NCBI GenBank assembly: GCA_002279355.1
Contig: NCBV01000004.1
Location: 1-64,000, forward strand
DNA length: 64,000 nucleotides
Source: Acidiphilium sp. 37-60-79
Lineage (GTDB): Bacteria; Pseudomonadota; Alphaproteobacteria; Acetobacterales; Acetobacteraceae
Reading direction: 5' to 3'
The notes beneath the pieces were generated by a model that made no database searches, was not told the origin of the DNA, and worked only from the letters and a program-made list of their open reading frames with translations. The position numbers were made by a program, and so were the translations under genes. Positions 1 to 64,000 of this stretch are shown here, in pieces. Position 1 is the first letter of the stretch; each line of letters starts with the position of its first letter.

Positions 1-1
1 A

Positions 2-328
2 GTCGCCGGTGCGCGCTCCCAATTGATGCACCTCCTCGACGACCCCGACCTCATTTCGCTCCTGAGCGAGAATCCCAGCCTAGGCCGCGTCCTGCGCCCG
101 ATCTGCCACATGCTCCGCATTTCTCTCCCCACCCACCTCAAATTGGCGCGAAAACCGGAAAAACCCCGCAAACCGCGCCCCCCGCGTCCGCGTCGGCCAA
201 AACCGGAGCGAAAACCACCACTCACGCTCCTCGAACACCTCCTCCAAAAATATCCTCCCGCCCCGCCCCGCCCCACACTCCCCGGCCACCGCTACGCTTT
301 CACTCCGCCCTTCAAAAATCGCCCCTAA
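2..328 (+). CDS. Hypothetical protein, C-terminal part (5' end outside window)
   Basis: The frame is open from the first complete codon at position 2, so the gene probably starts to the left of the window. At least 108 residues are visible. The first part (MHLLDDPDLISLLSENPSL, then LRPICHML) is ordinary globular sequence. The middle is a low-complexity stretch rich in Pro, Arg and Lys, and the end reads TLPGHRYAFTPPFKNRP before a TAA stop. No domain is recognised and no function is proposed. An antisense frame (80-349) is also open but is Arg/Gly/Glu-rich with no recognisable features, so the plus strand is preferred. Because the protein is truncated and compositionally biased, it could also be a non-coding shadow. 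Confidence 0.35.
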   Translation, partial: VAGARSQLMHLLDDPDLISLLSENPSLGRVLRPICHMLRISLPTHLKLARKPEKPRKPRPPRPRRPKPERKPPLTLLEHLLQKYPPAPPRPTLPGHRYAFTPPFKNRP

Positions 329-358
329 CCGCACAGCGCAAAGGTGCAAAATAATTGT

Positions 359-370
359 TACGATATCGTA
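359..370. promoter_or_regulatory. Perfect 12-bp palindrome TACGATATCGTA
   Basis: The sequence TACGATATCGTA is its own reverse complement. It lies 26 bp upstream of the FNR box in the only intergenic space before the first regulator gene. It may be a second operator for that promoter, but no factor is known to me for this site. Chance occurrence cannot be excluded. Confidence 0.25.
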
Positions 371-396
371 TTAAATAGTCGGCAACCCTCAGCCGG

Positions 397-410
397 TTGA
401 TTTAAATCAA
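397..410. promoter_or_regulatory. FNR box (TTGAT-TTAA-ATCAA)
   Basis: TTGATTTAAATCAA matches the FNR/FixK consensus TTGAT-N4-ATCAA at all ten specified positions. Its centre is at 403.5. A class II promoter, with the box centred near -41.5, would start transcription near 445, just before the regulator gene at 479. A -10 hexamer at the expected place (about 433-438, TGATGC) is poor. The likely binding protein is the FNR homologue encoded at 1654-2403. The match is seen; the regulation is inferred. Confidence 0.8.
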
Positions 411-478
411 CGACAGCAAAGCCAAGCCGCCCTGATGCTGTCCTGGTGAACCCGATCAACACCAGCCCAGGCCCTTTG

Positions 479-1228
479 ATGCGAACTGCAGCACCCGCTC
501 CCGCCATGGCCGCCCCAATCGCCGCACGCGCGTTGCCGATCTTGCTGCCCAACGCCGAATTATCACCGCAACAGACCAAAAAAATCGCCGATATCGCTGG
601 GATCGAACACTACGCCCCCGGCGATTATCTATTTCACGCCGGTGAACCGGTGCAAGCCCTGTTCACCATCGTCACCGGCGTCGCCAAATTAATCGCCCAC
701 CCCGTCCATCACCGGCCGGTCGTGTTCGGTTTCGCCTTCAGCAACGATATGCTCGGCCAATTCAGCCCGCCCTTGCACAGCAAAACCGCCCAAGCCATCA
801 CCCCGCTCACCGCCTATCGCCTACCCTATGATCGGCTCAACCATCTGCTCCACGCAGATCATCGCCTGCATCAACGGCTGCTGAACCAATTCTGCGCGGA
901 TATCCGCTTGACCCAAGCCCATCTCATCGCCCGCCGCGCCCCCGCCCCCCAACGCATCGCCGCCTTTCTGCTCTGCCTGCACCAACGCGCCAACCCGGAC
1001 CCGCACGACCCCACAATAATCCTGATCCCCATGCGTCGGATCGACATCGCGGATTGTCTCGCCCTCAGCACCGCTTCCCTGCGCCGAATTCTGCACTGGT
1101 TCCAGACCAGCGAATTGATCGACCATCTCAGCGCCAGCCGCCTTCGTATCCTCAACCCCCAAGCCCTAAACCGGCTCGCTGTGGGATCACCGCCCGACCC
1201 TCACCCCTTTCAAGGACCACCAACATGA
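479..1228 (+). CDS. Crp/Fnr-family regulator lacking the Fe-S cysteines
   Basis: The protein has the Crp/Fnr layout: an N-terminal cyclic-nucleotide-binding-like beta-roll (APGDYLFHAGEPVQALFTIVTGVAKL), a dimerisation helix and a C-terminal winged HTH (RIDIADCLALSTASLRRIL). It lacks the N-terminal cysteine cluster of oxygen-sensing FNR. The recognition helix has A-S-L-R-R where FNR proteins have E-x-x-S-R, so its DNA site should differ from an FNR box. The ATG at 479 is chosen because an FNR-box promoter would start transcription near 445; GTG at 446 is the longer alternative (260 residues). The stop overlaps the next gene by 4 nt (ATGA). The family is clear; the signal and targets are unknown. 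Confidence 0.8.
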   Translation: MRTAAPAPAMAAPIAARALPILLPNAELSPQQTKKIADIAGIEHYAPGDYLFHAGEPVQALFTIVTGVAKLIAHPVHHRPVVFGFAFSNDMLGQFSPPLHSKTAQAITPLTAYRLPYDRLNHLLHADHRLHQRLLNQFCADIRLTQAHLIARRAPAPQRIAAFLLCLHQRANPDPHDPTIILIPMRRIDIADCLALSTASLRRILHWFQTSELIDHLSASRLRILNPQALNRLAVGSPPDPHPFQGPPT

Positions 1229-1566
1229 TCAATGACTGGCCCGCCATGATCGCCGCGATGGATGAAGGCGTCCGCCGCCTGCGCGACGCCCATCCGGACA
1301 TGATGAAAGCCTTCGCCACCCTAGCCAAATCAGCCCATGGCGGTGCGGCCCTTGATGGCAAAACCAAAGAACTCATCGCGCTGGCCATCGGCGTCGCCAC
1401 ACGCTGCGAACCCTGCATCGCCTATCATGCCCGCGACGCCCAACGCGCCGGCGCCAGCCGCGATGAAATCGCCGAAACCCTGGCCATGGCGGTTTATATG
1501 GGTGCGGGCCCCTCTGCGATGTACGCCGCCAAGGCATTGGAGGCCTTCGATCAACTCCAACCTTGA
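1225..1566 (+). CDS. Carboxymuconolactone decarboxylase/AhpD-like protein
   Basis: A 113-residue protein of the CMD/AhpD fold. The core motif RCEPCIAYHARDA (residues about 55-67) has the CxxC pair and following histidine that in AhpD-type members form a thiol redox or peroxidase centre. The later segment GASRDEIAETLAMAVYMGAGPS is the usual second half of the fold. Start ATG 1225 has an upstream AAGGA and overlaps the stop of the preceding regulator (ATGA), so the two are probably translated together. A thiol-peroxidase or redox-sensing role fits the oxygen-control context, but the substrate is unknown. Confidence 0.85.
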   Translation: MINDWPAMIAAMDEGVRRLRDAHPDMMKAFATLAKSAHGGAALDGKTKELIALAIGVATRCEPCIAYHARDAQRAGASRDEIAETLAMAVYMGAGPSAMYAAKALEAFDQLQP

Positions 1567-1653
1567 CCCCACCATCAGGCCAGCATAAATCTTTATGAAC
1601 ATATCCGCCATTATTTCAACACCCGTGGCGGATACGTTTGTAGAGGTTTTGTG

Positions 1654-2403
1654 ATGCCCGATGATCTGAGCATCGTTCGGCGCGGACCGATCAACGTCGC
1701 TGCCGAGCTGAGCGCCACTCTCTGTGCCAAATGCGAAGCCCGCCATGTTGGGCTTTGCGATGCGCTGGATGATGCCGATCTGCATTTCCTCGCCGGCGTC
1801 GCCCGCCGATCCACTGCAAATCGCGGTCAAGTCTTCATCACCGAGGGTGATCCCGCCCGCCAGTTCTTCAACATCAATCACGGCACCGCAAAACTCTATA
1901 AAGACCTGCCCGATGGCCGCCGCCAAATTATCGGCTTCGTCAGCACCGGCGATTTCGTCGGCCTCGCCGCCGACAAAACCTATGGCTTCAGCGCCGAAGC
2001 CCTCGAACCCATCCAATATTGCCGGTTTGATCGCACCGAACTGCGCGGCGTCTTTGGCCGCTTCCCGATCATCGAGCGCCGCCTCCTCGATGTCGCCTCC
2101 CATGAGCTGGTCATCGCCCAGGAACAAATGCTCCTACTCGGCCGCAAAACCGCCGTGGAGCGCGTCGCCTCCTTCCTCGATGGCTGGCGCAACCGCGCCG
2201 CTCCTTGCGCGAACCCCACCGCCGCGCTCGACCTACCCATGTCGCGCAGCGAGCTCGCCGATTTTCTTGGCCTGACCATCGAAACCGTCTCGCGCGCCCT
2301 TGCCGCCCTACGCAAACAAAATATCGTGAGCATTGGCAGCGACCACCGCATCGCCATCCTCAAACCCACCCGCCTCACCGCCATCAGCCAAGCCGCCGAG
2401 TAA
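1654..2403 (+). CDS. fnr: FNR/FixK-type oxygen-responsive transcription factor
   Basis: A 249-residue Crp/Fnr regulator with the cysteines needed for an oxygen-labile [4Fe-4S] cluster: C24-x2-C27-x7-C35 at the N-terminus and C123 in the effector domain (IQYCRFDR). The C-x2-C-x7-C spacing is that of the FnrN/FixK subgroup. The HTH contains LTIETVSRAL, giving the E-x-x-S-R recognition residues that read TTGAT half-sites. Start ATG 1654 has AGAGG seven bases upstream; GTG at 1651 is less likely. No FNR box was seen directly upstream, so it may be constitutive. It is the natural candidate to bind the boxes at 397-410 and 2434-2447. Confidence 0.92.
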   Translation: MPDDLSIVRRGPINVAAELSATLCAKCEARHVGLCDALDDADLHFLAGVARRSTANRGQVFITEGDPARQFFNINHGTAKLYKDLPDGRRQIIGFVSTGDFVGLAADKTYGFSAEALEPIQYCRFDRTELRGVFGRFPIIERRLLDVASHELVIAQEQMLLLGRKTAVERVASFLDGWRNRAAPCANPTAALDLPMSRSELADFLGLTIETVSRALAALRKQNIVSIGSDHRIAILKPTRLTAISQAAE

Positions 2404-2433
2404 TCAGCCCGGCCCCGAGGCCGCTCGACCCCA

Positions 2434-2476
2434 TTGATATGAATCAATGACTGCCCGTTAGGTCCCGCTCTATACG
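2434..2476 (+). promoter_or_regulatory. FNR-dependent class II promoter (FNR box plus -10)
   Basis: TTGATATGAATCAA at 2434-2447 is a perfect FNR box. TATACG at 2471-2476 sits where a -10 element should be if the box centre (2440.5) is about 42 bp upstream of the start site (near 2483). This is the class II FNR geometry. It would drive the dehydrogenase/transhydrogenase genes from 2580, leaving a leader of about 97 nt. The spacing makes this the more convincing of the two FNR sites. Confidence 0.8.
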
Positions 2477-2579
2477 AGCCGCACGGAACACCCCAAACAC
2501 CCAGTTCCTATCAAGGCGACTATGCACGGGCCTGTCGCCCGCATTGCGCGCCCGATTCCCTCAAACATCGGTGTGACAT

Positions 2580-3617
2580 ATGAAAGCGCTAACCTATCAC
2601 GGGCCAGGGCAAAAATCGCTTGATGACCATACCAAACCGGTCATCGTCGCGCCCACCGATGCAATCGTCAAAATCACCAAAACCACGATCTGCGGCACCG
2701 ACCTGCATATCATGAAAGGCGACGTTCCAACCTGTACCCCAGGCCGTATCCTCGGCCATGAAGGGGTTGGCGTCATCGAAACCGTCGGCGCAGCCGTATC
2801 AGCCTTCAAACCCGGCGATCATGTGCTGATCTCCTGCATCAGCGCCTGCGGAAAATGCATCTATTGCCGAAAAAACATGTATTCGCATTGCACCACCGGC
2901 GGTTGGATTCTCGGCAACAGCATCGATGGCACCCAGGCAGAATTCGTCCGCATCCCCTATGCCGACAACAGCCTCTACCCCATTCCCGCCGGAGCCGATG
3001 AAGAGGCTTTGGTCATGCTGAGCGATATCCTCCCCACCGGCTTTGAGTGTGGCGTACTCAACGGACGGGTGCAGCCAGGCAGCATCGTCGCAATCGTCGG
3101 CGCAGGCCCTATCGGCCTTGCAGCGTTGCTGACCGCGCAGTTTTTCTCCCCGGCCGAACTCATCATGATCGATCTGGATGATAATCGCCTCGATATCGCC
3201 AAACGATTTGGCGCAACCGCAACCGTCAATAGTCGCGACGGCAAAGCCGTCGCGACAATCATGGCCATGACCGAGGGGCGTGGCGTCGATACCGTGATCG
3301 AAGCGGTCGGCATTCCAGCGACGTTCGAGCTATGCGAGGCCTTGGTAGGCCCAGGGGGAGTGATCGCCAATATCGGCGTGCATGGCACCAAGGTTGATTT
3401 GCATCTCGAGCATCTATGGGATCGCAACATCACGATCACCACCCGGTTGGTGGATACAGTCAGCACACCGATGCTGCTCAACGTGCTGCGCTCGAACAAA
3501 ATCGACCCCAAACTGCTCATCACGCATCATTTCACCCTCGATAAAATCATTGATGCGTATGAAACATTTGGCCACGCCGCAAAGTCCCACGCCTTGAAAG
3601 TCATCATCTCGGCATAG
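2580..3617 (+). CDS. Zinc-dependent alcohol dehydrogenase (MDR family)
   Basis: A 345-residue medium-chain dehydrogenase/reductase. Catalytic zinc ligands are visible as C38 (TTICGTDLH) and H60-E61 (GHEGVG); the structural zinc cysteines are C90, C93, C96 and C104. A nucleotide-binding motif VGAGPIGLAA lies near residues 172-181, and the acidic pair in MIDLDD favours NAD(H). It interconverts alcohols and aldehydes or ketones in the cytosol; the exact substrate is unclear. It is the first gene behind the FNR promoter, followed after 45 nt by an aldehyde dehydrogenase. The pair could oxidise an alcohol to an acid or run in reverse as a reductant sink when oxygen is low. Confidence 0.9.
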   Translation: MKALTYHGPGQKSLDDHTKPVIVAPTDAIVKITKTTICGTDLHIMKGDVPTCTPGRILGHEGVGVIETVGAAVSAFKPGDHVLISCISACGKCIYCRKNMYSHCTTGGWILGNSIDGTQAEFVRIPYADNSLYPIPAGADEEALVMLSDILPTGFECGVLNGRVQPGSIVAIVGAGPIGLAALLTAQFFSPAELIMIDLDDNRLDIAKRFGATATVNSRDGKAVATIMAMTEGRGVDTVIEAVGIPATFELCEALVGPGGVIANIGVHGTKVDLHLEHLWDRNITITTRLVDTVSTPMLLNVLRSNKIDPKLLITHHFTLDKIIDAYETFGHAAKSHALKVIISA

Positions 3618-3662
3618 GCCAAACATTTATCGATCAAATCACAACCACAAAGGACCAACCCC

Positions 3663-5045
3663 ATGGGTTATCAAAGCATCAATCCCTTTAACGGCAAGCT
3701 CCTGCAAACTTTCACGGAACTTTCCGACGCACAGCTCGAAGAAAAAATTGCCACCGCAACGGCTTGCTTCGCCAGTTGGAAGCAAAAATCCTATGCCGAG
3801 CGCGCTATCATTATCAACAAAGCCGCTGTGATCATGCATGAACGGGCGGACGCACTGGCCCATATCATGACGCTCGAAATGGGCAAGCGCATCAACGAAG
3901 CGCGAGGCGAGGTTGAATTCAGCTCGAACATTCTGGCCTATTACGCCAAAAACGCCGCCAAATTTCTGGCCCCCCAGGAGCTCCACCCCACAATCGGTGA
4001 TGCCCATATGGAAAGCACACCCATCGGCGTGATCTTCGGGGTCGAACCATGGAACTTCCCCTATTATCAACTCGCCCGCGTCGCCGGGCCGCATCTGATG
4101 GCCGGAAACGTGCTAATGGTCAAACATGCTGGCTGCGTGCCGCAATGTGCGATCGCGTTTGAGAAAATCTGGATCGAAGCCGGCGGACCTGCTGGACTTT
4201 ATACCAATTTACTAATCTCGCATGAACAAACCGAGACCGTGATTGATGATCCCCGCATCAAAGGCGTCGCCCTCACCGGCAGCGTTGCGGCCGGACGCGC
4301 GATTGCCGCCCGCGCAGGGCAAAATTTGAAGCCATCATCCATGGAACTCGGCGGCAGCGATGCCTTCATCGTGCTTGATGATGCCGATCTCGACCATACG
4401 GTAAAATGGGCTGTTTGGGGCCGTATGTATAATGGCGGCCAAACATGCTGTGCAGCCAAGCGTTTCATTGTCGTTGAGAAAATCGCCGATAATTTCCTTG
4501 AGAAATTCAAAACAGCCCTCAGCGCATTGAAAGCCGGAGACCCGCTCGATGCCGCGACCACCCTTGGTCCGTTATCAACCGAAGCGGCGTTAGTTCAACT
4601 GCTCGAACAAGTCAAAATCGCCGTTTCTCATGGTGCCAAGCTGGTGCTCGGCGGCAAACGGATTGATCGTCCAGGTTCATTCATGGAGCCAACCATCCTG
4701 ACCGATGTCAAACCCGGCAATCCGGCGTTTCGTGACGAGTTTTTCGGGCCAGTCGCGATGTTCTTCCGGGTCAAAGACGAGGACGAAGCAATCGCTCTCG
4801 CCAACGATTCTGATTTCGGATTGGGGGGATCGGTATTCACCAAGGACATTGCCCGTGGCAAGCGCGTGGCGAGCCGGGTTGAAACAGGCATGATGTTCAT
4901 TAACAATATCTCCTGGTCCGATGCCGAATTGCCGTTTGGTGGTATCAAAGATTCCGGCTATGGCCGCGAGCTGGGTGATATGGGTATTCAGGAATTCGTC
5001 AATAAAAAACTGGTCCGCTATGCGGCAATCGAAGCGCCCGTCTGA
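3663..5045 (+). CDS. NAD(P)-dependent aldehyde dehydrogenase (succinate-semialdehyde dehydrogenase-like)
   Basis: A 460-residue aldehyde dehydrogenase with all catalytic positions: N131 in EPWNFP, E228 in MELGGSD, and nucleophile C262 in GGQTCCAAKR. It oxidises an aldehyde to the carboxylate with NAD(P) reduction. Its length and the DAELPFGGIKDSGYGREL ending resemble the short GabD/YneI-like group, so succinate semialdehyde is possible, but the neighbouring alcohol dehydrogenases suggest a simple aldehyde. Start ATG 3663 is preceded by AAGGA. It lies between an alcohol dehydrogenase and the transhydrogenase genes in one co-directional run. Confidence 0.9.
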   Translation: MGYQSINPFNGKLLQTFTELSDAQLEEKIATATACFASWKQKSYAERAIIINKAAVIMHERADALAHIMTLEMGKRINEARGEVEFSSNILAYYAKNAAKFLAPQELHPTIGDAHMESTPIGVIFGVEPWNFPYYQLARVAGPHLMAGNVLMVKHAGCVPQCAIAFEKIWIEAGGPAGLYTNLLISHEQTETVIDDPRIKGVALTGSVAAGRAIAARAGQNLKPSSMELGGSDAFIVLDDADLDHTVKWAVWGRMYNGGQTCCAAKRFIVVEKIADNFLEKFKTALSALKAGDPLDAATTLGPLSTEAALVQLLEQVKIAVSHGAKLVLGGKRIDRPGSFMEPTILTDVKPGNPAFRDEFFGPVAMFFRVKDEDEAIALANDSDFGLGGSVFTKDIARGKRVASRVETGMMFINNISWSDAELPFGGIKDSGYGRELGDMGIQEFVNKKLVRYAAIEAPV

Positions 5046-5090
5046 CGTTCAGTTATCATCAATCCAAATTATCTCCATCGAGGAAAAGCT

Positions 5091-6218
5091 ATGTATGTCA
5101 ACGTCGCCGTCCTAAAGGAAACACAACCCCATGAACGACGCGTTGCCCTGGTCCCTGGCCTGATTTCCAAACTAACGTTGCTCGGCGCTAGGCTGCATAT
5201 GCAGTCTGGCGCCGGTGTTGCCGGTGGCCTGCTGGACGGTGATTTTCACGATGTCGTTATTCAAACTGACCGAGCCGCCATGGTCAGCGTCGCTGATGTC
5301 GTCCTCGCAGTGCAGGCGCCGGCAATTGCGGTCATTGAGGCGATGCAGGAGGGCGCGGTGCTCATCTGCTTTGTTAATCCAATCCATGATGCCGAACTGA
5401 TCAAACATTTGCTGGCACGGCGAATTACCTGCTTCGCCATGGCCTCGATTCCACGCGTAACGCGGGCGCAGTCAATGGACGCGCTATCGAGCCAAGCAGC
5501 CCTTTCGGGTTATTATGCGGTTCTACTCGGTGCGACCCATCTACCCCGGGTATTGCCGAAAGTGACGACAGCGGCTGGCACAATCGGCCCCGCAAAGGTT
5601 TTGGTCATGGGGCTCGGTGTTGCCGGCCTTGAAGCGGTCGCTACCGCGCATCGCCTCGGCGCGCTGGTCGAGGGGTACGATGTGAGGCCAGATACCGCCG
5701 AGCAAATTGCCTCGCTCGGCGCCAGCTTTGTCTCCACCGGCGTCGATGCCACCGGTAAGGGCGGCTATGCACGTGCGCTGACGGCTGCAGAGAGCGCTAA
5801 AATCGACAAGGTATTGACCAGCCATATCCAGGATGCCGATTTGATTATCACCACAGCAGCAATCCCTGGCCACCGCTCACCGCAATTGATTAGTAAGGCT
5901 CAAGTAACCGCTATGAAATCCGGCTCTGTTATTGTCGATTTAGCAGCCGAGGGCGGCGGTAATTGCGCCAATAGCGTGCCCGGTGAATTCATCCACGTTG
6001 GTGCGGTGACAATTATAGCGCCGCTGAATTTGCCGTCATCCCTGCCCGCCGACGCGAGCGCGCTCTATGCCCGAAATGTTGCTAATCTCCTGTCATTGAT
6101 GCTGAAAGACAACGTGATAACGATCGACTGGCAGGACACAATTTTGGCCCAAACGGCCATCACCCATGCGGGTAAACTGGTTGCACCAGACCCTAAAACC
6201 AATCCGAAAGCGGCTTGA
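5091..6218 (+). CDS. pntAA: NAD(P) transhydrogenase subunit alpha 1 (NAD-binding domain I)
   Basis: A 375-residue soluble subunit of proton-translocating transhydrogenase, which exchanges hydride between NAD(H) and NADP(H) coupled to proton entry. The N-terminus (VAVLKETQPHERRVALVPG) and the dinucleotide motif MGLGVAGLEA are characteristic of the alanine-dehydrogenase/PntA family. The protein stops before any membrane segment, as in the split three-gene form common in Alphaproteobacteria. A GAGGAAAAG Shine-Dalgarno precedes ATG 5091. pntAB follows 13 nt later. In this operon it could convert NADH from the dehydrogenases to NADPH or balance the pools under low oxygen. Confidence 0.95.
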   Translation: MYVNVAVLKETQPHERRVALVPGLISKLTLLGARLHMQSGAGVAGGLLDGDFHDVVIQTDRAAMVSVADVVLAVQAPAIAVIEAMQEGAVLICFVNPIHDAELIKHLLARRITCFAMASIPRVTRAQSMDALSSQAALSGYYAVLLGATHLPRVLPKVTTAAGTIGPAKVLVMGLGVAGLEAVATAHRLGALVEGYDVRPDTAEQIASLGASFVSTGVDATGKGGYARALTAAESAKIDKVLTSHIQDADLIITTAAIPGHRSPQLISKAQVTAMKSGSVIVDLAAEGGGNCANSVPGEFIHVGAVTIIAPLNLPSSLPADASALYARNVANLLSLMLKDNVITIDWQDTILAQTAITHAGKLVAPDPKTNPKAA

Positions 6219-6231
6219 ACAGGACGTTATC

Positions 6232-6576
6232 ATGATTCATATCGATAGCTTCATCGGGCTATATATTTTTATGCTAGCGGGGTTTGCCGGTTGGATTATC
6301 ATCGGCCGCGTTCCAGCGATTTTGCATACGCCCCTGATGTCCGGCTCTAATTTCGTCCACGGCATCGTGGTCATCGGTGGCATTATCGTGCTGCTTGACG
6401 CGACAACGCTAACCGAACGCGTTATCGGCTTCATCGCCGTGCTGCTAGGCGCTGGTAATGCCGCTGGCGGTTATGCAGTGACGGACCGGATGCTGGCGAT
6501 GTTTCAAACCAGCGACGATGTTCGTCATGGCAAAAAGACACGGCGCAAACGCGCCACGCACCATAAGAAAGTCTGA
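6232..6576 (+). CDS. pntAB: NAD(P) transhydrogenase subunit alpha 2 (membrane)
   Basis: A 114-residue membrane protein with about three hydrophobic helices (FIGLYIFMLAGFAGWIIIG, a second around FVHGIVVIGGIIVLL, a third around VIGFIAVLLGAGNAAGG). A basic C-terminal tail ends KKTRRKRATHHKKV. This is the second half of PntA in organisms with a split alpha subunit. ATG 6232 follows AGGA with seven bases between. A longer in-frame upstream extension overlaps pntAA and is not supported by the family. pntB starts 3 nt after its stop. Confidence 0.93.
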   Translation: MIHIDSFIGLYIFMLAGFAGWIIIGRVPAILHTPLMSGSNFVHGIVVIGGIIVLLDATTLTERVIGFIAVLLGAGNAAGGYAVTDRMLAMFQTSDDVRHGKKTRRKRATHHKKV

Positions 6577-6579
6577 GAC

Positions 6580-8019
6580 ATGATTGATCAGATTTCACAA
6601 CTCGTGGTCGGCGCCGTTGATCTGATTGCAGCCTTTCTGCTGCTCTATGGTTTGCATCGTATGGCGTCGCCAGTCACCGCGCCGTCGGGTATTTTTGTCG
6701 CGGGTATCGGCATGGCGGTCGCTATTCTCGTTACATTTCTGGATATCTTTGGAGTTAATGCTGCGGCACGCCCGTTTCTACCGGTGAATATCGGTCTGGC
6801 CGTGATTGCCCTTACCATTGGTGGCGGCGTGTCGTGGTGGGGTGGCCGCAAAGTCGCGATGACCGCCATGCCACAAATGGTAGCGATCTATAATGGCATG
6901 GGGGGCGGTGCCGCTGGTTCTATCGCGGCCGTTGAGTTGTTCGGCCATCACACATCCGGCCTTGTGCCCCTTTCGGTAACATTATTGGGTGCGCTGATCG
7001 GGGCGGTCTCGTTTGCTGGATCAATCATCGCCTGGGCAAAGCTTCAGAGTATTCTCAACAAGCCGCTGCGAGTTCCTTATCTCCGATTTTTTAACCTAGC
7101 CCTTTTTGTAACCACCGTTGCCGTTGGTTGTGTTATTGCATTTCTCAGCCTGAGCAGCGCACTATCGCCGGAACTCATCTTTGGATTTTTTGTTTTGGCG
7201 ATGCTGTTCGGCATCATGATGACCTTGCCAATCGGTGGCGCCGATATGCCCGTGGTGATCTCGATCTATAATGCGTTCACCGGCCTTGCTGTGGGTCTCG
7301 AAGGCTTCGTGTTGCAAAATCCCGCGCTGATGATCGCCGGTATGGTTGTCGGCGCAGCTGGTCTAATGCTAACAATGCTCATGGCGCGGGCGATGAACCG
7401 CTCAATCAGCAATGTGTTATTTTCGAATTTCGGCGATGCACCGGCAAAAGCGCATGGAGCCATCAAAGGTGAAATGAAGCCGACCGAACCGGCCGATGCC
7501 GGCACATTCATGCGCTATGCCAAAAGCGTGATTATTGTGCCGGGTTACGGCCTCGCTGCAGCCCAGGGTCAGCAGAAATTATATGAATTCGTCAAGCTTC
7601 TTCAAGGCGCCGGTGTCTCGGTCAAATTTGCGATCCATCCGGTCGCAGGTCGTATGCCAGGCCAGATGGATGTGCTGCTCGCAGAAGCGGGCGTGCCTTA
7701 TAACATGATTTTCCAACTTGATGACATTAATGCTGAATTTGCTGACACCGATGTGGCACTGGTCATCGGCGCGAACGATGTGGTCAATCCAGCCGCACGC
7801 AACGACAAATCTTCGCCAATTTATGGTATGCCAATCCTGAATGCCGATCAGGCTAAGCAAGTTTATGTTATCAAGCGCGGTCAAGGTAAAGGCTATGCTG
7901 GCATCCAAAACGCCCTGTTCTACGGAGATAATTGCAACATGGTCTATGGCGACGCCACTTCGGTGCTCGCCACCATGATCGAAGCCGTCCGCGGCCTTGG
8001 CACCAAAGCGGCGGCGTAA
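6580..8019 (+). CDS. pntB: NAD(P) transhydrogenase subunit beta
   Basis: A 479-residue protein with multiple membrane helices over about the first 280 residues, forming with PntAB the proton channel, and a C-terminal NADP(H)-binding domain III (VIIVPGYGLAAAQGQ, then ALVIGANDVVNPAA and VIKRGQGKGYAG). These are hallmark PntB motifs. The length is typical. It immediately follows pntAB, and a zinc alcohol dehydrogenase gene begins 23 nt after its stop. The full transhydrogenase is therefore encoded inside an operon of dehydrogenases headed by an FNR promoter. Confidence 0.95.
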   Translation: MIDQISQLVVGAVDLIAAFLLLYGLHRMASPVTAPSGIFVAGIGMAVAILVTFLDIFGVNAAARPFLPVNIGLAVIALTIGGGVSWWGGRKVAMTAMPQMVAIYNGMGGGAAGSIAAVELFGHHTSGLVPLSVTLLGALIGAVSFAGSIIAWAKLQSILNKPLRVPYLRFFNLALFVTTVAVGCVIAFLSLSSALSPELIFGFFVLAMLFGIMMTLPIGGADMPVVISIYNAFTGLAVGLEGFVLQNPALMIAGMVVGAAGLMLTMLMARAMNRSISNVLFSNFGDAPAKAHGAIKGEMKPTEPADAGTFMRYAKSVIIVPGYGLAAAQGQQKLYEFVKLLQGAGVSVKFAIHPVAGRMPGQMDVLLAEAGVPYNMIFQLDDINAEFADTDVALVIGANDVVNPAARNDKSSPIYGMPILNADQAKQVYVIKRGQGKGYAGIQNALFYGDNCNMVYGDATSVLATMIEAVRGLGTKAAA

Positions 8020-8042
8020 TCGTATCATAACAGGAGTTAACT

Positions 8043-9077
8043 ATGACAACCACAATGCATTCAGCAATGGTCGAAGCGTTTGGCAAGCCTCTGGTTTTGC
8101 GCGAATGGTCGATTCCTACGCCCGGGCCAGGACAAATCGTGGTGAAAACCGAGGCGTGTGGGGTGTGCCACACTGATTTGCACGCGGCCAATGGCGATTG
8201 GCCGCTAAAGCCAAAACTGCCCTTCATCCCTGGTCATGAGGGGATTGGTATTGTTTCTGCTGTCGGTCCAGGCGTAACAATTGTCAAAGAAGGTGATCGT
8301 GTTGGCGTGCCGTGGCTCTATTCTGCCTGTGGTCACTGCGAATACTGCCTGAAGGCATGGGAGCCGGTTTGTGCGCAAGCCGAATTCGGCGGCTACACAA
8401 GAAATGGTGGTTTTGCCGAATATATACTGGCTGATCCCGATTATGTGGCGCATATCCCGAAAGATCTTGATGCACGGGCCGCGGCACCCATGATCTGTGC
8501 CGGTATCACAACTTATAAGGGTCTGAAGGAAACCGGCGCCCGTCCGGGCGAATGGGTCGCCATTTCCGGTGCTGGTGGACTTGGGCATTTAGCCATCCAA
8601 TATGCCAAAGTGATGGGACTTATGGTCTGCGCCATCGATATTGATGATGGAAAATTGGCTCACGCCACCAAGCTCGGTGCCGATTTTGTGGTCAACGCGA
8701 AATCGGGAAACCCTGCAGAAGCCGTGAAAAAATTCACGAATGGCGGTGCCCATGGCGTGCTGATCACTGCGCCATCCTTGATCGCGTTCAAACAAGGTGT
8801 CGCGATGACGCGCAAGCACGGCATATGCGTGTTGGTCGGTTTGCCGCCGGGTGAATTTCCGGTGCCGTTGTTCGATGTGGTCGCGAATTGCATTACCATT
8901 CGCGGCTCTTTTGTGGGCACGCGCGCGGACATGGCGGAGGCGCTGGGATTTGCGGCGGACGGGCGCGTTAAAGCGGATATCGAGTTGCAACCGCTCTCGG
9001 CGGTTAACCACGTGCTTGAGCGATTGGCCCATGGCGATGTTCCGGCGCGGGTGGTGATCGATTTCGCCGCGACTTAA
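8043..9077 (+). CDS. adhP: Zinc-dependent alcohol dehydrogenase AdhP-like
   Basis: A 344-residue alcohol dehydrogenase of the AdhP/bacterial ethanol dehydrogenase group. Catalytic zinc ligands C42 (CGVCHTD) and H65-E66 (GHEGIG) are present, as are four structural cysteines C96, C99, C102 and C110 (CGHCEYCLKAWEPVC). The Rossmann motif reads SGAGGLGHLA. It probably interconverts ethanol or other primary alcohols and aldehydes with NAD. Start ATG 8043 has AGGAG eight bases upstream. It closes the operon from 2580, and a hairpin-forming repeat follows at 9106-9131. Why the operon holds two different zinc alcohol dehydrogenases is unknown. Confidence 0.92.
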   Translation: MTTTMHSAMVEAFGKPLVLREWSIPTPGPGQIVVKTEACGVCHTDLHAANGDWPLKPKLPFIPGHEGIGIVSAVGPGVTIVKEGDRVGVPWLYSACGHCEYCLKAWEPVCAQAEFGGYTRNGGFAEYILADPDYVAHIPKDLDARAAAPMICAGITTYKGLKETGARPGEWVAISGAGGLGHLAIQYAKVMGLMVCAIDIDDGKLAHATKLGADFVVNAKSGNPAEAVKKFTNGGAHGVLITAPSLIAFKQGVAMTRKHGICVLVGLPPGEFPVPLFDVVANCITIRGSFVGTRADMAEALGFAADGRVKADIELQPLSAVNHVLERLAHGDVPARVVIDFAAT

Positions 9078-9105
9078 GTGCAGCCATGGTGAGCGGTTAT
9101 TCATC

Positions 9106-9131
9106 TTTCGATCAATTTTCTGTGATCGAAA
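9106..9131. terminator. Inverted repeat after adhP, possible terminator
   Basis: TTTCGATCA (9106-9114) and TGATCGAAA (9123-9131) are perfect 9-bp inverted arms around an 8-nt loop, 28 nt after the adhP stop. The stem is AT-rich and lacks a following T-run, so it may be an operator or processing hairpin instead. The rest of the 288-bp gap before the protease gene shows nothing else I can support. Confidence 0.35.
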
Positions 9132-9365
9132 ATGCGACTATATGGAATATTGCGCAGATACTCGCCGCGGCAAAATTAGTTGCAGAGTTCTGATCAGATC
9201 GTAGCAATTTTTCACGGACGTTGCCGCCGCAGGGCTGGATAGCGCATCTTGATCTCACCGATCAATCCGGTCATGTCTAATCGGTCGGAGTTGCCGACAA
9301 GAACAATTTCGACATGAGGCGTCGTCGCGATCGGCGCTTCTTGGCGGCAAAACCGGGGCTTTACG

Positions 9366-12300
9366 ATGAAAGTAAAATTTTTCGTCCGCGCGATTGGTGC
9401 TGCTCTCTCGATTCTGTGGTTTTCGCAATTTGCTGCTGCCGATGGTGCGCCCGGGCCCGTTCAGGCCCTCCTCCGCTATCCCAGCATTCATGGCAACATG
9501 ATTGTGTTCGAGGCGGCAGGCGCCGTTTGGAAAGTCCCCGCGCAAGGAGGCGTGGCGACGCGCCTCACGTCCGATACCGGCTACGAATCTCATCCGATCA
9601 TTTCGCCGGACGGCAAATGGGTGGCGTTCACCGGATGGTATAACGGCAATACCGACGTTTTCATTGTCTCGATTGATGGCGGTCCGGTCAAGCAATTAAC
9701 CTGGCGATCGGTCAACGCGCCGGTCAAGGGTAAAATCGTCACGGTGCCGGATAACGTTGTTGTCGGCTGGACCCCTGACAGCAAAAATGTCGTGTTTTTG
9801 TCCCGCCGCGCAAGTTTTAACCCGCAAATCGAACGCGCATTCGAAGTGCCGATCACCGGTGGTTTGGCAACGAGCGTGCCCATGCCGTGGACGGGCCCGT
9901 TATCATTCAATCAGACCGGCACGACCATTGCCTATAACAAGATGTCGCGAATGATGCGGGCCTTTCACCGCAAGCATTATTTCGGCGGACAAGCCGACAA
10001 TATTTACACCTATACGCTTGCGACGGGTGCGAGCACCCAAGTGACCCATTGGAAGGGCGAAGACGCTTTTCCGATGTGGGTGGGTGATAAGCTTTATTTT
10101 GCCTCAGATCGTGGCAAGAGCGGTGTGCTTAATCTCTGGGTGAAAAACCTTAAAACTGGCGCGACGCGTCAGATTTCACATTTTCCGACTTATGATGTCG
10201 ATTGGCCGAACGCTGGCAATTCGGGCATTGCCCTATCGGATGGTGGCAAGCTCTATCTCTATTCATTCGCTACGCATAAATTGCAACCCGTGCCGGTTAC
10301 GGTGCCGTTGAGTGGTAAACACACGCTGCCGTTTGAATATTCAGCGGCAAAAATGATCCGGGCCGCAGGAATTTCGCCGAATGGCAAGGTCGCGGTGTTT
10401 AGTGCGCGCGGCGCATTATTCACAGTTCCACTCGATTACGGCCACACGACTGATTTGAGCACGCATGCGGCGAGCAATGATAAGGACCCCGAATGGTCCC
10501 CCCATGGCCATTGGATCGCCTATATCCGCGATCACGGCGTGGATAGCCAAATCATGATCCGCGCGGCGGACGGCGATGGTGCGCCGCGCAGCCTGACCAA
10601 GATCGGCAACGTGACTGTGACAGGGCCGTTAGTGTGGAGCCCGAATGGGCATTGGCTGGCTTATTCGGACTCGCACCAGCAATTATGGTTGGTGAATATC
10701 AAAACTGGCGCCGCGAAAAAAATGGCGTCCGATCCGCAAATGATTGTTGGTGCGTTCCAGGATGTCGCGTTTTCGCCTGACAGCCATTGGCTCGCTTATT
10801 CCAAACATTTGCCCAATCAGCTCCGTGCGCTGTTCATCGATAACGTCCAGACCGGCGCGGTGCATCAAGTGAGCCGTGGTAATTTCAGCGACAAAGAGCC
10901 GGTATTTTCCCATAACGGCAAATATTTGTTCTTCGTATCAGCACGCCTGGTGAATCCGGTGTTATCGAGCTATGATTTTGGTGCGTCGGGCGTGGTGCCG
11001 GATGGGCTCTATGCCACCACATTGCAGGCCGACACGCCCTCGCTGATTGGACCGCGCACCCAGCGCGCGGTGCCTAAACCTCACAAGGCGAAGAAAGGCA
11101 ACGATAAGAAAGGTAACGATAAGAAATCAACTAAGGCTAAGAAGCCCGTGGTGAAAATTGATTTCACCGGCCTGATTAATCGCGCAGTCCAGCTTCCGGT
11201 GCCGGCGGCTAACATCAACGAGATCGCTGAGTTCAAGAAAATTATCTACTACGCGACCGCCCCTGTGCCGGTGCTCGGTGGCGGTATTCCCGGCCAGATG
11301 CCACAACTACGCGCCTATGATTTGAAAAAGCGCAAGTCGATTACGCTGGCAAAAGGGATTGGTGATAATTTCGCTCTATCCTCGGATGGCTCAACATTGT
11401 TATATGAGCTGAAGGGCAAATGGGTTGTCTTGCCCGCTTCGTTTAAGCCGCATCCGAAGTCAAAGCCGCTCGATACGGCGCATATGCAAATGCAGGTCGA
11501 CCCACGGGCGGAATGGGACGAAATCTACAACGAAGCTTGGCGCAATGTGCGTGACTATTTTGTTAATCCCGACTTGATTAAGCGCAAATGGACAAATATC
11601 GGCGACAATTATCGTGCCCTGCTGCCGATGGTGCAGGACCGCGAGGATTTAAACTATATCATGGGCAACATGATCGGTTCGCTCGGTGAGAGTCACATGT
11701 ATATATTCGGTGGCGATGTGGGATGGAAATCCCCACCGCAACCGACAGCCAGCCTTGGTGCTGAGTTCAGCCTGGATCGTGCGGCGGGCATTTACCAAAT
11801 TAAGCGCATCTTTCATGGTGACAACACGGTGCCCGGCTATTACGCGCCGCTCGCGCAGCCTGGCCTCAAGGTCAAGGCCGGCGATTATATCCTCTCCATC
11901 AATGGCCGGACGCTGCACGCCCCCAACAGCCCTTACGCTCTGCTGCAAGGCACTCTAGGCCAAACGATCCGTTTGACCCTCTCGAAAACACCAACCGGCA
12001 AACCTTGGACAATTTTGGTCAAGCCGGTCGTTAGTAGTTCCAAATTGCATTTGCTACACTGGATTAACAATAATCGGCGCGAGGTGAGCCAATTATCCGG
12101 TGGCAAAATTGGCTATATTTATCTCGATGACATGGAGGCGACGGGTTTGCATGAATTCGTCCGTCAATATTACAGTCAGGTCAATAAACCTGGTCTGATT
12201 ATCGACGATCGTTGGAATCTTGGCGGTTTCATCGATACGATTTTGTTCAACCAACTCACGCAAAAAATGGCTGCGGCTTGGGTTAATCGTCACGGCTTTT

Positions 12301-12758
12301 ATAATCAGAGCCCGAGCAATGCCTATATCGGTCATATGGCCGCTCTGATTAATCGTGGCTCGGCGTCGGATGGCGATATTTTCGCCTATCGGTTCCAGCA
12401 ATATCACCTTGGTCCAACCATCGGGTCACGCACTTGGGGTGGTGTGCGGGGATATGATAACCAGTTCACCCTTCTCGATGGCGGGCAGCAAGTTGTTTCC
12501 GAAATCGCCATGTATGGGAAGGATTCGAAGTGGGCGGTGGAAAATATCGGCGTGTTGCCGTCAATGCCGGTAACGGTCGATCCGGGTTTGCTCGCACGAC
12601 ATAACAAGGACACCCAAATTCAAGCAGCGGTTACTGTGTTGATGAAGCAGATCGCTGCGAAAAAAGTGGCCCTGCCCCCGCCGCCGCCCTGGCACCCGGC
12701 ATTTCCGCAACAGCCAGACTATCCGCCCTGCCCAGTTGGCAAAGGGACATGCCAATAG
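9366..12758 (+). CDS. Tricorn-protease homologue, S41 family, secreted
   Basis: A 1130-residue protein beginning with a signal peptide (MKVKFFVRAIGAALSILWF, cleavage near AAADG), so it should act in the periplasm or outside. Residues about 40-560 form TolB/PD40-type beta-propeller repeats (SPDGKWVAFTG, SPNGHWLAYSD, SPDSHWLAYSK). A Lys-rich linker lies near 572-595, followed by the Tricorn core, a PDZ domain (about 815-905) and an S41 peptidase domain. The nucleophile is probably S1001 in the motif GSASDGD, as in Tricorn, which has Ser in an ASDGD context. The C-terminus is Pro-rich. It probably degrades peptides; the substrate is unknown. It stands alone with gaps on both sides. Confidence 0.9.
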   Translation: MKVKFFVRAIGAALSILWFSQFAAADGAPGPVQALLRYPSIHGNMIVFEAAGAVWKVPAQGGVATRLTSDTGYESHPIISPDGKWVAFTGWYNGNTDVFIVSIDGGPVKQLTWRSVNAPVKGKIVTVPDNVVVGWTPDSKNVVFLSRRASFNPQIERAFEVPITGGLATSVPMPWTGPLSFNQTGTTIAYNKMSRMMRAFHRKHYFGGQADNIYTYTLATGASTQVTHWKGEDAFPMWVGDKLYFASDRGKSGVLNLWVKNLKTGATRQISHFPTYDVDWPNAGNSGIALSDGGKLYLYSFATHKLQPVPVTVPLSGKHTLPFEYSAAKMIRAAGISPNGKVAVFSARGALFTVPLDYGHTTDLSTHAASNDKDPEWSPHGHWIAYIRDHGVDSQIMIRAADGDGAPRSLTKIGNVTVTGPLVWSPNGHWLAYSDSHQQLWLVNIKTGAAKKMASDPQMIVGAFQDVAFSPDSHWLAYSKHLPNQLRALFIDNVQTGAVHQVSRGNFSDKEPVFSHNGKYLFFVSARLVNPVLSSYDFGASGVVPDGLYATTLQADTPSLIGPRTQRAVPKPHKAKKGNDKKGNDKKSTKAKKPVVKIDFTGLINRAVQLPVPAANINEIAEFKKIIYYATAPVPVLGGGIPGQMPQLRAYDLKKRKSITLAKGIGDNFALSSDGSTLLYELKGKWVVLPASFKPHPKSKPLDTAHMQMQVDPRAEWDEIYNEAWRNVRDYFVNPDLIKRKWTNIGDNYRALLPMVQDREDLNYIMGNMIGSLGESHMYIFGGDVGWKSPPQPTASLGAEFSLDRAAGIYQIKRIFHGDNTVPGYYAPLAQPGLKVKAGDYILSINGRTLHAPNSPYALLQGTLGQTIRLTLSKTPTGKPWTILVKPVVSSSKLHLLHWINNNRREVSQLSGGKIGYIYLDDMEATGLHEFVRQYYSQVNKPGLIIDDRWNLGGFIDTILFNQLTQKMAAAWVNRHGFYNQSPSNAYIGHMAALINRGSASDGDIFAYRFQQYHLGPTIGSRTWGGVRGYDNQFTLLDGGQQVVSEIAMYGKDSKWAVENIGVLPSMPVTVDPGLLARHNKDTQIQAAVTVLMKQIAAKKVALPPPPPWHPAFPQQPDYPPCPVGKGTCQ

Positions 12759-12772
12759 GATTGCTCCCTGCA

Positions 12773-12806
12773 AGACGAGGTAGCCGCAATGATCGCTGCC
12801 TCGTCT
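12773..12806. terminator. GC-containing hairpin after the Tricorn-like gene
   Basis: AGACGAGGTAGC and GCTGCCTCGTCT can pair over 12 bp with one G-U wobble and a 10-nt loop, starting 14 nt after the protease stop codon. The position and stem strength suit a transcription terminator, but there is no clear T-run after it. A second, weaker inverted repeat (TCGCGTCAA at 12829-12837 and TTGACGCGA at 12862-12870) follows. Confidence 0.45.
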
Positions 12807-12936
12807 CACGACGTTAGTGAGCCATCCCTCGCGTCAAACCTATGGCAGCGAAATCGTTGGGTTGACGCGATGGATGGTCTGCAATTTCCAAAGCTTTATC
12901 GATACGGTGACGCGAGGACTAACCTGCTTGGTTTAC

Positions 12937-13305
12937 TTAGACGATGCCCTTGGCCCCTGCCGTCGCCCGATACTGGATGCCATACCAGACGGCGCGCATA
13001 ACGCGGATCGACAGCCGCCTTACCATGCTGTAGCGCGCCAGCAACGGCCCAATCGAGGGGCCGCGCGGTGGAGGCCCGAGATCCGCCGTTAGTGAGCCTC
13101 GAACATGGCGATCAGATCGTGCGCCGCCGACACGGCTGCTGGGTGACCGATTGCCGCGATGGTCGTTAGAAAGAACTCCGTCCAAGCCTCCAACGTCCCA
13201 GCTTGGCGGACCTCCTGGAGCAGCCGACTATCCTCGCCGTGCCGGGATATCAGAACAGGCTACGACAGAGGACTGGCTCGCGTATCTGGCCCCGCCTCAC
13301 ACGGG
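12937..13305 (-). pseudogene. Remnant of a Fic-domain protein C-terminus
   Basis: The 600-bp gap 12759-13361 has no intact gene. On the minus strand one frame reads RHGEDSRLLQEVRQ, GTLEAWTEFFL and HDLIAMFEAH before a stop. This matches the end of the Fic domain in Fic-family proteins, where 'LLQ.VR..G.WEAW..FFL' is typical. A neighbouring frame continues with LSIRVMRAVWYGIQYRATAG and GIV, resembling the C-terminal HTH part of the same proteins. In-frame stops and at least one frameshift separate the pieces, so this is a decayed gene. Function is lost; Fic proteins normally AMPylate targets or serve as toxins. Assignment is from motif memory only. Confidence 0.45.
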
Positions 13306-13361
13306 ATCAGCATGATGAGACGTAGGCCCACGCCACCATTTGCCAGCAGCATCTTGGGCCG

Positions 13362-14102
13362 CTAACTGGTAGGCTCGACCACGAAGGCCACGCGGGTTGA
13401 CGGATAGACCGCAAAGCATAGTTCGAGCGGCGTGCCATCCGCAGTCACATTGACGTTTTCCGATTGCAATAAAGGAGACTCTGGCTCTGACGCCAATAAT
13501 GTCACTTCGCGCGATGTTGGCATGCGGCACGATATTCTTGACCTGAGCCTCACGTAATCTGCAATGCCTATTCGCGCCAAAGCTTCAGTGATTGTGGTGC
13601 AATTCAACAGCGCGGCCTCCAACCCCGGTAGCCGATCAACCGGAAAAATATGGCGCGATAAGGCAATCCGCCTCGAGTCCGCCGTGCCAAGCCGCTCAAG
13701 TTCGAGGATTCGCTCGCCGGGGAGGAGCGTAAAGATGTCACGTGCGATATCGGCCTCGGGGAGACCAGCGTGGTCGAGCACACGTAATCCGAGCTTTTCG
13801 CCGGCGGGTTCGAGGTTATGGCGTCGAACCCATTCTGAAAATCGCGGTCGCAAGCTGATTTGGTAATCCATCAGCGGTTCGGCGACGAAAGACCCTTTGC
13901 CGTGCTCAACATAAATAAGCCGGGTGCGCGATAATTCCTCTAAGGCCCGACGTATCGTATGGCGATTGACGCCAAACTGCGCTGCAAGTTCAACCTCCGA
14001 GGGGAGGCGGCCACCGGGCGGTATGCCAGCTTCTTCGATCTCGGAGCGCAATCGTGCGGCGATCTGCATCCATATCGCGACCCCTTTGCCGCGTTCGATC
14101 AT
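13362..14102 (-). CDS. phnF: PhnF, GntR-family repressor of phosphonate genes
   Basis: A 246-residue GntR/HutC-type regulator. The N-terminal winged HTH reads PPGGRLPSEVELAAQFGVNRHTIRRALEELS in overlapping parts, and the C-terminal half is a UTRA ligand-binding domain (LERLGTADSRRIALSRHIFP). The opening IERGKGVAIWMQIAARLRSEI is typical of PhnF. Start ATG 14102 is chosen because it overlaps the stop of the phnN remnant as ATGA; a GTG at 14129 would add nine residues. It is the last gene of the C-P lyase operon and probably represses it until phosphonate or phosphate stress releases it. Candidate operators lie at 19872-19889, 22004-22019 and 27080-27091. Confidence 0.92.
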   Translation of the reverse strand: MIERGKGVAIWMQIAARLRSEIEEAGIPPGGRLPSEVELAAQFGVNRHTIRRALEELSRTRLIYVEHGKGSFVAEPLMDYQISLRPRFSEWVRRHNLEPAGEKLGLRVLDHAGLPEADIARDIFTLLPGERILELERLGTADSRRIALSRHIFPVDRLPGLEAALLNCTTITEALARIGIADYVRLRSRISCRMPTSREVTLLASEPESPLLQSENVNVTADGTPLELCFAVYPSTRVAFVVEPTS

Positions 14103-14356
14103 GCAATGAGCCATTGGATGAGTAGCCACGCCGCACCCACACTATGAGCATTCTTGATAATGACCGCCTCGGCGGTGATCACGGCGCCGGAGCGCTGAAT
14201 GCGGGTGACGAGGTTTGCACCGATTTCCGGGCCACGCTGCGCCATCCGTGCGGCGCGACTGTCGATATTGGCGTCAATGGCGATTAACATTGTGCGATAA
14301 TACGCAGCGCCGCTGGGATCACGCTGCGCGAGACATTCGTGACGATGCTCTTGGGG
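14099..14356 (-). pseudogene. phnN: phnN remnant (ribose 1,5-bisphosphokinase), truncated and frameshifted
   Basis: Immediately after phnM, one frame reads NVSRSVIPAALRIIAQ and then stops. A second frame starting near 14290 continues MLIAIDANIDSRAARMAQRG, then LVTRIQRSGA and so on to a stop at 14099. Together they match the C-terminal third of PhnN (VNVSR... then ...A...RAARMAQRG...TRIQRS). The N-terminal P-loop kinase half is missing and a frameshift lies near 14290-14297, so the gene is inactive. PhnN makes PRPP from ribose 1,5-bisphosphate. Its stop still overlaps the phnF start as ATGA, preserving the old operon structure. Confidence 0.75.
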
Positions 14357-15436
14357 TTACGCAACACGCTCACCCGCGCGCCAGACGGCGCGAATGATTG
14401 GCAAATCGCCGTGCAGGCGGATACGCACAAGATCGGCTCGCAACCCAACCGCGATTCGGCCTCGATCGGTCAGGCCGACCATGGCCGCCGGTTGCCCGCT
14501 CACGCGCTGTATCGCCGTCGGCAAGGTCAGCACGCCATGCGCAACGCAGCCAAAAGCCGCTTCGACCATTGAAGCGGGCACATAATCGGACGCCAGCGCA
14601 TCAACCAGCCCAGCGCGAACCAGGTCCAGCGCCGCGACATTGCCCGAATGTGAGCCGCCGCGGACGATATTCGGGGCACCCGCGATAATGGCCATGCCCA
14701 ACGGGCGCGCAGCCTGCGCGGCTTCTAACGTCACCGGAAACTCGGCAATGGCGTCATGCGAGGCAACCGGCACCGCCCGCGCCCGCGCCAGCTCTAACAC
14801 CAATGCGCGGTTGGGTTTGGCGAAGCGTTCCTGTTCTTCAACGTTTCGGGCAATCATCGCATCAATCGCCGGTGGCGAATGTCCTTCTTGACGTCGCATA
14901 CGACGATATTTTTCGATATCGGCGTATTGGCCGACCCCGGGACTGTGATCCATCACGCTCACCAGCTTGACACGCGGATCATCAATTGCGCTGTCTAACA
15001 ATTCGGGCAAATCGCTGACCGGCAACTCACAGCGCAGATGTACATGATGGTCTGATTTCAATAAGTCGGCGCTCACCAGCGCCCGTAAATCACGCATGCC
15101 GTTGCGAAACGTTTCATTGCGTGTCTGTTCAAAGCCAATATCCCCAACGCAGAGCGCATCAAGCACGGTGGTTACACCGGCCGCCACACATTGTGCATCA
15201 TGGGCCAGCAGCGCCGAGCGCGACGGCCACCGCGCATTGCTGCGTGGCAATACTTGGCGCTCCAAATTATCGGTATGCAGATCGACAATGCCGGGTGCGA
15301 GATAATCCCCTTCGCAATCGATTCCCGTTCGCGAATTGCTCTCATCAATGCGGGTGATAATCCCCGCCTCAAGCGCAAGGCAGCCGGTCATCACCCGATC
15401 ATCAAGAATCAGCCGGGCGTTTTTGAGGATCGTCAT
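14357..15436 (-). CDS. phnM: PhnM, alpha-D-ribose 1-methylphosphonate 5-triphosphate diphosphatase
   Basis: A 359-residue amidohydrolase-superfamily enzyme that removes pyrophosphate from ribose 1-phosphonate 5-triphosphate in the C-P lyase pathway. Metal-binding motifs are visible: GIVDLHTDNLE, KSDHHVHLRCE and VMDHSPG, with VASHDAIAEF and ALASDYVPASM later. These are diagnostic for PhnM. ATG overlaps the phnL stop by 4 nt. The C-terminus runs straight into the broken phnN, so loss of phnN by deletion may have occurred just downstream of this stop codon without harming phnM. Confidence 0.95.
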   Translation of the reverse strand: MTILKNARLILDDRVMTGCLALEAGIITRIDESNSRTGIDCEGDYLAPGIVDLHTDNLERQVLPRSNARWPSRSALLAHDAQCVAAGVTTVLDALCVGDIGFEQTRNETFRNGMRDLRALVSADLLKSDHHVHLRCELPVSDLPELLDSAIDDPRVKLVSVMDHSPGVGQYADIEKYRRMRRQEGHSPPAIDAMIARNVEEQERFAKPNRALVLELARARAVPVASHDAIAEFPVTLEAAQAARPLGMAIIAGAPNIVRGGSHSGNVAALDLVRAGLVDALASDYVPASMVEAAFGCVAHGVLTLPTAIQRVSGQPAAMVGLTDRGRIAVGLRADLVRIRLHGDLPIIRAVWRAGERVA

Positions 15437-16152
15437 ACGGACTCCAAAGACGTTGACGGATTAGTCAAAGGCGTAAGCGTCATGGTGCGATCAGCGATAC
15501 GCTCGCGGCTGCTGATATCGTGCAATATGCCAATCACCGCAGCGCCCGCGTCTTTGACCTCGTTGATCAACCGAACCACCTCGTCGCGGTTGGCCGCATC
15601 AAGCGAGGCGGTCGGCTCATCCAGCAATAATACCGGCCATGGCGCAACAAACGTTCGGGCAAGATTAACCCGCTGTTGCTCGCCGCCCGAAAATGTTGCC
15701 GGTGGCAACGAATGTAACCTCGGCCCGATGCCAAGCCGCTCTAACATCGCCGCCGCCTGCCGCCGTGCTTGCGCCAGATCGACACCACGACGCAACAAGG
15801 TCTCGGCAACAATATCGAGCGAGGGCACTCGCGGGATTGCCCGCAAAAACTGCGAAACATACCCAAGACTATAATGGCGAACAGCGATGATTTGTTCGGT
15901 GGTCGCTTGCGTCAAATCAACCATCGTCTCGTTGTGGCGGATCAAGATGCGCCCGTCATCAGCCCGATAATTGCCATAAAGCATGCGCAGTAATGTCGAT
16001 TTTCCAGCGCCCGACCGGCCAGCTAGCACAACGCATTCACCCGCCATCACCGTCAAGCCAACATCGCGCAGCACATCGAGCCGCACACCGCCTTGCAGAT
16101 GCAGCACAAAGCTCTTCGCCAACCCATCGGCCGCGACCATCACGCGCATCAT
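15433..16152 (-). CDS. phnL: PhnL, C-P lyase ABC-type subunit
   Basis: A 239-residue ABC-type ATPase of the C-P lyase complex. Walker A is AGRSGAGKST, the signature is FSGGEQQRVNLA, and Walker B is VLLLDEPTASLD. The insert between them (HYSLGYVSQFLRAIPRVPSL) is typical of PhnL rather than of importer ATPases. It assists PhnGHI in forming the nucleoside phosphonate intermediate or remodelling the complex. Two ATGs in tandem start the protein; the first overlaps the phnK stop. phnM starts within its final codons. Confidence 0.95.
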   Translation of the reverse strand: MMRVMVAADGLAKSFVLHLQGGVRLDVLRDVGLTVMAGECVVLAGRSGAGKSTLLRMLYGNYRADDGRILIRHNETMVDLTQATTEQIIAVRHYSLGYVSQFLRAIPRVPSLDIVAETLLRRGVDLAQARRQAAAMLERLGIGPRLHSLPPATFSGGEQQRVNLARTFVAPWPVLLLDEPTASLDAANRDEVVRLINEVKDAGAAVIGILHDISSRERIADRTMTLTPLTNPSTSLESV

Positions 16153-16916
16153 ACCGGCAGCACCGATGCGACCAGCAATTGGGTATAAGGATGCTGCGGA
16201 TCATCAAGCACCTGATCAGTCAGCCCATGCTCAACGATGCAGCCCCGCCGCATCACAATCAGCCGATCCGCGAGAAGCCGAGCGACACCGATATCATGCG
16301 TCACGATCACGACGGCAAGGCCGAGACGGCGCACCAACGAACGGATCAGATCGAGAATCCGCGCTTGCACCGAAACATCAAGCCCACCTGTGGGTTCATC
16401 CATGAACACCAATTCAGGGTCAGTGACCAACGTCGCCGCAATTTGCAGCCTTTGCAGCATGCCGCCGGAGAAGGTGCGCGGCCAATCATCCAGCCGGTCC
16501 ACATCGATTTCGACCGCCTCAAGCCAGCGAGCCGCCATGGCGCGAATATCGTCATAATTGCGCGCACCCGAGGCCATCAGCCGGGCGCCGATATTGCCAC
16601 CGGCGGAGATATCAAGGCGCAGCGCGGCGCGTGGGTCTTGCGCCACATAACCCCAGCGCGCCCGTTGCAGCGTGCGCACTGCCCGCTCACCGCGCACCCT
16701 CAGGCTCGTCGCCGCATGCCCATCATAATAGAGAATGTCGCCCGATTGCGGCGTTAGTCGGCCAGAAAGCATATTTAGCAAAGTGGTTTTCCCCGAACCA
16801 CTTTCCCCAACAATAGCCAAAATTTCATGCCGACGCAGCGTTAGCGAAACATCATCAAGCGCCAAGGTCCGTCCGAACCGGTGGGAGATGTGGCGCGCCT
16901 CGAGTAACACGCTCAT
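16149..16916 (-). CDS. phnK: PhnK, C-P lyase ABC-type subunit
   Basis: A 255-residue ABC ATPase resembling oligopeptide-transporter ATPases but encoded inside the C-P lyase operon. Walker A is at residues 37-45 (GESGSGKTT), signature FSGGMLQRLQIA, Walker B LVFMDEPTGGLD. The segment ARWGYVAQDPRAALRLDISAG is characteristic of PhnK. In E. coli it docks on the PhnGHIJ core. Start ATG 16916 overlaps the phnJ stop as ATGA; an in-frame upstream extension overlapping phnJ is not supported. Confidence 0.95.
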   Translation of the reverse strand: MSVLLEARHISHRFGRTLALDDVSLTLRRHEILAIVGESGSGKTTLLNMLSGRLTPQSGDILYYDGHAATSLRVRGERAVRTLQRARWGYVAQDPRAALRLDISAGGNIGARLMASGARNYDDIRAMAARWLEAVEIDVDRLDDWPRTFSGGMLQRLQIAATLVTDPELVFMDEPTGGLDVSVQARILDLIRSLVRRLGLAVVIVTHDIGVARLLADRLIVMRRGCIVEHGLTDQVLDDPQHPYTQLLVASVLPV

Positions 16917-17746
16917 GCCTCCCTCGCCTGATAGGAAGCGCAATAATCGGTGTCCGAGCAGGCAAACATCCGGCCGCCCCGATCATCAATAACCATTTCA
17001 TCGAGATAGCTATGCTCTGCACCGCACAGCGCGCAGCGATGCGGCGCGCGGATTGGGTTGAATGGCCGGTCCTCAAAATCAAGCGAAACCACATCCGTAT
17101 GCGGTGGCACCGCGTAAATCCGCTTCTCCCGCCCGGCGCCGAATAATTGCAAAGCCGGCATCCTGTGCAGCTTCGGATTGTCAAAAGCAGGGATCGGTGA
17201 GGGCGACATCAGATAACGCCGATTAACCACGACCGGATGATCATAGGATACCGCAACGCGGCCAAACCGCGTGATATCCTCATAGAGTTTAACATGCATC
17301 GGTCCGTAATCAGCCATCGCATGCATGCGCCTGCTGACTGCCCGGCTTGGTTCGAGCCGATAGAGCGGCTCGGGCATCGGCACCTGATACACGATAATCT
17401 GATCATCGCGCAGCGGTATTTCGGGAATCCGATGGCGGGTTTGGATCAGCGTGGCCGCATCAGTGTGGGTGGTGGTGCGCACGCCAGCGGTGCGTGCAAA
17501 AAAACTGCGGATCGAAATCGCGTTCGTGGTATCATCAGCGCCTTGATCAATGACTTTCAAAACATCATCGGCACCGATCAACGACGCGGTGAGCTGAATA
17601 CCCCCGGTGCCCCAGCCATAAGGCAGCGGCATCTCGCGGCTGGCAAAGGGCACCTGATGGCCCGGGATCGCCACCGCCTTCAAAATCGCCCGACGGATCA
17701 TCCGTTTCGTCGTCTCATCGAGATACGCGAAATTATAGCCCTGCAT
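16913..17746 (-). CDS. phnJ: PhnJ, radical-SAM C-P lyase catalytic subunit
   Basis: A 277-residue protein that cleaves the C-P bond of ribose 1-phosphonate 5-phosphate. It opens YNFAYLDETTKRMIRRAILK, followed by REMPLPYGWGTGGIQLTA, a block that carries the catalytic glycine in known PhnJ. The C-terminal iron-sulphur motif is C-x2-C-x21-C-x5-C, from CALC through FACSDTDYC. All these match the family. Start ATG 17746 lies 14 nt inside the end of phnI. An upstream extension reads phnI DNA in another frame and is rejected. Length agrees with E. coli PhnJ (about 281). Confidence 0.97.
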   Translation of the reverse strand: MQGYNFAYLDETTKRMIRRAILKAVAIPGHQVPFASREMPLPYGWGTGGIQLTASLIGADDVLKVIDQGADDTTNAISIRSFFARTAGVRTTTHTDAATLIQTRHRIPEIPLRDDQIIVYQVPMPEPLYRLEPSRAVSRRMHAMADYGPMHVKLYEDITRFGRVAVSYDHPVVVNRRYLMSPSPIPAFDNPKLHRMPALQLFGAGREKRIYAVPPHTDVVSLDFEDRPFNPIRAPHRCALCGAEHSYLDEMVIDDRGGRMFACSDTDYCASYQAREA

Positions 17747-18851
17747 TGTCAGCCTCGTCTGGTGCGGCGCCCTTTGTGGCTTGGGCCTCGCGGCGCATCG
17801 CCCGGATCGTTTCCAGTTCGCTTTGAAAATCGACATGGTGCGGCAGTTTCAAATGTTCAACGAAGCCGGTTGCCTCGATATTGTCGCAATGCGACAGCAC
17901 GAACTCTACATTTTGGGCTGGCGCACTGACATCTTCGCCTAATTCTTCGGCGCGCATCGCACGATCGACCAGCGCCATCGACATCGCGCGCCGGTCGGCA
18001 TGGCCAAAACTCAGGCCATAGCCACGGGTAAATTGCGGTGGTGTTGTCTTCGAGCCGGCGAACTGATTGACCATCTGACATTCCGTGAGAATAATGTCAC
18101 CGATATCGATGGCAAAACCAAGCTCCGGCGGTGTGATTCTCAGCCCGACAGCACCCATGCGCAATTCGCCAACGAAAGGATGGGTATGGCCATAGCCGCG
18201 TTGGGTTGAATAGCCGAGAGCTAACAAGAACCCTTCATCGCCTCGCGCCAAAGCTTGCAAACGCTCATCGCGGCTGGCGGGAAACGCGAGCGGGCTCATG
18301 GTCAAATCGATAGGCTCGTTCAAAGAGGGCACCTCGCCCTCAATCAGTGATTCAGCGCCGAGTAAATCGGTCGCGCGTGGCAGGGTGGCGGCGATGGCAG
18401 GATCAGGGTCAGCCTTGGGGGCATCGGGCTTGATGGCGGCGACCGCCGATATGTCAAACTCCAGCAAACGATGGGTATAGTCCGTCGTCGGGCCAAGCCG
18501 CTGCCCGCCGGGCAAATCCTTGAAAATTGCCGAAATCCGCCGCTGCGTTCGCATGGCGGCGGTATCGACAGGGTCGCTATCGATCAGGCGCGGCAACGTG
18601 GTGCGATAAGCGCGCACCAGAAAGGCCGCCTCAATCAGATCGCCTTGCGCCTGCAAGATCGCCATGGCCGCGAGTTGCGGATCATACAGCGCCCCTTCGG
18701 CCATCACCCGGTCAACCGCGCGGCCGAGTTGTGCTACAATTTGCGCGGCGGCGATGGCCGATAAACGGGTGTCACCGCGCCGTACCCGCGCTAACCACGC
18801 ATGAGCCGCCGCAATCGCGGCCTCGCCCCCCTTGACCGCGACATAAGCCAT
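17733..18851 (-). CDS. phnI: PhnI, C-P lyase nucleosidase subunit
   Basis: A 372-residue protein beginning MAYVAVKGGEAAIAAAHAWL, the conserved PhnI start. Other family blocks are GYSTQRGYGHTHPF, GDIILTECQMVNQF and TRGYGLSFGHADRRAMSMAL. PhnI catalyses phosphonate-ribose formation with PhnG, PhnH and PhnL. It starts 1 nt after the phnH stop and overlaps phnJ by 14 nt. Nothing appears broken. Confidence 0.97.
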   Translation of the reverse strand: MAYVAVKGGEAAIAAAHAWLARVRRGDTRLSAIAAAQIVAQLGRAVDRVMAEGALYDPQLAAMAILQAQGDLIEAAFLVRAYRTTLPRLIDSDPVDTAAMRTQRRISAIFKDLPGGQRLGPTTDYTHRLLEFDISAVAAIKPDAPKADPDPAIAATLPRATDLLGAESLIEGEVPSLNEPIDLTMSPLAFPASRDERLQALARGDEGFLLALGYSTQRGYGHTHPFVGELRMGAVGLRITPPELGFAIDIGDIILTECQMVNQFAGSKTTPPQFTRGYGLSFGHADRRAMSMALVDRAMRAEELGEDVSAPAQNVEFVLSHCDNIEATGFVEHLKLPHHVDFQSELETIRAMRREAQATKGAAPDEADNAGL

Positions 18852-18852
18852 G

Positions 18853-19413
18853 TTAGATCGCCTCCATCATGACGCTGCGCGGCATGGCCAGCAGCGAGCG
18901 ACCCGCACAGAGAATAACATCAATGCCGCATGGGGCACGATCATGCTGATCGCGCCATTGCCGAATGAAATCAGTCGTTAGCGGAAGCGAGATCGTTATC
19001 GATCCGGCAATGCCCGGCCCGCTCAAGCGAACCCGGATACCCGTGTCGAGCGCTGGAACGTCGAGCAGCAATGTCGCCCCGCGCTCAGGCTCTTCATCCG
19101 TGCCGCCGGAAAAATTTGTTATTGCAATGGGCGCGCGGGCGACGATAAAATCAGCGCGAGAGGGCGGCGCGAGGCCTGCCCCGGTGTGAAAAACCAGCCA
19201 ATTGGCCGCATCATCGGGCAGGGCAACCAAAACCGTGGCATCGGTTAATGCGAGCAAGCAGCATGCGGCGGCGACCGATAGCGATGGCGGCGGGTCAAGC
19301 GCCTCGTCGAGCGTGCGGGTCCGTCCCGGGTGGCTCATCGCGTCCAGAATCGCCCGAAAGCAACGCTGGGACGCATGAATATCGTTAAAGCCGGGGCTTA
19401 ATTCGTCGCTCAT
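18853..19413 (-). CDS. phnH: PhnH, C-P lyase core subunit
   Basis: A 186-residue core-complex subunit. Family features include the early FRAILDAMSHPGRTRTL block, the middle LLLDVPALDTGIRVRLSGPGI and the ending SLPLTTDFIRQWRDQ then ILCAGRSLLAMPRS. PhnH dimerises and bridges PhnG, PhnI and PhnJ. The start overlaps the phnG stop by 4 nt. No anomaly is seen. Confidence 0.95.
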   Translation of the reverse strand: MSDELSPGFNDIHASQRCFRAILDAMSHPGRTRTLDEALDPPPSLSVAAACCLLALTDATVLVALPDDAANWLVFHTGAGLAPPSRADFIVARAPIAITNFSGGTDEEPERGATLLLDVPALDTGIRVRLSGPGIAGSITISLPLTTDFIRQWRDQHDRAPCGIDVILCAGRSLLAMPRSVMMEAI

Positions 19414-19871
19414 GAGCGCATCGACGCCAAGGTGAAAAACTTGACTTCGGTGGCTTGTGCCTGTGCCTCAATCGCCGCACGGCGAGCCGCGATCTCAGCG
19501 GCCAGCGGAGCGACCACCGCGTCAATCAGCCGGTCCTGCAGCACAGGGTTCTGCAAGGCAGCGTCGATCCGGGCCACCAATTCCGCATGCACAAGGTCGC
19601 GCCCGGTTGCATAACCATGACCAATCCGCCCGGTCACATCGCGGATCGTGCAGCGCGCGATCGTTATTTCGCCGACATTGAACGCCGCGCCGCTGCCGCC
19701 CATCCGGGCACGGATCATCGCCATTCCGGTTTCCGGCCCGCGCAAGCGGGTGAAATCCGGCAATGCGGGCGCGTCAGTGAGACAATGGGCGATCCGATCC
19801 GCATCAGCACGCGCCAAGATACCGAGCCAAGTCGGTCGTGCGCGCAAATCGGTAGCGGGATCAAGTAACAT
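19410..19871 (-). CDS. phnG: PhnG, C-P lyase core subunit
   Basis: A 153-residue protein with the PhnG blocks RPTWLGILARAD, RGPETGMAMIRARMGG, FNVGEITIARCTI and RIGHGYATGRDL. It is the first of the phnGHIJKLM run. Its ATG has no recognisable Shine-Dalgarno. Instead an 18-bp sequence resembling a PhnF operator abuts the start codon, and a TATAGA hexamer lies within it, so a leaderless or separately regulated transcript is possible. The stop of the upstream acetyltransferase gene is only 18 nt away, so it may also be read through from the upstream promoter. Confidence 0.95.
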   Translation of the reverse strand: MLLDPATDLRARPTWLGILARADADRIAHCLTDAPALPDFTRLRGPETGMAMIRARMGGSGAAFNVGEITIARCTIRDVTGRIGHGYATGRDLVHAELVARIDAALQNPVLQDRLIDAVVAPLAAEIAARRAAIEAQAQATEVKFFTLASMRS

Positions 19872-19906
19872 ATCTAGATGTCTATACCACTAAACGCCGA
19901 GGTCAA
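19872..19906 (-). promoter_or_regulatory. PhnF-like operator and possible internal promoter at phnG
   Basis: Read on the minus strand, 19889-19872 contains TGGTATAGAC followed by ATCTAGAT. The first ten bases match the mycobacterial PhnF operator TGGTATAGACCA as I recall it. Nine bases (AGATGTCTA on plus) recur at the MFS promoter. TATAGA could be a -10 element with TTGACC (19906-19901) as -35, though the 14-nt spacing is short. The site overlaps the 3' end of the acetyltransferase gene and touches the phnG start. Confidence 0.5.
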
Positions 19907-20603
19907 GTGTGCCTGGATGCAGTTCAGGATCATATTTCGCGCAAAATGCCTCAATCGGTAGGGCGCGAAAATCGTCCAGGGCCGCCCGCAACGCGACTGC
20001 GCTCCAGTTCCACCAAGCAATCCGCAGCAACGCAGCGCGCGTGGGCGAATCGAACCGATAGCGCAAAACCCGCGCCGGCACGCCGATCACGATTGCAAAC
20101 TCATCCACATCATGCGTCACCACCGCGCCAGCGCCGATCACAGCACCGGTTCCAATCTGCACGCCAGGCAGAATAATTGCGCCATGCCCCACCCACACAT
20201 CGTGCCCGAGCGTGACCGCGTGGCTGCGGCGCCATTCAAAAAAGGCGGGTTCATCGTCCCCGAAGCCATATTTACTGGCCCGATAGGTGAAATGATGCAG
20301 CGCCGCTCGCTCAAGCGGATGATTGCCGGGATTAATCCGCGTCATCGCGGCGATCGAGCAAAATTTGCCAATCCTCGCATATATAATTTCTGAATCGTTG
20401 CCGACATAGGTATAGTCGCCAAATCGGCAGTCCGAAACCCGACAGCGCGGGCCAATTTCGCAAAAGGCACCAAGGCTCACCTCATGCAGCGATGCGCTCG
20501 GATCGACATGCGCATCGCGCCTCAACTGGCCACCGCGACTGCCTGGATCGATGAAAGCAGCGGGGGCGACCGACGGGCCGCCCCCAGAGGACTCAACGCT
20601 CAC
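19890..20603 (-). CDS. Hexapeptide-repeat acetyltransferase of phosphonate operons
   Basis: A 237-residue left-handed beta-helix transferase. Hexapeptide-type repeats run through LGAFCEIGPRCRVSDCRFG, YVGNDSEIIYARIGKFCSIA and VWVGHGAIILPGVQIGTGAV. The central SRYLHHFTYR-type block is present as LHHFTYRASKYGFG. Close relatives are regularly encoded in C-P lyase operons (the 'phn_thr-fam' group). It may acylate an aminophosphonate, doing what the GNAT enzyme PhnO does in E. coli; this is inference. The start overlaps the MFS stop by 4 nt, and phnG follows after 18 nt. Confidence 0.85.
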   Translation of the reverse strand: MSVESSGGGPSVAPAAFIDPGSRGGQLRRDAHVDPSASLHEVSLGAFCEIGPRCRVSDCRFGDYTYVGNDSEIIYARIGKFCSIAAMTRINPGNHPLERAALHHFTYRASKYGFGDDEPAFFEWRRSHAVTLGHDVWVGHGAIILPGVQIGTGAVIGAGAVVTHDVDEFAIVIGVPARVLRYRFDSPTRAALLRIAWWNWSAVALRAALDDFRALPIEAFCAKYDPELHPGTLDLGV

Positions 20604-21973
20604 TGACCCGCCACCGCAACAGTATCGGCCATATCGTCATCATTCAACGCTTCGAGCGATTTGCCAGCCGTCTCCGGCACCAGCAGATACGTTGCCCCCG
20701 CCCCCAGCAGCGCCACGCCAGCCAGTAGCGCAATCACGCCAACCTCGCCGATTGAGGTAAATAGCAGTGGAAACAGGAACGCGCTGATCGAGGCTCCGAT
20801 CCGCCCGCCAACCACCGTGATGCTTTGACCCACCGTGCGGATGCGCGTTGGGCTGAGTTCAACGCCCAGAATGCCCGCGCCGCTGACGATTGACGGGCCG
20901 TTAATCGCCACCGTGTAGAGCCCAAACACGAACAGGCCGAGCAAAGGCAGCGCCGCCAAATTTTGCTTCAGCACCGCGAACAACAGCAGCATCGCCGCTG
21001 CGCCGACAAAGCCCCAAACTTGGATTGGCTTGCGGCCAAATCGGTCAAGTCCGAAATTAGCGAAAGCAAAGGCGCTCGGCAGGCTGAATATGATCGACAT
21101 CAGCAAGCTAAATTCAACAGGGCCAAGACCCAGGCTTTTCGCAATCAGCGACGGGCCAAATAAAATGCCCGAATACACAACGATATCAAATAACAGCCAC
21201 AACAGCGCCGCTGAGAAAATCATCCGCGCATGGGCCGCAAAAACGGCGCCAAACGGGCGCGCATCCGCTGCCGGATGAGCCACATTTTGACCACTGATCG
21301 TGTGAATTACCTTAACCGCTTCACCAGGCTCGTCCGCGAGCCGGGCCAGGAACCGCGCCGTTTCCGGCATGGTCCGCCGCAGATAAAGCACCGCAAATGC
21401 CGGGATCGCACCCGCCGCTAACACCAGGCGCCATTGCAGATCGGCCGAAACGCCAAGCCCGGCCAAGGCAAAATTCAGCAACGCCGCGCCAAGCGCGCCC
21501 AACGGCCACATCAAGCCAAACCCAAGACCGATGATTTTTCCCCGATCCGCACGGTTCGCATGCTCAGCCATGATGGTGGGCGACAGCACATAATCAGCAC
21601 CGATGCCAATGCCGAGCACAAAGCGAATGGCAATCAACCATTCGAGATTGGGCGCAAAAGCTTGGGCAATCGCCATAACGCCCATCAACAGCACATCCAA
21701 ACCATAGAAGCGTTTGCGCCCGCGCTGGCCAAGCACGCCAAAAATCAAAGCACCCAAAGCCGCGCCAACCAGGGCCGAACCCGCCAACAAGCCCGCCTCG
21801 ATACCGCCGATTTTCGCAATCCCAAAGGACGCCAAAACCAACGGCAAAACAATTCCAATCGATGACAAGTCAAACCCGTCACAAAACACGCCAAGACCCG
21901 TGGTGATCAAAGCGCGCCAGTGAAAGCGTTTGAGCTTCTGCTCATCCATTACGGCAAAACTACCTGTCGCCAT
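20600..21973 (-). CDS. MFS transporter, candidate phosphonate/organophosphate carrier
   Basis: A 457-residue major-facilitator protein with about twelve hydrophobic segments, a GRKR-type loop after helix 2-3 (GQRGRKRFYGLDVL) and the central FGRKPIQVWGF loop. The lines RGKIIGLGFGLMWPLGALGA and LSPTRIRTVGQSITVVGGRIGA resemble the phosphate:H+ symporter/metabolite symporter branch. ATG 21973 is preferred to TTG 21988 because GGAGGG lies eight bases upstream. It heads the C-P lyase operon and no phnCDE importer is present, so it probably brings in a phosphonate or ester; the substrate is not shown by sequence. Confidence 0.85.
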   Translation of the reverse strand: MATGSFAVMDEQKLKRFHWRALITTGLGVFCDGFDLSSIGIVLPLVLASFGIAKIGGIEAGLLAGSALVGAALGALIFGVLGQRGRKRFYGLDVLLMGVMAIAQAFAPNLEWLIAIRFVLGIGIGADYVLSPTIMAEHANRADRGKIIGLGFGLMWPLGALGAALLNFALAGLGVSADLQWRLVLAAGAIPAFAVLYLRRTMPETARFLARLADEPGEAVKVIHTISGQNVAHPAADARPFGAVFAAHARMIFSAALLWLLFDIVVYSGILFGPSLIAKSLGLGPVEFSLLMSIIFSLPSAFAFANFGLDRFGRKPIQVWGFVGAAAMLLLFAVLKQNLAALPLLGLFVFGLYTVAINGPSIVSGAGILGVELSPTRIRTVGQSITVVGGRIGASISAFLFPLLFTSIGEVGVIALLAGVALLGAGATYLLVPETAGKSLEALNDDDMADTVAVAGQ

Positions 21974-22003
21974 CTCCGTGCCCTCCAAAAAATTGAGACT
22001 ACG

Positions 22004-22041
22004 AGATGTCTAGACGACTGACCGGGTCACTATGATGACAG
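22004..22041 (-). promoter_or_regulatory. PhnF-like operator upstream of the C-P lyase operon
   Basis: AGATGTCTA at 22004-22012 is identical to part of the site before phnG and forms the 8-bp palindrome GTCTAGAC at 22008-22015. It lies about 31-42 bp before the MFS start codon, where a repressor could block transcription. A CTGTCAT half Pho-box is seen on the minus strand at 22041-22035, but the second half does not match well. PhnF control is likely; PhoB control is only possible. Confidence 0.5.
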
Positions 22042-22108
22042 GGTTATGATTAATTTATGAAAACCACTATTGGTCCAATTCAAATTTAATCAGATCAAAA
22101 TTTTCTAT

Positions 22109-22153
22109 CGATTTTGCACGACCATGAAAATCGTGAATGATCACAAAATGTGA
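22109..22153. terminator. Inverted repeats after phnX
   Basis: CGATTTT (22109-22115) and AAAATCG (22127-22133) can pair around an 11-nt loop, and TCACAAAATGTGA (22141-22153) is a 5+3+5 palindrome. Both lie in the gap between the phnX stop and the next operon. They could form a weak terminator for the aminoethylphosphonate operon or act as protein sites; neither is strong. The gap 21974-22178 is notably AT-rich, as expected for a promoter region. Confidence 0.3.
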
Positions 22154-22178
22154 CGAATGAGGCGGGGTCAAACGCCGG

Positions 22179-23000
22179 TTACGGTCGTGCCCCGGTTGCG
22201 AGCTGGGCGTCCAAAATCTGGATCGCGGCAGGCAGATCGGCGATTGTATTGATCACCAAATGCGCCCCCGCCGCACTTAATGCCGCATCAGCTTTGTGAC
22301 GGCGCGAAGCCGCCTCATCGGGCGCGAGGGCTTCCCAGGCGTCGCGTGCAAGGCCAATCTCATTGCCACTATCGGTAATACCGATGCTCCACATGCCCGC
22401 ATTAACCCCTTCGGCGATGCCCACCGGCGTGTCATCCACCTTGACGCAAAAGCGCGCCGCCGCCGCGCCAAGCGTAGTGGCCACATGCCAAGCGATATCC
22501 GGAAACGGACGGCTGCGGGCAACCTCATCGCTCGCGGTAATCGCATCCGGAATGAACCCAGCCTTGGCGGCAGCGCTCGCAACGATATCGATCATCGAGC
22601 GATCATAACCGGAATTGCTGCCAATCCGAATGCCGCCAGCGCGCAACGCCGCAATCGCGGGCAGCAGGCCGGGGATCAGATCGGCATGGTCGGCAAGCCC
22701 ATCGCGTTGCACCACGCGGAATCGCTCAAACAAGCGATCAAGGGCCGCGTCATCGGGCGGCGTGCCGTGACGGCGGGTCCATTGCGCGGCAATATCCGGC
22801 AAGGCCAGCAGTTCGCGCAGATGCGCCCGCTTCTCAAGCCCCATCGGCCCGCGCGCGGCGGCTTCACCGATCATAATGCCTGCCTCGCTCAGCGTGGTGA
22901 TGAACGCAGAAACCGGCGCACGGCAGCCAAAATCGACAATCGTGCCCGCCCAATCGAGGATGACGCAGGTGATCCGGTCACGCGCTGTGGTGCGATTCAT
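22179..23000 (-). CDS. phnX: PhnX, phosphonoacetaldehyde hydrolase
   Basis: A 273-residue HAD-superfamily enzyme that splits phosphonoacetaldehyde to acetaldehyde and phosphate. The nucleophile Asp is D16 in VILDWAGTIVDFGCRAP, and the Schiff-base lysine is K57 in PMGLEKRAHL, both aligning with Bacillus PhnX. SNSGYDRSM and KVDDTPVGIAEG are the other HAD motifs. The start overlaps the permease stop by 4 nt. It is the last gene of the transporter operon. Its substrate is normally made by the transaminase PhnW, which is not in this window. Confidence 0.95.
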   Translation of the reverse strand: MNRTTARDRITCVILDWAGTIVDFGCRAPVSAFITTLSEAGIMIGEAAARGPMGLEKRAHLRELLALPDIAAQWTRRHGTPPDDAALDRLFERFRVVQRDGLADHADLIPGLLPAIAALRAGGIRIGSNSGYDRSMIDIVASAAAKAGFIPDAITASDEVARSRPFPDIAWHVATTLGAAAARFCVKVDDTPVGIAEGVNAGMWSIGITDSGNEIGLARDAWEALAPDEAASRRHKADAALSAAGAHLVINTIADLPAAIQILDAQLATGARP

Positions 23001-23800
23001 GGGCGCAAAATCCTCGGCTTTTGGCGATTGAGAAGCAGCAGCACCAGAAAGGTGCAGGCGAGTAGTGCCACGCCGAGCGCGGCACCGGCGTAAATATCAC
23101 CGCGATCGGTCAAGGCGAACACCTGCACCGGCGCGGTAACCCATTGCGGCGGGTAGAGCATGATGGTCGCCCCCAACTCGCCCATCGATAGCGCAAAGCC
23201 GAGCGCAAAGGCTGCTAGCAAATACGGCGCCAGGAGCGGCAAGGTAATGCTGCGCAAAGCCAGCCACTGTGAGGCGCCGAGCGAACCCGCCACGTCTTCT
23301 AACTCGGCCGGAAGTGTCTCGATCCCCGCCCGGGTATTGGCATAGGCATAAGCGGTAATCAGCACGACATGCGCCATCACCACGAGCGCTACCGTGCCGT
23401 TCAACAGGATCGGTGGTTGGCTGAATGTTATCAACAGCGCGAGCCCGATCGAGGCCGAAGGCAGAGCGATTGGCAGAAAATACAGCGCATCAAGCCCCCG
23501 GCGGAACCCGGCAGGCAGGTCGCGGGCGGCCAGCGCCCCGCCGCCGCCGAGCAGCACGGCGATCAATGAGGCGGCGAGCCCGGTCGCTATGCTATGCCAG
23601 AGTGACGCGCCTTGGTCCCCGCCAAGGAGCGCGCGCACATGGCGCAGGGTGAGAATTGTCGGCAGCACCCCGTTCCACTGGCCCGTCACCGCCGCGAGTA
23701 AAAGAATAGCAAGCGGAAGGCCAAAGATGAGGCCGAACAAGCCAAGCGCCGCAAGGCGTGCCACTTGGCGTGTGCAGGGTCGATAAACCAGCATGCTCAT
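22997..23800 (-). CDS. phnV: 2-aminoethylphosphonate ABC transporter permease 2 (PhnV-type)
   Basis: A 267-residue inner-membrane permease with about six hydrophobic helices. The coupling-loop motif ELEDVAGSLGASQWLALRSI is the EAA-type loop that contacts the ATPase. It pairs with the preceding permease to form the channel. It overlaps both neighbours by 4 nt, so stoichiometric translation is likely. Assignment to the aminoethylphosphonate system rests mainly on operon context with phnX. Confidence 0.87.
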   Translation of the reverse strand: MSMLVYRPCTRQVARLAALGLFGLIFGLPLAILLLAAVTGQWNGVLPTILTLRHVRALLGGDQGASLWHSIATGLAASLIAVLLGGGGALAARDLPAGFRRGLDALYFLPIALPSASIGLALLITFSQPPILLNGTVALVVMAHVVLITAYAYANTRAGIETLPAELEDVAGSLGASQWLALRSITLPLLAPYLLAAFALGFALSMGELGATIMLYPPQWVTAPVQVFALTDRGDIYAGAALGVALLACTFLVLLLLNRQKPRILRP

Positions 23801-24678
23801 CGGGCAAGCCCCGCACTCAGGCCCGTCAAGCTGGTCCGATACAAGGCAAACAAGCCGAATGAAAGCATCGCATTGCCGAGCGCGATCACGCTGGCCCCTG
23901 AATAGTCAAATTGCTGAACCGCCTCGCTATAGATCAAAACCGGCAGCGTAATAACGTTCTTGGCGCCCATCACCAGCATAATGCCAAATTCATTGATCGT
24001 GAGCAGAAGGCATAGGCTACCGCCAGCCAGCAAAGCGGGCAGCAAAGCGGGCAGCACAATGCGGCGCAGCACGCCCCATGGCTTTTCGCCCAAGCTGCTC
24101 GCCATCTCGATCTGGGCCGGGTCGAGCGATTGAAACCCCGCCAGCAGCGGGCGCAACACGAACGGCGTGTAAAAAGTAACTTCTGCTAACACCACGCCCC
24201 AAAACCCATATAAAAAACTCGCGGCATGAGGATCGGCGCCGAACAACCGAGCGAATAGTGCGGTTACCAAACCGGCATTGCCATAGAGAAATGTGAGCGA
24301 CAGGGCGATCAGAAAAGACGGGAACGCCAGATATGTATCAACCACGCGGCCCAACACCTGCACGCCACGAAACGGCGCTAAATTGAACAGCACCGCGAGC
24401 GCCAAACCGAGCAGCAGGCATAATATCGTGGCGGTCGCCGCAATTTCGAACGTATGCAGCAAGGCGCGCAAAAAAAGCGGACTGCCCAACATGCGCGTGG
24501 CTGGGCCAAGGCTGAACTCTCCCGCCGCACCCTTGAACGCCGCGGCGGCCATATGGGCGAGCGGATAAAGCAGCAAGACACTGAGCACGCACACCGGCAA
24601 CGCCAGTCGCAGCACTCGGTTGAGTATTGATGATCGCGGCACGCCACGCACGATCGGCGTGATCAGCAAACGGTTCAT
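23797..24678 (-). CDS. phnU: 2-aminoethylphosphonate ABC transporter permease 1 (PhnU-type)
   Basis: A 293-residue permease with about six transmembrane helices. The EAA-type loop reads IEMASSLGEKPWGVLRRIVLP. The sequence LTINEFGIMLVMGAKNVITLP, in the last third, is typical for the phosphonate branch of iron/thiamine-like permeases. Start ATG overlaps the ATPase stop by 4 nt. With PhnS, PhnT and PhnV it makes a complete importer. Confidence 0.87.
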   Translation of the reverse strand: MNRLLITPIVRGVPRSSILNRVLRLALPVCVLSVLLLYPLAHMAAAAFKGAAGEFSLGPATRMLGSPLFLRALLHTFEIAATATILCLLLGLALAVLFNLAPFRGVQVLGRVVDTYLAFPSFLIALSLTFLYGNAGLVTALFARLFGADPHAASFLYGFWGVVLAEVTFYTPFVLRPLLAGFQSLDPAQIEMASSLGEKPWGVLRRIVLPALLPALLAGGSLCLLLTINEFGIMLVMGAKNVITLPVLIYSEAVQQFDYSGASVIALGNAMLSFGLFALYRTSLTGLSAGLAR

Positions 24679-25838
24679 AGGTCTGCAACCAGACAGGCCT
24701 GATCAGGTTCAAAACCAATCGTCACCACGCTGCCCGGCGCAGGCGGCGTGGTGCTGCCCGGCACGTCAATGCGCAGCCGATGCGGGCCAATCGCCGCCTC
24801 GATGCGATTGACCGCCCCCATCCAGTGCGTCGCCAGAATCCGCGCCTCGATCCGGTTGAGACCCGTCGCATTGAGGGTGATCGCATGGGGACGCAGGCAA
24901 AGCAGCGGTCGCGCGCCTAGCGCCCGATCATCGCTAGCGTGCCAAGCAGGGGCACGCACCGTGAGGCGCTGGCCTTCCAGTGTGACAATGGCTAGCTCAG
25001 CATCGCACGCGTCGAGTTGCACCGGCAACAGATTGGCTTGGCCGAAAAATTCGGCAGCGTAACGATGTGGTGGCGTATCATGCAGTGCCCGCGGCGTGCC
25101 TTCGGCGGCGATGCGCCCATCGCGCATCAACAGGATCCGGTCGCCCAGCGCGATAGCCTCGTTCTGGTCATGCGTAACATAAACAATCACGAGGTCGGGT
25201 AAGCGCGCATGCAGCGCACGGATTTCCTCGAGCAAGCCAGCGCGCAAGGGCGCATCGAGTGCCGAGAGCGGTTCATCGAGCAGCAGCACCGGCGGATCAA
25301 TCGCGAGGGCGCGGGCAATGGCCACGCGTTGCTGCTGGCCGCCAGAAAGTTCGCGCGGCAAGCGATCAGCAAAGCGGCCCATCCCCACCATATCCAAACA
25401 AGCAGCAACCCGCTCAGTGATGTCAGCTACAGGCCGGCGACGGGCGCGCAAGCCAAAACCCACATTCTCCGCCACGCGCAAATGCGGAAACAGCGCATAA
25501 TTTTGCACCACCATGCCAACACCCCGCGCATGAGGGGGCAGATCCGTCACGTCGCGGCCAGCAAGCGAGATGCGCCCCTGGCTTGGCGTCAGAAAACCAG
25601 CAATGGCCCGCAAAATGGTGGACTTACCCGACCCTGACGGGCCGAGCAGTACCACCACCTCACCCGGCGCGACCGCCAGATTGATCGAGTCGAGCGCGAG
25701 GGCACCGTGATACCGAACCGAGACCCCCTCAAGCGCAATCCGGGGCGTGACCGCCACGGGAGCCGCGCCGCCCGCGCCGCCGATCAGCTCAGCGCCGGAT
25801 GCCGTGCGGGTTAGCGCGACAGGTGAGGCGTCGGTCAC
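24675..25838 (-). CDS. phnT: 2-aminoethylphosphonate ABC transporter ATPase (PhnT-type)
   Basis: A 387-residue importer ATPase. Walker A is LLGPSGSGKST, signature LSGGQQQRVAIARALA, Walker B LLLDEPLSALDAP, and the H-loop is YVTHDQ. A C-terminal TOBE-type region (residues about 290-385) fits an importer. About 35 residues before the first conserved strand are low-complexity, so the true start may be slightly internal. It begins 6 nt after the binding-protein gene. It powers uptake of the aminophosphonate used by PhnX. Confidence 0.9.
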   Translation of the reverse strand: MTDASPVALTRTASGAELIGGAGGAAPVAVTPRIALEGVSVRYHGALALDSINLAVAPGEVVVLLGPSGSGKSTILRAIAGFLTPSQGRISLAGRDVTDLPPHARGVGMVVQNYALFPHLRVAENVGFGLRARRRPVADITERVAACLDMVGMGRFADRLPRELSGGQQQRVAIARALAIDPPVLLLDEPLSALDAPLRAGLLEEIRALHARLPDLVIVYVTHDQNEAIALGDRILLMRDGRIAAEGTPRALHDTPPHRYAAEFFGQANLLPVQLDACDAELAIVTLEGQRLTVRAPAWHASDDRALGARPLLCLRPHAITLNATGLNRIEARILATHWMGAVNRIEAAIGPHRLRIDVPGSTTPPAPGSVVTIGFEPDQACLVADL

Positions 25839-25844
25839 GCGGCG

Positions 25845-26900
25845 TTAGCTGGCCGTCACTTGATGCCAGCGCGCAATATTCGCATCGAGGCTGGCCAGCA
25901 CCTTGGCCCAATGCGGCACCCAAATATCGACCCCTTGCATAATCTCTTTCAGGGCCGTCGCGGTCTTGCCGGTGGCGGGCACATCGCTGCGCACCGGAAA
26001 ACCTCGAGCAATGTCATAAACCGAATCTTGTGCTTCACGGCTGAGCATGAAATCGATCAACTTCGCACCATTGCCCCCATGCGGCGCATTCTTGACCAGC
26101 GCCACATCGTAGGGGAGCGGCATGCTGATGCGCCGACCATTCGCTCCGGCGGGGAAAAAGATGCCGATATTCGGATATTGACGCATTTGGGCAAAATTCA
26201 TCTGAACATCGCCATTCGCGACCAAAATCTCGCTCTTATCCACAAGCCCGGCGAGGCGGCCGGTCGAGGAGGAGGGGCCAAGATTATTAGTTTGGAGCTT
26301 GTGCAAATAGCCAAAACCCTGATCGGCACCGCCCATAACATGGATGGCCTCCAACATGACCGCCGTGCCATCACCGGCTTGGCCCGGCGTGGAATATTGC
26401 AGCCGATTCTTGAATTTTGCTGATAGCAGATCCGCATAATGCGCCGGCGGTGCTGTCAATCGTTTGGTGTTATAAATCCAGCACGCATAATTATTGACCA
26501 GCGGGAACCAAAGATCATGCGCGCTGCGGGTCGCCGCTGGGATCGCCGTCAATGCGGCCGGGCGCATCGGTGCGAGCACCCCTTTAGCGGCGGCTTGCTG
26601 CATGAAGGGCGGCAGCGTCACCAGAATATCGGCTTGCGGATTGGCCCGCTCGGCCAACACGCGATTGACCACCACGCCTGAGCCACCCTCAATATAATTG
26701 ACGGCAATGCCGGTTTTTTTGGTGAAGGCGGTGAACACCGTGTCGAACCAATTCGGTTTGCCATCCTTCAACCCGTCAGCCGAATAGACAGTAACAACCC
26801 CCGCCGCCCGGGCCATGCCGGTCGCCGCGACGGTCGCGAGCGCCGTGCCATATCCAATTGTGGCGCGACGCGTCAAAGAAGCTTTGGGCAAATGAGGCAT
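25845..26900 (-). CDS. phnS: 2-aminoethylphosphonate-binding periplasmic protein (PhnS-type)
   Basis: A 351-residue solute-binding protein. The N-terminus has a Tat-like leader (KASLTRRATIGYG, then a hydrophobic stretch to ARAAG). The mature protein begins VVTVYSADGLKDGKPNWFDT, followed by NYIEGGSGVVVNR; these blocks identify the phosphonate branch of type 2 iron-like binding proteins. ATG 26900 is chosen because GGGAG lies six bases upstream; a longer form from 27011 would put extra sequence before the leader. It is the first gene of the operon, so the leader for all five genes lies at 26901-27118. Confidence 0.88.
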   Translation of the reverse strand: MPHLPKASLTRRATIGYGTALATVAATGMARAAGVVTVYSADGLKDGKPNWFDTVFTAFTKKTGIAVNYIEGGSGVVVNRVLAERANPQADILVTLPPFMQQAAAKGVLAPMRPAALTAIPAATRSAHDLWFPLVNNYACWIYNTKRLTAPPAHYADLLSAKFKNRLQYSTPGQAGDGTAVMLEAIHVMGGADQGFGYLHKLQTNNLGPSSSTGRLAGLVDKSEILVANGDVQMNFAQMRQYPNIGIFFPAGANGRRISMPLPYDVALVKNAPHGGNGAKLIDFMLSREAQDSVYDIARGFPVRSDVPATGKTATALKEIMQGVDIWVPHWAKVLASLDANIARWHQVTAS

Positions 26901-27035
26901 TGTGAGCTCCCGGAATTTCAGTGTCATTGGTCCGGGCGTTGTCGACGGAGGGCGCGTTGCAATCAAGCCGTTCTTCATGATCGTTTCGTGATAAATACCG
27001 CCCCGCCGCAACCCTGGTTCGGCTCAAAGCGCGTT

Positions 27036-27091
27036 GTCGCAAAATTGTCATCGGAAATCGGTTCCGATTGCGACGGTTCTGGTCTAGTCTA
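27036..27091. promoter_or_regulatory. Divergent control region with nested inverted repeats and a PhnF-like site
   Basis: Between the phnS leader and the metallophosphoesterase gene lie GTCGCAA/TTGCGAC (27036-27042 and 27068-27074) enclosing ATCGGAA/TTCCGAT (27050-27056 and 27062-27068). Next to them, TGGTCTAGTCTA at 27080-27091 reads on the minus strand as TAGACTAGACCA, sharing 9 of 12 bases with the mycobacterial PhnF operator as I recall it and the TAGAC core of the other two sites. The region could control both directions at once. Confidence 0.45.
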
Positions 27092-27118
27092 ACACTCCAA
27101 AACGGGCATGAGGGCATT

Positions 27119-28315
27119 ATGACCAAACAAAAACATGGCCACCACGCGCAGCCCAATCGGCATCAATTCGCAACGCCGATGGCCGAACATCAAGGTTTGC
27201 ACTCGCAAATAGCGCCATTGAGTGTTGGGGCGGGGTTTCAACCCTTGCCAGCACCGACCGGTCAAGCCCCATTTCGCCTGAATTTGACTGACATCATTCC
27301 CGATCAAGTCGCGGCGACGCAATCGGCCGACGGTATGTGCATGCATCTGATCGCCGATACCGGCGGCGTGCTCAACCCCACACCCCAAGAGCTGGTCGCG
27401 GCCGGGATGATCACCGATGCCTCCATTGTCGGCCCGTACGGCAAGCCAGCCTTTGCGTATCATTGCGGCGACGTTATTTATTTTGACGGCCAAGCCAGCC
27501 GGTATTATGAACAATTTTACCTGCCTTACGAATATTATCCGCTCCCGATCCTCGGTATCCCCGGCAATCATGATGGTGATATATACGATAATGGCACCTT
27601 GGTGGACACCGTCCCCTCGCTGACGGCGTTCGTGCAGAATTTCTGCGCGCCACAAGCAGGCACCCGCACTGCCGAAGCGATGGATATTCCCCGCACCGCC
27701 ATGATCCAACCCAACGTTTATTTCACCCTGCAAACACCCTTCGCAACGGTGATTGGTCTCTATACCAATGTGCCAGAAGGCGGCGAGGTCAGGCAGGATC
27801 AGCGCGACTGGTTTGCAGGTGAACTTGCTGCCGCGCCCACGGATAAACCAATCATCGTTGCCATGCACCATCCGATCCACTCGCTCGATGCATATCATTC
27901 AGGCAGCAAAACGATGGCGGGCGTGCTGGCCGAAGCAGAATCAGCCTCCGGCGTCGCGGCCCATATCGTGTTCGCCGGACATGTGCATAATTATCAGCGT
28001 TTCACGGAGACCGACGCATCAGGAAATCAAAAACCATTTATCGTCGCAGGTTTTGGCGGCTATCATAATTTGCACCGAATGGCGCGGGTCAATGGGGCTG
28101 ACATCGTTGCGCCATTCACCCCGCCCGATGAACCCAGTTTGACCCTGGAAAATTTCGTGGATGACCGGTTCGGCTTCCTGCGCTTGGATATCGATCGTAA
28201 TATCATCCGTATCCAAACCTACACCGTGCCGCGGCCCCAAGAACAATATCGCACCGCCCCGCGATTGCGCGATGTCATGACGCTGAACTGGAAGACCCGC
28301 CGACTAGGCCCGTGA
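27119..28315 (+). CDS. Calcineurin-like metallophosphoesterase
   Basis: A 398-residue phosphoesterase with every metal-binding motif: LIADTGG, HCGDVIYFDG, GIPGNHDGD, AMHHPIHS and FAGHVHNYQRF. It should hydrolyse phosphate esters with a dinuclear metal centre. No clear signal peptide is visible, so it may be cytosolic. ATG 27119 is preceded by GAGGGC; the longer in-frame start at 27068 lies in the regulatory region. It is divergent from the aminoethylphosphonate operon and shares the control region with the PhnF-like site, so a role in releasing phosphate from a phosphonate product or ester is plausible. Confidence 0.85.
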   Translation: MTKQKHGHHAQPNRHQFATPMAEHQGLHSQIAPLSVGAGFQPLPAPTGQAPFRLNLTDIIPDQVAATQSADGMCMHLIADTGGVLNPTPQELVAAGMITDASIVGPYGKPAFAYHCGDVIYFDGQASRYYEQFYLPYEYYPLPILGIPGNHDGDIYDNGTLVDTVPSLTAFVQNFCAPQAGTRTAEAMDIPRTAMIQPNVYFTLQTPFATVIGLYTNVPEGGEVRQDQRDWFAGELAAAPTDKPIIVAMHHPIHSLDAYHSGSKTMAGVLAEAESASGVAAHIVFAGHVHNYQRFTETDASGNQKPFIVAGFGGYHNLHRMARVNGADIVAPFTPPDEPSLTLENFVDDRFGFLRLDIDRNIIRIQTYTVPRPQEQYRTAPRLRDVMTLNWKTRRLGP

Positions 28316-28318
28316 GCG

Positions 28319-28897
28319 TCACCGCAAAGGCGATGGTCCATCGGCGTCAACCACCCTTAGCAAAGGCCATCGTGCCTGATATGAACGCGCTTTCGCCGCA
28401 AACCGCGCAAGGCTCGGCGCGCGCGGATTAGGGCGCAGAATACCGTGCCATAAATCATCATACCCATCGGGCGCGATCATGTCGCCCGTCGCCGAGAGGC
28501 CCATGCAGGTGCAGGCCACCAAATAGCGGGAAATGCCATCAGCACAGCTGGTCAGGCGCGGATATGGCGCGCCAAAACGGGCCGGATACCAAAGATGCAC
28601 CCGGGCTTGATTGCGAATCTCAATCCGCGCCGCGATATCCGCGAACAACGCAGCACCGCGCCGAATAACCTCGTCTTCCGCAGCATAAGACAGGTCAGGA
28701 TCGAAATAAGCGATGTCATAATCATTAATCCCGTACTCAACAGGCAGCCTTGCGCGAAAGTTCCAAACCGGTTGGAATACAGCGCCCGCCGCGAGATACG
28801 CTTGCTCGAGTTTGAGTTTGGGCAGGCGGTCAAGAATGATCCGGGCAACCGCGTTGCTCGTGACAATCGCACAGATTTCTGGGGCGCTGAGGCTCAT
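28319..28897 (-). CDS. Nucleotidyltransferase-like protein (DUF925 family)
   Basis: A 192-residue protein resembling the PF06042 nucleotidyltransferase-like family. The region VWNFRARLPVEYGINDYDIAYFD and DLSYAAEDEVIRRG contains the D-x-D of the nucleotidyltransferase fold. Members are widespread; their substrates are unknown. Start ATG 28897 gives the usual family length of about 190 and has GAAGGA close upstream, although spacing is short; the longer frame to 29107 reads non-conserved sequence. It is convergent with the phosphoesterase, whose stop is 3 nt away. The stretch 28898-29081 shows nothing I can support. Confidence 0.75.
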   Translation of the reverse strand: MSLSAPEICAIVTSNAVARIILDRLPKLKLEQAYLAAGAVFQPVWNFRARLPVEYGINDYDIAYFDPDLSYAAEDEVIRRGAALFADIAARIEIRNQARVHLWYPARFGAPYPRLTSCADGISRYLVACTCMGLSATGDMIAPDGYDDLWHGILRPNPRAPSLARFAAKARSYQARWPLLRVVDADGPSPLR

Positions 28898-29081
28898 GCA
28901 TCCTTCATAGCGGAGCGCCGGGCAGCATAAAACATCGAGCCTCATTGCGAGAGCAAGCGACCGATCGGCGCTGGACATGGACTCCCGACCATCCAACCCT
29001 GATCCAAGGCTGGCACAACCCCAGTCTGATAGGTGAGGCGATCCAGCAACGCAGTCTGGCGTCACCGAACTGAACAAGTAA

Positions 29082-29354
29082 TCGTCCAAAACAGATTTGC
29101 GGCTCAAACGTCTCTACGATGCTATCGAGTTCGGTGTCGCTGACCTCGACGACCCGCCCTTGAAGAAGATTGTGTCCCTGCAAGCGATCCGCGATCAGGC
29201 AAAAGCCGATGGCGACCATGCCCAAGTGCTGGCAGAAAGTGTGGGACAGCGGGCCATCACCCCCGCCATGGTCGAGAAGGTCGCCAGAACGGCGCGCGAG
29301 AGTCCGCGGATCGCAGTTGTGTTCCGCAATGGCGGATGGGGTGTCTGCCGATGA
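29082..29354 (+). pseudogene. Serine recombinase C-terminal remnant
   Basis: The frame after a stop at 29079 reads LRLKRLYDAIEFGVADLDDP, LQAIRDQAKADGDHAQ and ITPAMVEKVARTARES. This is the coiled C-terminal segment of large serine recombinases/resolvases. The catalytic resolvase domain is absent, so it is a remnant. Its last codons (FRNGGWG) run into the 14-bp att repeat, where the reading frame is diverted by the integrative element. Before insertion it would have continued into the tRNA-Ser gene, so an older element had already used this tRNA. Confidence 0.75.
29330..29343. repeat. Left attachment repeat (copy of tRNA-Ser 3' end)
   Basis: TGGCGGATGGGGTG here is identical to 35915-35928, the 3' end of tRNA-Ser (CCA plus acceptor stem on the minus strand). 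It lies 147 bp before the integrase gene. A 14-bp identity at precisely a tRNA 3' end is the normal signature of tyrosine-recombinase integration. Confidence 0.85.
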
Positions 29355-29473
29355 CTTGTATCACACTATGTCAGAATGATCGGAAATCCATAGGATAGGC
29401 TGATGTTTTTTTAATTGGCTATATCCCATTGCGTCATTGTGTCTCATCCTATCTCATGTTATCTTGTGGTCAG

Positions 29474-29484
29474 TTTTGAGGGCA
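29474..29484. promoter_or_regulatory. Possible integrase arm-type site, left
   Basis: TTTTGAGGGCA occurs here, directly before the integrase start codon, and again at 35849-35859 near the right end in the same orientation (both preceded by CA plus a purine). Repeated short sites at both element ends are typical integrase arm sites. The site also overlaps the integrase ribosome-binding region (GAGGG). Confidence 0.45.
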
Positions 29485-29490
29485 GATGAC

Positions 29491-30696
29491 ATGAGCAAGC
29501 TGACGGATCGGACAATCAAGGCGATCAAAACCGATGGACGCTATGGCGATGGGCGCGGCCTATGGTTCATCCGGCGCGGTGGCTCGACCACATGGGCGTT
29601 GCGATGGATGCGCGCGGGCAAGGCCCGTGAAATGAGTTTCGGCCCCTATCCTGAAATCGGGCTGGCAGAGGCACGGCAGGCCGCCCTAGACGCCCGCCGC
29701 CTAATTCTGGCGGGTGCTGATCCGATCGAGGCGCGCAAGGCTAGCAGGGGCGCAGATGGGCGCACATTCGAGGCAACCGCCCTGGAATATATCGAGGCGC
29801 ACAAGGCCGGTTGGCGCAACGCCAAACATGGCGCGCAATGGCAAGCCACCCTGGCGGCCTATGCCTTCCCCCTGATCGGCCCGAAGCCGGTGCAGGCGAT
29901 CGGCACCGATGACGTTCTAGCCATCCTGAAACCGCTCTGGCAGGCCAAACCAGAGACGGCAACCCGGTTGCGCGGGCGGATCGAGAGCGTGCTCGACTAC
30001 GCCAAAAGCCGAGGGTGGCGCTCTGGTGAAAATCCGGCGGCGTGGCGCGGGCATCTCGACAATCTTTTGCCCGCCCGATCCAAGGTTGCGGCGGTGGTGC
30101 ATCATGCGGCGGTGCCGTGGCGTGAACTGCCCAGCCTTTATGAGCGGATCGCGACCAGTAGCAGCATATCCAGCCAATGCCTCGCCTTCGCCATTCTGAC
30201 TGCCAGCCGATCGGGTGAGGCGCGGGGCGCGCGGTGGAATGAAATCGACCCTGCCGCCCGCACCTGGACGATACCGGGCAGCCGCATGAAGGCGGGCAAC
30301 CCCCATCGGGTGCCGCTGAGTGCCGCCGCCGTGGCGATCCTGCATGCCATGCAGCCACACCAGAGGGCCGCTGACGGCGTTGTCTTTCCGGGTGGCGTTG
30401 TCGGCAAGCCCATGAGCGACGTTGCCTTGAACAAGGCTCTGGCGGCTGCTGGTGGCGATGCGTTCACGGTTCACGGGATGCGCTCGACATTTCGCGACTG
30501 GGCAGCTGAGGCGACTGGCACCCCGCGCGAAATTGCCGAGGCCGCGCTCGCTCATACCAACAAGGACAAGGTTGAAGCCGCCTATTTGCGCGGTGATCAC
30601 TTTGACCGGCGACGGGTGCTCATGGATGCATGGGCAGCCCATTGCCAGCGGGTGCCATCGGCAAACGTGGTGCCAATCGGGCAGGTCCGGGCATGA
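29491..30696 (+). CDS. int: Tyrosine-recombinase integrase (P4 type, DUF4102 N-domain)
   Basis: A 401-residue integrase. The N-terminus (KLTDRTIKAIKTDGRYGDG, GLWFIRRGGSTTWALRW) is the DUF4102 arm-binding domain of P4-like integrases. Catalytic residues are visible: R240 in TASRSGEARG, H328 and R331 in HGMRSTFRDW, H355, and the nucleophile Y365 in VEAAYLRGD. It should integrate and excise the surrounding element at tRNA-Ser. ATG 29491 has GAGGG upstream; the frame extends to 29437 but that part is leader sequence. The next gene overlaps its stop (ATGA). Confidence 0.95.
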   Translation: MSKLTDRTIKAIKTDGRYGDGRGLWFIRRGGSTTWALRWMRAGKAREMSFGPYPEIGLAEARQAALDARRLILAGADPIEARKASRGADGRTFEATALEYIEAHKAGWRNAKHGAQWQATLAAYAFPLIGPKPVQAIGTDDVLAILKPLWQAKPETATRLRGRIESVLDYAKSRGWRSGENPAAWRGHLDNLLPARSKVAAVVHHAAVPWRELPSLYERIATSSSISSQCLAFAILTASRSGEARGARWNEIDPAARTWTIPGSRMKAGNPHRVPLSAAAVAILHAMQPHQRAADGVVFPGGVVGKPMSDVALNKALAAAGGDAFTVHGMRSTFRDWAAEATGTPREIAEAALAHTNKDKVEAAYLRGDHFDRRRVLMDAWAAHCQRVPSANVVPIGQVRA

Positions 30697-31202
30697 GCGA
30701 GAACAATGACGATCGCCTTCCAACATCACCAGAGAGCGTTGATAGTGGCACCCCCGCTGCTCACGAAGCCCTAAATCAAGCAATTGGTGCATTTGACATA
30801 TTGGTTGCCGAGTTAGGTGAGACAATCGCGTTAGATATTTGGCGGAATATCACTTCGCTAGCTCCATCAAAATTGAAAAACACGAAATCGAGATCAGGAC
30901 GCTCACGGGGCCGCCCGAAAGGCTCACGAACAAAACCATCAATTCAAGAAGACCTAGCGTTATTAGAAATTATAGCAGAATTGCATCGTAAAATTGCACT
31001 TATTCCATCAAAAACGAATCTTAAGACCCTTGATCGAGATGTGCCAAAAATAAGAATGAAACAGAAAGGAATAAAAGACGGGCCATCTGCAACAAACGCC
31101 GACATTCAGGCGGCTGACACAATCCGACGGCGATATCAGCGATTAAAAAAAGAATTCGCCACAATTCACGACAAAAATACCAAAACCTCCCGCCAGAAAT
31201 AA
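30693..31202 (+). CDS. Hypothetical protein with AT-hook-like motif
   Basis: A 169-residue protein with no recognised domain. Residues about 75-95 read RSGRSRGRPKGSRTKPS, containing the GRP core of an AT-hook, followed by helical, Lys-rich sequence. This suggests DNA binding. Its start codon overlaps the integrase stop as ATGA, so the two are co-translated. The DNA is clearly more AT-rich than that of its neighbours and rich in Lys/Ile/Asn codons, suggesting a different origin. It might be an excision or copy-control factor; that is a guess from position. Confidence 0.6.
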   Translation: MSENNDDRLPTSPESVDSGTPAAHEALNQAIGAFDILVAELGETIALDIWRNITSLAPSKLKNTKSRSGRSRGRPKGSRTKPSIQEDLALLEIIAELHRKIALIPSKTNLKTLDRDVPKIRMKQKGIKDGPSATNADIQAADTIRRRYQRLKKEFATIHDKNTKTSRQK

Positions 31203-31291
31203 TTTCCCTCTCCCCGCTCCCGACAGGCGGTTATCTGTTCCTGCATCAACCCGCGCGCCATCCGGTGCCTGATGCAAAGGACCAAGCCGCT

Positions 31292-31525
31292 ATGCCAAAA
31301 CTATCCCGCGAAATGCTGGACATCACCGCCCCGAACGCCCCTGCCCTGCTCACCATCCCTGAGGTTTGCGCCGCGTTCCGCGTGAGCCGTGCGACCGTCA
31401 ACCGCTGGATCGCCTTGAAGCGGATCGAGGCCGTCAAGATTGGTTTCGGAACCCGGATCAGAACGGCAAGCGCCTTGGCGCTCTTGGCCAACCTGCCAGC
31501 GGCAACATTCCGCCCCGCCGCGTGA
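31292..31525 (+). CDS. Small helix-turn-helix protein, excisionase/AlpA-like
   Basis: A 77-residue protein whose core ALLTIPEVCAAFRVSRATVN and then RWIALKRIEAVKIG is the MerR/AlpA-like helix-turn-helix found in small excisionases and element regulators. ATG 31292 has AAGGA about 11 bases upstream; a GTG at 31265 would add nine residues. Its position before the primase and after the integrase is usual for excisionase or P4 AlpA-type activators. It probably controls excision or expression of the element. Confidence 0.75.
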   Translation: MPKLSREMLDITAPNAPALLTIPEVCAAFRVSRATVNRWIALKRIEAVKIGFGTRIRTASALALLANLPAATFRPAA

Positions 31526-31530
31526 TCGCC

Positions 31531-32412
31531 ATGAGCGATTTTACGGTTGATTTTCTCGACGCATTGCGCGCGGGGGGCATCTTTCCGAAGGCCGGAAACC
31601 GAATCATTGCGGACGGGCGGCTTCATCGCGCACCCGCCGCCGATGACAAGCATGGCGCCCGATCGATTTGGTATAATTTGCACCCCGATGCACCCGCATC
31701 CGGCGCGGGCGGAAATTGGCGCACCGGCGCGCGGGTGAAATGGTGCAGCAAAAGCGGTTGCACCCTGACGCCAGCCGAGCGCGAGACATTGAAACGCCGG
31801 ATCGAGATTGACCGGCAACAAGCGCAAGCCGAGCGCGATTGCCGCCATAAGGAAGCAGCGCGGCGAGCCGCCTGCATTTGGGCATCCGCTCCGCCAGCTA
31901 CCGCCGGTCATCCCTATCTCATGCGCAAGGGCCTCACGCCCGGCATCGCACGCGCAAACGGCGGCGCCCTGATCCTGCCGATTATCGATTTTGGCGGTGC
32001 GTTGCATGGGCTTCAATTCATCGATGAGCACGGCGCAAAACGGTTTATCAGCGGCATGGCGAAGGCTGGGCATTTTGTACCGGTTGGCCCGATGCCGGAC
32101 GGATCGCGCCCATTATGGATTGCTGAGGGCTGGGCAACCGCCTGCACATTGGCAACCATGCGCCCGACCGCTTGCGTCATCGCCGGGCTCGACGCCGGAA
32201 ACCTTGGCGCCGTCGCCATAGAAGCCCGCAGGCAGTGGCCTGGGGCCGCCCTGGTTATCGCGCCTGACTTCGACGCGGTAGGGCGCAAGAAGGGCTTAGA
32301 AGCCGCCCAAAACGCCCGCGCGCGTATTCTGCCGCCGCCGCTCGTGGTCCCACCCGGTGCGACAGATTGGAATGATGTTGCGATCGCTCATCGGGAGGCG
32401 CGGCATGGTTGA
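31531..32412 (+). CDS. Toprim-domain primase of mobile element
   Basis: A 293-residue protein of the phage/plasmid Toprim primase group. An N-terminal segment (SDFTVDFLDALRAGGIFP, WYNLHPDAPASGAGGNWRTG) precedes a Cys pair (WCSKSGC). The C-terminal Toprim domain contains LWIAEGWATACTL and LVIAPDFDAVGRKKG, supplying the acidic catalytic residues. It should prime replication of the element. ATG 31531 lies just after the HTH gene stop. The last 8 nt overlap the helicase gene, so the two are coupled. Confidence 0.85.
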   Translation: MSDFTVDFLDALRAGGIFPKAGNRIIADGRLHRAPAADDKHGARSIWYNLHPDAPASGAGGNWRTGARVKWCSKSGCTLTPAERETLKRRIEIDRQQAQAERDCRHKEAARRAACIWASAPPATAGHPYLMRKGLTPGIARANGGALILPIIDFGGALHGLQFIDEHGAKRFISGMAKAGHFVPVGPMPDGSRPLWIAEGWATACTLATMRPTACVIAGLDAGNLGAVAIEARRQWPGAALVIAPDFDAVGRKKGLEAAQNARARILPPPLVVPPGATDWNDVAIAHREARHG

Positions 32413-33832
32413 TTTTGCTGGCGTTGATCTTGATCCGCCGCCCGCATGGGTTGAGGAACAAATCCCGGATTTTGGCGATTTTGAACCGCATCAGGAAATC
32501 CCCGCTGCGCCGGATGAATTGCCAGAACCGCAACCGGCCTTCGATTTTCCACGCGTGAGCGTGGCAGATATTTATGACAATCCCAGCCCGCAACCGGCTT
32601 TTGTTTGGACGGGGCGCATCCCGCGAGGCCACGTCACGTTACTAGGCGCGCACGGCGGCGCGGGCAAAAGCATGCTGGCGCTTCAACTTGCCGTCGCAAC
32701 CTGCTTGGGGCGCGATTTTCTTGGCGACGCAACCGAGCGGGGCCGCGTGGTGTTTTTCTCTGGCGAGGATGGCGCACCCGTGATCCGCAACCGGCTGGCT
32801 TCGATCGCCGGGGCAGAGCATGCAAACCCACGCCATCTGGCTGATAGTTTGGTCATTCTCGACGCCACCAATGAGCCCGCCCTTTACCGGGAAATCTCAA
32901 CATTCACCATCAAAACCGGCGAGCCAACACCGGGCTTTCATCGGTTGGCGGAAATCGTCAGTGAAATACAGCCCGCAATCGTCATCATCGATAACGCTTC
33001 CGATACTTTTGAGGGGTCGGAGAATGACCGCGCGAGCGTGCGGGGCTTCATGCGCCAACTGCGCCAACTCGCCACCGGGGATGATGCGCCTGCCATTTTG
33101 CTGCTCGCGCATATCCAAAAGCAGGCGGTAGGAAACAGGGGCGCGGAAAGCTATTCGGGCTCGACCGCTTGGCATAATTCCGCCCGGTCCCGTCTTGCGC
33201 TCACGCCCGATAAAGACGATCCGGCCCGCCTGATTCTCACGCATGAAAAATTGAACCTTGGGCCGAGAACCGCCAAGCCGCTGCATCTGGTGCGCGGCGA
33301 CCGTGGACAGCTTGAGCTTGATCAGCCCGCGCCCGGCGTCTGCACGCCGGACGGCACGCCGGAGCCGCCAGAGGATGCGCTCTTGCGCTTGCTGGCCGAG
33401 TTTAATGCGCGCGGTGAGCATGTTTCACCGGAAACATCCGCCCGAAATAATGCGTGGCAAAAATTCCGCGCGGAATCTCACTTTCCGAAGCACGCTTTCC
33501 GCACCGGGGCCGATTTATTCTCTGCCCTCCGCCAGATGGAGCGGGACAGGTTGATCGCCAAAGGCGACTACACCGCCAATCGAAAGACGCGCGCCAATTG
33601 GATCGTCACGGTCAACGGTTATGAACGCATCGGCCAATCTGCGCCCACCGCGCCCACCGCGCCCACCGCGCCCACGTCTGGGGATGGCGCACCTGATGCA
33701 GAGCAGGAAGGGGGCGCGCCCACCGCGCCCACCTATTGCGCAGGGGGTATGGGGGAGAGCGGCGCGCAAAATGACGGCGCAGAATTGCACCCGGCCCCTT
33801 TGGCGGTGGCTGGCCCCGATGAGGGCGATTGA
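32405..33832 (+). CDS. RepA-like AAA ATPase/replicative helicase
   Basis: A 475-residue P-loop ATPase of the RepA/KaiC-like group. Walker A is GAHGGAGKSM (residues 81-90), preceded by FVWTGRIPRGHVTLL. Walker B is AIVIIDNASD, and LLAHIQKQ lies in the sensor region. The family acts as a hexameric helicase in plasmid and phage replication, matching the upstream primase. The C-terminal part after residue 410 is low-complexity with repeated Ala-Pro-Thr units that arise from a 9-bp DNA repeat. Start ATG 32405 overlaps the primase stop. Confidence 0.85.
   Translation: MVDFAGVDLDPPPAWVEEQIPDFGDFEPHQEIPAAPDELPEPQPAFDFPRVSVADIYDNPSPQPAFVWTGRIPRGHVTLLGAHGGAGKSMLALQLAVATCLGRDFLGDATERGRVVFFSGEDGAPVIRNRLASIAGAEHANPRHLADSLVILDATNEPALYREISTFTIKTGEPTPGFHRLAEIVSEIQPAIVIIDNASDTFEGSENDRASVRGFMRQLRQLATGDDAPAILLLAHIQKQAVGNRGAESYSGSTAWHNSARSRLALTPDKDDPARLILTHEKLNLGPRTAKPLHLVRGDRGQLELDQPAPGVCTPDGTPEPPEDALLRLLAEFNARGEHVSPETSARNNAWQKFRAESHFPKHAFRTGADLFSALRQMERDRLIAKGDYTANRKTRANWIVTVNGYERIGQSAPTAPTAPTAPTSGDGAPDAEQEGGAPTAPTYCAGGMGESGAQNDGAELHPAPLAVAGPDEGD
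33641..33675. repeat. 9-bp tandem repeat in the helicase gene
   Basis: The unit GCGCCCACC is repeated almost four times and encodes Ala-Pro-Thr in tandem. Two more partial units occur near 33716-33731. The unit length is a multiple of three, so copy number can change without a frameshift. It is likely to vary between strains. Confidence 0.8.
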
Positions 33833-33959
33833 GACGTGGGCGCAAATCGCGAAGCCTCACGTGTGGCGGAGCGATGGCACTCAACCCAAAATGCTGCTGG
33901 TGGTGGCTCTGCTACCCTGGCGATCACTCGCGAGCCGCCGCGAATAGGGAGTGCAGAAC

Positions 33960-34430
33960 ATGACAAATCTTGCTGACAATTCAGGCCGGAAACAGCGCGG
34001 CAAGCCATTCAAGCCCGGCCAATCTGGTAACCCAGCCGGACGGCCTGCCGGATCGCGCAATGCCGCTCTGGTGGCTCTGGATCAAATTGCAGAGGGCGCC
34101 GCGCCCGCCTTGCTCGACGTGTTGGTAAAGGCTGGCATGGCTGGCGATACCCAAGCGGCCCGGTTGGTGCTGGAGCGCGCATGGCCTATCCGAAAAGGCC
34201 GCGCCATCACGCTTGATCTGCCCCCCGTGATTGACGCCGCTGGCGTGCGTGCAGCCATGGCACGGATCACTAAAGCAGCGGCATCAGCGGAAATCACACC
34301 AGATGAGGCGCAAGCCCTGGCCGCGCTTGTGGAAGGACAACGCCGGGCGATTGAGACGCAAGAGTTAGAGCAGCGAATTTCAGCCATAGAGACGAAACTC
34401 GGAAAGGACAAAACAGATGAAAGCGATTGA
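33960..34430 (+). CDS. DUF5681 domain protein
   Basis: A 156-residue protein with the DUF5681 N-terminus (KPFKPGQSGNPAGRPAGSRN), found in phage-related and mobile-element proteins, some next to small-terminase-like genes. The rest is predicted helical (QLEQRISAIETKLGKDK ends it). ATG 33960 has GGGAG eight bases upstream; GTG 33951 is an alternative. Function unknown. A link to DNA packaging would fit a phage satellite but cannot be shown here. It overlaps the next gene by 14 nt. Confidence 0.75.
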   Translation: MTNLADNSGRKQRGKPFKPGQSGNPAGRPAGSRNAALVALDQIAEGAAPALLDVLVKAGMAGDTQAARLVLERAWPIRKGRAITLDLPPVIDAAGVRAAMARITKAAASAEITPDEAQALAALVEGQRRAIETQELEQRISAIETKLGKDKTDESD

Positions 34431-34683
34431 TAAGCGGGTGGCGAATCTTGAGCGCGCGACTGGGGCAGACCAGAAAGGCACGACCGTCATTCTGAAATGG
34501 TTCGGATCGCCTGTTACGGGGGCCGTTGCCTACGGAGAGTCATGGGCCCGGCTGGAAAATGAAACGGTGGAGCGGTTCATGGCGCGCCTGGTCCGGGAAG
34601 CGCCTTGGCCTAGAGGTGTCGGCTGTCGGATTATTAAACTGATAGGAGAATCGGGTAGCGGGGGGGACGCTCCGCGCCCATGA
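34417..34683 (+). CDS. Small hypothetical protein of the element
   Basis: An 88-residue protein starting MKAIDKRVANLERATGADQK. The opening is a short amphipathic helix, followed by strands such as TVILKWFG and an ending that looks unstructured (GESGSGGDAPRP). No family is recognised. ATG 34417 lies inside the previous gene with AAAGGA upstream, indicating coupled translation. The N-terminal 'IDKRVANLE' helix is common in small phage proteins, but no role is proposed. Confidence 0.6.
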   Translation: MKAIDKRVANLERATGADQKGTTVILKWFGSPVTGAVAYGESWARLENETVERFMARLVREAPWPRGVGCRIIKLIGESGSGGDAPRP

Positions 34684-34773
34684 ACGCGAAGCCATCATAA
34701 CCGAGGGCGTGGCGAGGTGTGTTTTGCCTTGACAGGACAATCCGCATCAAACACTTTCCGCATAGGAAAACGC

Positions 34774-34779
34774 TATAAT
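34774..34779 (+). promoter_or_regulatory. Consensus -10 box before the Sel1 gene
   Basis: TATAAT occurs at 34774-34779 in an AT-rich stretch of the 182-bp gap, about 87 nt before the Sel1-repeat gene. A TTGACA at 34729-34734 is too far away (39 nt) to be its -35, and no good -35 is seen at the right distance. It suggests the cargo gene has its own promoter. Confidence 0.4.
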
Positions 34780-34865
34780 TTTTAGACAGGCGATTAACGG
34801 TGTGGGAGGGACTGCACCGCAATCAGAACGGACAACGAAATTGATCGAGGAAGAGGAATAAGAGC

Positions 34866-35645
34866 ATGCGCTATGAAAGCCCTTTCAAACACAAGAAAGC
34901 CCTTGGCCTCGCCCTTATCGCCTGCATCTGGATCAACACAACAGGCGCAGCATTCGCACAATCAATCCAGACACTGCGCGCCGAAGCCATCAAGGGTGAC
35001 GTAGCGGCAGAAACCAATCTCGCAGCTCGTTACGGGCTTGGCCGGGACTTGCCGCAGAATTACGCCAAGGCCATTTACTGGTTCCGCCTCGCAGCCCATC
35101 AGAGATATGCAGCGGCAGAATATTTTCTCGGCTCTTTCTACAATCTTGGCCGGGGCGTGCCACAGAATTATGCCAAGGCCGCTTACTGGTGGCGGCTTGC
35201 TGCTCATCAAGGATACGCGGACGCAGAATACGATCTCGGCTATGTCTACGATCTTGGCCGGGGCGTGCCGCAGAATTATGCCAAGGCCGCTTACTGGTAT
35301 CGCCTCGACGCAAAACAGGGTGATGCATTTGCAGAGAATAATCTCGGCCTTCTCTATGAGCACGGCCACGGCGTGCCGCAGAATTATGCCAAGGCAGCTT
35401 ACTGGTATCGCCTCGCCGCAAAACAGGGTGATGCAGAGTCGCAATACAATCTCGGCCTTCTCTACGATCATGGCGAAGGGGTGCCGCAGAACTATGCAAA
35501 GTCTTATTTTTGGTTCGATCTAGCAGCCGCAAATGGCGATAAGCACGCCGCTCATGATCGAGATATTGTTGCGAACTTAATGACGCCTGCTGAACTCGCG
35601 GAGGCACAAAATCAAGCGAGCCAATACGTAGCTGCCCATAAATAA
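34866..35645 (+). CDS. Secreted Sel1-repeat protein
   Basis: A 259-residue protein with a signal peptide (KALGLALIACIWINTTGAAFA) and about six Sel1 units of 36 residues, each with the pattern GVPQNYAKAAYWYRLAAKQG and LGLLYEHG. Sel1 solenoids bind proteins and are common in envelope signalling and host-interaction factors. A Shine-Dalgarno GAGGAAGAGGAA precedes ATG 34866. Being the cargo gene at the element's right end with its own likely promoter, it may confer an accessory trait. Partner and purpose are unknown. The near-identity of units at DNA level implies recent duplication. Confidence 0.88.
   Translation: MRYESPFKHKKALGLALIACIWINTTGAAFAQSIQTLRAEAIKGDVAAETNLAARYGLGRDLPQNYAKAIYWFRLAAHQRYAAAEYFLGSFYNLGRGVPQNYAKAAYWWRLAAHQGYADAEYDLGYVYDLGRGVPQNYAKAAYWYRLDAKQGDAFAENNLGLLYEHGHGVPQNYAKAAYWYRLAAKQGDAESQYNLGLLYDHGEGVPQNYAKSYFWFDLAAANGDKHAAHDRDIVANLMTPAELAEAQNQASQYVAAHK
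35035..35520 (+). repeat. 108-bp tandem repeat encoding Sel1 units
   Basis: About four and a half units of 108 bp encode the Sel1 repeats. Blocks such as CAGAATTATGCCAAGGC recur nearly unchanged in successive units, so units were duplicated recently and may vary in number between strains. Confidence 0.8.
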
Positions 35646-35914
35646 TCTTCGCTGATCGCCTGAAATTACTCGCGCGCGCAAGCGCATGTGGACGGGAAAT
35701 AGACAATGAACAGACCGAGGGGGACACTCAATCACCCACCGCGCGTGGTAATCGTTCAGATAAGGGGAAAGCGACAATGCATCGCGATCCCCAACCGCCG
35801 CGCGCGTGTCACCCCATATCGCGCGAAATCATGCACGATTGGTGGCAATTTTGAGGGCATAAAAAACAATTACGCCCATTTCTCTTTGAATTACAGGGGG
35901 TTGTGTGAGAATGG
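35646..35914. other. Right end of the integrative element, non-coding
   Basis: This 269-bp stretch between the Sel1 gene and tRNA-Ser has no convincing gene. It contains TTTTGAGGGCA at 35849-35859, the partner of the site before the integrase, and otherwise nothing I can support. An open frame that runs from here through the tRNA is an artefact of reading tRNA sequence. Confidence 0.6.
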
Positions 35915-35928
35915 TGGCGGATGGGGTG
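35915..35928. repeat. Right attachment repeat within tRNA-Ser
   Basis: TGGCGGATGGGGTG is the CCA end, discriminator and acceptor-stem side of tRNA-Ser on the plus strand and is identical to 29330-29343. It marks the insertion point of the element. Confidence 0.85.
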
Positions 35929-36004
35929 AGATTCGAACTCACGGTACGCTTTCACGTACGGCGGTTTTCAAGACCGCTGCCTTAAACCGCTCGGCCACCC
36001 ATCC
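35915..36004 (-). tRNA. tRNA-Ser (anticodon UGA)
   Basis: On the minus strand the sequence opens GGATGGGTGGCCGAGCGG and ends in the pairing CCCATCC, a G discriminator and an encoded CCA. The acceptor stem pairs over seven bases. The anticodon arm GCGGTCTTGAAAACCGC gives anticodon TGA (decodes UCA/UCG). A long variable arm (TACGTGAAAGCGTA) and the TTCGAATC T-loop confirm a class II serine tRNA. It hosts the integrative element at its 3' end; the gene itself is intact. Confidence 0.97.
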
Positions 36005-36040
36005 GTGATTTGGTGCGGTTTCGATTTCGGATGTCGAGTA

Positions 36041-37645
36041 TCACTGGTTGGGCGTTTGCGCCAGAGTGATCAGTGTGGTTTGCGGCGGCATTTGCGGTTG
36101 CAGGCTAGGCCAGCGGGTTGCGGGGTTGGAAAAGCTTGCGTTTGGGGTGGCGCCGGGATGGCGGATCGCGGCGAAAAGGTGATTTTTGATCGGGTCGAGC
36201 GCACTGCCGCCGAGCGCGGCGCCGATCGGGGCGCGGTAGATTTGTGACAGCGCATCGGGCTCGGAATCGGCGTGGCTGAGCCGGTACAGCCCGTCAGCGA
36301 TGGTGGTGCTGTTGCCGCCTTGATTGGTGCCGATCAGCAGATCGCCGTTGCGGTCGATCGAGAGGGTGGCGGGCTTGCGCAAAAAGGCGGTGGAGCCGGG
36401 CGCGTCGATTGCGGTGGGATCGGTTTGCGGGTCACCGCCGAGCAGCAAAACCGTGCCGGTGAACCGGTTGGCACCGAGATCGTTATTGTCGGGATCAAAG
36501 CGAATCACATGGCCGCCATCATGGCCCGCGCGCGGGTTGAGCGGGTTGGTTTGATCGACCCCACGCGCCCGATTACCAGCGCAAGCGAGGTAGAGCCGCC
36601 CGGCGCGGTCGATGGTGAGGCCTCGCGGATCATCGAACCGGCTCCCTTGCCCTGCGGCGGACAGGGTTGCGGTCAGGCTGGTCGGTTCGGCTGCTAAATC
36701 GTGCCAGACGATATCGCTCCCCTCGATCACCGCGACCGCGATGGTGCCGCTATCGAGCGGGCTGGTTTGGGTTGCCGCGCTGGTTGGCGGATTTTGGGGC
36801 GCGGCGCCCTTGAAGCGAAAGAGCCGCCCGCCGGGCGAGGCCTCGGTCATGAACACCACAGGCGTGCCATCGCCAGATAGCGCGCAAGCCAGACCGGCGC
36901 GGGGAAACCGGCCGAGGGCCGTGTGCTTTTTTGGGAAACTCAGTGGCCGGAGCGCATCGATTTCGACCACCCAGCCAAAGCCAAAGCCGATATCGGGCTT
37001 GGCGAAGGCTTGATCGTGATGGGCGAGGCGGCGCAGCCAAGGCGCGGTATCGCCTTCGGGCACCAGCACGCTGTTCCAGGGCGTCACGCAGCCCAATTGC
37101 GGGGCGAGCACGCCCTGCACCGCCGCCCCGATACTGGCGGCGGCTGGGCCGGTGATTTGGCACAAGGTGCCATCGGTGATTCGCCGCGATTGATAGCCGC
37201 CATCCACGGTAACCCATTGCCCGCCGCGATAAGACAGGTTGAGCACCGAGATCCCCTGCATCAGCCCGGCGATACCCGGATGATCGCGCTCATCGGCAAA
37301 GGCCATGCGCGCCTCGACATCCGGATGCGCGACCACGAGCACTAGCCGGTCCACGCCATCCTGGGCTTGGGGCGGGGTGATGATGCCCGCTATCAGCGCG
37401 TCCCAGCCGAATTGGCGGGCGGCGGCGGCAGCATTGATTTGCGCCGGGTGAAAGGGCGGCGCGCTGGGCACCACCGGATCGCCCCAGCGGATCAGCACGC
37501 GCCGGTCCCAGCCCGGTGCGCGCTGATCATCGAGGGTTGGCGCTTGGAGGTTGGTGGATGGCAGGCCGAGGGCGGATTGCGCCCGGGCCAGCCCAGCCAT
37601 TGAGCAGAATAAGGCACTGCTGATCAGCCATTCACGCCGCCGCAT
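36041..37645 (-). CDS. PhoX-type phosphatase (DUF839), Tat-exported
   Basis: A 534-residue protein with a Tat-like leader (MRRREWLISSALFCSMAGLA). The body matches the DUF839/PhoX beta-propeller: TPWNSVLVPEGD, FGWVVEIDALRPLSFPKKHT, ALGRFPRAGLACAL and the late DDPRGLTIDRAGRLYLAC. PhoX enzymes are calcium/iron-dependent phosphatases for phosphate esters outside the cytoplasm. It is shorter than typical PhoX (about 600-650 residues), so substrate range may differ. It lies beside tRNA-Ser, across the integrated element from the phosphonate genes, and just downstream of bamE. Confidence 0.82.
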   Translation of the reverse strand: MRRREWLISSALFCSMAGLARAQSALGLPSTNLQAPTLDDQRAPGWDRRVLIRWGDPVVPSAPPFHPAQINAAAAARQFGWDALIAGIITPPQAQDGVDRLVLVVAHPDVEARMAFADERDHPGIAGLMQGISVLNLSYRGGQWVTVDGGYQSRRITDGTLCQITGPAAASIGAAVQGVLAPQLGCVTPWNSVLVPEGDTAPWLRRLAHHDQAFAKPDIGFGFGWVVEIDALRPLSFPKKHTALGRFPRAGLACALSGDGTPVVFMTEASPGGRLFRFKGAAPQNPPTSAATQTSPLDSGTIAVAVIEGSDIVWHDLAAEPTSLTATLSAAGQGSRFDDPRGLTIDRAGRLYLACAGNRARGVDQTNPLNPRAGHDGGHVIRFDPDNNDLGANRFTGTVLLLGGDPQTDPTAIDAPGSTAFLRKPATLSIDRNGDLLIGTNQGGNSTTIADGLYRLSHADSEPDALSQIYRAPIGAALGGSALDPIKNHLFAAIRHPGATPNASFSNPATRWPSLQPQMPPQTTLITLAQTPNQ

Positions 37646-37648
37646 GGC

Positions 37649-38194
37649 TCAGAACCCGGACAAGCCACCGCCGCCACCGCCGCCGCCACTGCCCGCACCG
37701 GGATTGACGCCGCCGCCCAGACTATTGCCTGCCCCGGCGCCGAGCGGGTTATAGGAGCCGACACCGCCGACCAATTCCTGGAAAAAGGAAGCACTGCCGC
37801 CCGGCGCCTTCGTCGCGCCGCTCGCCATGGCGACTTTCACGCTGGCTTTGCGGTTATATTGCTGAATGCTTTGCAACACGCCTTGATCGTTGAACCGGAG
37901 CGACACCACATGCTGATGTAGCACGCCCTGGGTACGCCCGATCCGGCGCTTGGTGATCTGGCTGACATAGAGCCAGTCATGATCGTTAAAGGTCTCGCGC
38001 AAAGTGGGTGAGCCGAGCAAGGCGCGGGCATCGGCCTCGGTCGCGACATGCGGCACCAATTGCTTGAGGTTGTTTTGCGACACCGCATTGCCGCGATAAT
38101 GCGGCTGCGCGGCAAAAACGGCACAGCCGGATAGGGCTGTCATCAGCAGCAAAGGTGCGGTGGTGCGGCGGATTAGGCGCAGAAAATTCGGCAT
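37649..38194 (-). CDS. bamE: BamE/OmlA outer-membrane assembly lipoprotein with Gly-rich tail
   Basis: A 181-residue lipoprotein precursor. The signal peptide ends in lipobox LSGC with the lipidated cysteine at C24. The SmpA/OmlA domain follows: RGNAVSQNNLKQLVPHVATE, ARALLGSPTL, and DWLYVSQITKRRI. BamE supports the BAM complex that folds outer-membrane proteins. The last 30 or so residues are almost all Gly, Asn, Ala and Ser (GGGVNPGAGSGGGGGGGG), a tail not found in typical BamE. ATG 38194 gives a proper signal peptide; the longer form from 38251 does not. Its gene is divergent from yceD. Confidence 0.9.
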   Translation of the reverse strand: MPNFLRLIRRTTAPLLLMTALSGCAVFAAQPHYRGNAVSQNNLKQLVPHVATEADARALLGSPTLRETFNDHDWLYVSQITKRRIGRTQGVLHQHVVSLRFNDQGVLQSIQQYNRKASVKVAMASGATKAPGGSASFFQELVGGVGSYNPLGAGAGNSLGGGVNPGAGSGGGGGGGGLSGF

Positions 38195-38316
38195 TACGTG
38201 GCGCGTCCCTAGCAATGACCGGTCTGCGCAGGGCGGAGTGCGCAGGCGCAACCGGTCCGTCTCAGCATCGTATGCGGGAGCTTCCCTTGGCGCGCAAGAT
38301 GGGGGAGATAGGAAGC

Positions 38317-38814
38317 ATGACGCAAAATACCGATCGCCCGTTTTCCCATCTGCTCGAGCGTAAGGCGCTTGATGGGCCGTTGACCCTCACCGTGACGGCA
38401 GATGCCCAAGCGCGCGCAGCGATTGTCGCCGCGTTTGGGCTTGTTGGCCTTGCCAAATTGAGCGGACGATTCGCCTTCACGCCGCAACCGGATGGCCAGA
38501 TTTTAACCAGGCTCGATTTGACCGCACGGGTCACACAGAGCTGTATCGTGACGCTGGAGCCGGTTGAGCAGGCAATTGCCGAGCGTGCGGCGCTGATTCT
38601 CGCCGATGCGAGTATAGAGGAGCCGGAGGATTGGCTGGATCCGGATCAACCCGATTGGGTGCCGATCAGCGGCCCCACGATTGATCTCGGCGCTTTACTG
38701 ACCGATCAGCTCGCTTTGGCGCTCGATCCTTACCCGCGCAAGCCGGACGCCGAACTGCCCGATGCCGCGCGCGCCGCCCGGGAAAATCCGTTTACCCGGC
38801 TCAAGCGCGATTAA
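38317..38814 (+). CDS. yceD: YceD family protein (DUF177)
   Basis: A 165-residue protein of the YceD/DUF177 family, linked to 23S rRNA metabolism and ribosome biogenesis. The blocks LDLTARVTQSCIVTLEPVEQ and DLGALLTDQLALALDPYPRK are typical, with the usual C-terminal PF-x-x-L ending (NPFTRLKRD). ATG 38317 has GGGGGAG and AGGA upstream. It is divergent from bamE, an arrangement seen in other Alphaproteobacteria, but the plsX/fabH genes that often follow are absent here. Confidence 0.87.
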   Translation: MTQNTDRPFSHLLERKALDGPLTLTVTADAQARAAIVAAFGLVGLAKLSGRFAFTPQPDGQILTRLDLTARVTQSCIVTLEPVEQAIAERAALILADASIEEPEDWLDPDQPDWVPISGPTIDLGALLTDQLALALDPYPRKPDAELPDAARAARENPFTRLKRD

Positions 38815-38850
38815 TCCGCGAGACCAATGAAATTGATCGGCAAACAAACG

Positions 38851-39126
38851 TTAGGCGGTAGGGCGCTTGGTGAAGCCGGGCTCGGTGGGCGGGTCGGCGA
38901 AATGTTCGGTGATCGATTGCACCTCGGCGCCGGGCGGGCCACGCCTGCAGGCGCGGAGCAATTCCTCCACCGCATCGGCCTCGCCCGCGATCAGGGCTTC
39001 GAGCGTGCCATCGCGCCGGTTGCGCACCCAGCCGACAATGCCCTGCCGACGGGCGCGGCGGATGATCCAATCGCGAAATCCGACACCTTGGACATGGCCG
39101 GCGATGATCAGGGATTTGCTGATCAT
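38851..39126 (-). CDS. Acylphosphatase
   Basis: A 91-residue acylphosphatase. The phosphate-binding loop GHVQGVGFRDWIIRRA and the following GWVRNRRDGTLEAL hold the conserved catalytic Arg and Asn. It hydrolyses acyl phosphates in the cytosol. ATG 39126 overlaps the stop of the ATP12 gene by 4 nt. Two longer upstream starts would read ATP12 DNA in another frame and are rejected. Confidence 0.93.
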   Translation of the reverse strand: MISKSLIIAGHVQGVGFRDWIIRRARRQGIVGWVRNRRDGTLEALIAGEADAVEELLRACRRGPPGAEVQSITEHFADPPTEPGFTKRPTA

Positions 39127-39824
39127 GGGCGGGTCAGGCGGAAAAACAACGAAGCCGCCTCGATATCGGCGGCGATTTCGGCTTCGCGCGCGGCGATCGC
39201 TGGATCGACACCCCATTTTTCCGCCTGAAACCGCGTCTCCAGCGTGGCGAGTTGGTGGGCCTCTTGCGGGCTGAGCGCGCCGCGCAGCACGGCGAGAGCG
39301 AGGATTAGCGAGCTGAGGCTGCGGGTGAGTTGATCAAGAGCGGCGAGCGCCCAGGGATCATAATCAGCCAGATGGCGCTCAAGACTAGCCAAGGTGGCCG
39401 GGGCGGGATCATGCGCGATGAGCTGGTGGGTGGCGCTGAGCGGGGCGGCCAGATCGCACGCGGCCCAATCGAGCCAAGGTTGCCACGCTTGCTGCTGTTG
39501 GGACGCGAGTTCGGGCGGTTCATCGGCGCGATAGACCAGCAAATCGCCACGCAGCCGGGCGAGCAAAGTGCTGATGAGGGCAGCGCTATCGGGCGCGACT
39601 ACCAGCTGAGTTTGGCCGGTCAAGCTGGTCAGGCGCAGCGTGGTCGCCTCGATCGAACCGCCAAGCGTCGCGACTTGCCATTCGGTCGCGATAGCCTCAG
39701 CCAAGGCGCGCTGCGGCACGGCGAGCGGTGTGCCGTTGGGAAGGCGCAACGGTTTCGCATCGAGCAAGACGATGAAAAAACCATCACGCTCGGCAACCGA
39801 AGTCTCAGTCCAGAAACGTCGCAT
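39123..39824 (-). CDS. ATP12 family F1-ATPase assembly chaperone
   Basis: A 233-residue protein of the ATP12 family, the chaperone for F1 alpha-subunit assembly found in Alphaproteobacteria and mitochondria. It starts RRFWTETSVAERDGFFIVLLD; typical blocks are AVPQRALAEAIATEWQ, LVYRADEPPELASQQQ and WQPWLDWA. It overlaps acylphosphatase by 4 nt and lies 23 nt downstream of asmA. Its presence supports alphaproteobacterial origin. Confidence 0.93.
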   Translation of the reverse strand: MRRFWTETSVAERDGFFIVLLDAKPLRLPNGTPLAVPQRALAEAIATEWQVATLGGSIEATTLRLTSLTGQTQLVVAPDSAALISTLLARLRGDLLVYRADEPPELASQQQQAWQPWLDWAACDLAAPLSATHQLIAHDPAPATLASLERHLADYDPWALAALDQLTRSLSSLILALAVLRGALSPQEAHQLATLETRFQAEKWGVDPAIAAREAEIAADIEAASLFFRLTRP

Positions 39825-39847
39825 CGGCGATCAACCTTGTCCCAATA

Positions 39848-42487
39848 TTATTTCAGCAGCGAGTTCAGCAGATTTTGCGGACCTTGCAAGAGGCGGGGTG
39901 TTTTGTTCGCCGGTTGGGTCTGGTTGGAGCCGGGGCTCGCGAAGGCGGCTGCGGGCGCTGGCCCCGGATGTCCCATGCGCGCCTGCGCGAGCGCCATACG
40001 GCATCCTTGCGCGTTGGGTGGGCTGGTGATGCCGAGGGCTTGGGTAACGTTGCCGAGCAACGACCCGCCTTGATTGGCGCCGAACCGTTGCGCGAGCGCC
40101 GCCGCAGCACCGCGATAGGCTCCGGCCGGGGCTAGGCCGAAATGCGGATGGGCCAACGGGCCGGAGAGACCAACCGCAACGGGCAAGCTACTCCCCCCGA
40201 CCCGCACGGTTGGCAAAAATACCAAATGGAGCCGCTCGGCCCCCAGATCGACATTGCCCGTGCCGGTGAGCGCCAGCTTGCTCGAATCAAGGGTAAAAGC
40301 GCTCAGCCCGGCGATACCGTGACGGGCATTGAGCCGGGCCGCGAAGCAGCGCAGCGCCACCGGGCCGGGCTGCGCAAGAGCGCCGGACGGCAACCCGACA
40401 CTGGTCAGCATGGGCGCCACCACGCGGCCGAGCGCCGCGCCATCGATACTGCCATTCACGGCGGAAACCCCCACCGCCCCATTGAGCCGCGCGGCAATGC
40501 CATGCGCGGTCTCGCCGCTGCCCGACAGGTCGGCATAGAGCTGCGCGGTGCCGTTGCTGCCGCCGGAACCCGGTAAGCCGAGTAGCCTGAGCAATGATTG
40601 CACGCGAAAGGCCGGAGCTTGGGCGGTGAATGTCAGAAACGGCGGGGTTGCATTGGCACTGACGCTGAGCTGGGCGGAGATTGCCCCGCCAGGGAGTTGC
40701 GCGTCGAGCGGGCGGATGGTGAGCTGGCCCTGATTGAGCAGCGCGTGCACCACAATCGCCTGATAATCGGCTTTGCCATCGGTCAAATGCCCGATGGAGA
40801 GTTCGATATTGAAATTGGCTTGATGCAGCAGGCCAAACGGCAAGGCGGTATCGGGGATCACCGTGGCGGTGCCGGAGGGTGGCGCGGCTTGCTGGGGGGC
40901 CGCATTGGGCTTGGGCGGCGTTGGCGGCTGCTTGGGCCAAGCGGCGCGGAGCGCAGCCAGATCGACCCGGGGGGCGTTGATCACCGCCTGGATATCGGGG
41001 GTGGCGGCGAAATCGATGGTCGCGGCGCCGCCGATCTGGGCTTGGTCGGCGCTGATCGCGACTTGATCGAGTGCGATCGCGTGGCGCAGCCCGTGCTGGT
41101 TCGGGTCGGTCAGTACGGCGGCGGCGGCGAGGTTGGTCAATTTGGGCAAACCCACACCCATCAGCGTGCCGAGCGGTGCGAGGTTCGGTGTTTGGAGGTG
41201 CAGCGCAAGATCGACACCGGAGAGGGTTTGCGGTTGGCTGATGGCTCCTTGGATCGTGGCGGTGGCATTGGCGATGGTGGCGTGCAGATCGATATTGAGC
41301 GGCGGCGGCGCGCGGTTTGATGCGGGTTTAGCCGATGATGGTGCGATCAAGCCGGCGAGAACCGGGCCGAGCGGGCCGATGGTGCCGTTGAGCTGCACGG
41401 GCTGGCCGGATTGAGTGCCGGCGAGGCCGATGGTTAGGGGTTGATCGAGCGATGGCATGGCCGCGGTGAAGGCGGTGAGGCGCAATCCGGGCCGCCATGG
41501 GGTGAGATCAGACGCGCCGATGGCGAGCCGCGCATCGGTGATGCTGGGGAGCGCGCCGGGCTGGCTGAGACCGATATTGGCGGTGAGGCTGATATTTTGC
41601 GCGGGCGGAAGGTGCGTGCCGGGGAGATAGGGGTTTACCGAGGCTAAATCCGGTAATTGGCCGCTGAATTTTGCGGTAATCCCTTGGATTCTGGCCGGAT
41701 CGGCGATCCTGCCGCGCAGCGAGAACTGCCCGCCAGCGGCATGCAGCGTCAGATCGACCGGCCAAGGGTGCGCGCTGCTGCCCGGTGCCTGGCTTAGCAA
41801 GCGGGCGATGGGGCCGATTTGGCCGGCGAGGGAGAGCGTTTGGCCGTTGAGCTGTGCGGTCATCGCCACATGCAGGGGCGCATTAAGGCTGGTTGCGTGG
41901 CCGGTGAAATGGCGAATTTTGATGGTTTCTGGCGCGATGGCCGGCTGGGCGGCGGCGATCGGGGCTGGGCGATGATTGATGATGATGCTGGCGTTGACGA
42001 TACTGACCGATTGCAGGCCGATTTGGCGATGGTGGGTGACTGTGGCGTGCGGATGCGCCAGCGCCGCCGAAAGCCCGCCCCCGCTCGCGGGTTGAGCAAA
42101 AACCCAATCGCCGATGCCCGCTTCGTTGCGCTCGAGCGTCAGCACCGGATTGATCAGGCGGAGCGAGACGATATCGACCGAACCGCGCAGCAATGGCAGC
42201 AGCGATACGCGCGCTTGCAAACGCGGCAGGCTCAGCAAGGTGGGATCGGGAAAGCCCGCAGGATTGGCGACGGTGATGCCCGAGGCGGTGATGGTCGGGG
42301 TCAGGGAGACCCCCATATGCAGCGGTCCCGCAATGGTGACCGGACGATGGGTGGCATGCTCCATCGCTGTGATGATTTGCGGCTTGTAGCGGTTGGGATT
42401 GAAGCGCGCGACGATGATCAGGATCGCAGCAATCGGCACGATGACGATTAGGCCGATGATGATGAGAACAATCCGTCGCAACCGCAT
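39848..42487 (-). CDS. AsmA family protein
   Basis: An 879-residue protein with an N-terminal membrane anchor (IVLIIIGLIVIVPIAAILIIV) and a long periplasmic part. The AsmA N-terminal domain covers roughly residues 1-130 (PVTIAGPLHMGVSLTPTITA, VDIVSLRLINPVLTL), and the AsmA C-terminal domain lies near 590-830. AsmA-type proteins are thought to bridge the periplasm for lipid movement or control of outer-membrane composition. GGAGA precedes ATG 42487. It is followed closely by the ATP12 gene. Confidence 0.9.
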   Translation of the reverse strand: MRLRRIVLIIIGLIVIVPIAAILIIVARFNPNRYKPQIITAMEHATHRPVTIAGPLHMGVSLTPTITASGITVANPAGFPDPTLLSLPRLQARVSLLPLLRGSVDIVSLRLINPVLTLERNEAGIGDWVFAQPASGGGLSAALAHPHATVTHHRQIGLQSVSIVNASIIINHRPAPIAAAQPAIAPETIKIRHFTGHATSLNAPLHVAMTAQLNGQTLSLAGQIGPIARLLSQAPGSSAHPWPVDLTLHAAGGQFSLRGRIADPARIQGITAKFSGQLPDLASVNPYLPGTHLPPAQNISLTANIGLSQPGALPSITDARLAIGASDLTPWRPGLRLTAFTAAMPSLDQPLTIGLAGTQSGQPVQLNGTIGPLGPVLAGLIAPSSAKPASNRAPPPLNIDLHATIANATATIQGAISQPQTLSGVDLALHLQTPNLAPLGTLMGVGLPKLTNLAAAAVLTDPNQHGLRHAIALDQVAISADQAQIGGAATIDFAATPDIQAVINAPRVDLAALRAAWPKQPPTPPKPNAAPQQAAPPSGTATVIPDTALPFGLLHQANFNIELSIGHLTDGKADYQAIVVHALLNQGQLTIRPLDAQLPGGAISAQLSVSANATPPFLTFTAQAPAFRVQSLLRLLGLPGSGGSNGTAQLYADLSGSGETAHGIAARLNGAVGVSAVNGSIDGAALGRVVAPMLTSVGLPSGALAQPGPVALRCFAARLNARHGIAGLSAFTLDSSKLALTGTGNVDLGAERLHLVFLPTVRVGGSSLPVAVGLSGPLAHPHFGLAPAGAYRGAAAALAQRFGANQGGSLLGNVTQALGITSPPNAQGCRMALAQARMGHPGPAPAAAFASPGSNQTQPANKTPRLLQGPQNLLNSLLK

Positions 42488-42525
42488 GCGGGGTCTCCTT
42501 CTAAACGATGCCCATTTACGCTATT

Positions 42526-42600
42526 GCGCGGCTCACGTCACCGCTACGCCGTGGCGCGGCTCACGTCACCGCTACGCCGTGGCGCGGCTCGCGTCACCGC
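42526..42600. repeat. 28-bp tandem repeat between two genes
   Basis: The unit starting GCGCGGCTCACGTCACCGC is 28 bp long and occurs at 42526, 42554 and, partly and with changes, at 42582. The array fills the gap between the 630-residue protein's stop and the asmA start. It could stabilise or attenuate the transcript between them. There are no spacers, so it is not a CRISPR array. Confidence 0.85.
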
Positions 42601-42608
42601 GACGGCGC

Positions 42609-44501
42609 TCAGAAGCCAAACATATGATCGAGCGAAAACGCGCCATCGCGCCGCCTTTTGCCATGATAGCCGAACAGGCGGCAGGTGGTATCGCGGATCA
42701 GCACATAGCCGTCCTCGGCCGATTTGAGGGCATCCGGCGCAAAAATTTGGTGCGGGGCGACCATGCGCGAACCGGAACAGGGGATATGCACGGGCATCTC
42801 TGCGACGATGTTGCCGGTTTTATCATGCAAAATCAGAGTGGTATCGGATTGTGGATGCCAAGGCGCCGATGCCGGATAAATCAACACCGCGAAGCTTTCC
42901 TGCTCTTTGGTGCCGAGATCCAGAAACAGCCTGGTCGACAGGCCGGGCGGCGGGCCGGCATAGGATTGCGGTTCGTTTTTCCAGGTCATTAATGTGTTGA
43001 AAATATGCGCGCCGAAGCTGGTTTCGGCGGCATGGCTCTGATCGCGGCGTTCATAGCGAAACAACCCATGCAACCAGCCATCGGCGTCACCGCCTTGCGA
43101 AAAATCATACACGAGCTCGCCATGCCCGCCATCATGCAGCATATCGGGGGGCAAAACCGTATCCAGATCGACTGCCACGGCGTGATCGCGCGCGAGCAGC
43201 CCGAGCGGATGGCGGGTGACCAGGGTGCCATCCGGCGCAAAAATATCAAGCCGGAGCGGCAGCGTGTCCTGGCGATGCGCCATCGGGGTGGGTAAGCCGA
43301 TGGTGGAGAAATCGCGCCGGGGCAGGATGGGGAATGGCAGCAAAAATCCGCGCCCGAGCAGCGGCGACAGCGTTTTGATCGACGGATCTGGCGCCAGATC
43401 GGCGCGTTCGACATTGATATGGGCGATGCGGGTGCGCTGGTTACGCACCACCTCATAACGCGGGCGAACCAGATGGCGTCCGGCGCGTAGCTCGGTTTGT
43501 GCGGGCCAATGCAGGCCGGGCAGCAGGGTCGCGACGTCAATCGCGCGGGTTGCGAAGGGCGGGATCGGCTCATCAATGGGCGCTGGCTGTTCCGCGCCCA
43601 TCCGATCAAGGCTGATGGCACCGCTGGGGATGGTTACGGCGTGGCTATTTTGCACCCAGAGGATGACCTGCTCATCCGGGCGCGGGGCCGGTAGTCCGGC
43701 GAAACGCTCGGATGGCCAGGCATTGGCGTCATGGGTGCACGACAGGCTGCCGCTCCCATCGGTCGCGTAGGTATCCAGCGCATATTTCACCACATCATGG
43801 CCAGCGACGCCGATGGCGTGGATGAATAATTGGCCGGTGAACGGGCCGAGCTGATGCGCCGCCCGCACGGCCTGGCTATCGAGGGTGATGCTGGCTGCGC
43901 CGGGCGGGATTGGCTGCTCGAATTCGGCGCGGATCACGCCGTCGCCATCATAGAGCCGGAGCCAAAATTTTACGCTGGTCGCGCCATAGCCCGACCAGTA
44001 ATTGGCGGTGATCAGGCGGGTGGCCAAATGATCGTCATCGCGAAACAGCACGAAATTGGTGGCAAAATTCAGCGGGTCGAGATAGCGGCGGCGATTGGTC
44101 AGCATCGCGTCCGGCAGGCGCACCGCATCGAGGCTGATGATGGTGGTGCTGGCGGGCAAAATTGCGCGCAGCCGTGCGACTAGACGCTGGGCATCGAAGG
44201 CGGCGATCAGCACCATATCCGCACCCGCCTGCGGCAAATCGGTCAACGGTTGGGTGCGATACCCCGCGCGGTCGGTGCCGAGGGCTAGCGTGTTATCGAC
44301 ATAAAGGCCGGCCACCGGAAAATCCGGCGCGAGGGCGCGCAGTGGGGCAAAAATTCCATCCGGATCAAACACCGCAAGGTGCCGCGCCTCGCGCAATTGC
44401 GCGGCGAGCAGGGCTAATTTTTCGGCGGCTAGCGGATGGGCGAGCGCTTTATAGACGCTATTGCCGCCGCGCACATTATCGAATGTTTCAATATCGAGCA
44501 T
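42609..44501 (-). CDS. Unrecognised 630-residue protein
   Basis: I do not recognise a domain. No signal peptide or clear membrane segment is visible. The N-terminal 150 residues (LDIETFDNVRGGNSVYKALA, then LAVFDPDGIFAPLRALAPDF and DMVLIAAFDAQRLVARL) look like a Rossmann-type alpha/beta domain. The rest appears mostly beta, with repeated PLRLDIFAPDGTLV-like strands. It starts 3 nt after the ELM1-like gene and follows the glycosyltransferase in the same run, so a role in glycan or cell-surface metabolism is possible. A tandem repeat follows its stop. Confidence 0.75.
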   Translation of the reverse strand: MLDIETFDNVRGGNSVYKALAHPLAAEKLALLAAQLREARHLAVFDPDGIFAPLRALAPDFPVAGLYVDNTLALGTDRAGYRTQPLTDLPQAGADMVLIAAFDAQRLVARLRAILPASTTIISLDAVRLPDAMLTNRRRYLDPLNFATNFVLFRDDDHLATRLITANYWSGYGATSVKFWLRLYDGDGVIRAEFEQPIPPGAASITLDSQAVRAAHQLGPFTGQLFIHAIGVAGHDVVKYALDTYATDGSGSLSCTHDANAWPSERFAGLPAPRPDEQVILWVQNSHAVTIPSGAISLDRMGAEQPAPIDEPIPPFATRAIDVATLLPGLHWPAQTELRAGRHLVRPRYEVVRNQRTRIAHINVERADLAPDPSIKTLSPLLGRGFLLPFPILPRRDFSTIGLPTPMAHRQDTLPLRLDIFAPDGTLVTRHPLGLLARDHAVAVDLDTVLPPDMLHDGGHGELVYDFSQGGDADGWLHGLFRYERRDQSHAAETSFGAHIFNTLMTWKNEPQSYAGPPPGLSTRLFLDLGTKEQESFAVLIYPASAPWHPQSDTTLILHDKTGNIVAEMPVHIPCSGSRMVAPHQIFAPDALKSAEDGYVLIRDTTCRLFGYHGKRRRDGAFSLDHMFGF

Positions 44502-44504
44502 CAG

Positions 44505-45482
44505 CTACCATCCCAGACAATGGCGCAGCGCGTCGGCCGCGGCCGGTGTATCGTTCAACGGATCGGTGGACCAGCTTTCCAGCCGCCCGGCAAACCAGCG
44601 GGCACGGCCGCGCACCACCATATCCTCCATAAAGGCGCCGATCCGCGCCGAGCGGCCCGGCAAGCGGGCGAGCATCACCGGCGCGCGGGTGGCGACCGCC
44701 TCGGACACCATCGAGACCGAATCGGCGGTAACGATGATCGCGTTGGCCAAAGCGAGCATGCCAAAATACGGATTGTCGCCCCGCATATCCCAGATATAGG
44801 CGCCGAGCGGAGCAAGCGCATCGGTCAGGATCGCTCGGGCCGAGGCCGAGGTGCGGCGCGACGGCGTGAGCATCAAGCCGACGCGATCACGCTGCATCAT
44901 CGCGGCGAGGTCAGCGGCGAGGCTACGCGCAGTCTGATCATCGAGCCGGTAGCGACCATTCGAACCACCGATCAGCACGGCGACCAGCGGACGGGGCAAC
45001 CCGGCGAGTCGGCCGGACCATTGCCGTGCTGCATCGGTGAGGCTGGCCTGCGTGACGCGGTGCAAGGCGGTGCGGGCGATGAATATGTTCGGCCCGCTGA
45101 GCCGGTCATGCGGGGCGGCGATAACCAGATCAAACCGTCTTGGATCGAGCCTGGGATTTTGGATGATCACCGCCGGACGATCAGGGCGGCGCAATTCGGC
45201 GAGCAGCCGTGCCGCAGCACCCCCGCAGCCGATCAGCACATCCCCCGCGGGTGGCGCCAACAGTGACGGTACCACCACTCGGCGGGCACCCGGCCATAAT
45301 TTTGGCGATAGCAGCGACCAGGGCGCGCGCGGGCGCATGATCCGATAATCGGCATGCAATTCTGCCGCATCGACCAGACCTTGGGCTTGGGCGCGCAGCC
45401 CGGCCAGATCGGTGGTGTAGACCAAGGCCAGCTTGGTTGGGTCCGGCGACGCGGCTGGGAGCGGTTGGGGCGTGGTGACCAT
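44505..45482 (-). CDS. ELM1/DUF1022 family protein
   Basis: A 325-residue protein related to the mitochondrial-fission ELM1 (DUF1022) family, which has a glycosyltransferase-B-like fold. Conserved blocks are VAVLIGGSNGRYRL, LMLTPSRRTSASARAILTDA, GDNPYFGMLALANAIIVTAD and DSVSMVSEAVATRAPV. The bacterial role is uncertain; the fold and the neighbouring glycosyltransferase suggest sugar transfer. It follows the glycosyltransferase after 31 nt and precedes the unknown protein by 3 nt. Confidence 0.8.
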   Translation of the reverse strand: MVTTPQPLPAASPDPTKLALVYTTDLAGLRAQAQGLVDAAELHADYRIMRPRAPWSLLSPKLWPGARRVVVPSLLAPPAGDVLIGCGGAAARLLAELRRPDRPAVIIQNPRLDPRRFDLVIAAPHDRLSGPNIFIARTALHRVTQASLTDAARQWSGRLAGLPRPLVAVLIGGSNGRYRLDDQTARSLAADLAAMMQRDRVGLMLTPSRRTSASARAILTDALAPLGAYIWDMRGDNPYFGMLALANAIIVTADSVSMVSEAVATRAPVMLARLPGRSARIGAFMEDMVVRGRARWFAGRLESWSTDPLNDTPAAADALRHCLGW

Positions 45483-45513
45483 GCCGGGGTTTTGCGAGTG
45501 TGCTCGGGTTTCG

Positions 45514-46716
45514 TCAATCGAGGCGGGCGATACCGCAGGATTGCAACGCCGTCGCCAGCGGATCGAGCGTCAAGGACGAGCTGGCATAAGCCTTGCCCCG
45601 GGCCGCCAAGGACGCACGTTCAACCGGGTCATCGGCCAAGCGACGCAACCAATGCACGGCGGCGTCGTGATCAGGTTCGGCCCAGCGTGCGCCGGAGACC
45701 GCATAATCGCCGCGCTGCTCGATGACCGGCACCAGCCGATACGGCACCAAGGCGGCACTCTGCTCATTCATAAACTGCATCGAACCCGACCAGCCGGTGG
45801 CGATCACTGGAATACCGCGCAGCATCGCCTCGGCGGGCACCAGCCCGAACCCTTCGGCGCGATGGAGCGACAGCAAAATATCGGAACTAGCGAGCAAAGT
45901 GCGCATCTCAGCGCCGGTCCAGGTCGCGTCGATGAGCCGGATATTGGGACTGGCGCCGATGGCATCGCGAATTTGCGCGAGATCGCGCGGGAACAGGCTT
46001 GCGCCGACAAGCTTGAGCAGCAGCAGCCGGTCGGGCCGATCGCCGAAGGCGGCGCGAAAGGATGCAATCGCGCCGAGCGGGTTTTTGCGGGTGAAACTCG
46101 CACCGAGATTGGCAATCACGGTGACAACAACCGTCCCGTCCGGCAGGCCGAGCGCCGCCCGGTCGGCCATCGCGGGCACGAGGGTGGCGGCGAGCGGATA
46201 GGGTACCACGCGAACCCGGCCCGGCATGATCGCGTCCAACGCGGTTGCGGTAAAGCCCGTTGGCGCCCAGACTTCATGGACGAAATCAGTATTTTTGTGC
46301 CAGGCGGCGGGGACGGTTTCGATTTCCCAATTCCAAAAGCCAATCACCCGGCGACCGCGCAGAAAATCGTGCGGTGCGCGGGCGAGCAGCAGCGGCAATG
46401 ACGGCGCATTGACATGCAGGATTAGCGCCGCACCCGCGACAGGGTGTGCTGGCGCTGGTCGATGACCGATAGCGAGCTCGATCGCGCCTGCATCGGCATG
46501 CAGGGCCGCGACACCGCTATGGAGCAGGCGCGCCGCTTCGCCTAGGCCGGAAATACGGCCCATTTCGCCGACAATCTGCACGCCCAGGCTTGTGGCTGGC
46601 GGGGGGCGATTGGGGCGCGGAGCGGCAATGCGCGAAGCGGTTTGCAACGCAGCGCGACGCAGGCGCTGCGGCACCAGACGCCACATGCGGTGCAGAAATG
46701 CCAGCCTCTCAGCCAT
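45514..46716 (-). CDS. Glycosyltransferase family 4-like
   Basis: A 400-residue GT-B glycosyltransferase. The C-terminal nucleotide-sugar domain holds HRAEGFGLVPAEAMLRGIPV, the E-x7-E type motif of GT4 enzymes, preceded by ASFTRKNPLGAIASFRAAFG. The N-terminal half has GEMGRISGLGEAARLLHSG. It should transfer a sugar to a lipid, polysaccharide or protein; the acceptor is unknown. Start ATG 46716 has AGGAG six bases upstream; an upstream extension to 46755 lacks one. It leads the glycan-like minus-strand run and is divergent from the deacylase gene. Confidence 0.87.
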   Translation of the reverse strand: MAERLAFLHRMWRLVPQRLRRAALQTASRIAAPRPNRPPPATSLGVQIVGEMGRISGLGEAARLLHSGVAALHADAGAIELAIGHRPAPAHPVAGAALILHVNAPSLPLLLARAPHDFLRGRRVIGFWNWEIETVPAAWHKNTDFVHEVWAPTGFTATALDAIMPGRVRVVPYPLAATLVPAMADRAALGLPDGTVVVTVIANLGASFTRKNPLGAIASFRAAFGDRPDRLLLLKLVGASLFPRDLAQIRDAIGASPNIRLIDATWTGAEMRTLLASSDILLSLHRAEGFGLVPAEAMLRGIPVIATGWSGSMQFMNEQSAALVPYRLVPVIEQRGDYAVSGARWAEPDHDAAVHWLRRLADDPVERASLAARGKAYASSSLTLDPLATALQSCGIARLD

Positions 46717-46799
46717 TTTTACTCCTATCCAAGACGATCGTTGATGGAATCGCACGACCGAGAGTTGCGAAGCCGCGATCTGTTGTTAAAGTAACCGGC

Positions 46800-47873
46800 A
46801 TGGCTGATGGAGACCAGGGGCTTTCAGAACCGGCCGCACCGATGACCGTGGCATCGGCGGCGCGGGTGGAAACCGGTTCGGTGACCACCGAATGGGTGAA
46901 TGCGACGCCGGATCAGGACATGGCGACGCTGAGCGAGGCCCAAACGCTCCCGCATTTCACCGTCGCGCTCGATGCGCCCGATCTGTCGCCCTGGCGCGCC
47001 GGTAATTGCGGCGTGGAGGGGTTTTGGAGCTTCGATGCGCCAAACCCAGGCCCGCATGTGGTGCTGATTGCCTTGATCCATGGCAATGAAATTGCCGGCG
47101 CGATTGCGCTGGAGGCGATGCTGCGCGCAGGTATGCGCCCGGTGCGCGGCCGCTTGACCATCGGCTTTGCCAATCTCGACGCCTATGAGCGGTTCGACCC
47201 GGCACGGCCGATTGCCTCACGCTTTATCGATGAAGATATGAACCGGGTTTGGAGCCCGGCTTTGCTCGATGGGGCGCGCCGATCACGCGAGCTCGACCGC
47301 GCGCGGGCGATGCGCACCATCATCGAGAGTGCGGACATGGTGCTCGATTTGCACTCGATGCTCTGGCCGTCCGAACCGCTGATGCTGTGCGGCTCGGGCG
47401 CACGCGGCAAGGCGCTGGCGCTCGCACTCGGCACGCCCGATTTGGTGGTTGCCGATTCCGGCCATGCGGGCGGACGGCGCTTGATCGATTATCCGCGTTT
47501 CACCCATTCGATGAACGATGCAGCCTGTGTGCTGGTCGAAGCCGGTCAGCATTGGCTGGCGCCGACGGTTGCGCAAATGCAGGCAACCATTGCCGCCTTG
47601 CTGCGCCATAGCGGGCTGAGCGACGCGCCCCTCGCGCATCGTCCGCCGCCGCGCTTTGCCGAGGTGACCGAGCTGGTCACCGCGATGACCGACCGGTTTC
47701 AGTTCGCGCGCCGGTTTGCAGGGGGCGACATCATTGCCCGCCGGGGCACGCTGATCGGGTATGATGGCGGGCGGGAAATTCGCACCCCGCATGATGATTG
47801 TTTGCTGATCATGCCAAGCCTATGGACCTCGCGGCTGCATACGGCGGTGCGGCTGGCGCGGTTCATTCGCTAA
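46800..47873 (+). CDS. Succinylglutamate desuccinylase/aspartoacylase-like zinc hydrolase
   Basis: A 357-residue member of the AstE/AspA M14-like family. The zinc motif H94-x-x-E97 occurs in ALIHGNEIAGAIAL, and the third ligand is likely the His of MVLDLHSMLWPSE near residue 184. These enzymes remove an acyl group from amino-acid derivatives. The exact substrate cannot be told. Start ATG 46800 is used; an ATG at 46842 would also fit the family, since the first 40 residues are not conserved. Its stop overlaps that of the DNA ligase gene, which runs the other way, by 4 nt. Confidence 0.82.
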   Translation: MADGDQGLSEPAAPMTVASAARVETGSVTTEWVNATPDQDMATLSEAQTLPHFTVALDAPDLSPWRAGNCGVEGFWSFDAPNPGPHVVLIALIHGNEIAGAIALEAMLRAGMRPVRGRLTIGFANLDAYERFDPARPIASRFIDEDMNRVWSPALLDGARRSRELDRARAMRTIIESADMVLDLHSMLWPSEPLMLCGSGARGKALALALGTPDLVVADSGHAGGRRLIDYPRFTHSMNDAACVLVEAGQHWLAPTVAQMQATIAALLRHSGLSDAPLAHRPPPRFAEVTELVTAMTDRFQFARRFAGGDIIARRGTLIGYDGGREIRTPHDDCLLIMPSLWTSRLHTAVRLARFIR

Positions 47874-49435
47874 CCCAAAAGCGCCTGCGCGGTCGCCAGC
47901 GTGTCGGCGTCGGCGGCTGATTTGTCGGGGCGCAGGCGCAAAATGCGCGGAAAACGGAGCGCAATGCCGGATTTATGGCGGGTTGAGCGCTGCGCCGCGT
48001 CAAAGCCGATTTCCAGCACAATGCCCGGCTCGACCTCGCGCACCGGCCCGTAGCTCGCCACGGTATGAGTGCGAATCCAGTGATCGAGGCGGACAAGTTC
48101 GGCGTCGGTATAGCCGGAATAGGCTTTGCCCACCGGCACCAAACGGCGATCCTCGGTCCAGACGCCGAATGTATAGTCCGAATAAAACGAGCTGCGTTTG
48201 CCATGGCCGCGCTGGGCATACATCAACACGCAATCCAGGCTGAGCGGGTCGCGTTTCCATTTCCACCACAGGCCTTTGGGCCGCCCGCCAACATAGGGGC
48301 TGGCGCCGGCTTTGAGCATGAGCCCTTCGATGGCGTCGCGCCGCGCCTGATCGCGCAGCGCCGCGAGGTCGGCTGCGGCGCAAAACGGGATTTGCGGCGA
48401 GAGATCCATCATCGCGGGGTTGGTTGCAGCAAACCAGGCTTCCAGTCGCGCCCGGCGCGCATCGAAGGGCAGTGCGCGCAGATCCTCAGCACCATCGAAT
48501 AATATGTCATACAGCCGCACCGCGACCGGATAGGCCGCGCGTTGGCGCGCAGAGACGGTTTTACGATTGAGCCGCTGCTGCAAATCCGCGAACGGCGCCA
48601 CCACCCCGTCGCGGATCACCAGCAATTCGCCATCGAGCACCGCATGGAACGTCATTGCGCCGATAATCTCGGGGAAGCTCGCGGAAATATCATCGGCCCC
48701 GCGCGAATAAAGCCGCCGACCGCTGGGCGTGGCGGCGAGTTGCACGCGAATCCCGTCCCATTTCCATTCGGCGCGATAATCGGCCCAATTCAAGCTCGCT
48801 TGATCGGCTGCCTCCAGCGGGTGGGCCAACATTGGCGGGCGAAACATCGGGGTGGTGCCGGGTTCGGGCCGGGGCGCACGGCGCTCCAGCCAATCGAATA
48901 ACGCCTGATAAGGTGGGGTCAGCCCATGCCAGATTTCCTCGATCGCATCGATCTCCACGGAAAATTGCTGCGCTAGCGCCAATTTCGCCAAACGCAACGA
49001 GGCGCCGACGCGCAAGCCCCCGGTGAGCAGCTTGATCAAAGCGATGCGGGTGGACAGATCACTCTGATCGAGCCAAGCGCCGATCACGGCGGGAACGTCA
49101 CTGCGCGGCAGGCTGCGCAATTGGGCGACGACGTGATCCAGAGCGGGCGGCGCGACCTCCCCCTGCGTTGGCCAGATCAGCGCGATGGTTTCCGCGAGAT
49201 CACCGACAAAATCATAGGAGAGTGCAAATAAAGTCGGATCGACGCGGGTGGCGACCAATGCGCGCAGCATGGCTGGCTTGGCCCCCGGAAAATCGAGCGC
49301 GCCAGCAATCGCGGCGAGCGCGAAGCCACGTTCAGGATCAGGCCGATGGGCGAAAAAATCGGCAAGGAGCGTCATTTTCGCGTGGCGTCCTGTGGTGTAG
49401 AGCAACCGCTCCAGCAAGGTGGCAAAATCCTTCAT
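47870..49435 (-). CDS. ATP-dependent DNA ligase of the ligase-associated repair set
   Basis: A 521-residue ATP-dependent DNA ligase. The adenylation motif is EWKWDGIR with the nucleophile K225 in K-x-D-G; VLDGELLV and EGLMLKAG are later nucleotidyltransferase motifs, and WWKWKRD is motif V. The N-terminal DNA-binding domain is present. It starts 4 nt inside the exonuclease stop, and the helicase and PdeM are next door. This four-gene set is known as a conserved bacterial DNA-repair module of uncertain biochemical target. Organisms with it also have NAD-dependent LigA. Confidence 0.95.
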   Translation of the reverse strand: MKDFATLLERLLYTTGRHAKMTLLADFFAHRPDPERGFALAAIAGALDFPGAKPAMLRALVATRVDPTLFALSYDFVGDLAETIALIWPTQGEVAPPALDHVVAQLRSLPRSDVPAVIGAWLDQSDLSTRIALIKLLTGGLRVGASLRLAKLALAQQFSVEIDAIEEIWHGLTPPYQALFDWLERRAPRPEPGTTPMFRPPMLAHPLEAADQASLNWADYRAEWKWDGIRVQLAATPSGRRLYSRGADDISASFPEIIGAMTFHAVLDGELLVIRDGVVAPFADLQQRLNRKTVSARQRAAYPVAVRLYDILFDGAEDLRALPFDARRARLEAWFAATNPAMMDLSPQIPFCAAADLAALRDQARRDAIEGLMLKAGASPYVGGRPKGLWWKWKRDPLSLDCVLMYAQRGHGKRSSFYSDYTFGVWTEDRRLVPVGKAYSGYTDAELVRLDHWIRTHTVASYGPVREVEPGIVLEIGFDAAQRSTRHKSGIALRFPRILRLRPDKSAADADTLATAQALLG

Positions 49436-50451
49436 GCCACCTCGCCATCATCGCCATAGCCGATCAACGCCAACGCCCGGCCGCGCAGGCCGAGCAGGCC
49501 AAGCTGATGGATCAGCGCGGCTTCGGCGCCATGGGTGACCCAGATTTCCGGAGCCTCGGTTTGCGCGATGGTGTGCAATATCGCCGCCCAATCGGCATGA
49601 TCGGAAATCACCAAGGGCAATTCCACCAAGCTGGCTTTGGCACGCTGGCGCACCCCCATCCAGCCGGAGGCGGCGGCAATCACCGGATCATCGAGCCGCC
49701 GCGCCCACCGATCCGCGATGGCCGAGGGCGGGGCGAGCACGATGGCGCCGTGCAGCGCCGATTTATCGGCAATAGTGGCCGGGCGCAGATCGCCCAGCCT
49801 CACACCGAAGTTTTCATAGAGCGCACATAATTTGACCAGCGCGCCATGGAGAAAAATCGGGGCATCATAGCCCGCCTGCCGCAAGAGCGCGATCAGCCTT
49901 TGGGTTTTGCCCAGGCCATAGGCGCCGATCAGATGCGGGCGCTGGGGAAATAACGCGACCGAGGCGAGCAGACGGGCCATTTCATCCGTGGCGTTGGGGT
50001 GACGAAAAATCGGCAAGCCGAATGTGGCCTCCGTCACGAAGACATCACAAATCATCGGCTCGAATGGCGCGCAGGTTGGGTCCGGCTGGCGCTTGTAATC
50101 GCCCGAGATCACGACACGGCTGCCCTGGTAATCGAGCACGATTTGGCACGACCCCAGCACATGCCCGGCTGGAACAAAGCGAATATCCACGTCATTGACG
50201 CGAATCCGTTCACCGGGGATTGCGGCTTGCTGGATGGTACCCGCTTTGCCCTCCGCCATGCGCACCTGCATGATTGCCAGCGTCTCGGCGCTCGCGAGCA
50301 CATGGGCGTGACCGGGGCGGGCATGATCGGCATGACCATGGGTGATCAGCGCGCGGTCGACCGCGCGGGTCGGATCGATGAAAAATCCGCCGGGGAGACA
50401 AAATAGCCCCTCGGGGCGGGGTTGCAGCCAGGTCGAAGGGTGCGGCGCCAT
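49432..50451 (-). CDS. Ligase-associated MBL-fold DNA exonuclease
   Basis: A 339-residue metallo-beta-lactamase protein of the SNM1/mRNA 3'-end-processing type. The metal motif H38-x-H40-x-D42-H43 is in LITHGHADHARPGH; the following FVPAGHVLGSCQIVLDY and VISGDYKR supply later ligands. Members of this group partner with ATP-dependent ligases as exonucleases. It overlaps the ligase start by 4 nt. The helicase gene is divergent, with at most 14-53 bp between starts, so the two operons must share one small promoter region. Confidence 0.93.
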   Translation of the reverse strand: MAPHPSTWLQPRPEGLFCLPGGFFIDPTRAVDRALITHGHADHARPGHAHVLASAETLAIMQVRMAEGKAGTIQQAAIPGERIRVNDVDIRFVPAGHVLGSCQIVLDYQGSRVVISGDYKRQPDPTCAPFEPMICDVFVTEATFGLPIFRHPNATDEMARLLASVALFPQRPHLIGAYGLGKTQRLIALLRQAGYDAPIFLHGALVKLCALYENFGVRLGDLRPATIADKSALHGAIVLAPPSAIADRWARRLDDPVIAAASGWMGVRQRAKASLVELPLVISDHADWAAILHTIAQTEAPEIWVTHGAEAALIHQLGLLGLRGRALALIGYGDDGEVA

Positions 50452-50465
50452 GCTGCTATCATGGG

Positions 50466-52961
50466 TTGGATTGCAGCTTTCGCAAAGCCTGCCATCTTAA
50501 TTGGGTGATTGCCCTACCGCCCCGCTTTGCTGATTGGTTTGCCGAACGTGGCTGGCGCGTGCGCGACCATCAGCTTGCGGTCATGCAGGCGGTGCGAGCC
50601 GGGCAACATGCGTTGCTGATTGCGCCGACCGGCGGCGGCAAAACCCTGGCCGGGTTTTTGCCGAGCCTGACCGAGCTTGCGCATACGCCAACGGAGCATC
50701 TCCACACGCTCTATATCAGCCCGCTCAAGGCGCTGGCCACCGATATTGCCCGCAATTTGCAAGCGCCGATCCGCGAGATGGATCTGCCGATCCGGGTGGA
50801 AACCCGCAGCGGCGATACGCCAGCCAATCGCCGGGCGCGGCAGCGCGATCGCCCGCCGCATTTGTTATTGACCACGCCGGAAAGCTTGGCGCTTCTCCTT
50901 TATGCGCCGGGTGCCGCTGATTATTTTGCCGGGCTGCGGATGATCGTGATCGATGAGGTGCATGCATTGGCTGGCACTAAGCGGGGTGATCAGCTTGCGC
51001 TGTGTTTAGCGCGGCTCAGCATGCTGGCACCCGCCGCACGGCGGATCGGGCTATCGGCGACCATCGCGCATCCGGACGCGATGCAGCGCTGGCTCTCACC
51101 CGATGGGCGCGGGTCAGAAACCACGTTGATCACCGGGGCCGCCGGATCAGCGCCGGTGATCGAGATGCTGGTCGCACCGGTGCGGATGCCTTGGGCCGGG
51201 CATATGGGGCTGATGGCGGCGGGGGCGATTTTGGAGCGGATTAAGGCGGCGCGGATGAGTATTGTGTTCGTCAATACCCGTGCGCAGGCCGAGCTGATGT
51301 TCGAGGCGCTCTGGCGGCATAATGACGACACCATCCCGATTGCGCTGCATCATGGCAGCCTCGCGGTCGAGCAACGGCGGCGGGTCGAGGCGGCGATGGC
51401 GAATGGGGCGTTACGCGCCGTGGTGGCAACCTCCTCGCTTGATTTGGGGATCGATTGGGCAGCGGTTGATCAGGTGATCCAGGTCGCCGCACCGAAAGGC
51501 GTCTCGCGGCTGATGCAGCGTTTGGGCCGCGCCAATCACCGGCTGGATGAAGCCTCGCATGCGCTGCTGGTGCCGGCCAACCGCTTTGAGGTGCTCGAAT
51601 GCGTGGCGGCGATGGCCAGTGCGGCGGCGGGGGAGTTGGACGGCGAGCCGCCGCGCCCTGGTGCACTTGATGTGTTGGCCCAGCATATTTTGGGCTGCGC
51701 GTGCGCGGGGCCGTTTCATCCGGATGCGCTATTTGCCGAGATTAGCCGTGCCGCCCCCTATGCAGACCTGGCGCGGACCGATTTTGACGATGTGCTGCGC
51801 TATGTCGAGGATGGTGGCTACGCACTCGCCGCCTATGAGCGCTACCGGAAATTATTTCGTGATGCGGCAGGCCTGGTGCACGTGATGAACCAAAAAGTGG
51901 TCCGGCAGTGCCGGATGAATCTCGGCACCATTGTTGAGGCGCCGACGCTGAAATTGCGGCTGGGGCATGAGCGCGGGCCGATGCTGGGCGAGGTTGAGGA
52001 ATATTTCGCGGCCATGCTGCGCCCGGGCGATACGTTTTTATTTGCGGGGCGGCGGCTGAATTTTGTTGGCTTACGCGAGACCAGCCTGATCGCGGTGGAC
52101 GGGGGCGTCGGCGAGCCGAAAATCCCCGCTTATATGGGCGGGCGCATGCCGCTTTCGACCCATTTGGCGGATCGCGTGCGGGCCCTGCTGCAGCGGCGGG
52201 CCGATTGGGATCAATTGCCCGCGCCGGTGCGCGAATGGCTGGAGATGCAGGCTTTGCGCTCGGAATTGCCTGGCGAGGCCAATTTATTGGTGGAAAGCTT
52301 TCCGCGTGGTGGGCGCTGGTATTTGGTCGCTTATTGCTTTGAAGGGCGGCAAGCGCATCAGGCGCTGGGCATGTTACTGACACGCCGGATGGAGCGGTTT
52401 GGCGATCAGCCTTTGGGCTTCGTTGCCACCGATTATGTGCTGGGCATTTGGAGCGCCCGCCCGCCGCAGGATATTGCGCGATTATTCGCACCCGACCTGC
52501 TGGGGGATGATTTGGAGGAATGGCTGGCGGAGAGTGCGATGCTCAAGCGCAGCTTTCGCGCCGTCGCGGTTATCGCAGGATTAATCGAGCGGCTGCATCC
52601 CGGCGGCGAACGCAACCGTAGACAGATCACGATCAATACCGATCTCATATACGATGTGCTGCGCAAACATGAACCTGACCATATTCTGCTCCGCGCCACC
52701 CGCGCCGATGCCGCGCACGGGCTGGTTGATCTTAGCCGGATCGCCGGGATGCTCAACCGCATCCAGGGCCGGATTACGCACCGGGCCCTTCCGCGCGTCT
52801 CGCCGCTCGCGGTGCCGGTGTTGCTGGAGATTGGCCGCGAGCCGATCAGCGGGCTCAGCGCCGAGGAAGCGCTGCTCAACGAGGCCGCCGCCTTGGTCGC
52901 GGAATGTTTCAATGATCCACAAGCCGACCCCGCACCCCTGGCGCTGCGGGCCGCGATGTGA
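50466..52961 (+). CDS. Ligase-associated DEXH-box helicase (Lhr-like)
   Basis: An 831-residue superfamily 2 helicase. Motif I is APTGGGKTLAG, motif Ia YISPLKALATDIARNL, motif II VIDEVHAL, motif III GLSATIAHP, and motif VI LMQRLGRANHR. The Lhr-type C-terminal region follows. It unwinds DNA, probably feeding the exonuclease, ligase and PdeM. The start is uncertain: TTG 50466 gives the longest form and GTG 50505 (VIALPPRFADWFAERGW) is also possible and leaves room for a promoter; neither has a good Shine-Dalgarno. pdeM follows 13 nt after the stop. Confidence 0.93.
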   Translation: MDCSFRKACHLNWVIALPPRFADWFAERGWRVRDHQLAVMQAVRAGQHALLIAPTGGGKTLAGFLPSLTELAHTPTEHLHTLYISPLKALATDIARNLQAPIREMDLPIRVETRSGDTPANRRARQRDRPPHLLLTTPESLALLLYAPGAADYFAGLRMIVIDEVHALAGTKRGDQLALCLARLSMLAPAARRIGLSATIAHPDAMQRWLSPDGRGSETTLITGAAGSAPVIEMLVAPVRMPWAGHMGLMAAGAILERIKAARMSIVFVNTRAQAELMFEALWRHNDDTIPIALHHGSLAVEQRRRVEAAMANGALRAVVATSSLDLGIDWAAVDQVIQVAAPKGVSRLMQRLGRANHRLDEASHALLVPANRFEVLECVAAMASAAAGELDGEPPRPGALDVLAQHILGCACAGPFHPDALFAEISRAAPYADLARTDFDDVLRYVEDGGYALAAYERYRKLFRDAAGLVHVMNQKVVRQCRMNLGTIVEAPTLKLRLGHERGPMLGEVEEYFAAMLRPGDTFLFAGRRLNFVGLRETSLIAVDGGVGEPKIPAYMGGRMPLSTHLADRVRALLQRRADWDQLPAPVREWLEMQALRSELPGEANLLVESFPRGGRWYLVAYCFEGRQAHQALGMLLTRRMERFGDQPLGFVATDYVLGIWSARPPQDIARLFAPDLLGDDLEEWLAESAMLKRSFRAVAVIAGLIERLHPGGERNRRQITINTDLIYDVLRKHEPDHILLRATRADAAHGLVDLSRIAGMLNRIQGRITHRALPRVSPLAVPVLLEIGREPISGLSAEEALLNEAAALVAECFNDPQADPAPLALRAAM

Positions 52962-52974
52962 AATTGACCAATCG

Positions 52975-53652
52975 ATGAATGCTGCGCCCCTCCATCGTGC
53001 CGGTCACCGGTTTTTGTTCGACCCGGCGGGGGTAGTGTTTTGGCCCGCGCAAAAAACCCTGATCGTCGCCGATTTGCATTTGGAAAAAGCCTCTGCCGGG
53101 GCCGTGCGCGGTCAGCTCGTGCCGCCTTATGATAGCCGCACCACGCTCGACCGGCTGGCGCGCCTCGTGCGGCGTTACGCGCCGGAGACGATCATCGCAC
53201 TCGGCGATTCGTTTCACGATACTGCCGGGCGCAGCCGGATGGCGGCTGAGGATGAAGCCCGGCTGGCACGGCTGGAGGCGGCGCATAAGGTGGTATGGAT
53301 TGCCGGAAATCATGATCCGCAGGCATCGTCGCCGAGCGAATGGATGATCGACACCGTTACCCTCCGCCATCAAGCGGCGAGGGTAACGCCAGGTTCGATC
53401 GAGTTTTCCGGACATTTTCATCCCAAAGCGAGCATCATCACGCGTGCGGCGCGAATTACCCGCCCCTGCTTTGTGGTCGATCATCAGCGGGTGGTTCTGC
53501 CGAGTTTCGGCGCTTATACGGGCGGGCTTGATGTTACCGCCGCACCGATCCGCAGCCTATTTTCGCGGGGTGGTCAGGTATTGTTGCTCGGCGCGGACCG
53601 ATTACATGGCTTTGCGCTGGCCGATGCCGCGCGTGCGGCGCGGGCGGCGTGA
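52975..53652 (+). CDS. pdeM: PdeM, ligase-associated DNA-damage endonuclease
   Basis: A 225-residue calcineurin-like phosphoesterase. Metal motifs are LIVADLHLEKAS, ALGDSFHD, WIAGNHDPQ and FSGHFHPKA. As the fourth member of the ligase-associated set it is named PdeM, an endonuclease in DNA-damage response. ATG 52975 gives the family N-terminus (RAGHRFLFDPAGVVFWPAQK); the longer frame upstream overlaps the helicase. Its TGA overlaps the photolyase ATG by one base (TGATG), so repair-set and photolyase genes are translationally coupled. Confidence 0.93.
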   Translation: MNAAPLHRAGHRFLFDPAGVVFWPAQKTLIVADLHLEKASAGAVRGQLVPPYDSRTTLDRLARLVRRYAPETIIALGDSFHDTAGRSRMAAEDEARLARLEAAHKVVWIAGNHDPQASSPSEWMIDTVTLRHQAARVTPGSIEFSGHFHPKASIITRAARITRPCFVVDHQRVVLPSFGAYTGGLDVTAAPIRSLFSRGGQVLLLGADRLHGFALADAARAARAA

Positions 53653-55070
53653 TGGCGACATCGCTGGTCTGGCTGCGCAATGATTTGCGCCTTGCCGATA
53701 ACCCCGCTCTGGCCGCCGGTTTGGCGGGCGGGCCGGTGGCGTTGGTTTATGTGCTGGACCCGGCTGCGCGCTGGGGTGGCGCGTCGCTATGGTGGCTGCA
53801 TCAATCGCTCGACCGGCTGGGCGCGGATATCGCCGCGCGCGGCGGGCAGTTGGTGCTCCGGCGTGGCGATTCCCGGCAGATCATCCCGGCTTTGGCGCAG
53901 GAACTTGGCGCAACGACCGTGCAGGCTGGGCGGGCGCATGAGCCGTATTTGCGCGAGATTGATCGTGACGTCGCCGCCTCCTTGCACGCCATCGGGATTG
54001 AGTTTCAGCGCCATCGTTCCGCCTTGGCGCTGGCGCCGGAGGCGGTGCTGAACCAAGCGGGCGGCGTGTATGGGGTTTATACGCCGTTTTCACGGGCATG
54101 TTTCGAGAAATTCACGCCACGCCCGCCGATTCCAGCCCCTGCCCGCCTCGCTCAGCTCGGGCCGATCGCGAGCGATGATCTGGCCGATTGGGGTTTGCTG
54201 CCAAGCGCGCCGGATTGGGCGGGCGGGCTGCGCGCCGCTTGGCAGCCCGGTGAGGCGGGCGCGCAGGCGCAACTCGCCGCCTTTGGGGCCGGGCGGCTTG
54301 ATCAATATGATTTGACCCGCAATCAGCCGGGCATTCCCGGCACCTCGATGCTGTCGCCGCATTTGCATTGGGGCGAAATCGCGATTGATGCGGTTTGGCG
54401 CACGGCGGACGCGCTGCCCACCCCCCGCCATGAGGGCAAACAGCATTATTTGAAGGAATTGCTGTGGCGCGAATTCGCCGCCTATTTGCTCTGGCATCAC
54501 CCAAGCTTAGCGAGCGCGCCGATGCGCGCTGAATTCGAGCAGGTGGCTTGGCGCGATGCACCTTCAGAGCTGCGCGCCTGGCAGCGCGGTATGACTGGCG
54601 TGCCGATTATTGATGCGGGCATGCGCCAACTTTGGCAAACCGGCTGGCTGCACAATCGGGTGCGCATGATTGTTGCATCCTACCTGATCAAACATTTGCT
54701 CATTCCCTGGCAAACGGGGGCTGCGTGGTTTTGGGATACGCTGGTCGATGCCGATCACGCCTCTAACGCCGCGTCATGGCAATGGGTGGCGGGATCGGGC
54801 GCTGATGCCGCGCCATATTTCCGAATTTTCAATCCGGTGCTGCAAGGCGCCAAATTCGACCCTGATGGCGCCTATGTACGCCGCTTCGTGCCGGAGTTGG
54901 CGCGCCTGCCCGATGCGCATATCCATGCGCCGTGGGAGGCGCCCGCAATGGTGCTGCAGGCCGCCGGCGTGGTGCTGGGCGAAAATTACCCGCAACCGCT
55001 GGTGGATTTGAAATATGGCCGTGAGCGTGCGCTCGCCGCCTTCAAAATTTTGGGAAAAAATGCGGCATGA
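53652..55070 (+). CDS. phrB: Deoxyribodipyrimidine photolyase
   Basis: A 472-residue photolyase/cryptochrome. It opens SLVWLRNDLRLADNPALAAG. The FAD domain includes QPGIPGTSMLSPHLHWGEI, LKELLWREFAAYLLWHHPSL and NAASWQWVAGSGADAAPYFR, and GMRQLWQTGWLHNRVRMI. These are signature class I photolyase blocks, and the enzyme should reverse UV-induced pyrimidine dimers using blue light. ATG 53652 follows the pdeM stop by overlap. The next gene starts inside its stop codon (ATGA). Confidence 0.95.
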   Translation: MATSLVWLRNDLRLADNPALAAGLAGGPVALVYVLDPAARWGGASLWWLHQSLDRLGADIAARGGQLVLRRGDSRQIIPALAQELGATTVQAGRAHEPYLREIDRDVAASLHAIGIEFQRHRSALALAPEAVLNQAGGVYGVYTPFSRACFEKFTPRPPIPAPARLAQLGPIASDDLADWGLLPSAPDWAGGLRAAWQPGEAGAQAQLAAFGAGRLDQYDLTRNQPGIPGTSMLSPHLHWGEIAIDAVWRTADALPTPRHEGKQHYLKELLWREFAAYLLWHHPSLASAPMRAEFEQVAWRDAPSELRAWQRGMTGVPIIDAGMRQLWQTGWLHNRVRMIVASYLIKHLLIPWQTGAAWFWDTLVDADHASNAASWQWVAGSGADAAPYFRIFNPVLQGAKFDPDGAYVRRFVPELARLPDAHIHAPWEAPAMVLQAAGVVLGENYPQPLVDLKYGRERALAAFKILGKNAA

Positions 55071-56368
55071 TCAGTGAAAAACCCCGTCTCGCGGTGATTG
55101 GTGCGGGGATTGCTGGCCTATCGATGGCTTGGCTTGCGCGCAATGATTTTGACGTGACGCTCTTCGAAGCCGAGGGCCGGTTGGGTGGCCATGCGGACAC
55201 CCAGCATGTGACACTCGATGGGCGCGAGATTGCCGTTGATACTGGCTTCATCGTGCTCAATGATCGGAATTACCCGAACCTCGAAGGGCTGTTTGCTGCG
55301 CTAGATGTCGCGACGCATGATAGCGATATGTCGTTTGGCGTCTCGATTGGCGACGGCGCGCTGGAATATGGCGGCGGCACGCTAGGTCAGCTTTTTGCGC
55401 AAAAGAGCAATATGCTGAAGCCGCGATTCTGGCGCATGATCCAGGATATTTTGCGGTTCAACCGCGAGGCGCCGGCCTTGATTACCAGCAACAGCACCGA
55501 GAGTTTGGGCGATTATATCGATCGTAACGGCTATGGCGTCGGTTTTGCTGAGGATCATATTCTGCCGATGGGGGCCGCGATCTGGTCAGCCTCGATCGAG
55601 GGGATGCGGGATTTTCCAGCGCGCAATTTCGTGCGGTTTTTTCACAATCACGGGCTGCTCACCGTCAATAATCGGCCGCAATGGCGCACCGTGACGGGCG
55701 GCTCGTGCTGCTATGTCGCAAAACTGCGCGCAGCACTGGGGGCGCGGATAAGTCTATCGAGCCCCGTGCGCGAAATCAGGCGCGACGCGCAGGGCATAAT
55801 TGTTATCACCGATGGCGCACAAAGCCATTTTGATCAGGCGGTGCTGGCCTGCCATGCCGATGAAGCGCTGGCGATGATCGGGCAACCCAGCGCGCTCGAG
55901 CAAAACATATTGGGCGCCATTGGGTTTCAGGATAACCGGGCGGTGCTGCATACTGATGCGCGATTGATGCCCAAGCGGCGCGCTGTTTGGTCATCCTGGA
56001 ATTATTTGGCACGCAACAGCGGCGATCACCAACATGGCGTTAGTTTGACCTATTGGATGAATATGCTCCAAGGCATGCAAACCGCCCAACCGCTCTTGGT
56101 GACCTTGAACCCGCTGATCGAGCCTGATCCGGCCTTGGTTTTACGGGAACGGCATTATCGCCATCCGCAATTCAATGCGCAGGCGATGGCCGCGCAAGAG
56201 CAATTACCGGCCATTCAAGGCAAAGCGGGCTTGTGGTTTGCCGGTGCTTGGACTGGCTGGGGCTTTCATGAGGATGGCATCGCCTCGGCGGTGCAGATTG
56301 CGCGGGCGCTGGGCATCACGATCCCATGGCGGGCCGCTGATCATCGCCCGGCAGCGCAGGCGGCGTGA
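55067..56368 (+). CDS. FAD-dependent amine-oxidase-like oxidoreductase
   Basis: A 433-residue flavoprotein. The N-terminal dinucleotide motif VIGAGIAGLSMAWLARN and the FEAEGRLGGHADT segment define the NAD(P)/FAD oxidoreductase fold; the C-terminal FAD block is GLWFAGAWTGWGFHEDGIAS. It belongs to the branch that neighbours DUF1365 and cyclopropane-fatty-acid synthase genes in many Proteobacteria. It may oxidise a membrane-lipid acyl chain; the substrate is not evident. It overlaps both neighbours by 4 nt. Confidence 0.9.
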   Translation: MISEKPRLAVIGAGIAGLSMAWLARNDFDVTLFEAEGRLGGHADTQHVTLDGREIAVDTGFIVLNDRNYPNLEGLFAALDVATHDSDMSFGVSIGDGALEYGGGTLGQLFAQKSNMLKPRFWRMIQDILRFNREAPALITSNSTESLGDYIDRNGYGVGFAEDHILPMGAAIWSASIEGMRDFPARNFVRFFHNHGLLTVNNRPQWRTVTGGSCCYVAKLRAALGARISLSSPVREIRRDAQGIIVITDGAQSHFDQAVLACHADEALAMIGQPSALEQNILGAIGFQDNRAVLHTDARLMPKRRAVWSSWNYLARNSGDHQHGVSLTYWMNMLQGMQTAQPLLVTLNPLIEPDPALVLRERHYRHPQFNAQAMAAQEQLPAIQGKAGLWFAGAWTGWGFHEDGIASAVQIARALGITIPWRAADHRPAAQAA

Positions 56369-57162
56369 ATAATTTGGTTACCTCTGGGGTGCTGATTGAA
56401 CCTCCGGCGATTTATGCTGGCAAGGTTAGCCATGTGCGGTTTGAGAAATTCATCCATCGATTCGTCTATCGCATTTGGATGTTGGCGGTGGATTTGGACG
56501 ATCTTGATCAATTCGCCGCACGCAGCACGCTATTTCGCCATAATCGCCTCGGGCTGATCAGCCTGCATGATCGCGATCATGGCCCCCGGGATGGCTCAGC
56601 CTTGCGGCCATGGGCCGCGGCGATCTTGACTGACCATGGCTATGAAAACTTTGCCGCACGCATCCGTTTCATGGTGATCCCCCGTATCTTGGGGTATGGC
56701 TTTAACCCGATTGCATTTTACTTCTGCTATGCTGCTGATGGCACGCTTGGCGCGGTTTTGCACCAAGTGAAAAACACCTTTGGCGATCAAGTGATCTATG
56801 CCATCCCGGTGACACCGGGCACCGGCACGGTGCGTCAAACCGCGACCAAATCGATGCATGTATCACCGTTTTTTGATATGCACGGGCATTATGCGTTCGC
56901 CTTCACTCGCCCTGGCGCAGGATTTCGCTTGGGCATTCGCTATAGCGCTGCAGCGCCGCGACTGAATGTGGTGATGGCGCTCAACGCAACGCCTGCGACT
57001 GACCGCGCGTTAACCGCGCAATTACTGCGCATGCCGCTGATGGCCTTCAAGGTGATTGCCTCCATTCACTGGCATGCGCTGCGGCTTTTCATCCGCGGCG
57101 CGCATTTTCATCGTGAACCCTCGACCGGCCATCCGCCGATTGTCCCTGGAGAAACGTCATGA
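56365..57162 (+). CDS. DUF1365 family protein
   Basis: A 265-residue protein of the DUF1365 family, which almost always sits between the FAD oxidoreductase and cfa-like genes. Family blocks are KFIHRFVYRIWMLAVDLDDL, RIRFMVIPRILGYGFNPIAF and KSMHVSPFFDMHGHY. A lipid-modification role is assumed from context only. It starts at GTG 56365, whose GTGA overlaps the preceding stop, and ends inside the next start. No membrane anchor is clear. Confidence 0.87.
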   Translation: MNNLVTSGVLIEPPAIYAGKVSHVRFEKFIHRFVYRIWMLAVDLDDLDQFAARSTLFRHNRLGLISLHDRDHGPRDGSALRPWAAAILTDHGYENFAARIRFMVIPRILGYGFNPIAFYFCYAADGTLGAVLHQVKNTFGDQVIYAIPVTPGTGTVRQTATKSMHVSPFFDMHGHYAFAFTRPGAGFRLGIRYSAAAPRLNVVMALNATPATDRALTAQLLRMPLMAFKVIASIHWHALRLFIRGAHFHREPSTGHPPIVPGETS

Positions 57163-58376
57163 CCGACGCCACCGCCGTTGCCCATACAAGCCTGCCACGC
57201 GACCGCCGATTGCGGTTGGGGCTCAGCATTGCCAAGCTGATCAAGGCTGGGACGATGGAAGTAATCTTGCCTGATGGCAGTGTGCATCATTTCGCCGGCA
57301 CCGAGCCGGGACCGGCGGCAACACTGATTGTGCGCGACGCGCGGATGATTGCGAAGTTAGTATTCGGCGGCAGCCTTGGCTTGAGTGAGGCCTATCTCGA
57401 TGGCGATTGGGACAGCCCCAATTTGATCGACGTGCTGCGGCTCGGCACGCTGAATGAGGCGGCGTGGGAAGATATGTTGCGCGGCAAATTATGGGCGCGG
57501 GTGGTGAGCACGATTGCGCATAAATTGCGCCCCAATACCCGCAAGGGTGCGCGGCGGAATATCGCCGAACATTATGATCTGGGCAACGATTTTTACGCAT
57601 CATGGCTTGATGAAACCATGACCTATTCGGCCGCTTTGTTTGATCGTGATGCCAATAGTTTGGAAGTCGCTCAACGCTCCAAAATCCACCGGCTCTGCAA
57701 GGCGCTGGAGTTGCAGCCGGGCATGAGCGTGTTGGAAGTGGGCTGTGGCTGGGGCAGTTTCGCGGAAATCGCCGCGCGTGATTATGGCGCGAGGGTAACG
57801 GGCATCACGTTATCACGCGAGCAGTTAGAATTTGGTCAGGCGCGCATTGCGAAATCTGGATTGGTCGACCGCGTTTCGCTCGAGCTGCGCGATTATCGTG
57901 ATGTATCCCAACAATTTGACCGGATTGCCTCAATCGAAATGTTCGAGGCAGTGGGCGAGTCTTATTGGCCAACCTATTTTAACTGCCTGCGTGATCGGTT
58001 GCGCCCTGGCGGGTTGGCTGGTCTGCAAATCATCACGATTGCTGATCGGTATTTCGATGATTATCGCTCCAGCGCCGATTTCATCCAACGCTATGTATTT
58101 CCGGGTGGCATGCTCCCCTCGCCGAGCCGACTGCATGCGGAAATTAGTCGGGCGGGGTTGCATCTGCGCGATAGTTTTTGGTTCGGCCCCGATTACGCCG
58201 ATACGCTGGCCCGCTGGGGCAAGACATTTCAGGATTCTTGGCCACGGATCACCAAATTTTCGCGCCAATATGACACACGGTTCAAACGGCTTTGGGAATT
58301 TTATCTTGCCTATTGCGAAGCTGGTTTTCGCGCCGGCTGGACCGATGTTGGGCAGTTTGTGATCGCGCGGCCCTGA
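57159..58376 (+). CDS. cfa: Cyclopropane-fatty-acyl-phospholipid synthase family methyltransferase
   Basis: A 405-residue SAM-dependent methyltransferase. The SAM motif is MSVLEVGCGWGSFAEIA, and AEHYDLGNDFYASWLDETMTYS plus FPGGMLPS are hallmark CFA-synthase blocks. It adds a methylene or methyl group to unsaturated acyl chains of membrane phospholipids. Membrane cyclopropanation gives acid and oxidative tolerance. It follows the FAD protein and DUF1365, overlapping by 4 nt. A true cyclopropane product is likely but not certain, since related enzymes make branched or furan lipids. Confidence 0.92.
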   Translation: MTDATAVAHTSLPRDRRLRLGLSIAKLIKAGTMEVILPDGSVHHFAGTEPGPAATLIVRDARMIAKLVFGGSLGLSEAYLDGDWDSPNLIDVLRLGTLNEAAWEDMLRGKLWARVVSTIAHKLRPNTRKGARRNIAEHYDLGNDFYASWLDETMTYSAALFDRDANSLEVAQRSKIHRLCKALELQPGMSVLEVGCGWGSFAEIAARDYGARVTGITLSREQLEFGQARIAKSGLVDRVSLELRDYRDVSQQFDRIASIEMFEAVGESYWPTYFNCLRDRLRPGGLAGLQIITIADRYFDDYRSSADFIQRYVFPGGMLPSPSRLHAEISRAGLHLRDSFWFGPDYADTLARWGKTFQDSWPRITKFSRQYDTRFKRLWEFYLAYCEAGFRAGWTDVGQFVIARP

Positions 58377-59717
58377 TTGACCCGATCGGCCACGCCCGCT
58401 CAGGCGAAGCTGCCGCTTCGCTTATTGCTCATTTATGCGGGCCCCGCCTTGCCGTTGGCGATGCTTGGCCTGCCGCTCTTGGTCATTTTGCCGGATTTTT
58501 GGGCCCATGATATGGGGGTACACCTCGCAACGGTGGGCTATGTGCTCAGCGCCGTGCGGATTTTTGATGTGCTGATCGACCCCACGATTGGCCGATTATC
58601 CGACCTGTCACGGTCACGTTTTGGCCGACGAAGACCCTTCATCGCCTGTGCCATCCCGATCGCGGGGATTGGCACAATCGGGCTATTTTTCCCGCCGCAC
58701 GGGGCCGGAGCGGTTTGGCTGTTCATCACCTACGCGTTAGTCACCTGGTCATGGACCGCCCTGTCCCTGCCTTATTGGGCCTGGGGTGCGGAACTTTCTG
58801 ACAATTATGATGAGCGCCAACGCATAACCAGCCTGCGCGAAGGCGGCACGATCATCGGGATTTTAATTTCCGCCGCAGCGCCGGTGGCGTTAGGCGTAAC
58901 CAGCAATACCGGCAAAGTGCATTTGCTTGCCATCATCACCCTCGCGATGAGCGTGCCGCTGATTATGTTAGCGCTCCGCTTCGTGCCGGATCGATTGCCG
59001 CGTAAGGGTATTGCACCGGCAGGCGTCAAAGCCACGTTGCAGGTCGTGTGGGCCAATCGGCCATTCCGGCGATTGATCCTAGCCTGGGCGGTCAATGGGT
59101 TGGCCAATGGACTGCCAGCTGCATTATTTCTGCTGGTCATTGCAAAGGTTTTGCACGCATCCGCTGCATCAGGCCCGATTTTGCTGGTCTATTTTGCCGC
59201 AGCCATTGTATCCGTACCGCTCTGGCAACGATTGGCGCGGGCGCGCAGCAAACATTTCGCCTGGACGATTGCCATGGCAATCTCTGGCGTGGCCTTCCTC
59301 TTCGTGCCGGTCATTCGGCATTTGCCCGATGCGCTGGTGTTGTTTGGCGTCATTAGCCTATTTACCGGCGCCGGATTGGGCGCCGATTTCACCATCCCCC
59401 CCGCCATTCAGGCCGATGTGGTTGACGTTGACGAAGCGGAATCCGGCGAACAGCGGGCGGGGCTCTATTTCGCCGCCGCCACTATGGCACAAAAAGCGGG
59501 TAATTCGCTGGCACCAGGAATTGGCTTTGCCGTGTTGCAGGCTTTTGGATTTTCCACCAATGGCCAAAATGGCGAAACAGCGATTGGGGCGTTGTTGGTA
59601 ATGTATTGTGTCATACCGGCGGCGCTGAAAGTCATTGCCGCTGCGGTGATGTGGCATTTCCCGCTCGACCGGCAGCATCAGGCTGCGTTGCGTGCTGAAA
59701 TCACCGCCCGTGGCTGA
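58377..59717 (+). CDS. GPH-type MFS transporter
   Basis: A 446-residue membrane protein with about twelve helices. VRIFDVLIDPTIGRLSDLSR and SRFGRRRPFIACAIPIAG are the helix 2-3 loop typical of the glycoside-pentoside-hexuronide (GPH) group. It starts TTG 58377, immediately after the methyltransferase stop. It is the fifth gene in the photolyase-to-transporter operon; similar transporters accompany such lipid-modification clusters. The substrate is unknown. Its 3' end may overlap the next gene by a few codons. Confidence 0.82.
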   Translation: MTRSATPAQAKLPLRLLLIYAGPALPLAMLGLPLLVILPDFWAHDMGVHLATVGYVLSAVRIFDVLIDPTIGRLSDLSRSRFGRRRPFIACAIPIAGIGTIGLFFPPHGAGAVWLFITYALVTWSWTALSLPYWAWGAELSDNYDERQRITSLREGGTIIGILISAAAPVALGVTSNTGKVHLLAIITLAMSVPLIMLALRFVPDRLPRKGIAPAGVKATLQVVWANRPFRRLILAWAVNGLANGLPAALFLLVIAKVLHASAASGPILLVYFAAAIVSVPLWQRLARARSKHFAWTIAMAISGVAFLFVPVIRHLPDALVLFGVISLFTGAGLGADFTIPPAIQADVVDVDEAESGEQRAGLYFAAATMAQKAGNSLAPGIGFAVLQAFGFSTNGQNGETAIGALLVMYCVIPAALKVIAAAVMWHFPLDRQHQAALRAEITARG

Positions 59718-60411
59718 ACCTTTCCGCAGCATCCCGCAGGACCGCGCTTTGCGGATTATCGGCGATGTGCATGGGGATCGGCGCGGCTTGGCCGCTGGCT
59801 GTGCCACCGATCGGTTCGTGATCCAGCTTGGCGATTTGGTCGATGATGGGCCAGATAGTGCTGGAGCATTGTCGCTGATGCTCGATCGGCAGGAGGCTGG
59901 CGATGGCATTTTTCTGCTGGGCAATCACGATTACAAGCTGGCGCGCGCTCTGCGCGGTGACCGGGTGGTGCGCGGGCCGGGCTTGGTTATGACGCTGGAG
60001 AGCCTGGACGTCGCGTTAGCGGAGCGTGCCTATCGCGCCATCATCGCCGCGCCCATTTGGATTGTTGCAAGAAAATTCCTATTCGTTCATGGCGGATTTC
60101 ATCCGGCCATGTTATTTGCCCCCGCGCCTGCTTTTCCTGCAAAACAGCCCGATCCGCTGATGGCCCGCGCCTTATATGGCGAAACCACCGGACGCACCAC
60201 CGGCGCTGGTCGGCCCGAACGTTTATTGCGGTGGGTCGAGGCGATCCCGCCTGACATCACGGTCTATTGTGGTCATGATCAGCGCAGCACCGATGGTCGA
60301 CCCCTCACACTGACCAATCGCGCAGGTGGCCGGGCGGTGTTTACGGATACCGGTGCGGGCAAAGGCGGGCATTTATCCTGGGTGGATCTGCCCGCCCTTG
60401 ATCAGCGTTAG
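59692..60411 (+). CDS. Small calcineurin-like phosphoesterase
   Basis: A 239-residue Ser/Thr-phosphatase-like enzyme. Metal motifs are [32 protein letters not shown] and [11 protein letters not shown], and YCGHDQRS. Similar to bacterial PrpA/ApaH-like phosphatases, it may act on phosphoprotein or nucleotide. Start is ambiguous: GTG 59692 (used) and GTG 59710 both overlap the transporter gene, neither with a strong ribosome site. Its stop overlaps the lpd stop (opposite strand) by 4 nt. Confidence 0.82.
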
Positions 60412-61799
60412 ATGTGAAGCGCGCGCCCATCAACGGCGAGGGCTGCTTCCTTGATCGCTTCGTTCAGGGTTGGATGCGCATGGCTGGTGCGCGCAACATC
60501 CTCGGCGGAGGCGCCGAACTCGATGGCGAGGACCAATTCCGCAATCATCGTTCCGGCATCTGGGCCAATAATATGCGCGCCGAGCAACCGATCGGTGGTT
60601 TTATCGGCGAGGAGCTTCACAAACCCGTCAGTATCCCCCATGGCGCGCGCGCGGCCATTGGCCATGAACGGAAATTTTCCGACTTTGTAGGCAATTCCCT
60701 CCGCTTTCAGCTCTTCCTCAGTTTTTCCAACTGACGCCACTTCCGGCCAAGTGTACACGACACCTGGAATGGCGCCGTAATTGACATGCCCTGCCTGGCC
60801 TGCAAATATTTCTGCCAGCGCAACCCCTTCTTCTTCGGCCTTATGGGCCAGCATCGGCCCTGCGATCACGTCGCCAATCGCATAAATGCCCGGCACGTTG
60901 GTGGCAAAATGACCATCCGTTTTCACGCGGCCCCGCTCATCAAGCGCAACACCAATTTTCTCTAAGCCCAATTGATCCGTGTTAGCGCGGCGCCCAATGG
61001 CAACCAGCACAATATCCGCCTCCAGCGTCTCCGCAGCACCGCCCTTGGCCGGTTCAAGCGTGAGTGACACGCCGTTATCGTGCTTTTTCGCTCCGGTGAC
61101 TTTGGTGCCTAATTTGAACTTAAGCCCGAGTTTGGCGAGAATTTTCTGAAATGCCGTCGCAATCTCGCCATCCATGGTGGGGACCAGACGATCGAGATAC
61201 TCAACCACCGTGACTTGGGCGCCTAAGCGGCGCCAAACGCTGCCAAGCTCAAGTCCGATATAGCCACCGCCAATCACCACGAGATGCCTGGGCACGTTGG
61301 CCAGGGCAATCGCGCCGGTTGAGGTAACAATATGGGTTTCATCCACCTCAACGCCGGGGAGCGCAACACTCTCGCTACCGGTGGCGATAACGATATGTTT
61401 GGCACTATAGGCGGTGCCAGCAACCTCAATTTGGTTGGCCGCGGTAAATTGCGCCGCACCCTTGAGCCAGGTTACTTTATTCTTTTTAAAGAGAAATTCG
61501 ACACCTTTGACGTTAGCGCCAACCACCTCGTCCTTGCGGCTCATGATCGTTGGTAGATCAAAACCAATCTCTTTGGCGATGATGCCGTGCTGTGCGAAAC
61601 TGTGCCCGAGTGCGTGAAAATTTTCAGAGGATTGCAGCAACGCTTTGGAGGGAATGCACCCAACATTTAGGCAGGTGCCCCCCAGCGTCGCGCGCTTTTC
61701 AACGCATGCCACCTTCATGCCGAGCTGTGCCGCGCGAATGGCGCAAACATAACCGCCCGGACCACTTCCGATCACGATAACATCGAATTGTTCGGCCAT
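60408..61799 (-). CDS. lpd: Dihydrolipoamide dehydrogenase
   Basis: A 463-residue flavoprotein disulphide reductase, the E3 subunit of 2-oxo-acid dehydrogenases. FAD motif [18 protein letters not shown], redox-active pair C43/C48 in [19 protein letters not shown] motif [19 protein letters not shown], and C-terminal [14 protein letters not shown] with the catalytic His. ATG 61799 has AGGAG six bases upstream, better than GTG 61802. It reoxidises the lipoyl group of SucB with NAD. It is the third gene of the sucA-sucB-lpd operon. Confidence 0.97.
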
Positions 61800-61809
61800 C
61801 ACGCGCTCC

Positions 61810-63027
61810 TTAAATCTCGAGCATCAGACGGCGCGGATCTTCGATGCTTTCCTTAACACGCACCAGGAACGACACCGCCTCGCGACCATCAATGATGCGG
61901 TGGTCATACGACACCGCCAGATACATCATCGGGCGAATTTCGACCTTGCCCTCAACCGCAATCGGGCGATCCTGAATTTTATGCATGCCCATAATCGCTG
62001 ATTGCGGCGGGTTGATAATCGGTGTGGACATCAGCGAACCAAACACCCCGCCATTGGTGATCGAGAAGCTGCCGCCGGAGAGATCATCAAGCTTGAGCGC
62101 GCCATCACGCGCCCGCTTGCCGAATTCAGCAATGGCCGCCTCAATTTGCGGGAAGCTCAGCGTTTCGGCATCACGCAACACCGGCACCACCAAGCCATTC
62201 GGGCTGCTCACCGCGATGCCCATGTTGACGAAGTTTTTATAGACAATGTCGTCGCCATCGATTTCGGCATTCACCGCCGGAAATTCACGCAGTGCCGCAA
62301 CGCAGGCTTTAACAAAAAAGCTCATGAAGCCAAGGCGCACGCCCTTATGCTTCTTCTCGAACGCATCCTTATATTCAGCGCGTAGCGCCATCACAGCACT
62401 CATATCCACCTCGTTAAAAGTGGTTAGCATGGCCGCAGTGTTTTGCGCTTCTTTCAGGCGGGCCGCGATGGTGCGGCGCAGCCGGGTCATTTTCACCCGC
62501 TCTTCGCGCACATCAGGAGTTCGTGCAGCTTTGGGTGCGCTAGCAGCCGGGGCTGGCGTGGGTTTATCGAGGAAGGCGAGCACATCGCCTTTGGTAATCC
62601 GGCCATCCTTGCCAGAGCCTTCGCCGACGCGCTCCGCTGTGAGTTTTTGCTCCGTCATCATTTTTTGCGCAGCCGGAAGTGGCGCGTGATCACCGCGGGC
62701 CACCGGACCCGATGGCGGCGGTGGCGCGTTGACGCCGCTGGGCGGATTGGCGGCAGGGGGGGCGGCTGGCGTCGCCGCGCTTTTGCCCTCACCGGCCACG
62801 ATGGTGCCGAGCAAGCTGCCAACCTCAACTTCGGCCCCCTCGTCCGCTGCAATCGCTTCGATGGTGCCCGCCTCAGGCGCATTGACCTCAACGGTCACCT
62901 TGTCGGTTTCCAACTCGACAATTGGCTCGTCGCGCTCAACCCGCTCGCCGGGCTTTTTCATCCAGCGTGCTACCGTCGCGGTGGTTACACTTTCGCCTAA
63001 CGTCGGCACTTTGATTTCGGTGGACAT
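61810..63027 (-). CDS. sucB: 2-oxoglutarate dehydrogenase E2 (dihydrolipoyl succinyltransferase)
   Basis: A 405-residue E2 subunit of the TCA-cycle 2-oxoglutarate dehydrogenase. The lipoyl domain has the lipoylated lysine K43 in [11 protein letters not shown], then an Ala/Pro-rich linker, a peripheral-subunit-binding segment ([15 protein letters not shown]) and the acyltransferase core with [12 protein letters not shown]. It transfers the succinyl group to CoA. It starts 19 nt after the sucA stop, and lpd follows after 10 nt. Single lipoyl domain is normal here. Confidence 0.97.
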
Positions 63028-63046
63028 GGTCTCTCCTATTCGTGCG

Positions 63047-64000
63047 CTATACGCCTAACGCTTGTTTCACCAGCGCGGCCTGTTCGGCGGCGTGGGTTTT
63101 GGCTAGTCCGGTCGCGGGGCTGGCCGCGCATCGACGCCCGACATAAACGGGTCGGGTTGCTGTCATTTTTTCGCCCATACAGCTTAATACCTGCTCAATC
63201 CGCCGATCAACAAAATGCCATCCCCCCATATTTTCCGGTTCTTCCTGACACCAAATGATCTCGGCGTGGCGATAAGGTTCGAGCGCCGCCTTGAGCACCT
63301 TTTTCGGAAACGGGTAGAATTGTTCAAGTCGAACGATAGCAACATCGTGGATATTGCGGTCGCGCCGCTCGGCAAGCAAATCATAATAAACCTTGCCCGA
63401 GCAAATCACCACGCGCTTGACTTTATCGGCCGGATCAATCGCATCGATCTCGGGGATCACCGTGCGGAACGCTGAGCCGTTGCTCATCTCATCGAGGTTA
63501 GAGACAGCAAGCTTGTGCCGCAGCAGCGATTTCGGCGTCATAATCACCAGCGGCTTGCGGAAATTGCGCTTAAGCTGACGGCGCAGGGCGTGGAAATAAT
63601 TCGCGGGCGTGGTGATATTGCACACCGCCATGTTATTTTCAGCGCAAAGCTGCAAGAATCGCTCTGGCCGTGCGGAGGAGTGCTCAGGCCCCTGCCCTTC
63701 ATAGCCATGCGGCAGCAGCAAGGTGAGGCCGGACATGCGCAGCCATTTGCTTTCGCCCGCCGCGATGAACTGATCAATAATCACTTGCGCGCCGTTCGCA
63801 AAATCGCCGAACTGGCCTTCCCACAGCACCAATGTGTGCGGGTCAGCCACCGAATAGCCATATTCAAAACCAAGCACCCCGGCTTCGGACAGCAGCGAAT
63901 TAAAAATCTCGATTTTGGCTTGACCCTCACGAATATTGTTCATTGGCACATATTCATGCTGGTTGGTCTGGTCGATTAGCACCGCATGGCGTTGGCTGAA
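63047..64000 (-). CDS. sucA: 2-oxoglutarate dehydrogenase E1, C-terminal part (5' end outside window)
   Basis: The last 317 or so residues of SucA, the thiamine-diphosphate E1 enzyme that decarboxylates 2-oxoglutarate. The frame stays open to the window edge ([17 protein letters not shown]). Typical blocks are [60 protein letters not shown] and [12 protein letters not shown]. It leads the sucA-sucB-lpd operon. An internal ATG gives a shorter frame but is not the start. Confidence 0.95.

Follow-up and report, generated by a model that had tools for sequence, protein, structure and literature searches.

A 6.6-kb interval beside a tRNA-Ser gene in Acidiphilium sp. 37-60-79 carries an integrase and replication genes and no recognizable genes for capsids or conjugation, which raises the question of how such an element could move between cells. 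We analyzed it within a stretch of 64,000 nucleotides (the window). As a first-pass annotation had claimed, the interval is a tRNA-Ser integrative element with an att repeat: a 14-bp direct repeat, TGGCGGATGGGGTG, bounds it at 29330-29343 and 35915-35928, and the second copy is the 3′ end of the integration target, tRNA-Ser(UGA) (35915-36004, minus strand). An exact repeat search found the core at these two positions only within the 64-kb window, where a given 14-mer would be expected to match about 0.0005 times on two strands by chance. The repeats enclose 6585 bp with eight open genes. The left copy forms the end of a decayed large serine recombinase (LSR) gene, whose 3′ end (29062-29343, plus strand) formerly ended in the tRNA and was disrupted by the insertion. 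The LSR gene continues directly into the tRNA 3′ end in six of seven relatives' loci; in the seventh, L051, the tRNA is absent from the stretch examined. The integrase gene begins 147 bp inward of the left copy and is directed at the tRNA, and it therefore lies at the tRNA-distal end. No intact junction between LSR and tRNA-Ser(UGA), which would be the literal empty site, was found among the relatives' genomes examined; in the sister genome G009, the tRNA lies near a contig end, and the approximately 115 bp present there resemble the window only at chance level. The complete element is a single copy in its genome, where two other DNA matches of 37-58 bp correspond to 34676-34743, a stretch that spans the end of the gene next after DUF5681.

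All eight genes lie on the plus strand. The tyrosine recombinase (29491-30696) matches Pfam Phage_int_M (110 bits), Arm-DNA-bind_3 and Phage_integrase. It is overlapped at ATGA by a gene for a 169-aa protein (30693-31202) that has an AT-hook-like GRPKGSR stretch, no Pfam family and only weak best matches (E 0.0016 and up), mostly to DUF5681 ORFs; an ORF overlaps the integrase gene in 12 of 29 loci, with the GRP motif in none of the 12. An excisionase-like, AlpA-type DNA-binding protein follows (31265-31525; HTH_17, 34.5 bits; NCBIfam TIGR01764 excise, 30.1 bits), then a Toprim-type DNA primase (31531-32412; Toprim_3, 44.7 bits; PHROG 2249 DNA primase, 2.4e-51) and an AAA_25 (RepA-like) replicative helicase (32357-33832; 104.5 bits), searched by profile without its first 19 residues. 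The DUF5681 protein (33951-34430; 52.7 bits) is of the full-length subtype, and we propose it as a small-terminase-like packaging protein. Its gene is overlapped by one for a small RLxxLE-type protein without a Pfam family (34417-34683); a loose pattern for a small ORF at this place, run without a control, fits in 38 of 73 loci. The last gene (34866-35645) encodes a Sel1-repeat protein (157 bits, five stretches) with 108-bp tandem repeats, probably cargo. Pfam thus recovered the integrase, HTH/excisionase, primase and helicase genes of the first-pass annotation as well as its DUF5681 and Sel1 genes. The reported absence of capsid, tail and conjugation genes also held, as scans of the eight genes against Pfam, PHROGs and NCBIfam gave no capsid, tail, large terminase (TerL) or relaxase family. 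Three weak small-terminase matches appeared in PHROGs, of which the HTH protein had two and the DUF5681 protein one.

Related elements, whose absence from other genomes had been named as evidence against this proposal, do exist, with the same gene order and att logic. At the same tRNA, a same-genus genome carries a different element, with 12,216 bp enclosed by the same cores, in the same orientation, with the integrase distal and a DUF5681 gene near the tRNA. G011 shows the same interruption, by another element. Among the best 80 of 287 relatives in a DUF5681 scan of genomes, 74 loci scoring at least 60 define the full-length subtype; the six below 60 were excluded, and in two of them (L295 and L305) TerL adjoins DUF5681. 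At least 5.5 kb of upstream sequence was available for 47 of the 74 loci (from the best 80 of 287), and within it a same-strand integrase was found in 28 and a primase or helicase in 22; no upstream integrase was detected in 19. A TerL profile trained on viral loci, of which it scores 76 of 80, found no match in the 74 loci, although contig ends truncate many of them.

The att test covered 31 of the 74 loci (score at least 60, upstream integrase), 11 of them without a tRNA in range. In 16 of the 20 loci with a tRNA in range, a repeat of 14-53 bp was found at the tRNA 3′ end, a result reached by none of 50 shuffles. The four loci without a significant repeat were L269, L275, L282 and L301, of which contig ends truncate L269 and L282. 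The 16 further bounded elements measure 4,756-9,779 bp, sit at many tRNA genes and share the order integrase, primase/helicase, DUF5681. Among the 129 of their 167 ORFs that were scanned, 16 match integrase and 16 DUF5681, with primases, AAA_25, AlpA and HTH_17 also among the leading families. The element is thus one of a widespread family of small, replication-gene-carrying elements. For its own helicase, tblastn matches to phages and plasmids were all below 60% identity and none covered 80% of it; its primase matched 69 phage records, none of which reached 60% identity. Family-wide, the primase was found in 19 of 150 genomes including its own, the others at 29-43% identity and mostly in longer frames, and the helicase in 105 of 397 including its own, with weak matches.

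The position directly before TerL is the usual place of the small terminase (TerS). In a viral DUF5681 scan, an ORF of at least 300 aa, mostly TerL, starts between -60 and +200 nt after DUF5681 in 53 of the 80 best of 229 viral loci; 36 of these 53 ORFs match Terminase_3 and 34 Terminase_6N, in overlapping sets. Similarly, DUF5681 overlaps the annotated TerL in the isolated phages LE4 and RHph_N3_2, and a Terminase_6N gene in phage phiAX1. The two DUF5681 profiles align over 64 columns with a probability of 99.6%. A TerS encoded on a Roseomonas plasmid (Terminase_2, 115.8 bits) carries the C-terminal domain of the DUF5681 protein, a shared domain that matches 42 of 70 homologues; only two loci with it were found in IMG/VR, and in one of these a TerL-like gene lies at a distance of 7.3 kb. 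The DUF5681 protein alone matched 15 stretches in IMG/VR, none of them a relative. The protein labelled TerS in Pam1 resembles that of the element only weakly (E 0.015). Because DUF5681 is TerS-placed in many phages, the first-pass annotation, which did not count it among the classical satellite genes, is accurate for the family name and probably wrong in function.

Within the element, no terL was found directly downstream of the DUF5681 gene (Pfam and PHROGs, eight genes). DUF5681 is not always TerS-placed, because no terminase follows it in the felixounavirus Mushroom, where the next gene is DUF7788/DUF2828. Mushroom's group dominates the DUF5681 matches in annotated phages. The virion proteome table of PMC8954984 lists a DUF5681 protein for a Salmonella phage.

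We also compared structures. The AlphaFold model of the element's DUF5681 protein has four helices (pLDDT 86.7, pTM 0.60); the viral DUF5681 model was poor (57.5). In the PDB, no Foldseek match reached E ≤ 0.001 (best E 1.2), and neither DUF5681 profile gave a credible hit against PDB sequences. In BFVD, the best match (E 1.4e-3) was an unnamed protein, DUF5681 phage proteins appeared from E 0.11, and no named TerS was found. Foldseek/VIA returned helical proteins such as ribosome recycling factor, with no TerS listed; these were rejected as below the meaningful level for helical folds.

Several of these observations would suit a plasmid-like integrative element in which DUF5681 serves replication, partition or regulation, and which spreads by conjugation in trans or by transformation: DUF5681 adjoins replication genes here, some small plasmids that have ParA and an integrase carry full-length types, and in Mushroom DUF5681 lies away from the terminase. 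We nevertheless consider this origin unlikely, as relaxase is absent among the 25 commonest of the 47 families in the 129 ORFs, all 12 matching plasmid records are typed non-mobilizable, DUF5681 is TerS-placed in 53 of the 80 best of 229 viral loci, and a Terminase_2 TerS carries its C-terminal domain as a fusion.

Less probable still is a remnant prophage, that is, a temperate phage that lost its late genes and retained the integrase, replication genes and small terminase. Against it, each of the eight ORFs is open, and the TerL profile is unmatched in the 74 loci, many cut by contig ends. Moreover, 16 other bounded elements (4.8-9.8 kb), inserted at different tRNAs, show the compact arrangement from integrase to DUF5681 between exact att repeats, for which repeated decay is an unlikely source. 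In favor of a remnant are the phage-type primase and AAA genes, a prophage-like locus in G150 with the order helicase, DUF5681, TerL-like gene, and a 694-aa gene with PHROG tail/endolysin matches in the G011 element; some relatives carry tail-like genes, which fits decayed prophages too. A patchwork without a transfer unit, its 14-bp repeat stemming only from the old serine-recombinase element, is highly improbable: relatives' LSR genes do themselves carry tRNA 3′ ends, but the interruption falls exactly at the core with the integrase adjoining, and the G011 gene is likewise interrupted by another element.

Taken together, sequence and gene context suggest, with a probability of roughly 0.57, that a minimal phage satellite, probably still intact, is integrated here and uses DUF5681 as its own small terminase. 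Points against this reading are the lack of a TerS match in the structure searches, the gene order in Mushroom, the 19 of 47 loci with no integrase detected upstream, the small number of IMG/VR loci with the C-terminal domain, the weak Pam1 similarity and the tail-like genes of some relatives. The integrase and the HTH_17 protein would excise the element at its core of 14 bp within tRNA-Ser(UGA), and the Toprim primase and AAA_25 helicase would replicate the circle. A helper phage would supply TerL, portal and capsid. With its basic GRPxGSR N-terminus, the DUF5681 protein may bind element DNA and, as homology and context suggest, steer the helper TerL to it, as does the TerS of some SaPIs. Because one gene resembles the part of viral packaging that selects DNA, the element may travel in the particles of other viruses; because no capsid-remodelling gene was recognized, we propose that concatemers would fill a normal head rather than small capsids. 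The Sel1 protein would be cargo. Of the first-pass interpretation, the integrative element, the tRNA site and the replication genes are supported; its suggestion of a possible phage satellite gains from the TerS position of DUF5681 in many phages, a reason that the annotation had lacked, and dependence on a helper phage is putative.

Known systems resemble this proposed satellite to different degrees. P4-like satellites have an integrase, an AlpA/Vis-type regulator and a primase-helicase function, all common to both, as well as the capsid genes psu, delta and sid; these capsid-size and decoration families were not found in the eight genes (Pfam, PHROGs, NCBIfam), and the element differs in its split primase and helicase and in DUF5681. 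Unlike cf-PICIs, it has no capsid genes of its own (Pfam, PHROGs), and unlike integrative mobilizable elements, the oriT-only type apart, it has no relaxase among its eight genes (Pfam, NCBIfam). The small Roseomonas and Methylobacterium plasmids with integrase and ParA share DUF5681, or a TerS with the shared C-terminal domain, and likewise have no listed TerL and no TerL profile match, some records being covered partly; in contrast to the element, they are extrachromosomal, larger and carry ParA.

PICIs with terS (SaPI-like, Gram-negative), as described in PMC6092414, are alike in site-specific integration, an integrase at one end, an AlpA-type regulator, a primase/replication module and, in some, a TerS homologue; the element differs in its tRNA site and in that its TerS-like protein is DUF5681, not recognized as TerS. 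Two PICI features are present here: an attachment site with direct repeats, found also in 16 of the 20 related loci where a tRNA lay in range, and integrase, AlpA-type regulator and primase/replication genes without structural genes. The PICMI of Vibrionaceae (PMC10803314) is alike in its size of about 6 kb, integrase, AlpA/HTH_17-type regulator, primase, ATGA overlap of a gene with the integrase gene and lack of capsid-remodelling genes. It adjoins fis instead of tRNA-Ser(UGA), its model has a DUF3987/DUF5906 primase where the element has Toprim_3 and AAA_25, and the main text of its description makes no mention of a terminase.

The full-length DUF5681 islands are best read as a family of minimal TerS-type phage satellites. 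In the open-access literature searched, such a family is undescribed, as are phage satellites in Acetobacteraceae and the combination of phage satellite and terminase small subunit in Alphaproteobacteria. More tentatively, and at somewhat less than even odds, DUF5681 may be an overlooked small-terminase family, with its full-length subtype as the hallmark of a large class of minimal phage satellites that either integrate at many tRNA genes or persist as small plasmids, in several phyla up to Chlamydiota. These would combine an integrase and replication genes with a protein in which a shared C-terminal domain addresses the helper TerL and the DNA-recognition domain (DUF5681 or Terminase_2) is detachable, one adaptor for different packaging codes. 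If so, the functionally unassigned DUF5681 would become a marker for TerS-type satellites in bacteria for which our searches showed none described, small islands resembling prophage scraps would be candidates for phage-driven gene transfer, and the movement of elements without capsid or conjugation genes would become a directly testable question.

The window has a single tRNA gene, tRNA-Ser(UGA), on the minus strand at 35915-36004. The 14-mer TGGCGGATGGGGTG, which is the plus-strand reading of its 3' end, occurs at 29330 and 35915 and at no further position in the window, so that the repeat said by the first-pass annotation to bound an element here was borne out. Between the two copies lie eight plus-strand genes, to which Pfam assigned integrase, HTH_17, Toprim_3, AAA_25, DUF5681 and Sel1 families, in agreement with the integrase, HTH, primase and helicase content originally described; no Pfam family was found for the gene after int or for the gene after DUF5681. 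The primase and helicase are phage-type by PHROGs. A PADLOC scan of the element gave weak matches only, the best being mad1 (7.3e-7) for the HTH protein. The element is present once in the genome (3.07 Mb, 98 contigs). We also observed a 9-bp tandem unit (33640-33733) encoding APT repeats in the helicase C-terminus, near-regular tandem units of 108 bp in the Sel1 gene (35007-35546), and a 37-58 bp stretch (34676-34743), spanning the end of the small gene behind DUF5681 and beyond, with two further genomic copies (contigs C79 and C91) at 86% identity.

The left flank (29062-29343), when translated, is a decayed large serine recombinase (LSR) C-terminus, frameshifted and with one internal stretch missing. 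Among 40 genomes searched at the DNA level (39 relatives plus the window's own), seven loci with this stretch were found. ARAGORN identified no tRNA in one of the seven (L051) and tRNA-Ser(GGA), tRNA-Ser(GCT) or tRNA-Arg(CCG) in the other six. In all six tRNA-bearing loci, the LSR frame reads through into the tRNA, ending for example in KWRREWDSNPR or NWRTRYDSNVRP; LSR gene 3' ends run into tRNA-Ser or tRNA-Arg genes in L042, L044, L045, L048, L049 and L050. Such genes point to a family of tRNA-targeting serine-recombinase elements, apparently the earlier occupant of the window site. The window counterpart of the LSR end is PQWRMG, whose final part is the 14-bp core where the element starts; insertion of the element at a junction of LSR and tRNA-Ser(UGA) would be the simplest reading. 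In a genome of the same genus (G011), the LSR end, LKWRMG, is also interrupted at the core, with 12,216 bp between two cores. There, int is distal and oriented towards the tRNA, DUF3987 and AAA genes are also present, and the DUF5681 gene lies 1.4 kb from the tRNA. The integrases of the two genomes are 51% identical, and the shared core and int direction indicate two different elements with related integrases in the same core and orientation. An integrase with 52% identity directly adjoins tRNA-Ser(UGA) in another genome (G007; L125, 2839-8666); it lies on the opposite side of the core, points away from the tRNA and is followed by HTH and large genes.

We scanned a genome collection with three DUF5681 proteins as queries and took the best 80 loci of at least 287 relatives. 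Seventy-four of these scored at least 60 against the profile, all carrying the full-length type, which has an additional helical domain at the C-terminus. Among the 47 of these 74 loci with at least 5.5 kb upstream, 28 had an upstream same-strand int and 4 an int elsewhere, and 22 had an upstream primase or helicase; no upstream int was detected in 19 of the 47, which counts against the satellite reading. Over all 74 loci (from the best 80 of at least 287), 31 had an upstream int. A tRNA was in range for 20 of the 31, and in 16 of those 20 an exact repeat of 14-53 bp joined the tRNA 3' end to the element's other side, a match reached in none of 50 shuffles for each of the 16 elements. The search for related elements that the first-pass annotation had proposed returned 16 bounded islands elsewhere, with int, DUF5681 and att at a tRNA, spanning 4,756-9,779 bp. 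Target tRNAs include Ser, Glu, Thr, Met, Pro, Leu, Arg, Val, Phe and Asn, and hosts of the scan loci include Acidocella, Azonexus, Methylomonas, Halomonas, Thermomonas, Gemmobacter, Desulfobulbaceae and Cystobacterineae. Chlamydiota members comprise two metagenome bins (L251 and L260) and plasmid pWc. Two of the 16 are tRNA-Ser elements with cores of 16 bp (L228) and 14 bp (L287), and the short window core is in keeping with them. Among 289 alphaproteobacterial genomes, 8, the window's own included, carry the full-length type at E <= 1e-15.

The 129 ORFs scanned from the 16 elements include 16 matching integrase and 16 matching DUF5681, followed in rank by Prim-Pol, AAA_25, DUF3987, DUF927, AlpA, HTH_17 and Toprim. 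Terminase, portal, capsid, tail and relaxase were absent among the 25 Pfam families examined of 47, as were structural PHROGs among the 25 examined of 96. In 38 of 73 loci, by an uncontrolled count, DUF5681 is followed by a small ORF fitting a loose RLxxLE-like pattern.

Collected by DUF5681 sequence alone, 80 IMG/VR loci (the best 80 of at least 229) included 53 with an ORF of at least 300 aa starting -60 to +200 nt from the DUF5681 stop. These ORFs matched, in overlapping sets, Terminase_3 (36), Terminase_6N (34), Terminase_3C (22) and Terminase_6C (11). Two phage isolates, RHph_N3_2 and LE4, have the DUF5681 gene overlapping one annotated as large terminase (TerL), with strong Pfam support in the former and weak in the latter, and in Acetobacter phage phiAX1 it overlaps a Terminase_6N-matching gene followed by portal. 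The annotated small terminase (TerS) of phage Pam1 is a distant relative, not called DUF5681 by Pfam. A prophage-like locus (G150) has, in this order, helicase, DUF5681 and a gene whose weak Terminase_6C match falls just below cut-off. DUF5681 is not invariably in the small-terminase place: in the tRNA-rich region of the Salmonella felixounavirus Mushroom (L147, 4992-6860), the gene after it is DUF7788/DUF2828 and no terminase, which counts against the TerS reading.

The full-length and TerL-adjacent profiles align over 64 columns (probability 99.6%, E 6.5e-25). Terminase_2 is a known small terminase family, and a Roseomonas mucosa plasmid protein of 255 aa combines a Terminase_2 first part (115.8 bits) with the C-terminal domain of the full-length type. 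This domain matches the element's DUF5681 protein (P0006; 33951..34430, plus strand) at E 2e-14 and 42 of 70 homologues, with at most 58% identity among the 20 matches listed. The Roseomonas gene follows a large primase-like gene, the position of DUF5681 in the islands; no TerL was listed for the plasmid or matched by profile within the part examined. In Thauera (L303), a Terminase_2 gene is preceded at 220 nt by an ORF with the C-terminal domain alone. On these sequence grounds, the best guess for DUF5681 is a TerS-like function.

Further comparisons count against this reading. AlphaFold with Foldseek/VIA gave no link from P0006 to a solved TerS; in BFVD, the closest named matches were DUF5681 phage proteins (E 0.11 and worse), with one unnamed protein at 1.4e-3. 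In IMG/VR, the pattern used turned up hardly any full-length type, with two loci in all. One has int and primase upstream of it, and the other belongs to a 53 kb contig that has a TerL-like gene at a distance of 7.3 kb. The host genome has no second full-length DUF5681 gene, and its sole Terminase_6N gene lies in a phage-like cluster on the groESL side; no helper phage was identified. A phage-like cluster beside usg and groESL, two genes named by eye (L310, G000:C72:88000-107900; 2821-11362, minus strand), has TerL (Terminase_6C, 57 bits), an SPP1-type portal and capsid-like and sheath-like genes, and no small terminase was recognised as a neighbour of TerL. Nine of 13 genomes of the genus, its own among them, have this TerL gene (60-86% identity in the others), and for this reason the cluster may be a domesticated, GTA-like unit. 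Some relatives have tail-like genes, in keeping with prophage descent. Plasmids of Methylobacterium currus (L142) and Shigella flexneri (L145) carry DUF5681 with annotated tape-measure, or tape-measure-like and Dit-like, tail genes; for neither is a TerL or a capsid gene listed.

Phage satellites that bring their own TerS are already known. One report describes a TerS homologue directing packaging in some SaPIs and a terS homologue in some newly found PICIs (PMC6092414), and another suggests mobilisation by phage for small elements with terminase genes or cos/pac sites (PMC11389934). In PICMI, whose 6 kb comprise int, AlpA, primase and an int-overlapping gene (ATGA), mobilisation takes place as concatemers in helper capsids (PMC10803314). 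The ATGA overlap with int is the same in our element, which differs from PICMI in site and primase and from cf-PICI in that no capsid family was found; of the PICI features, the genomic ones tested are present. The suggested satellite status is the favoured reading. The att core, gene content, homology, gene order and recurrence are directly observed. The element would excise and replicate autonomously, its DUF5681 protein would bind element DNA, and concatemers would be packaged via the helper's TerL and capsid. In the open-access papers searched, neither DUF5681 as a terminase nor such an island family is described. The element gives a testable functional claim for DUF5681, a family without assigned function.
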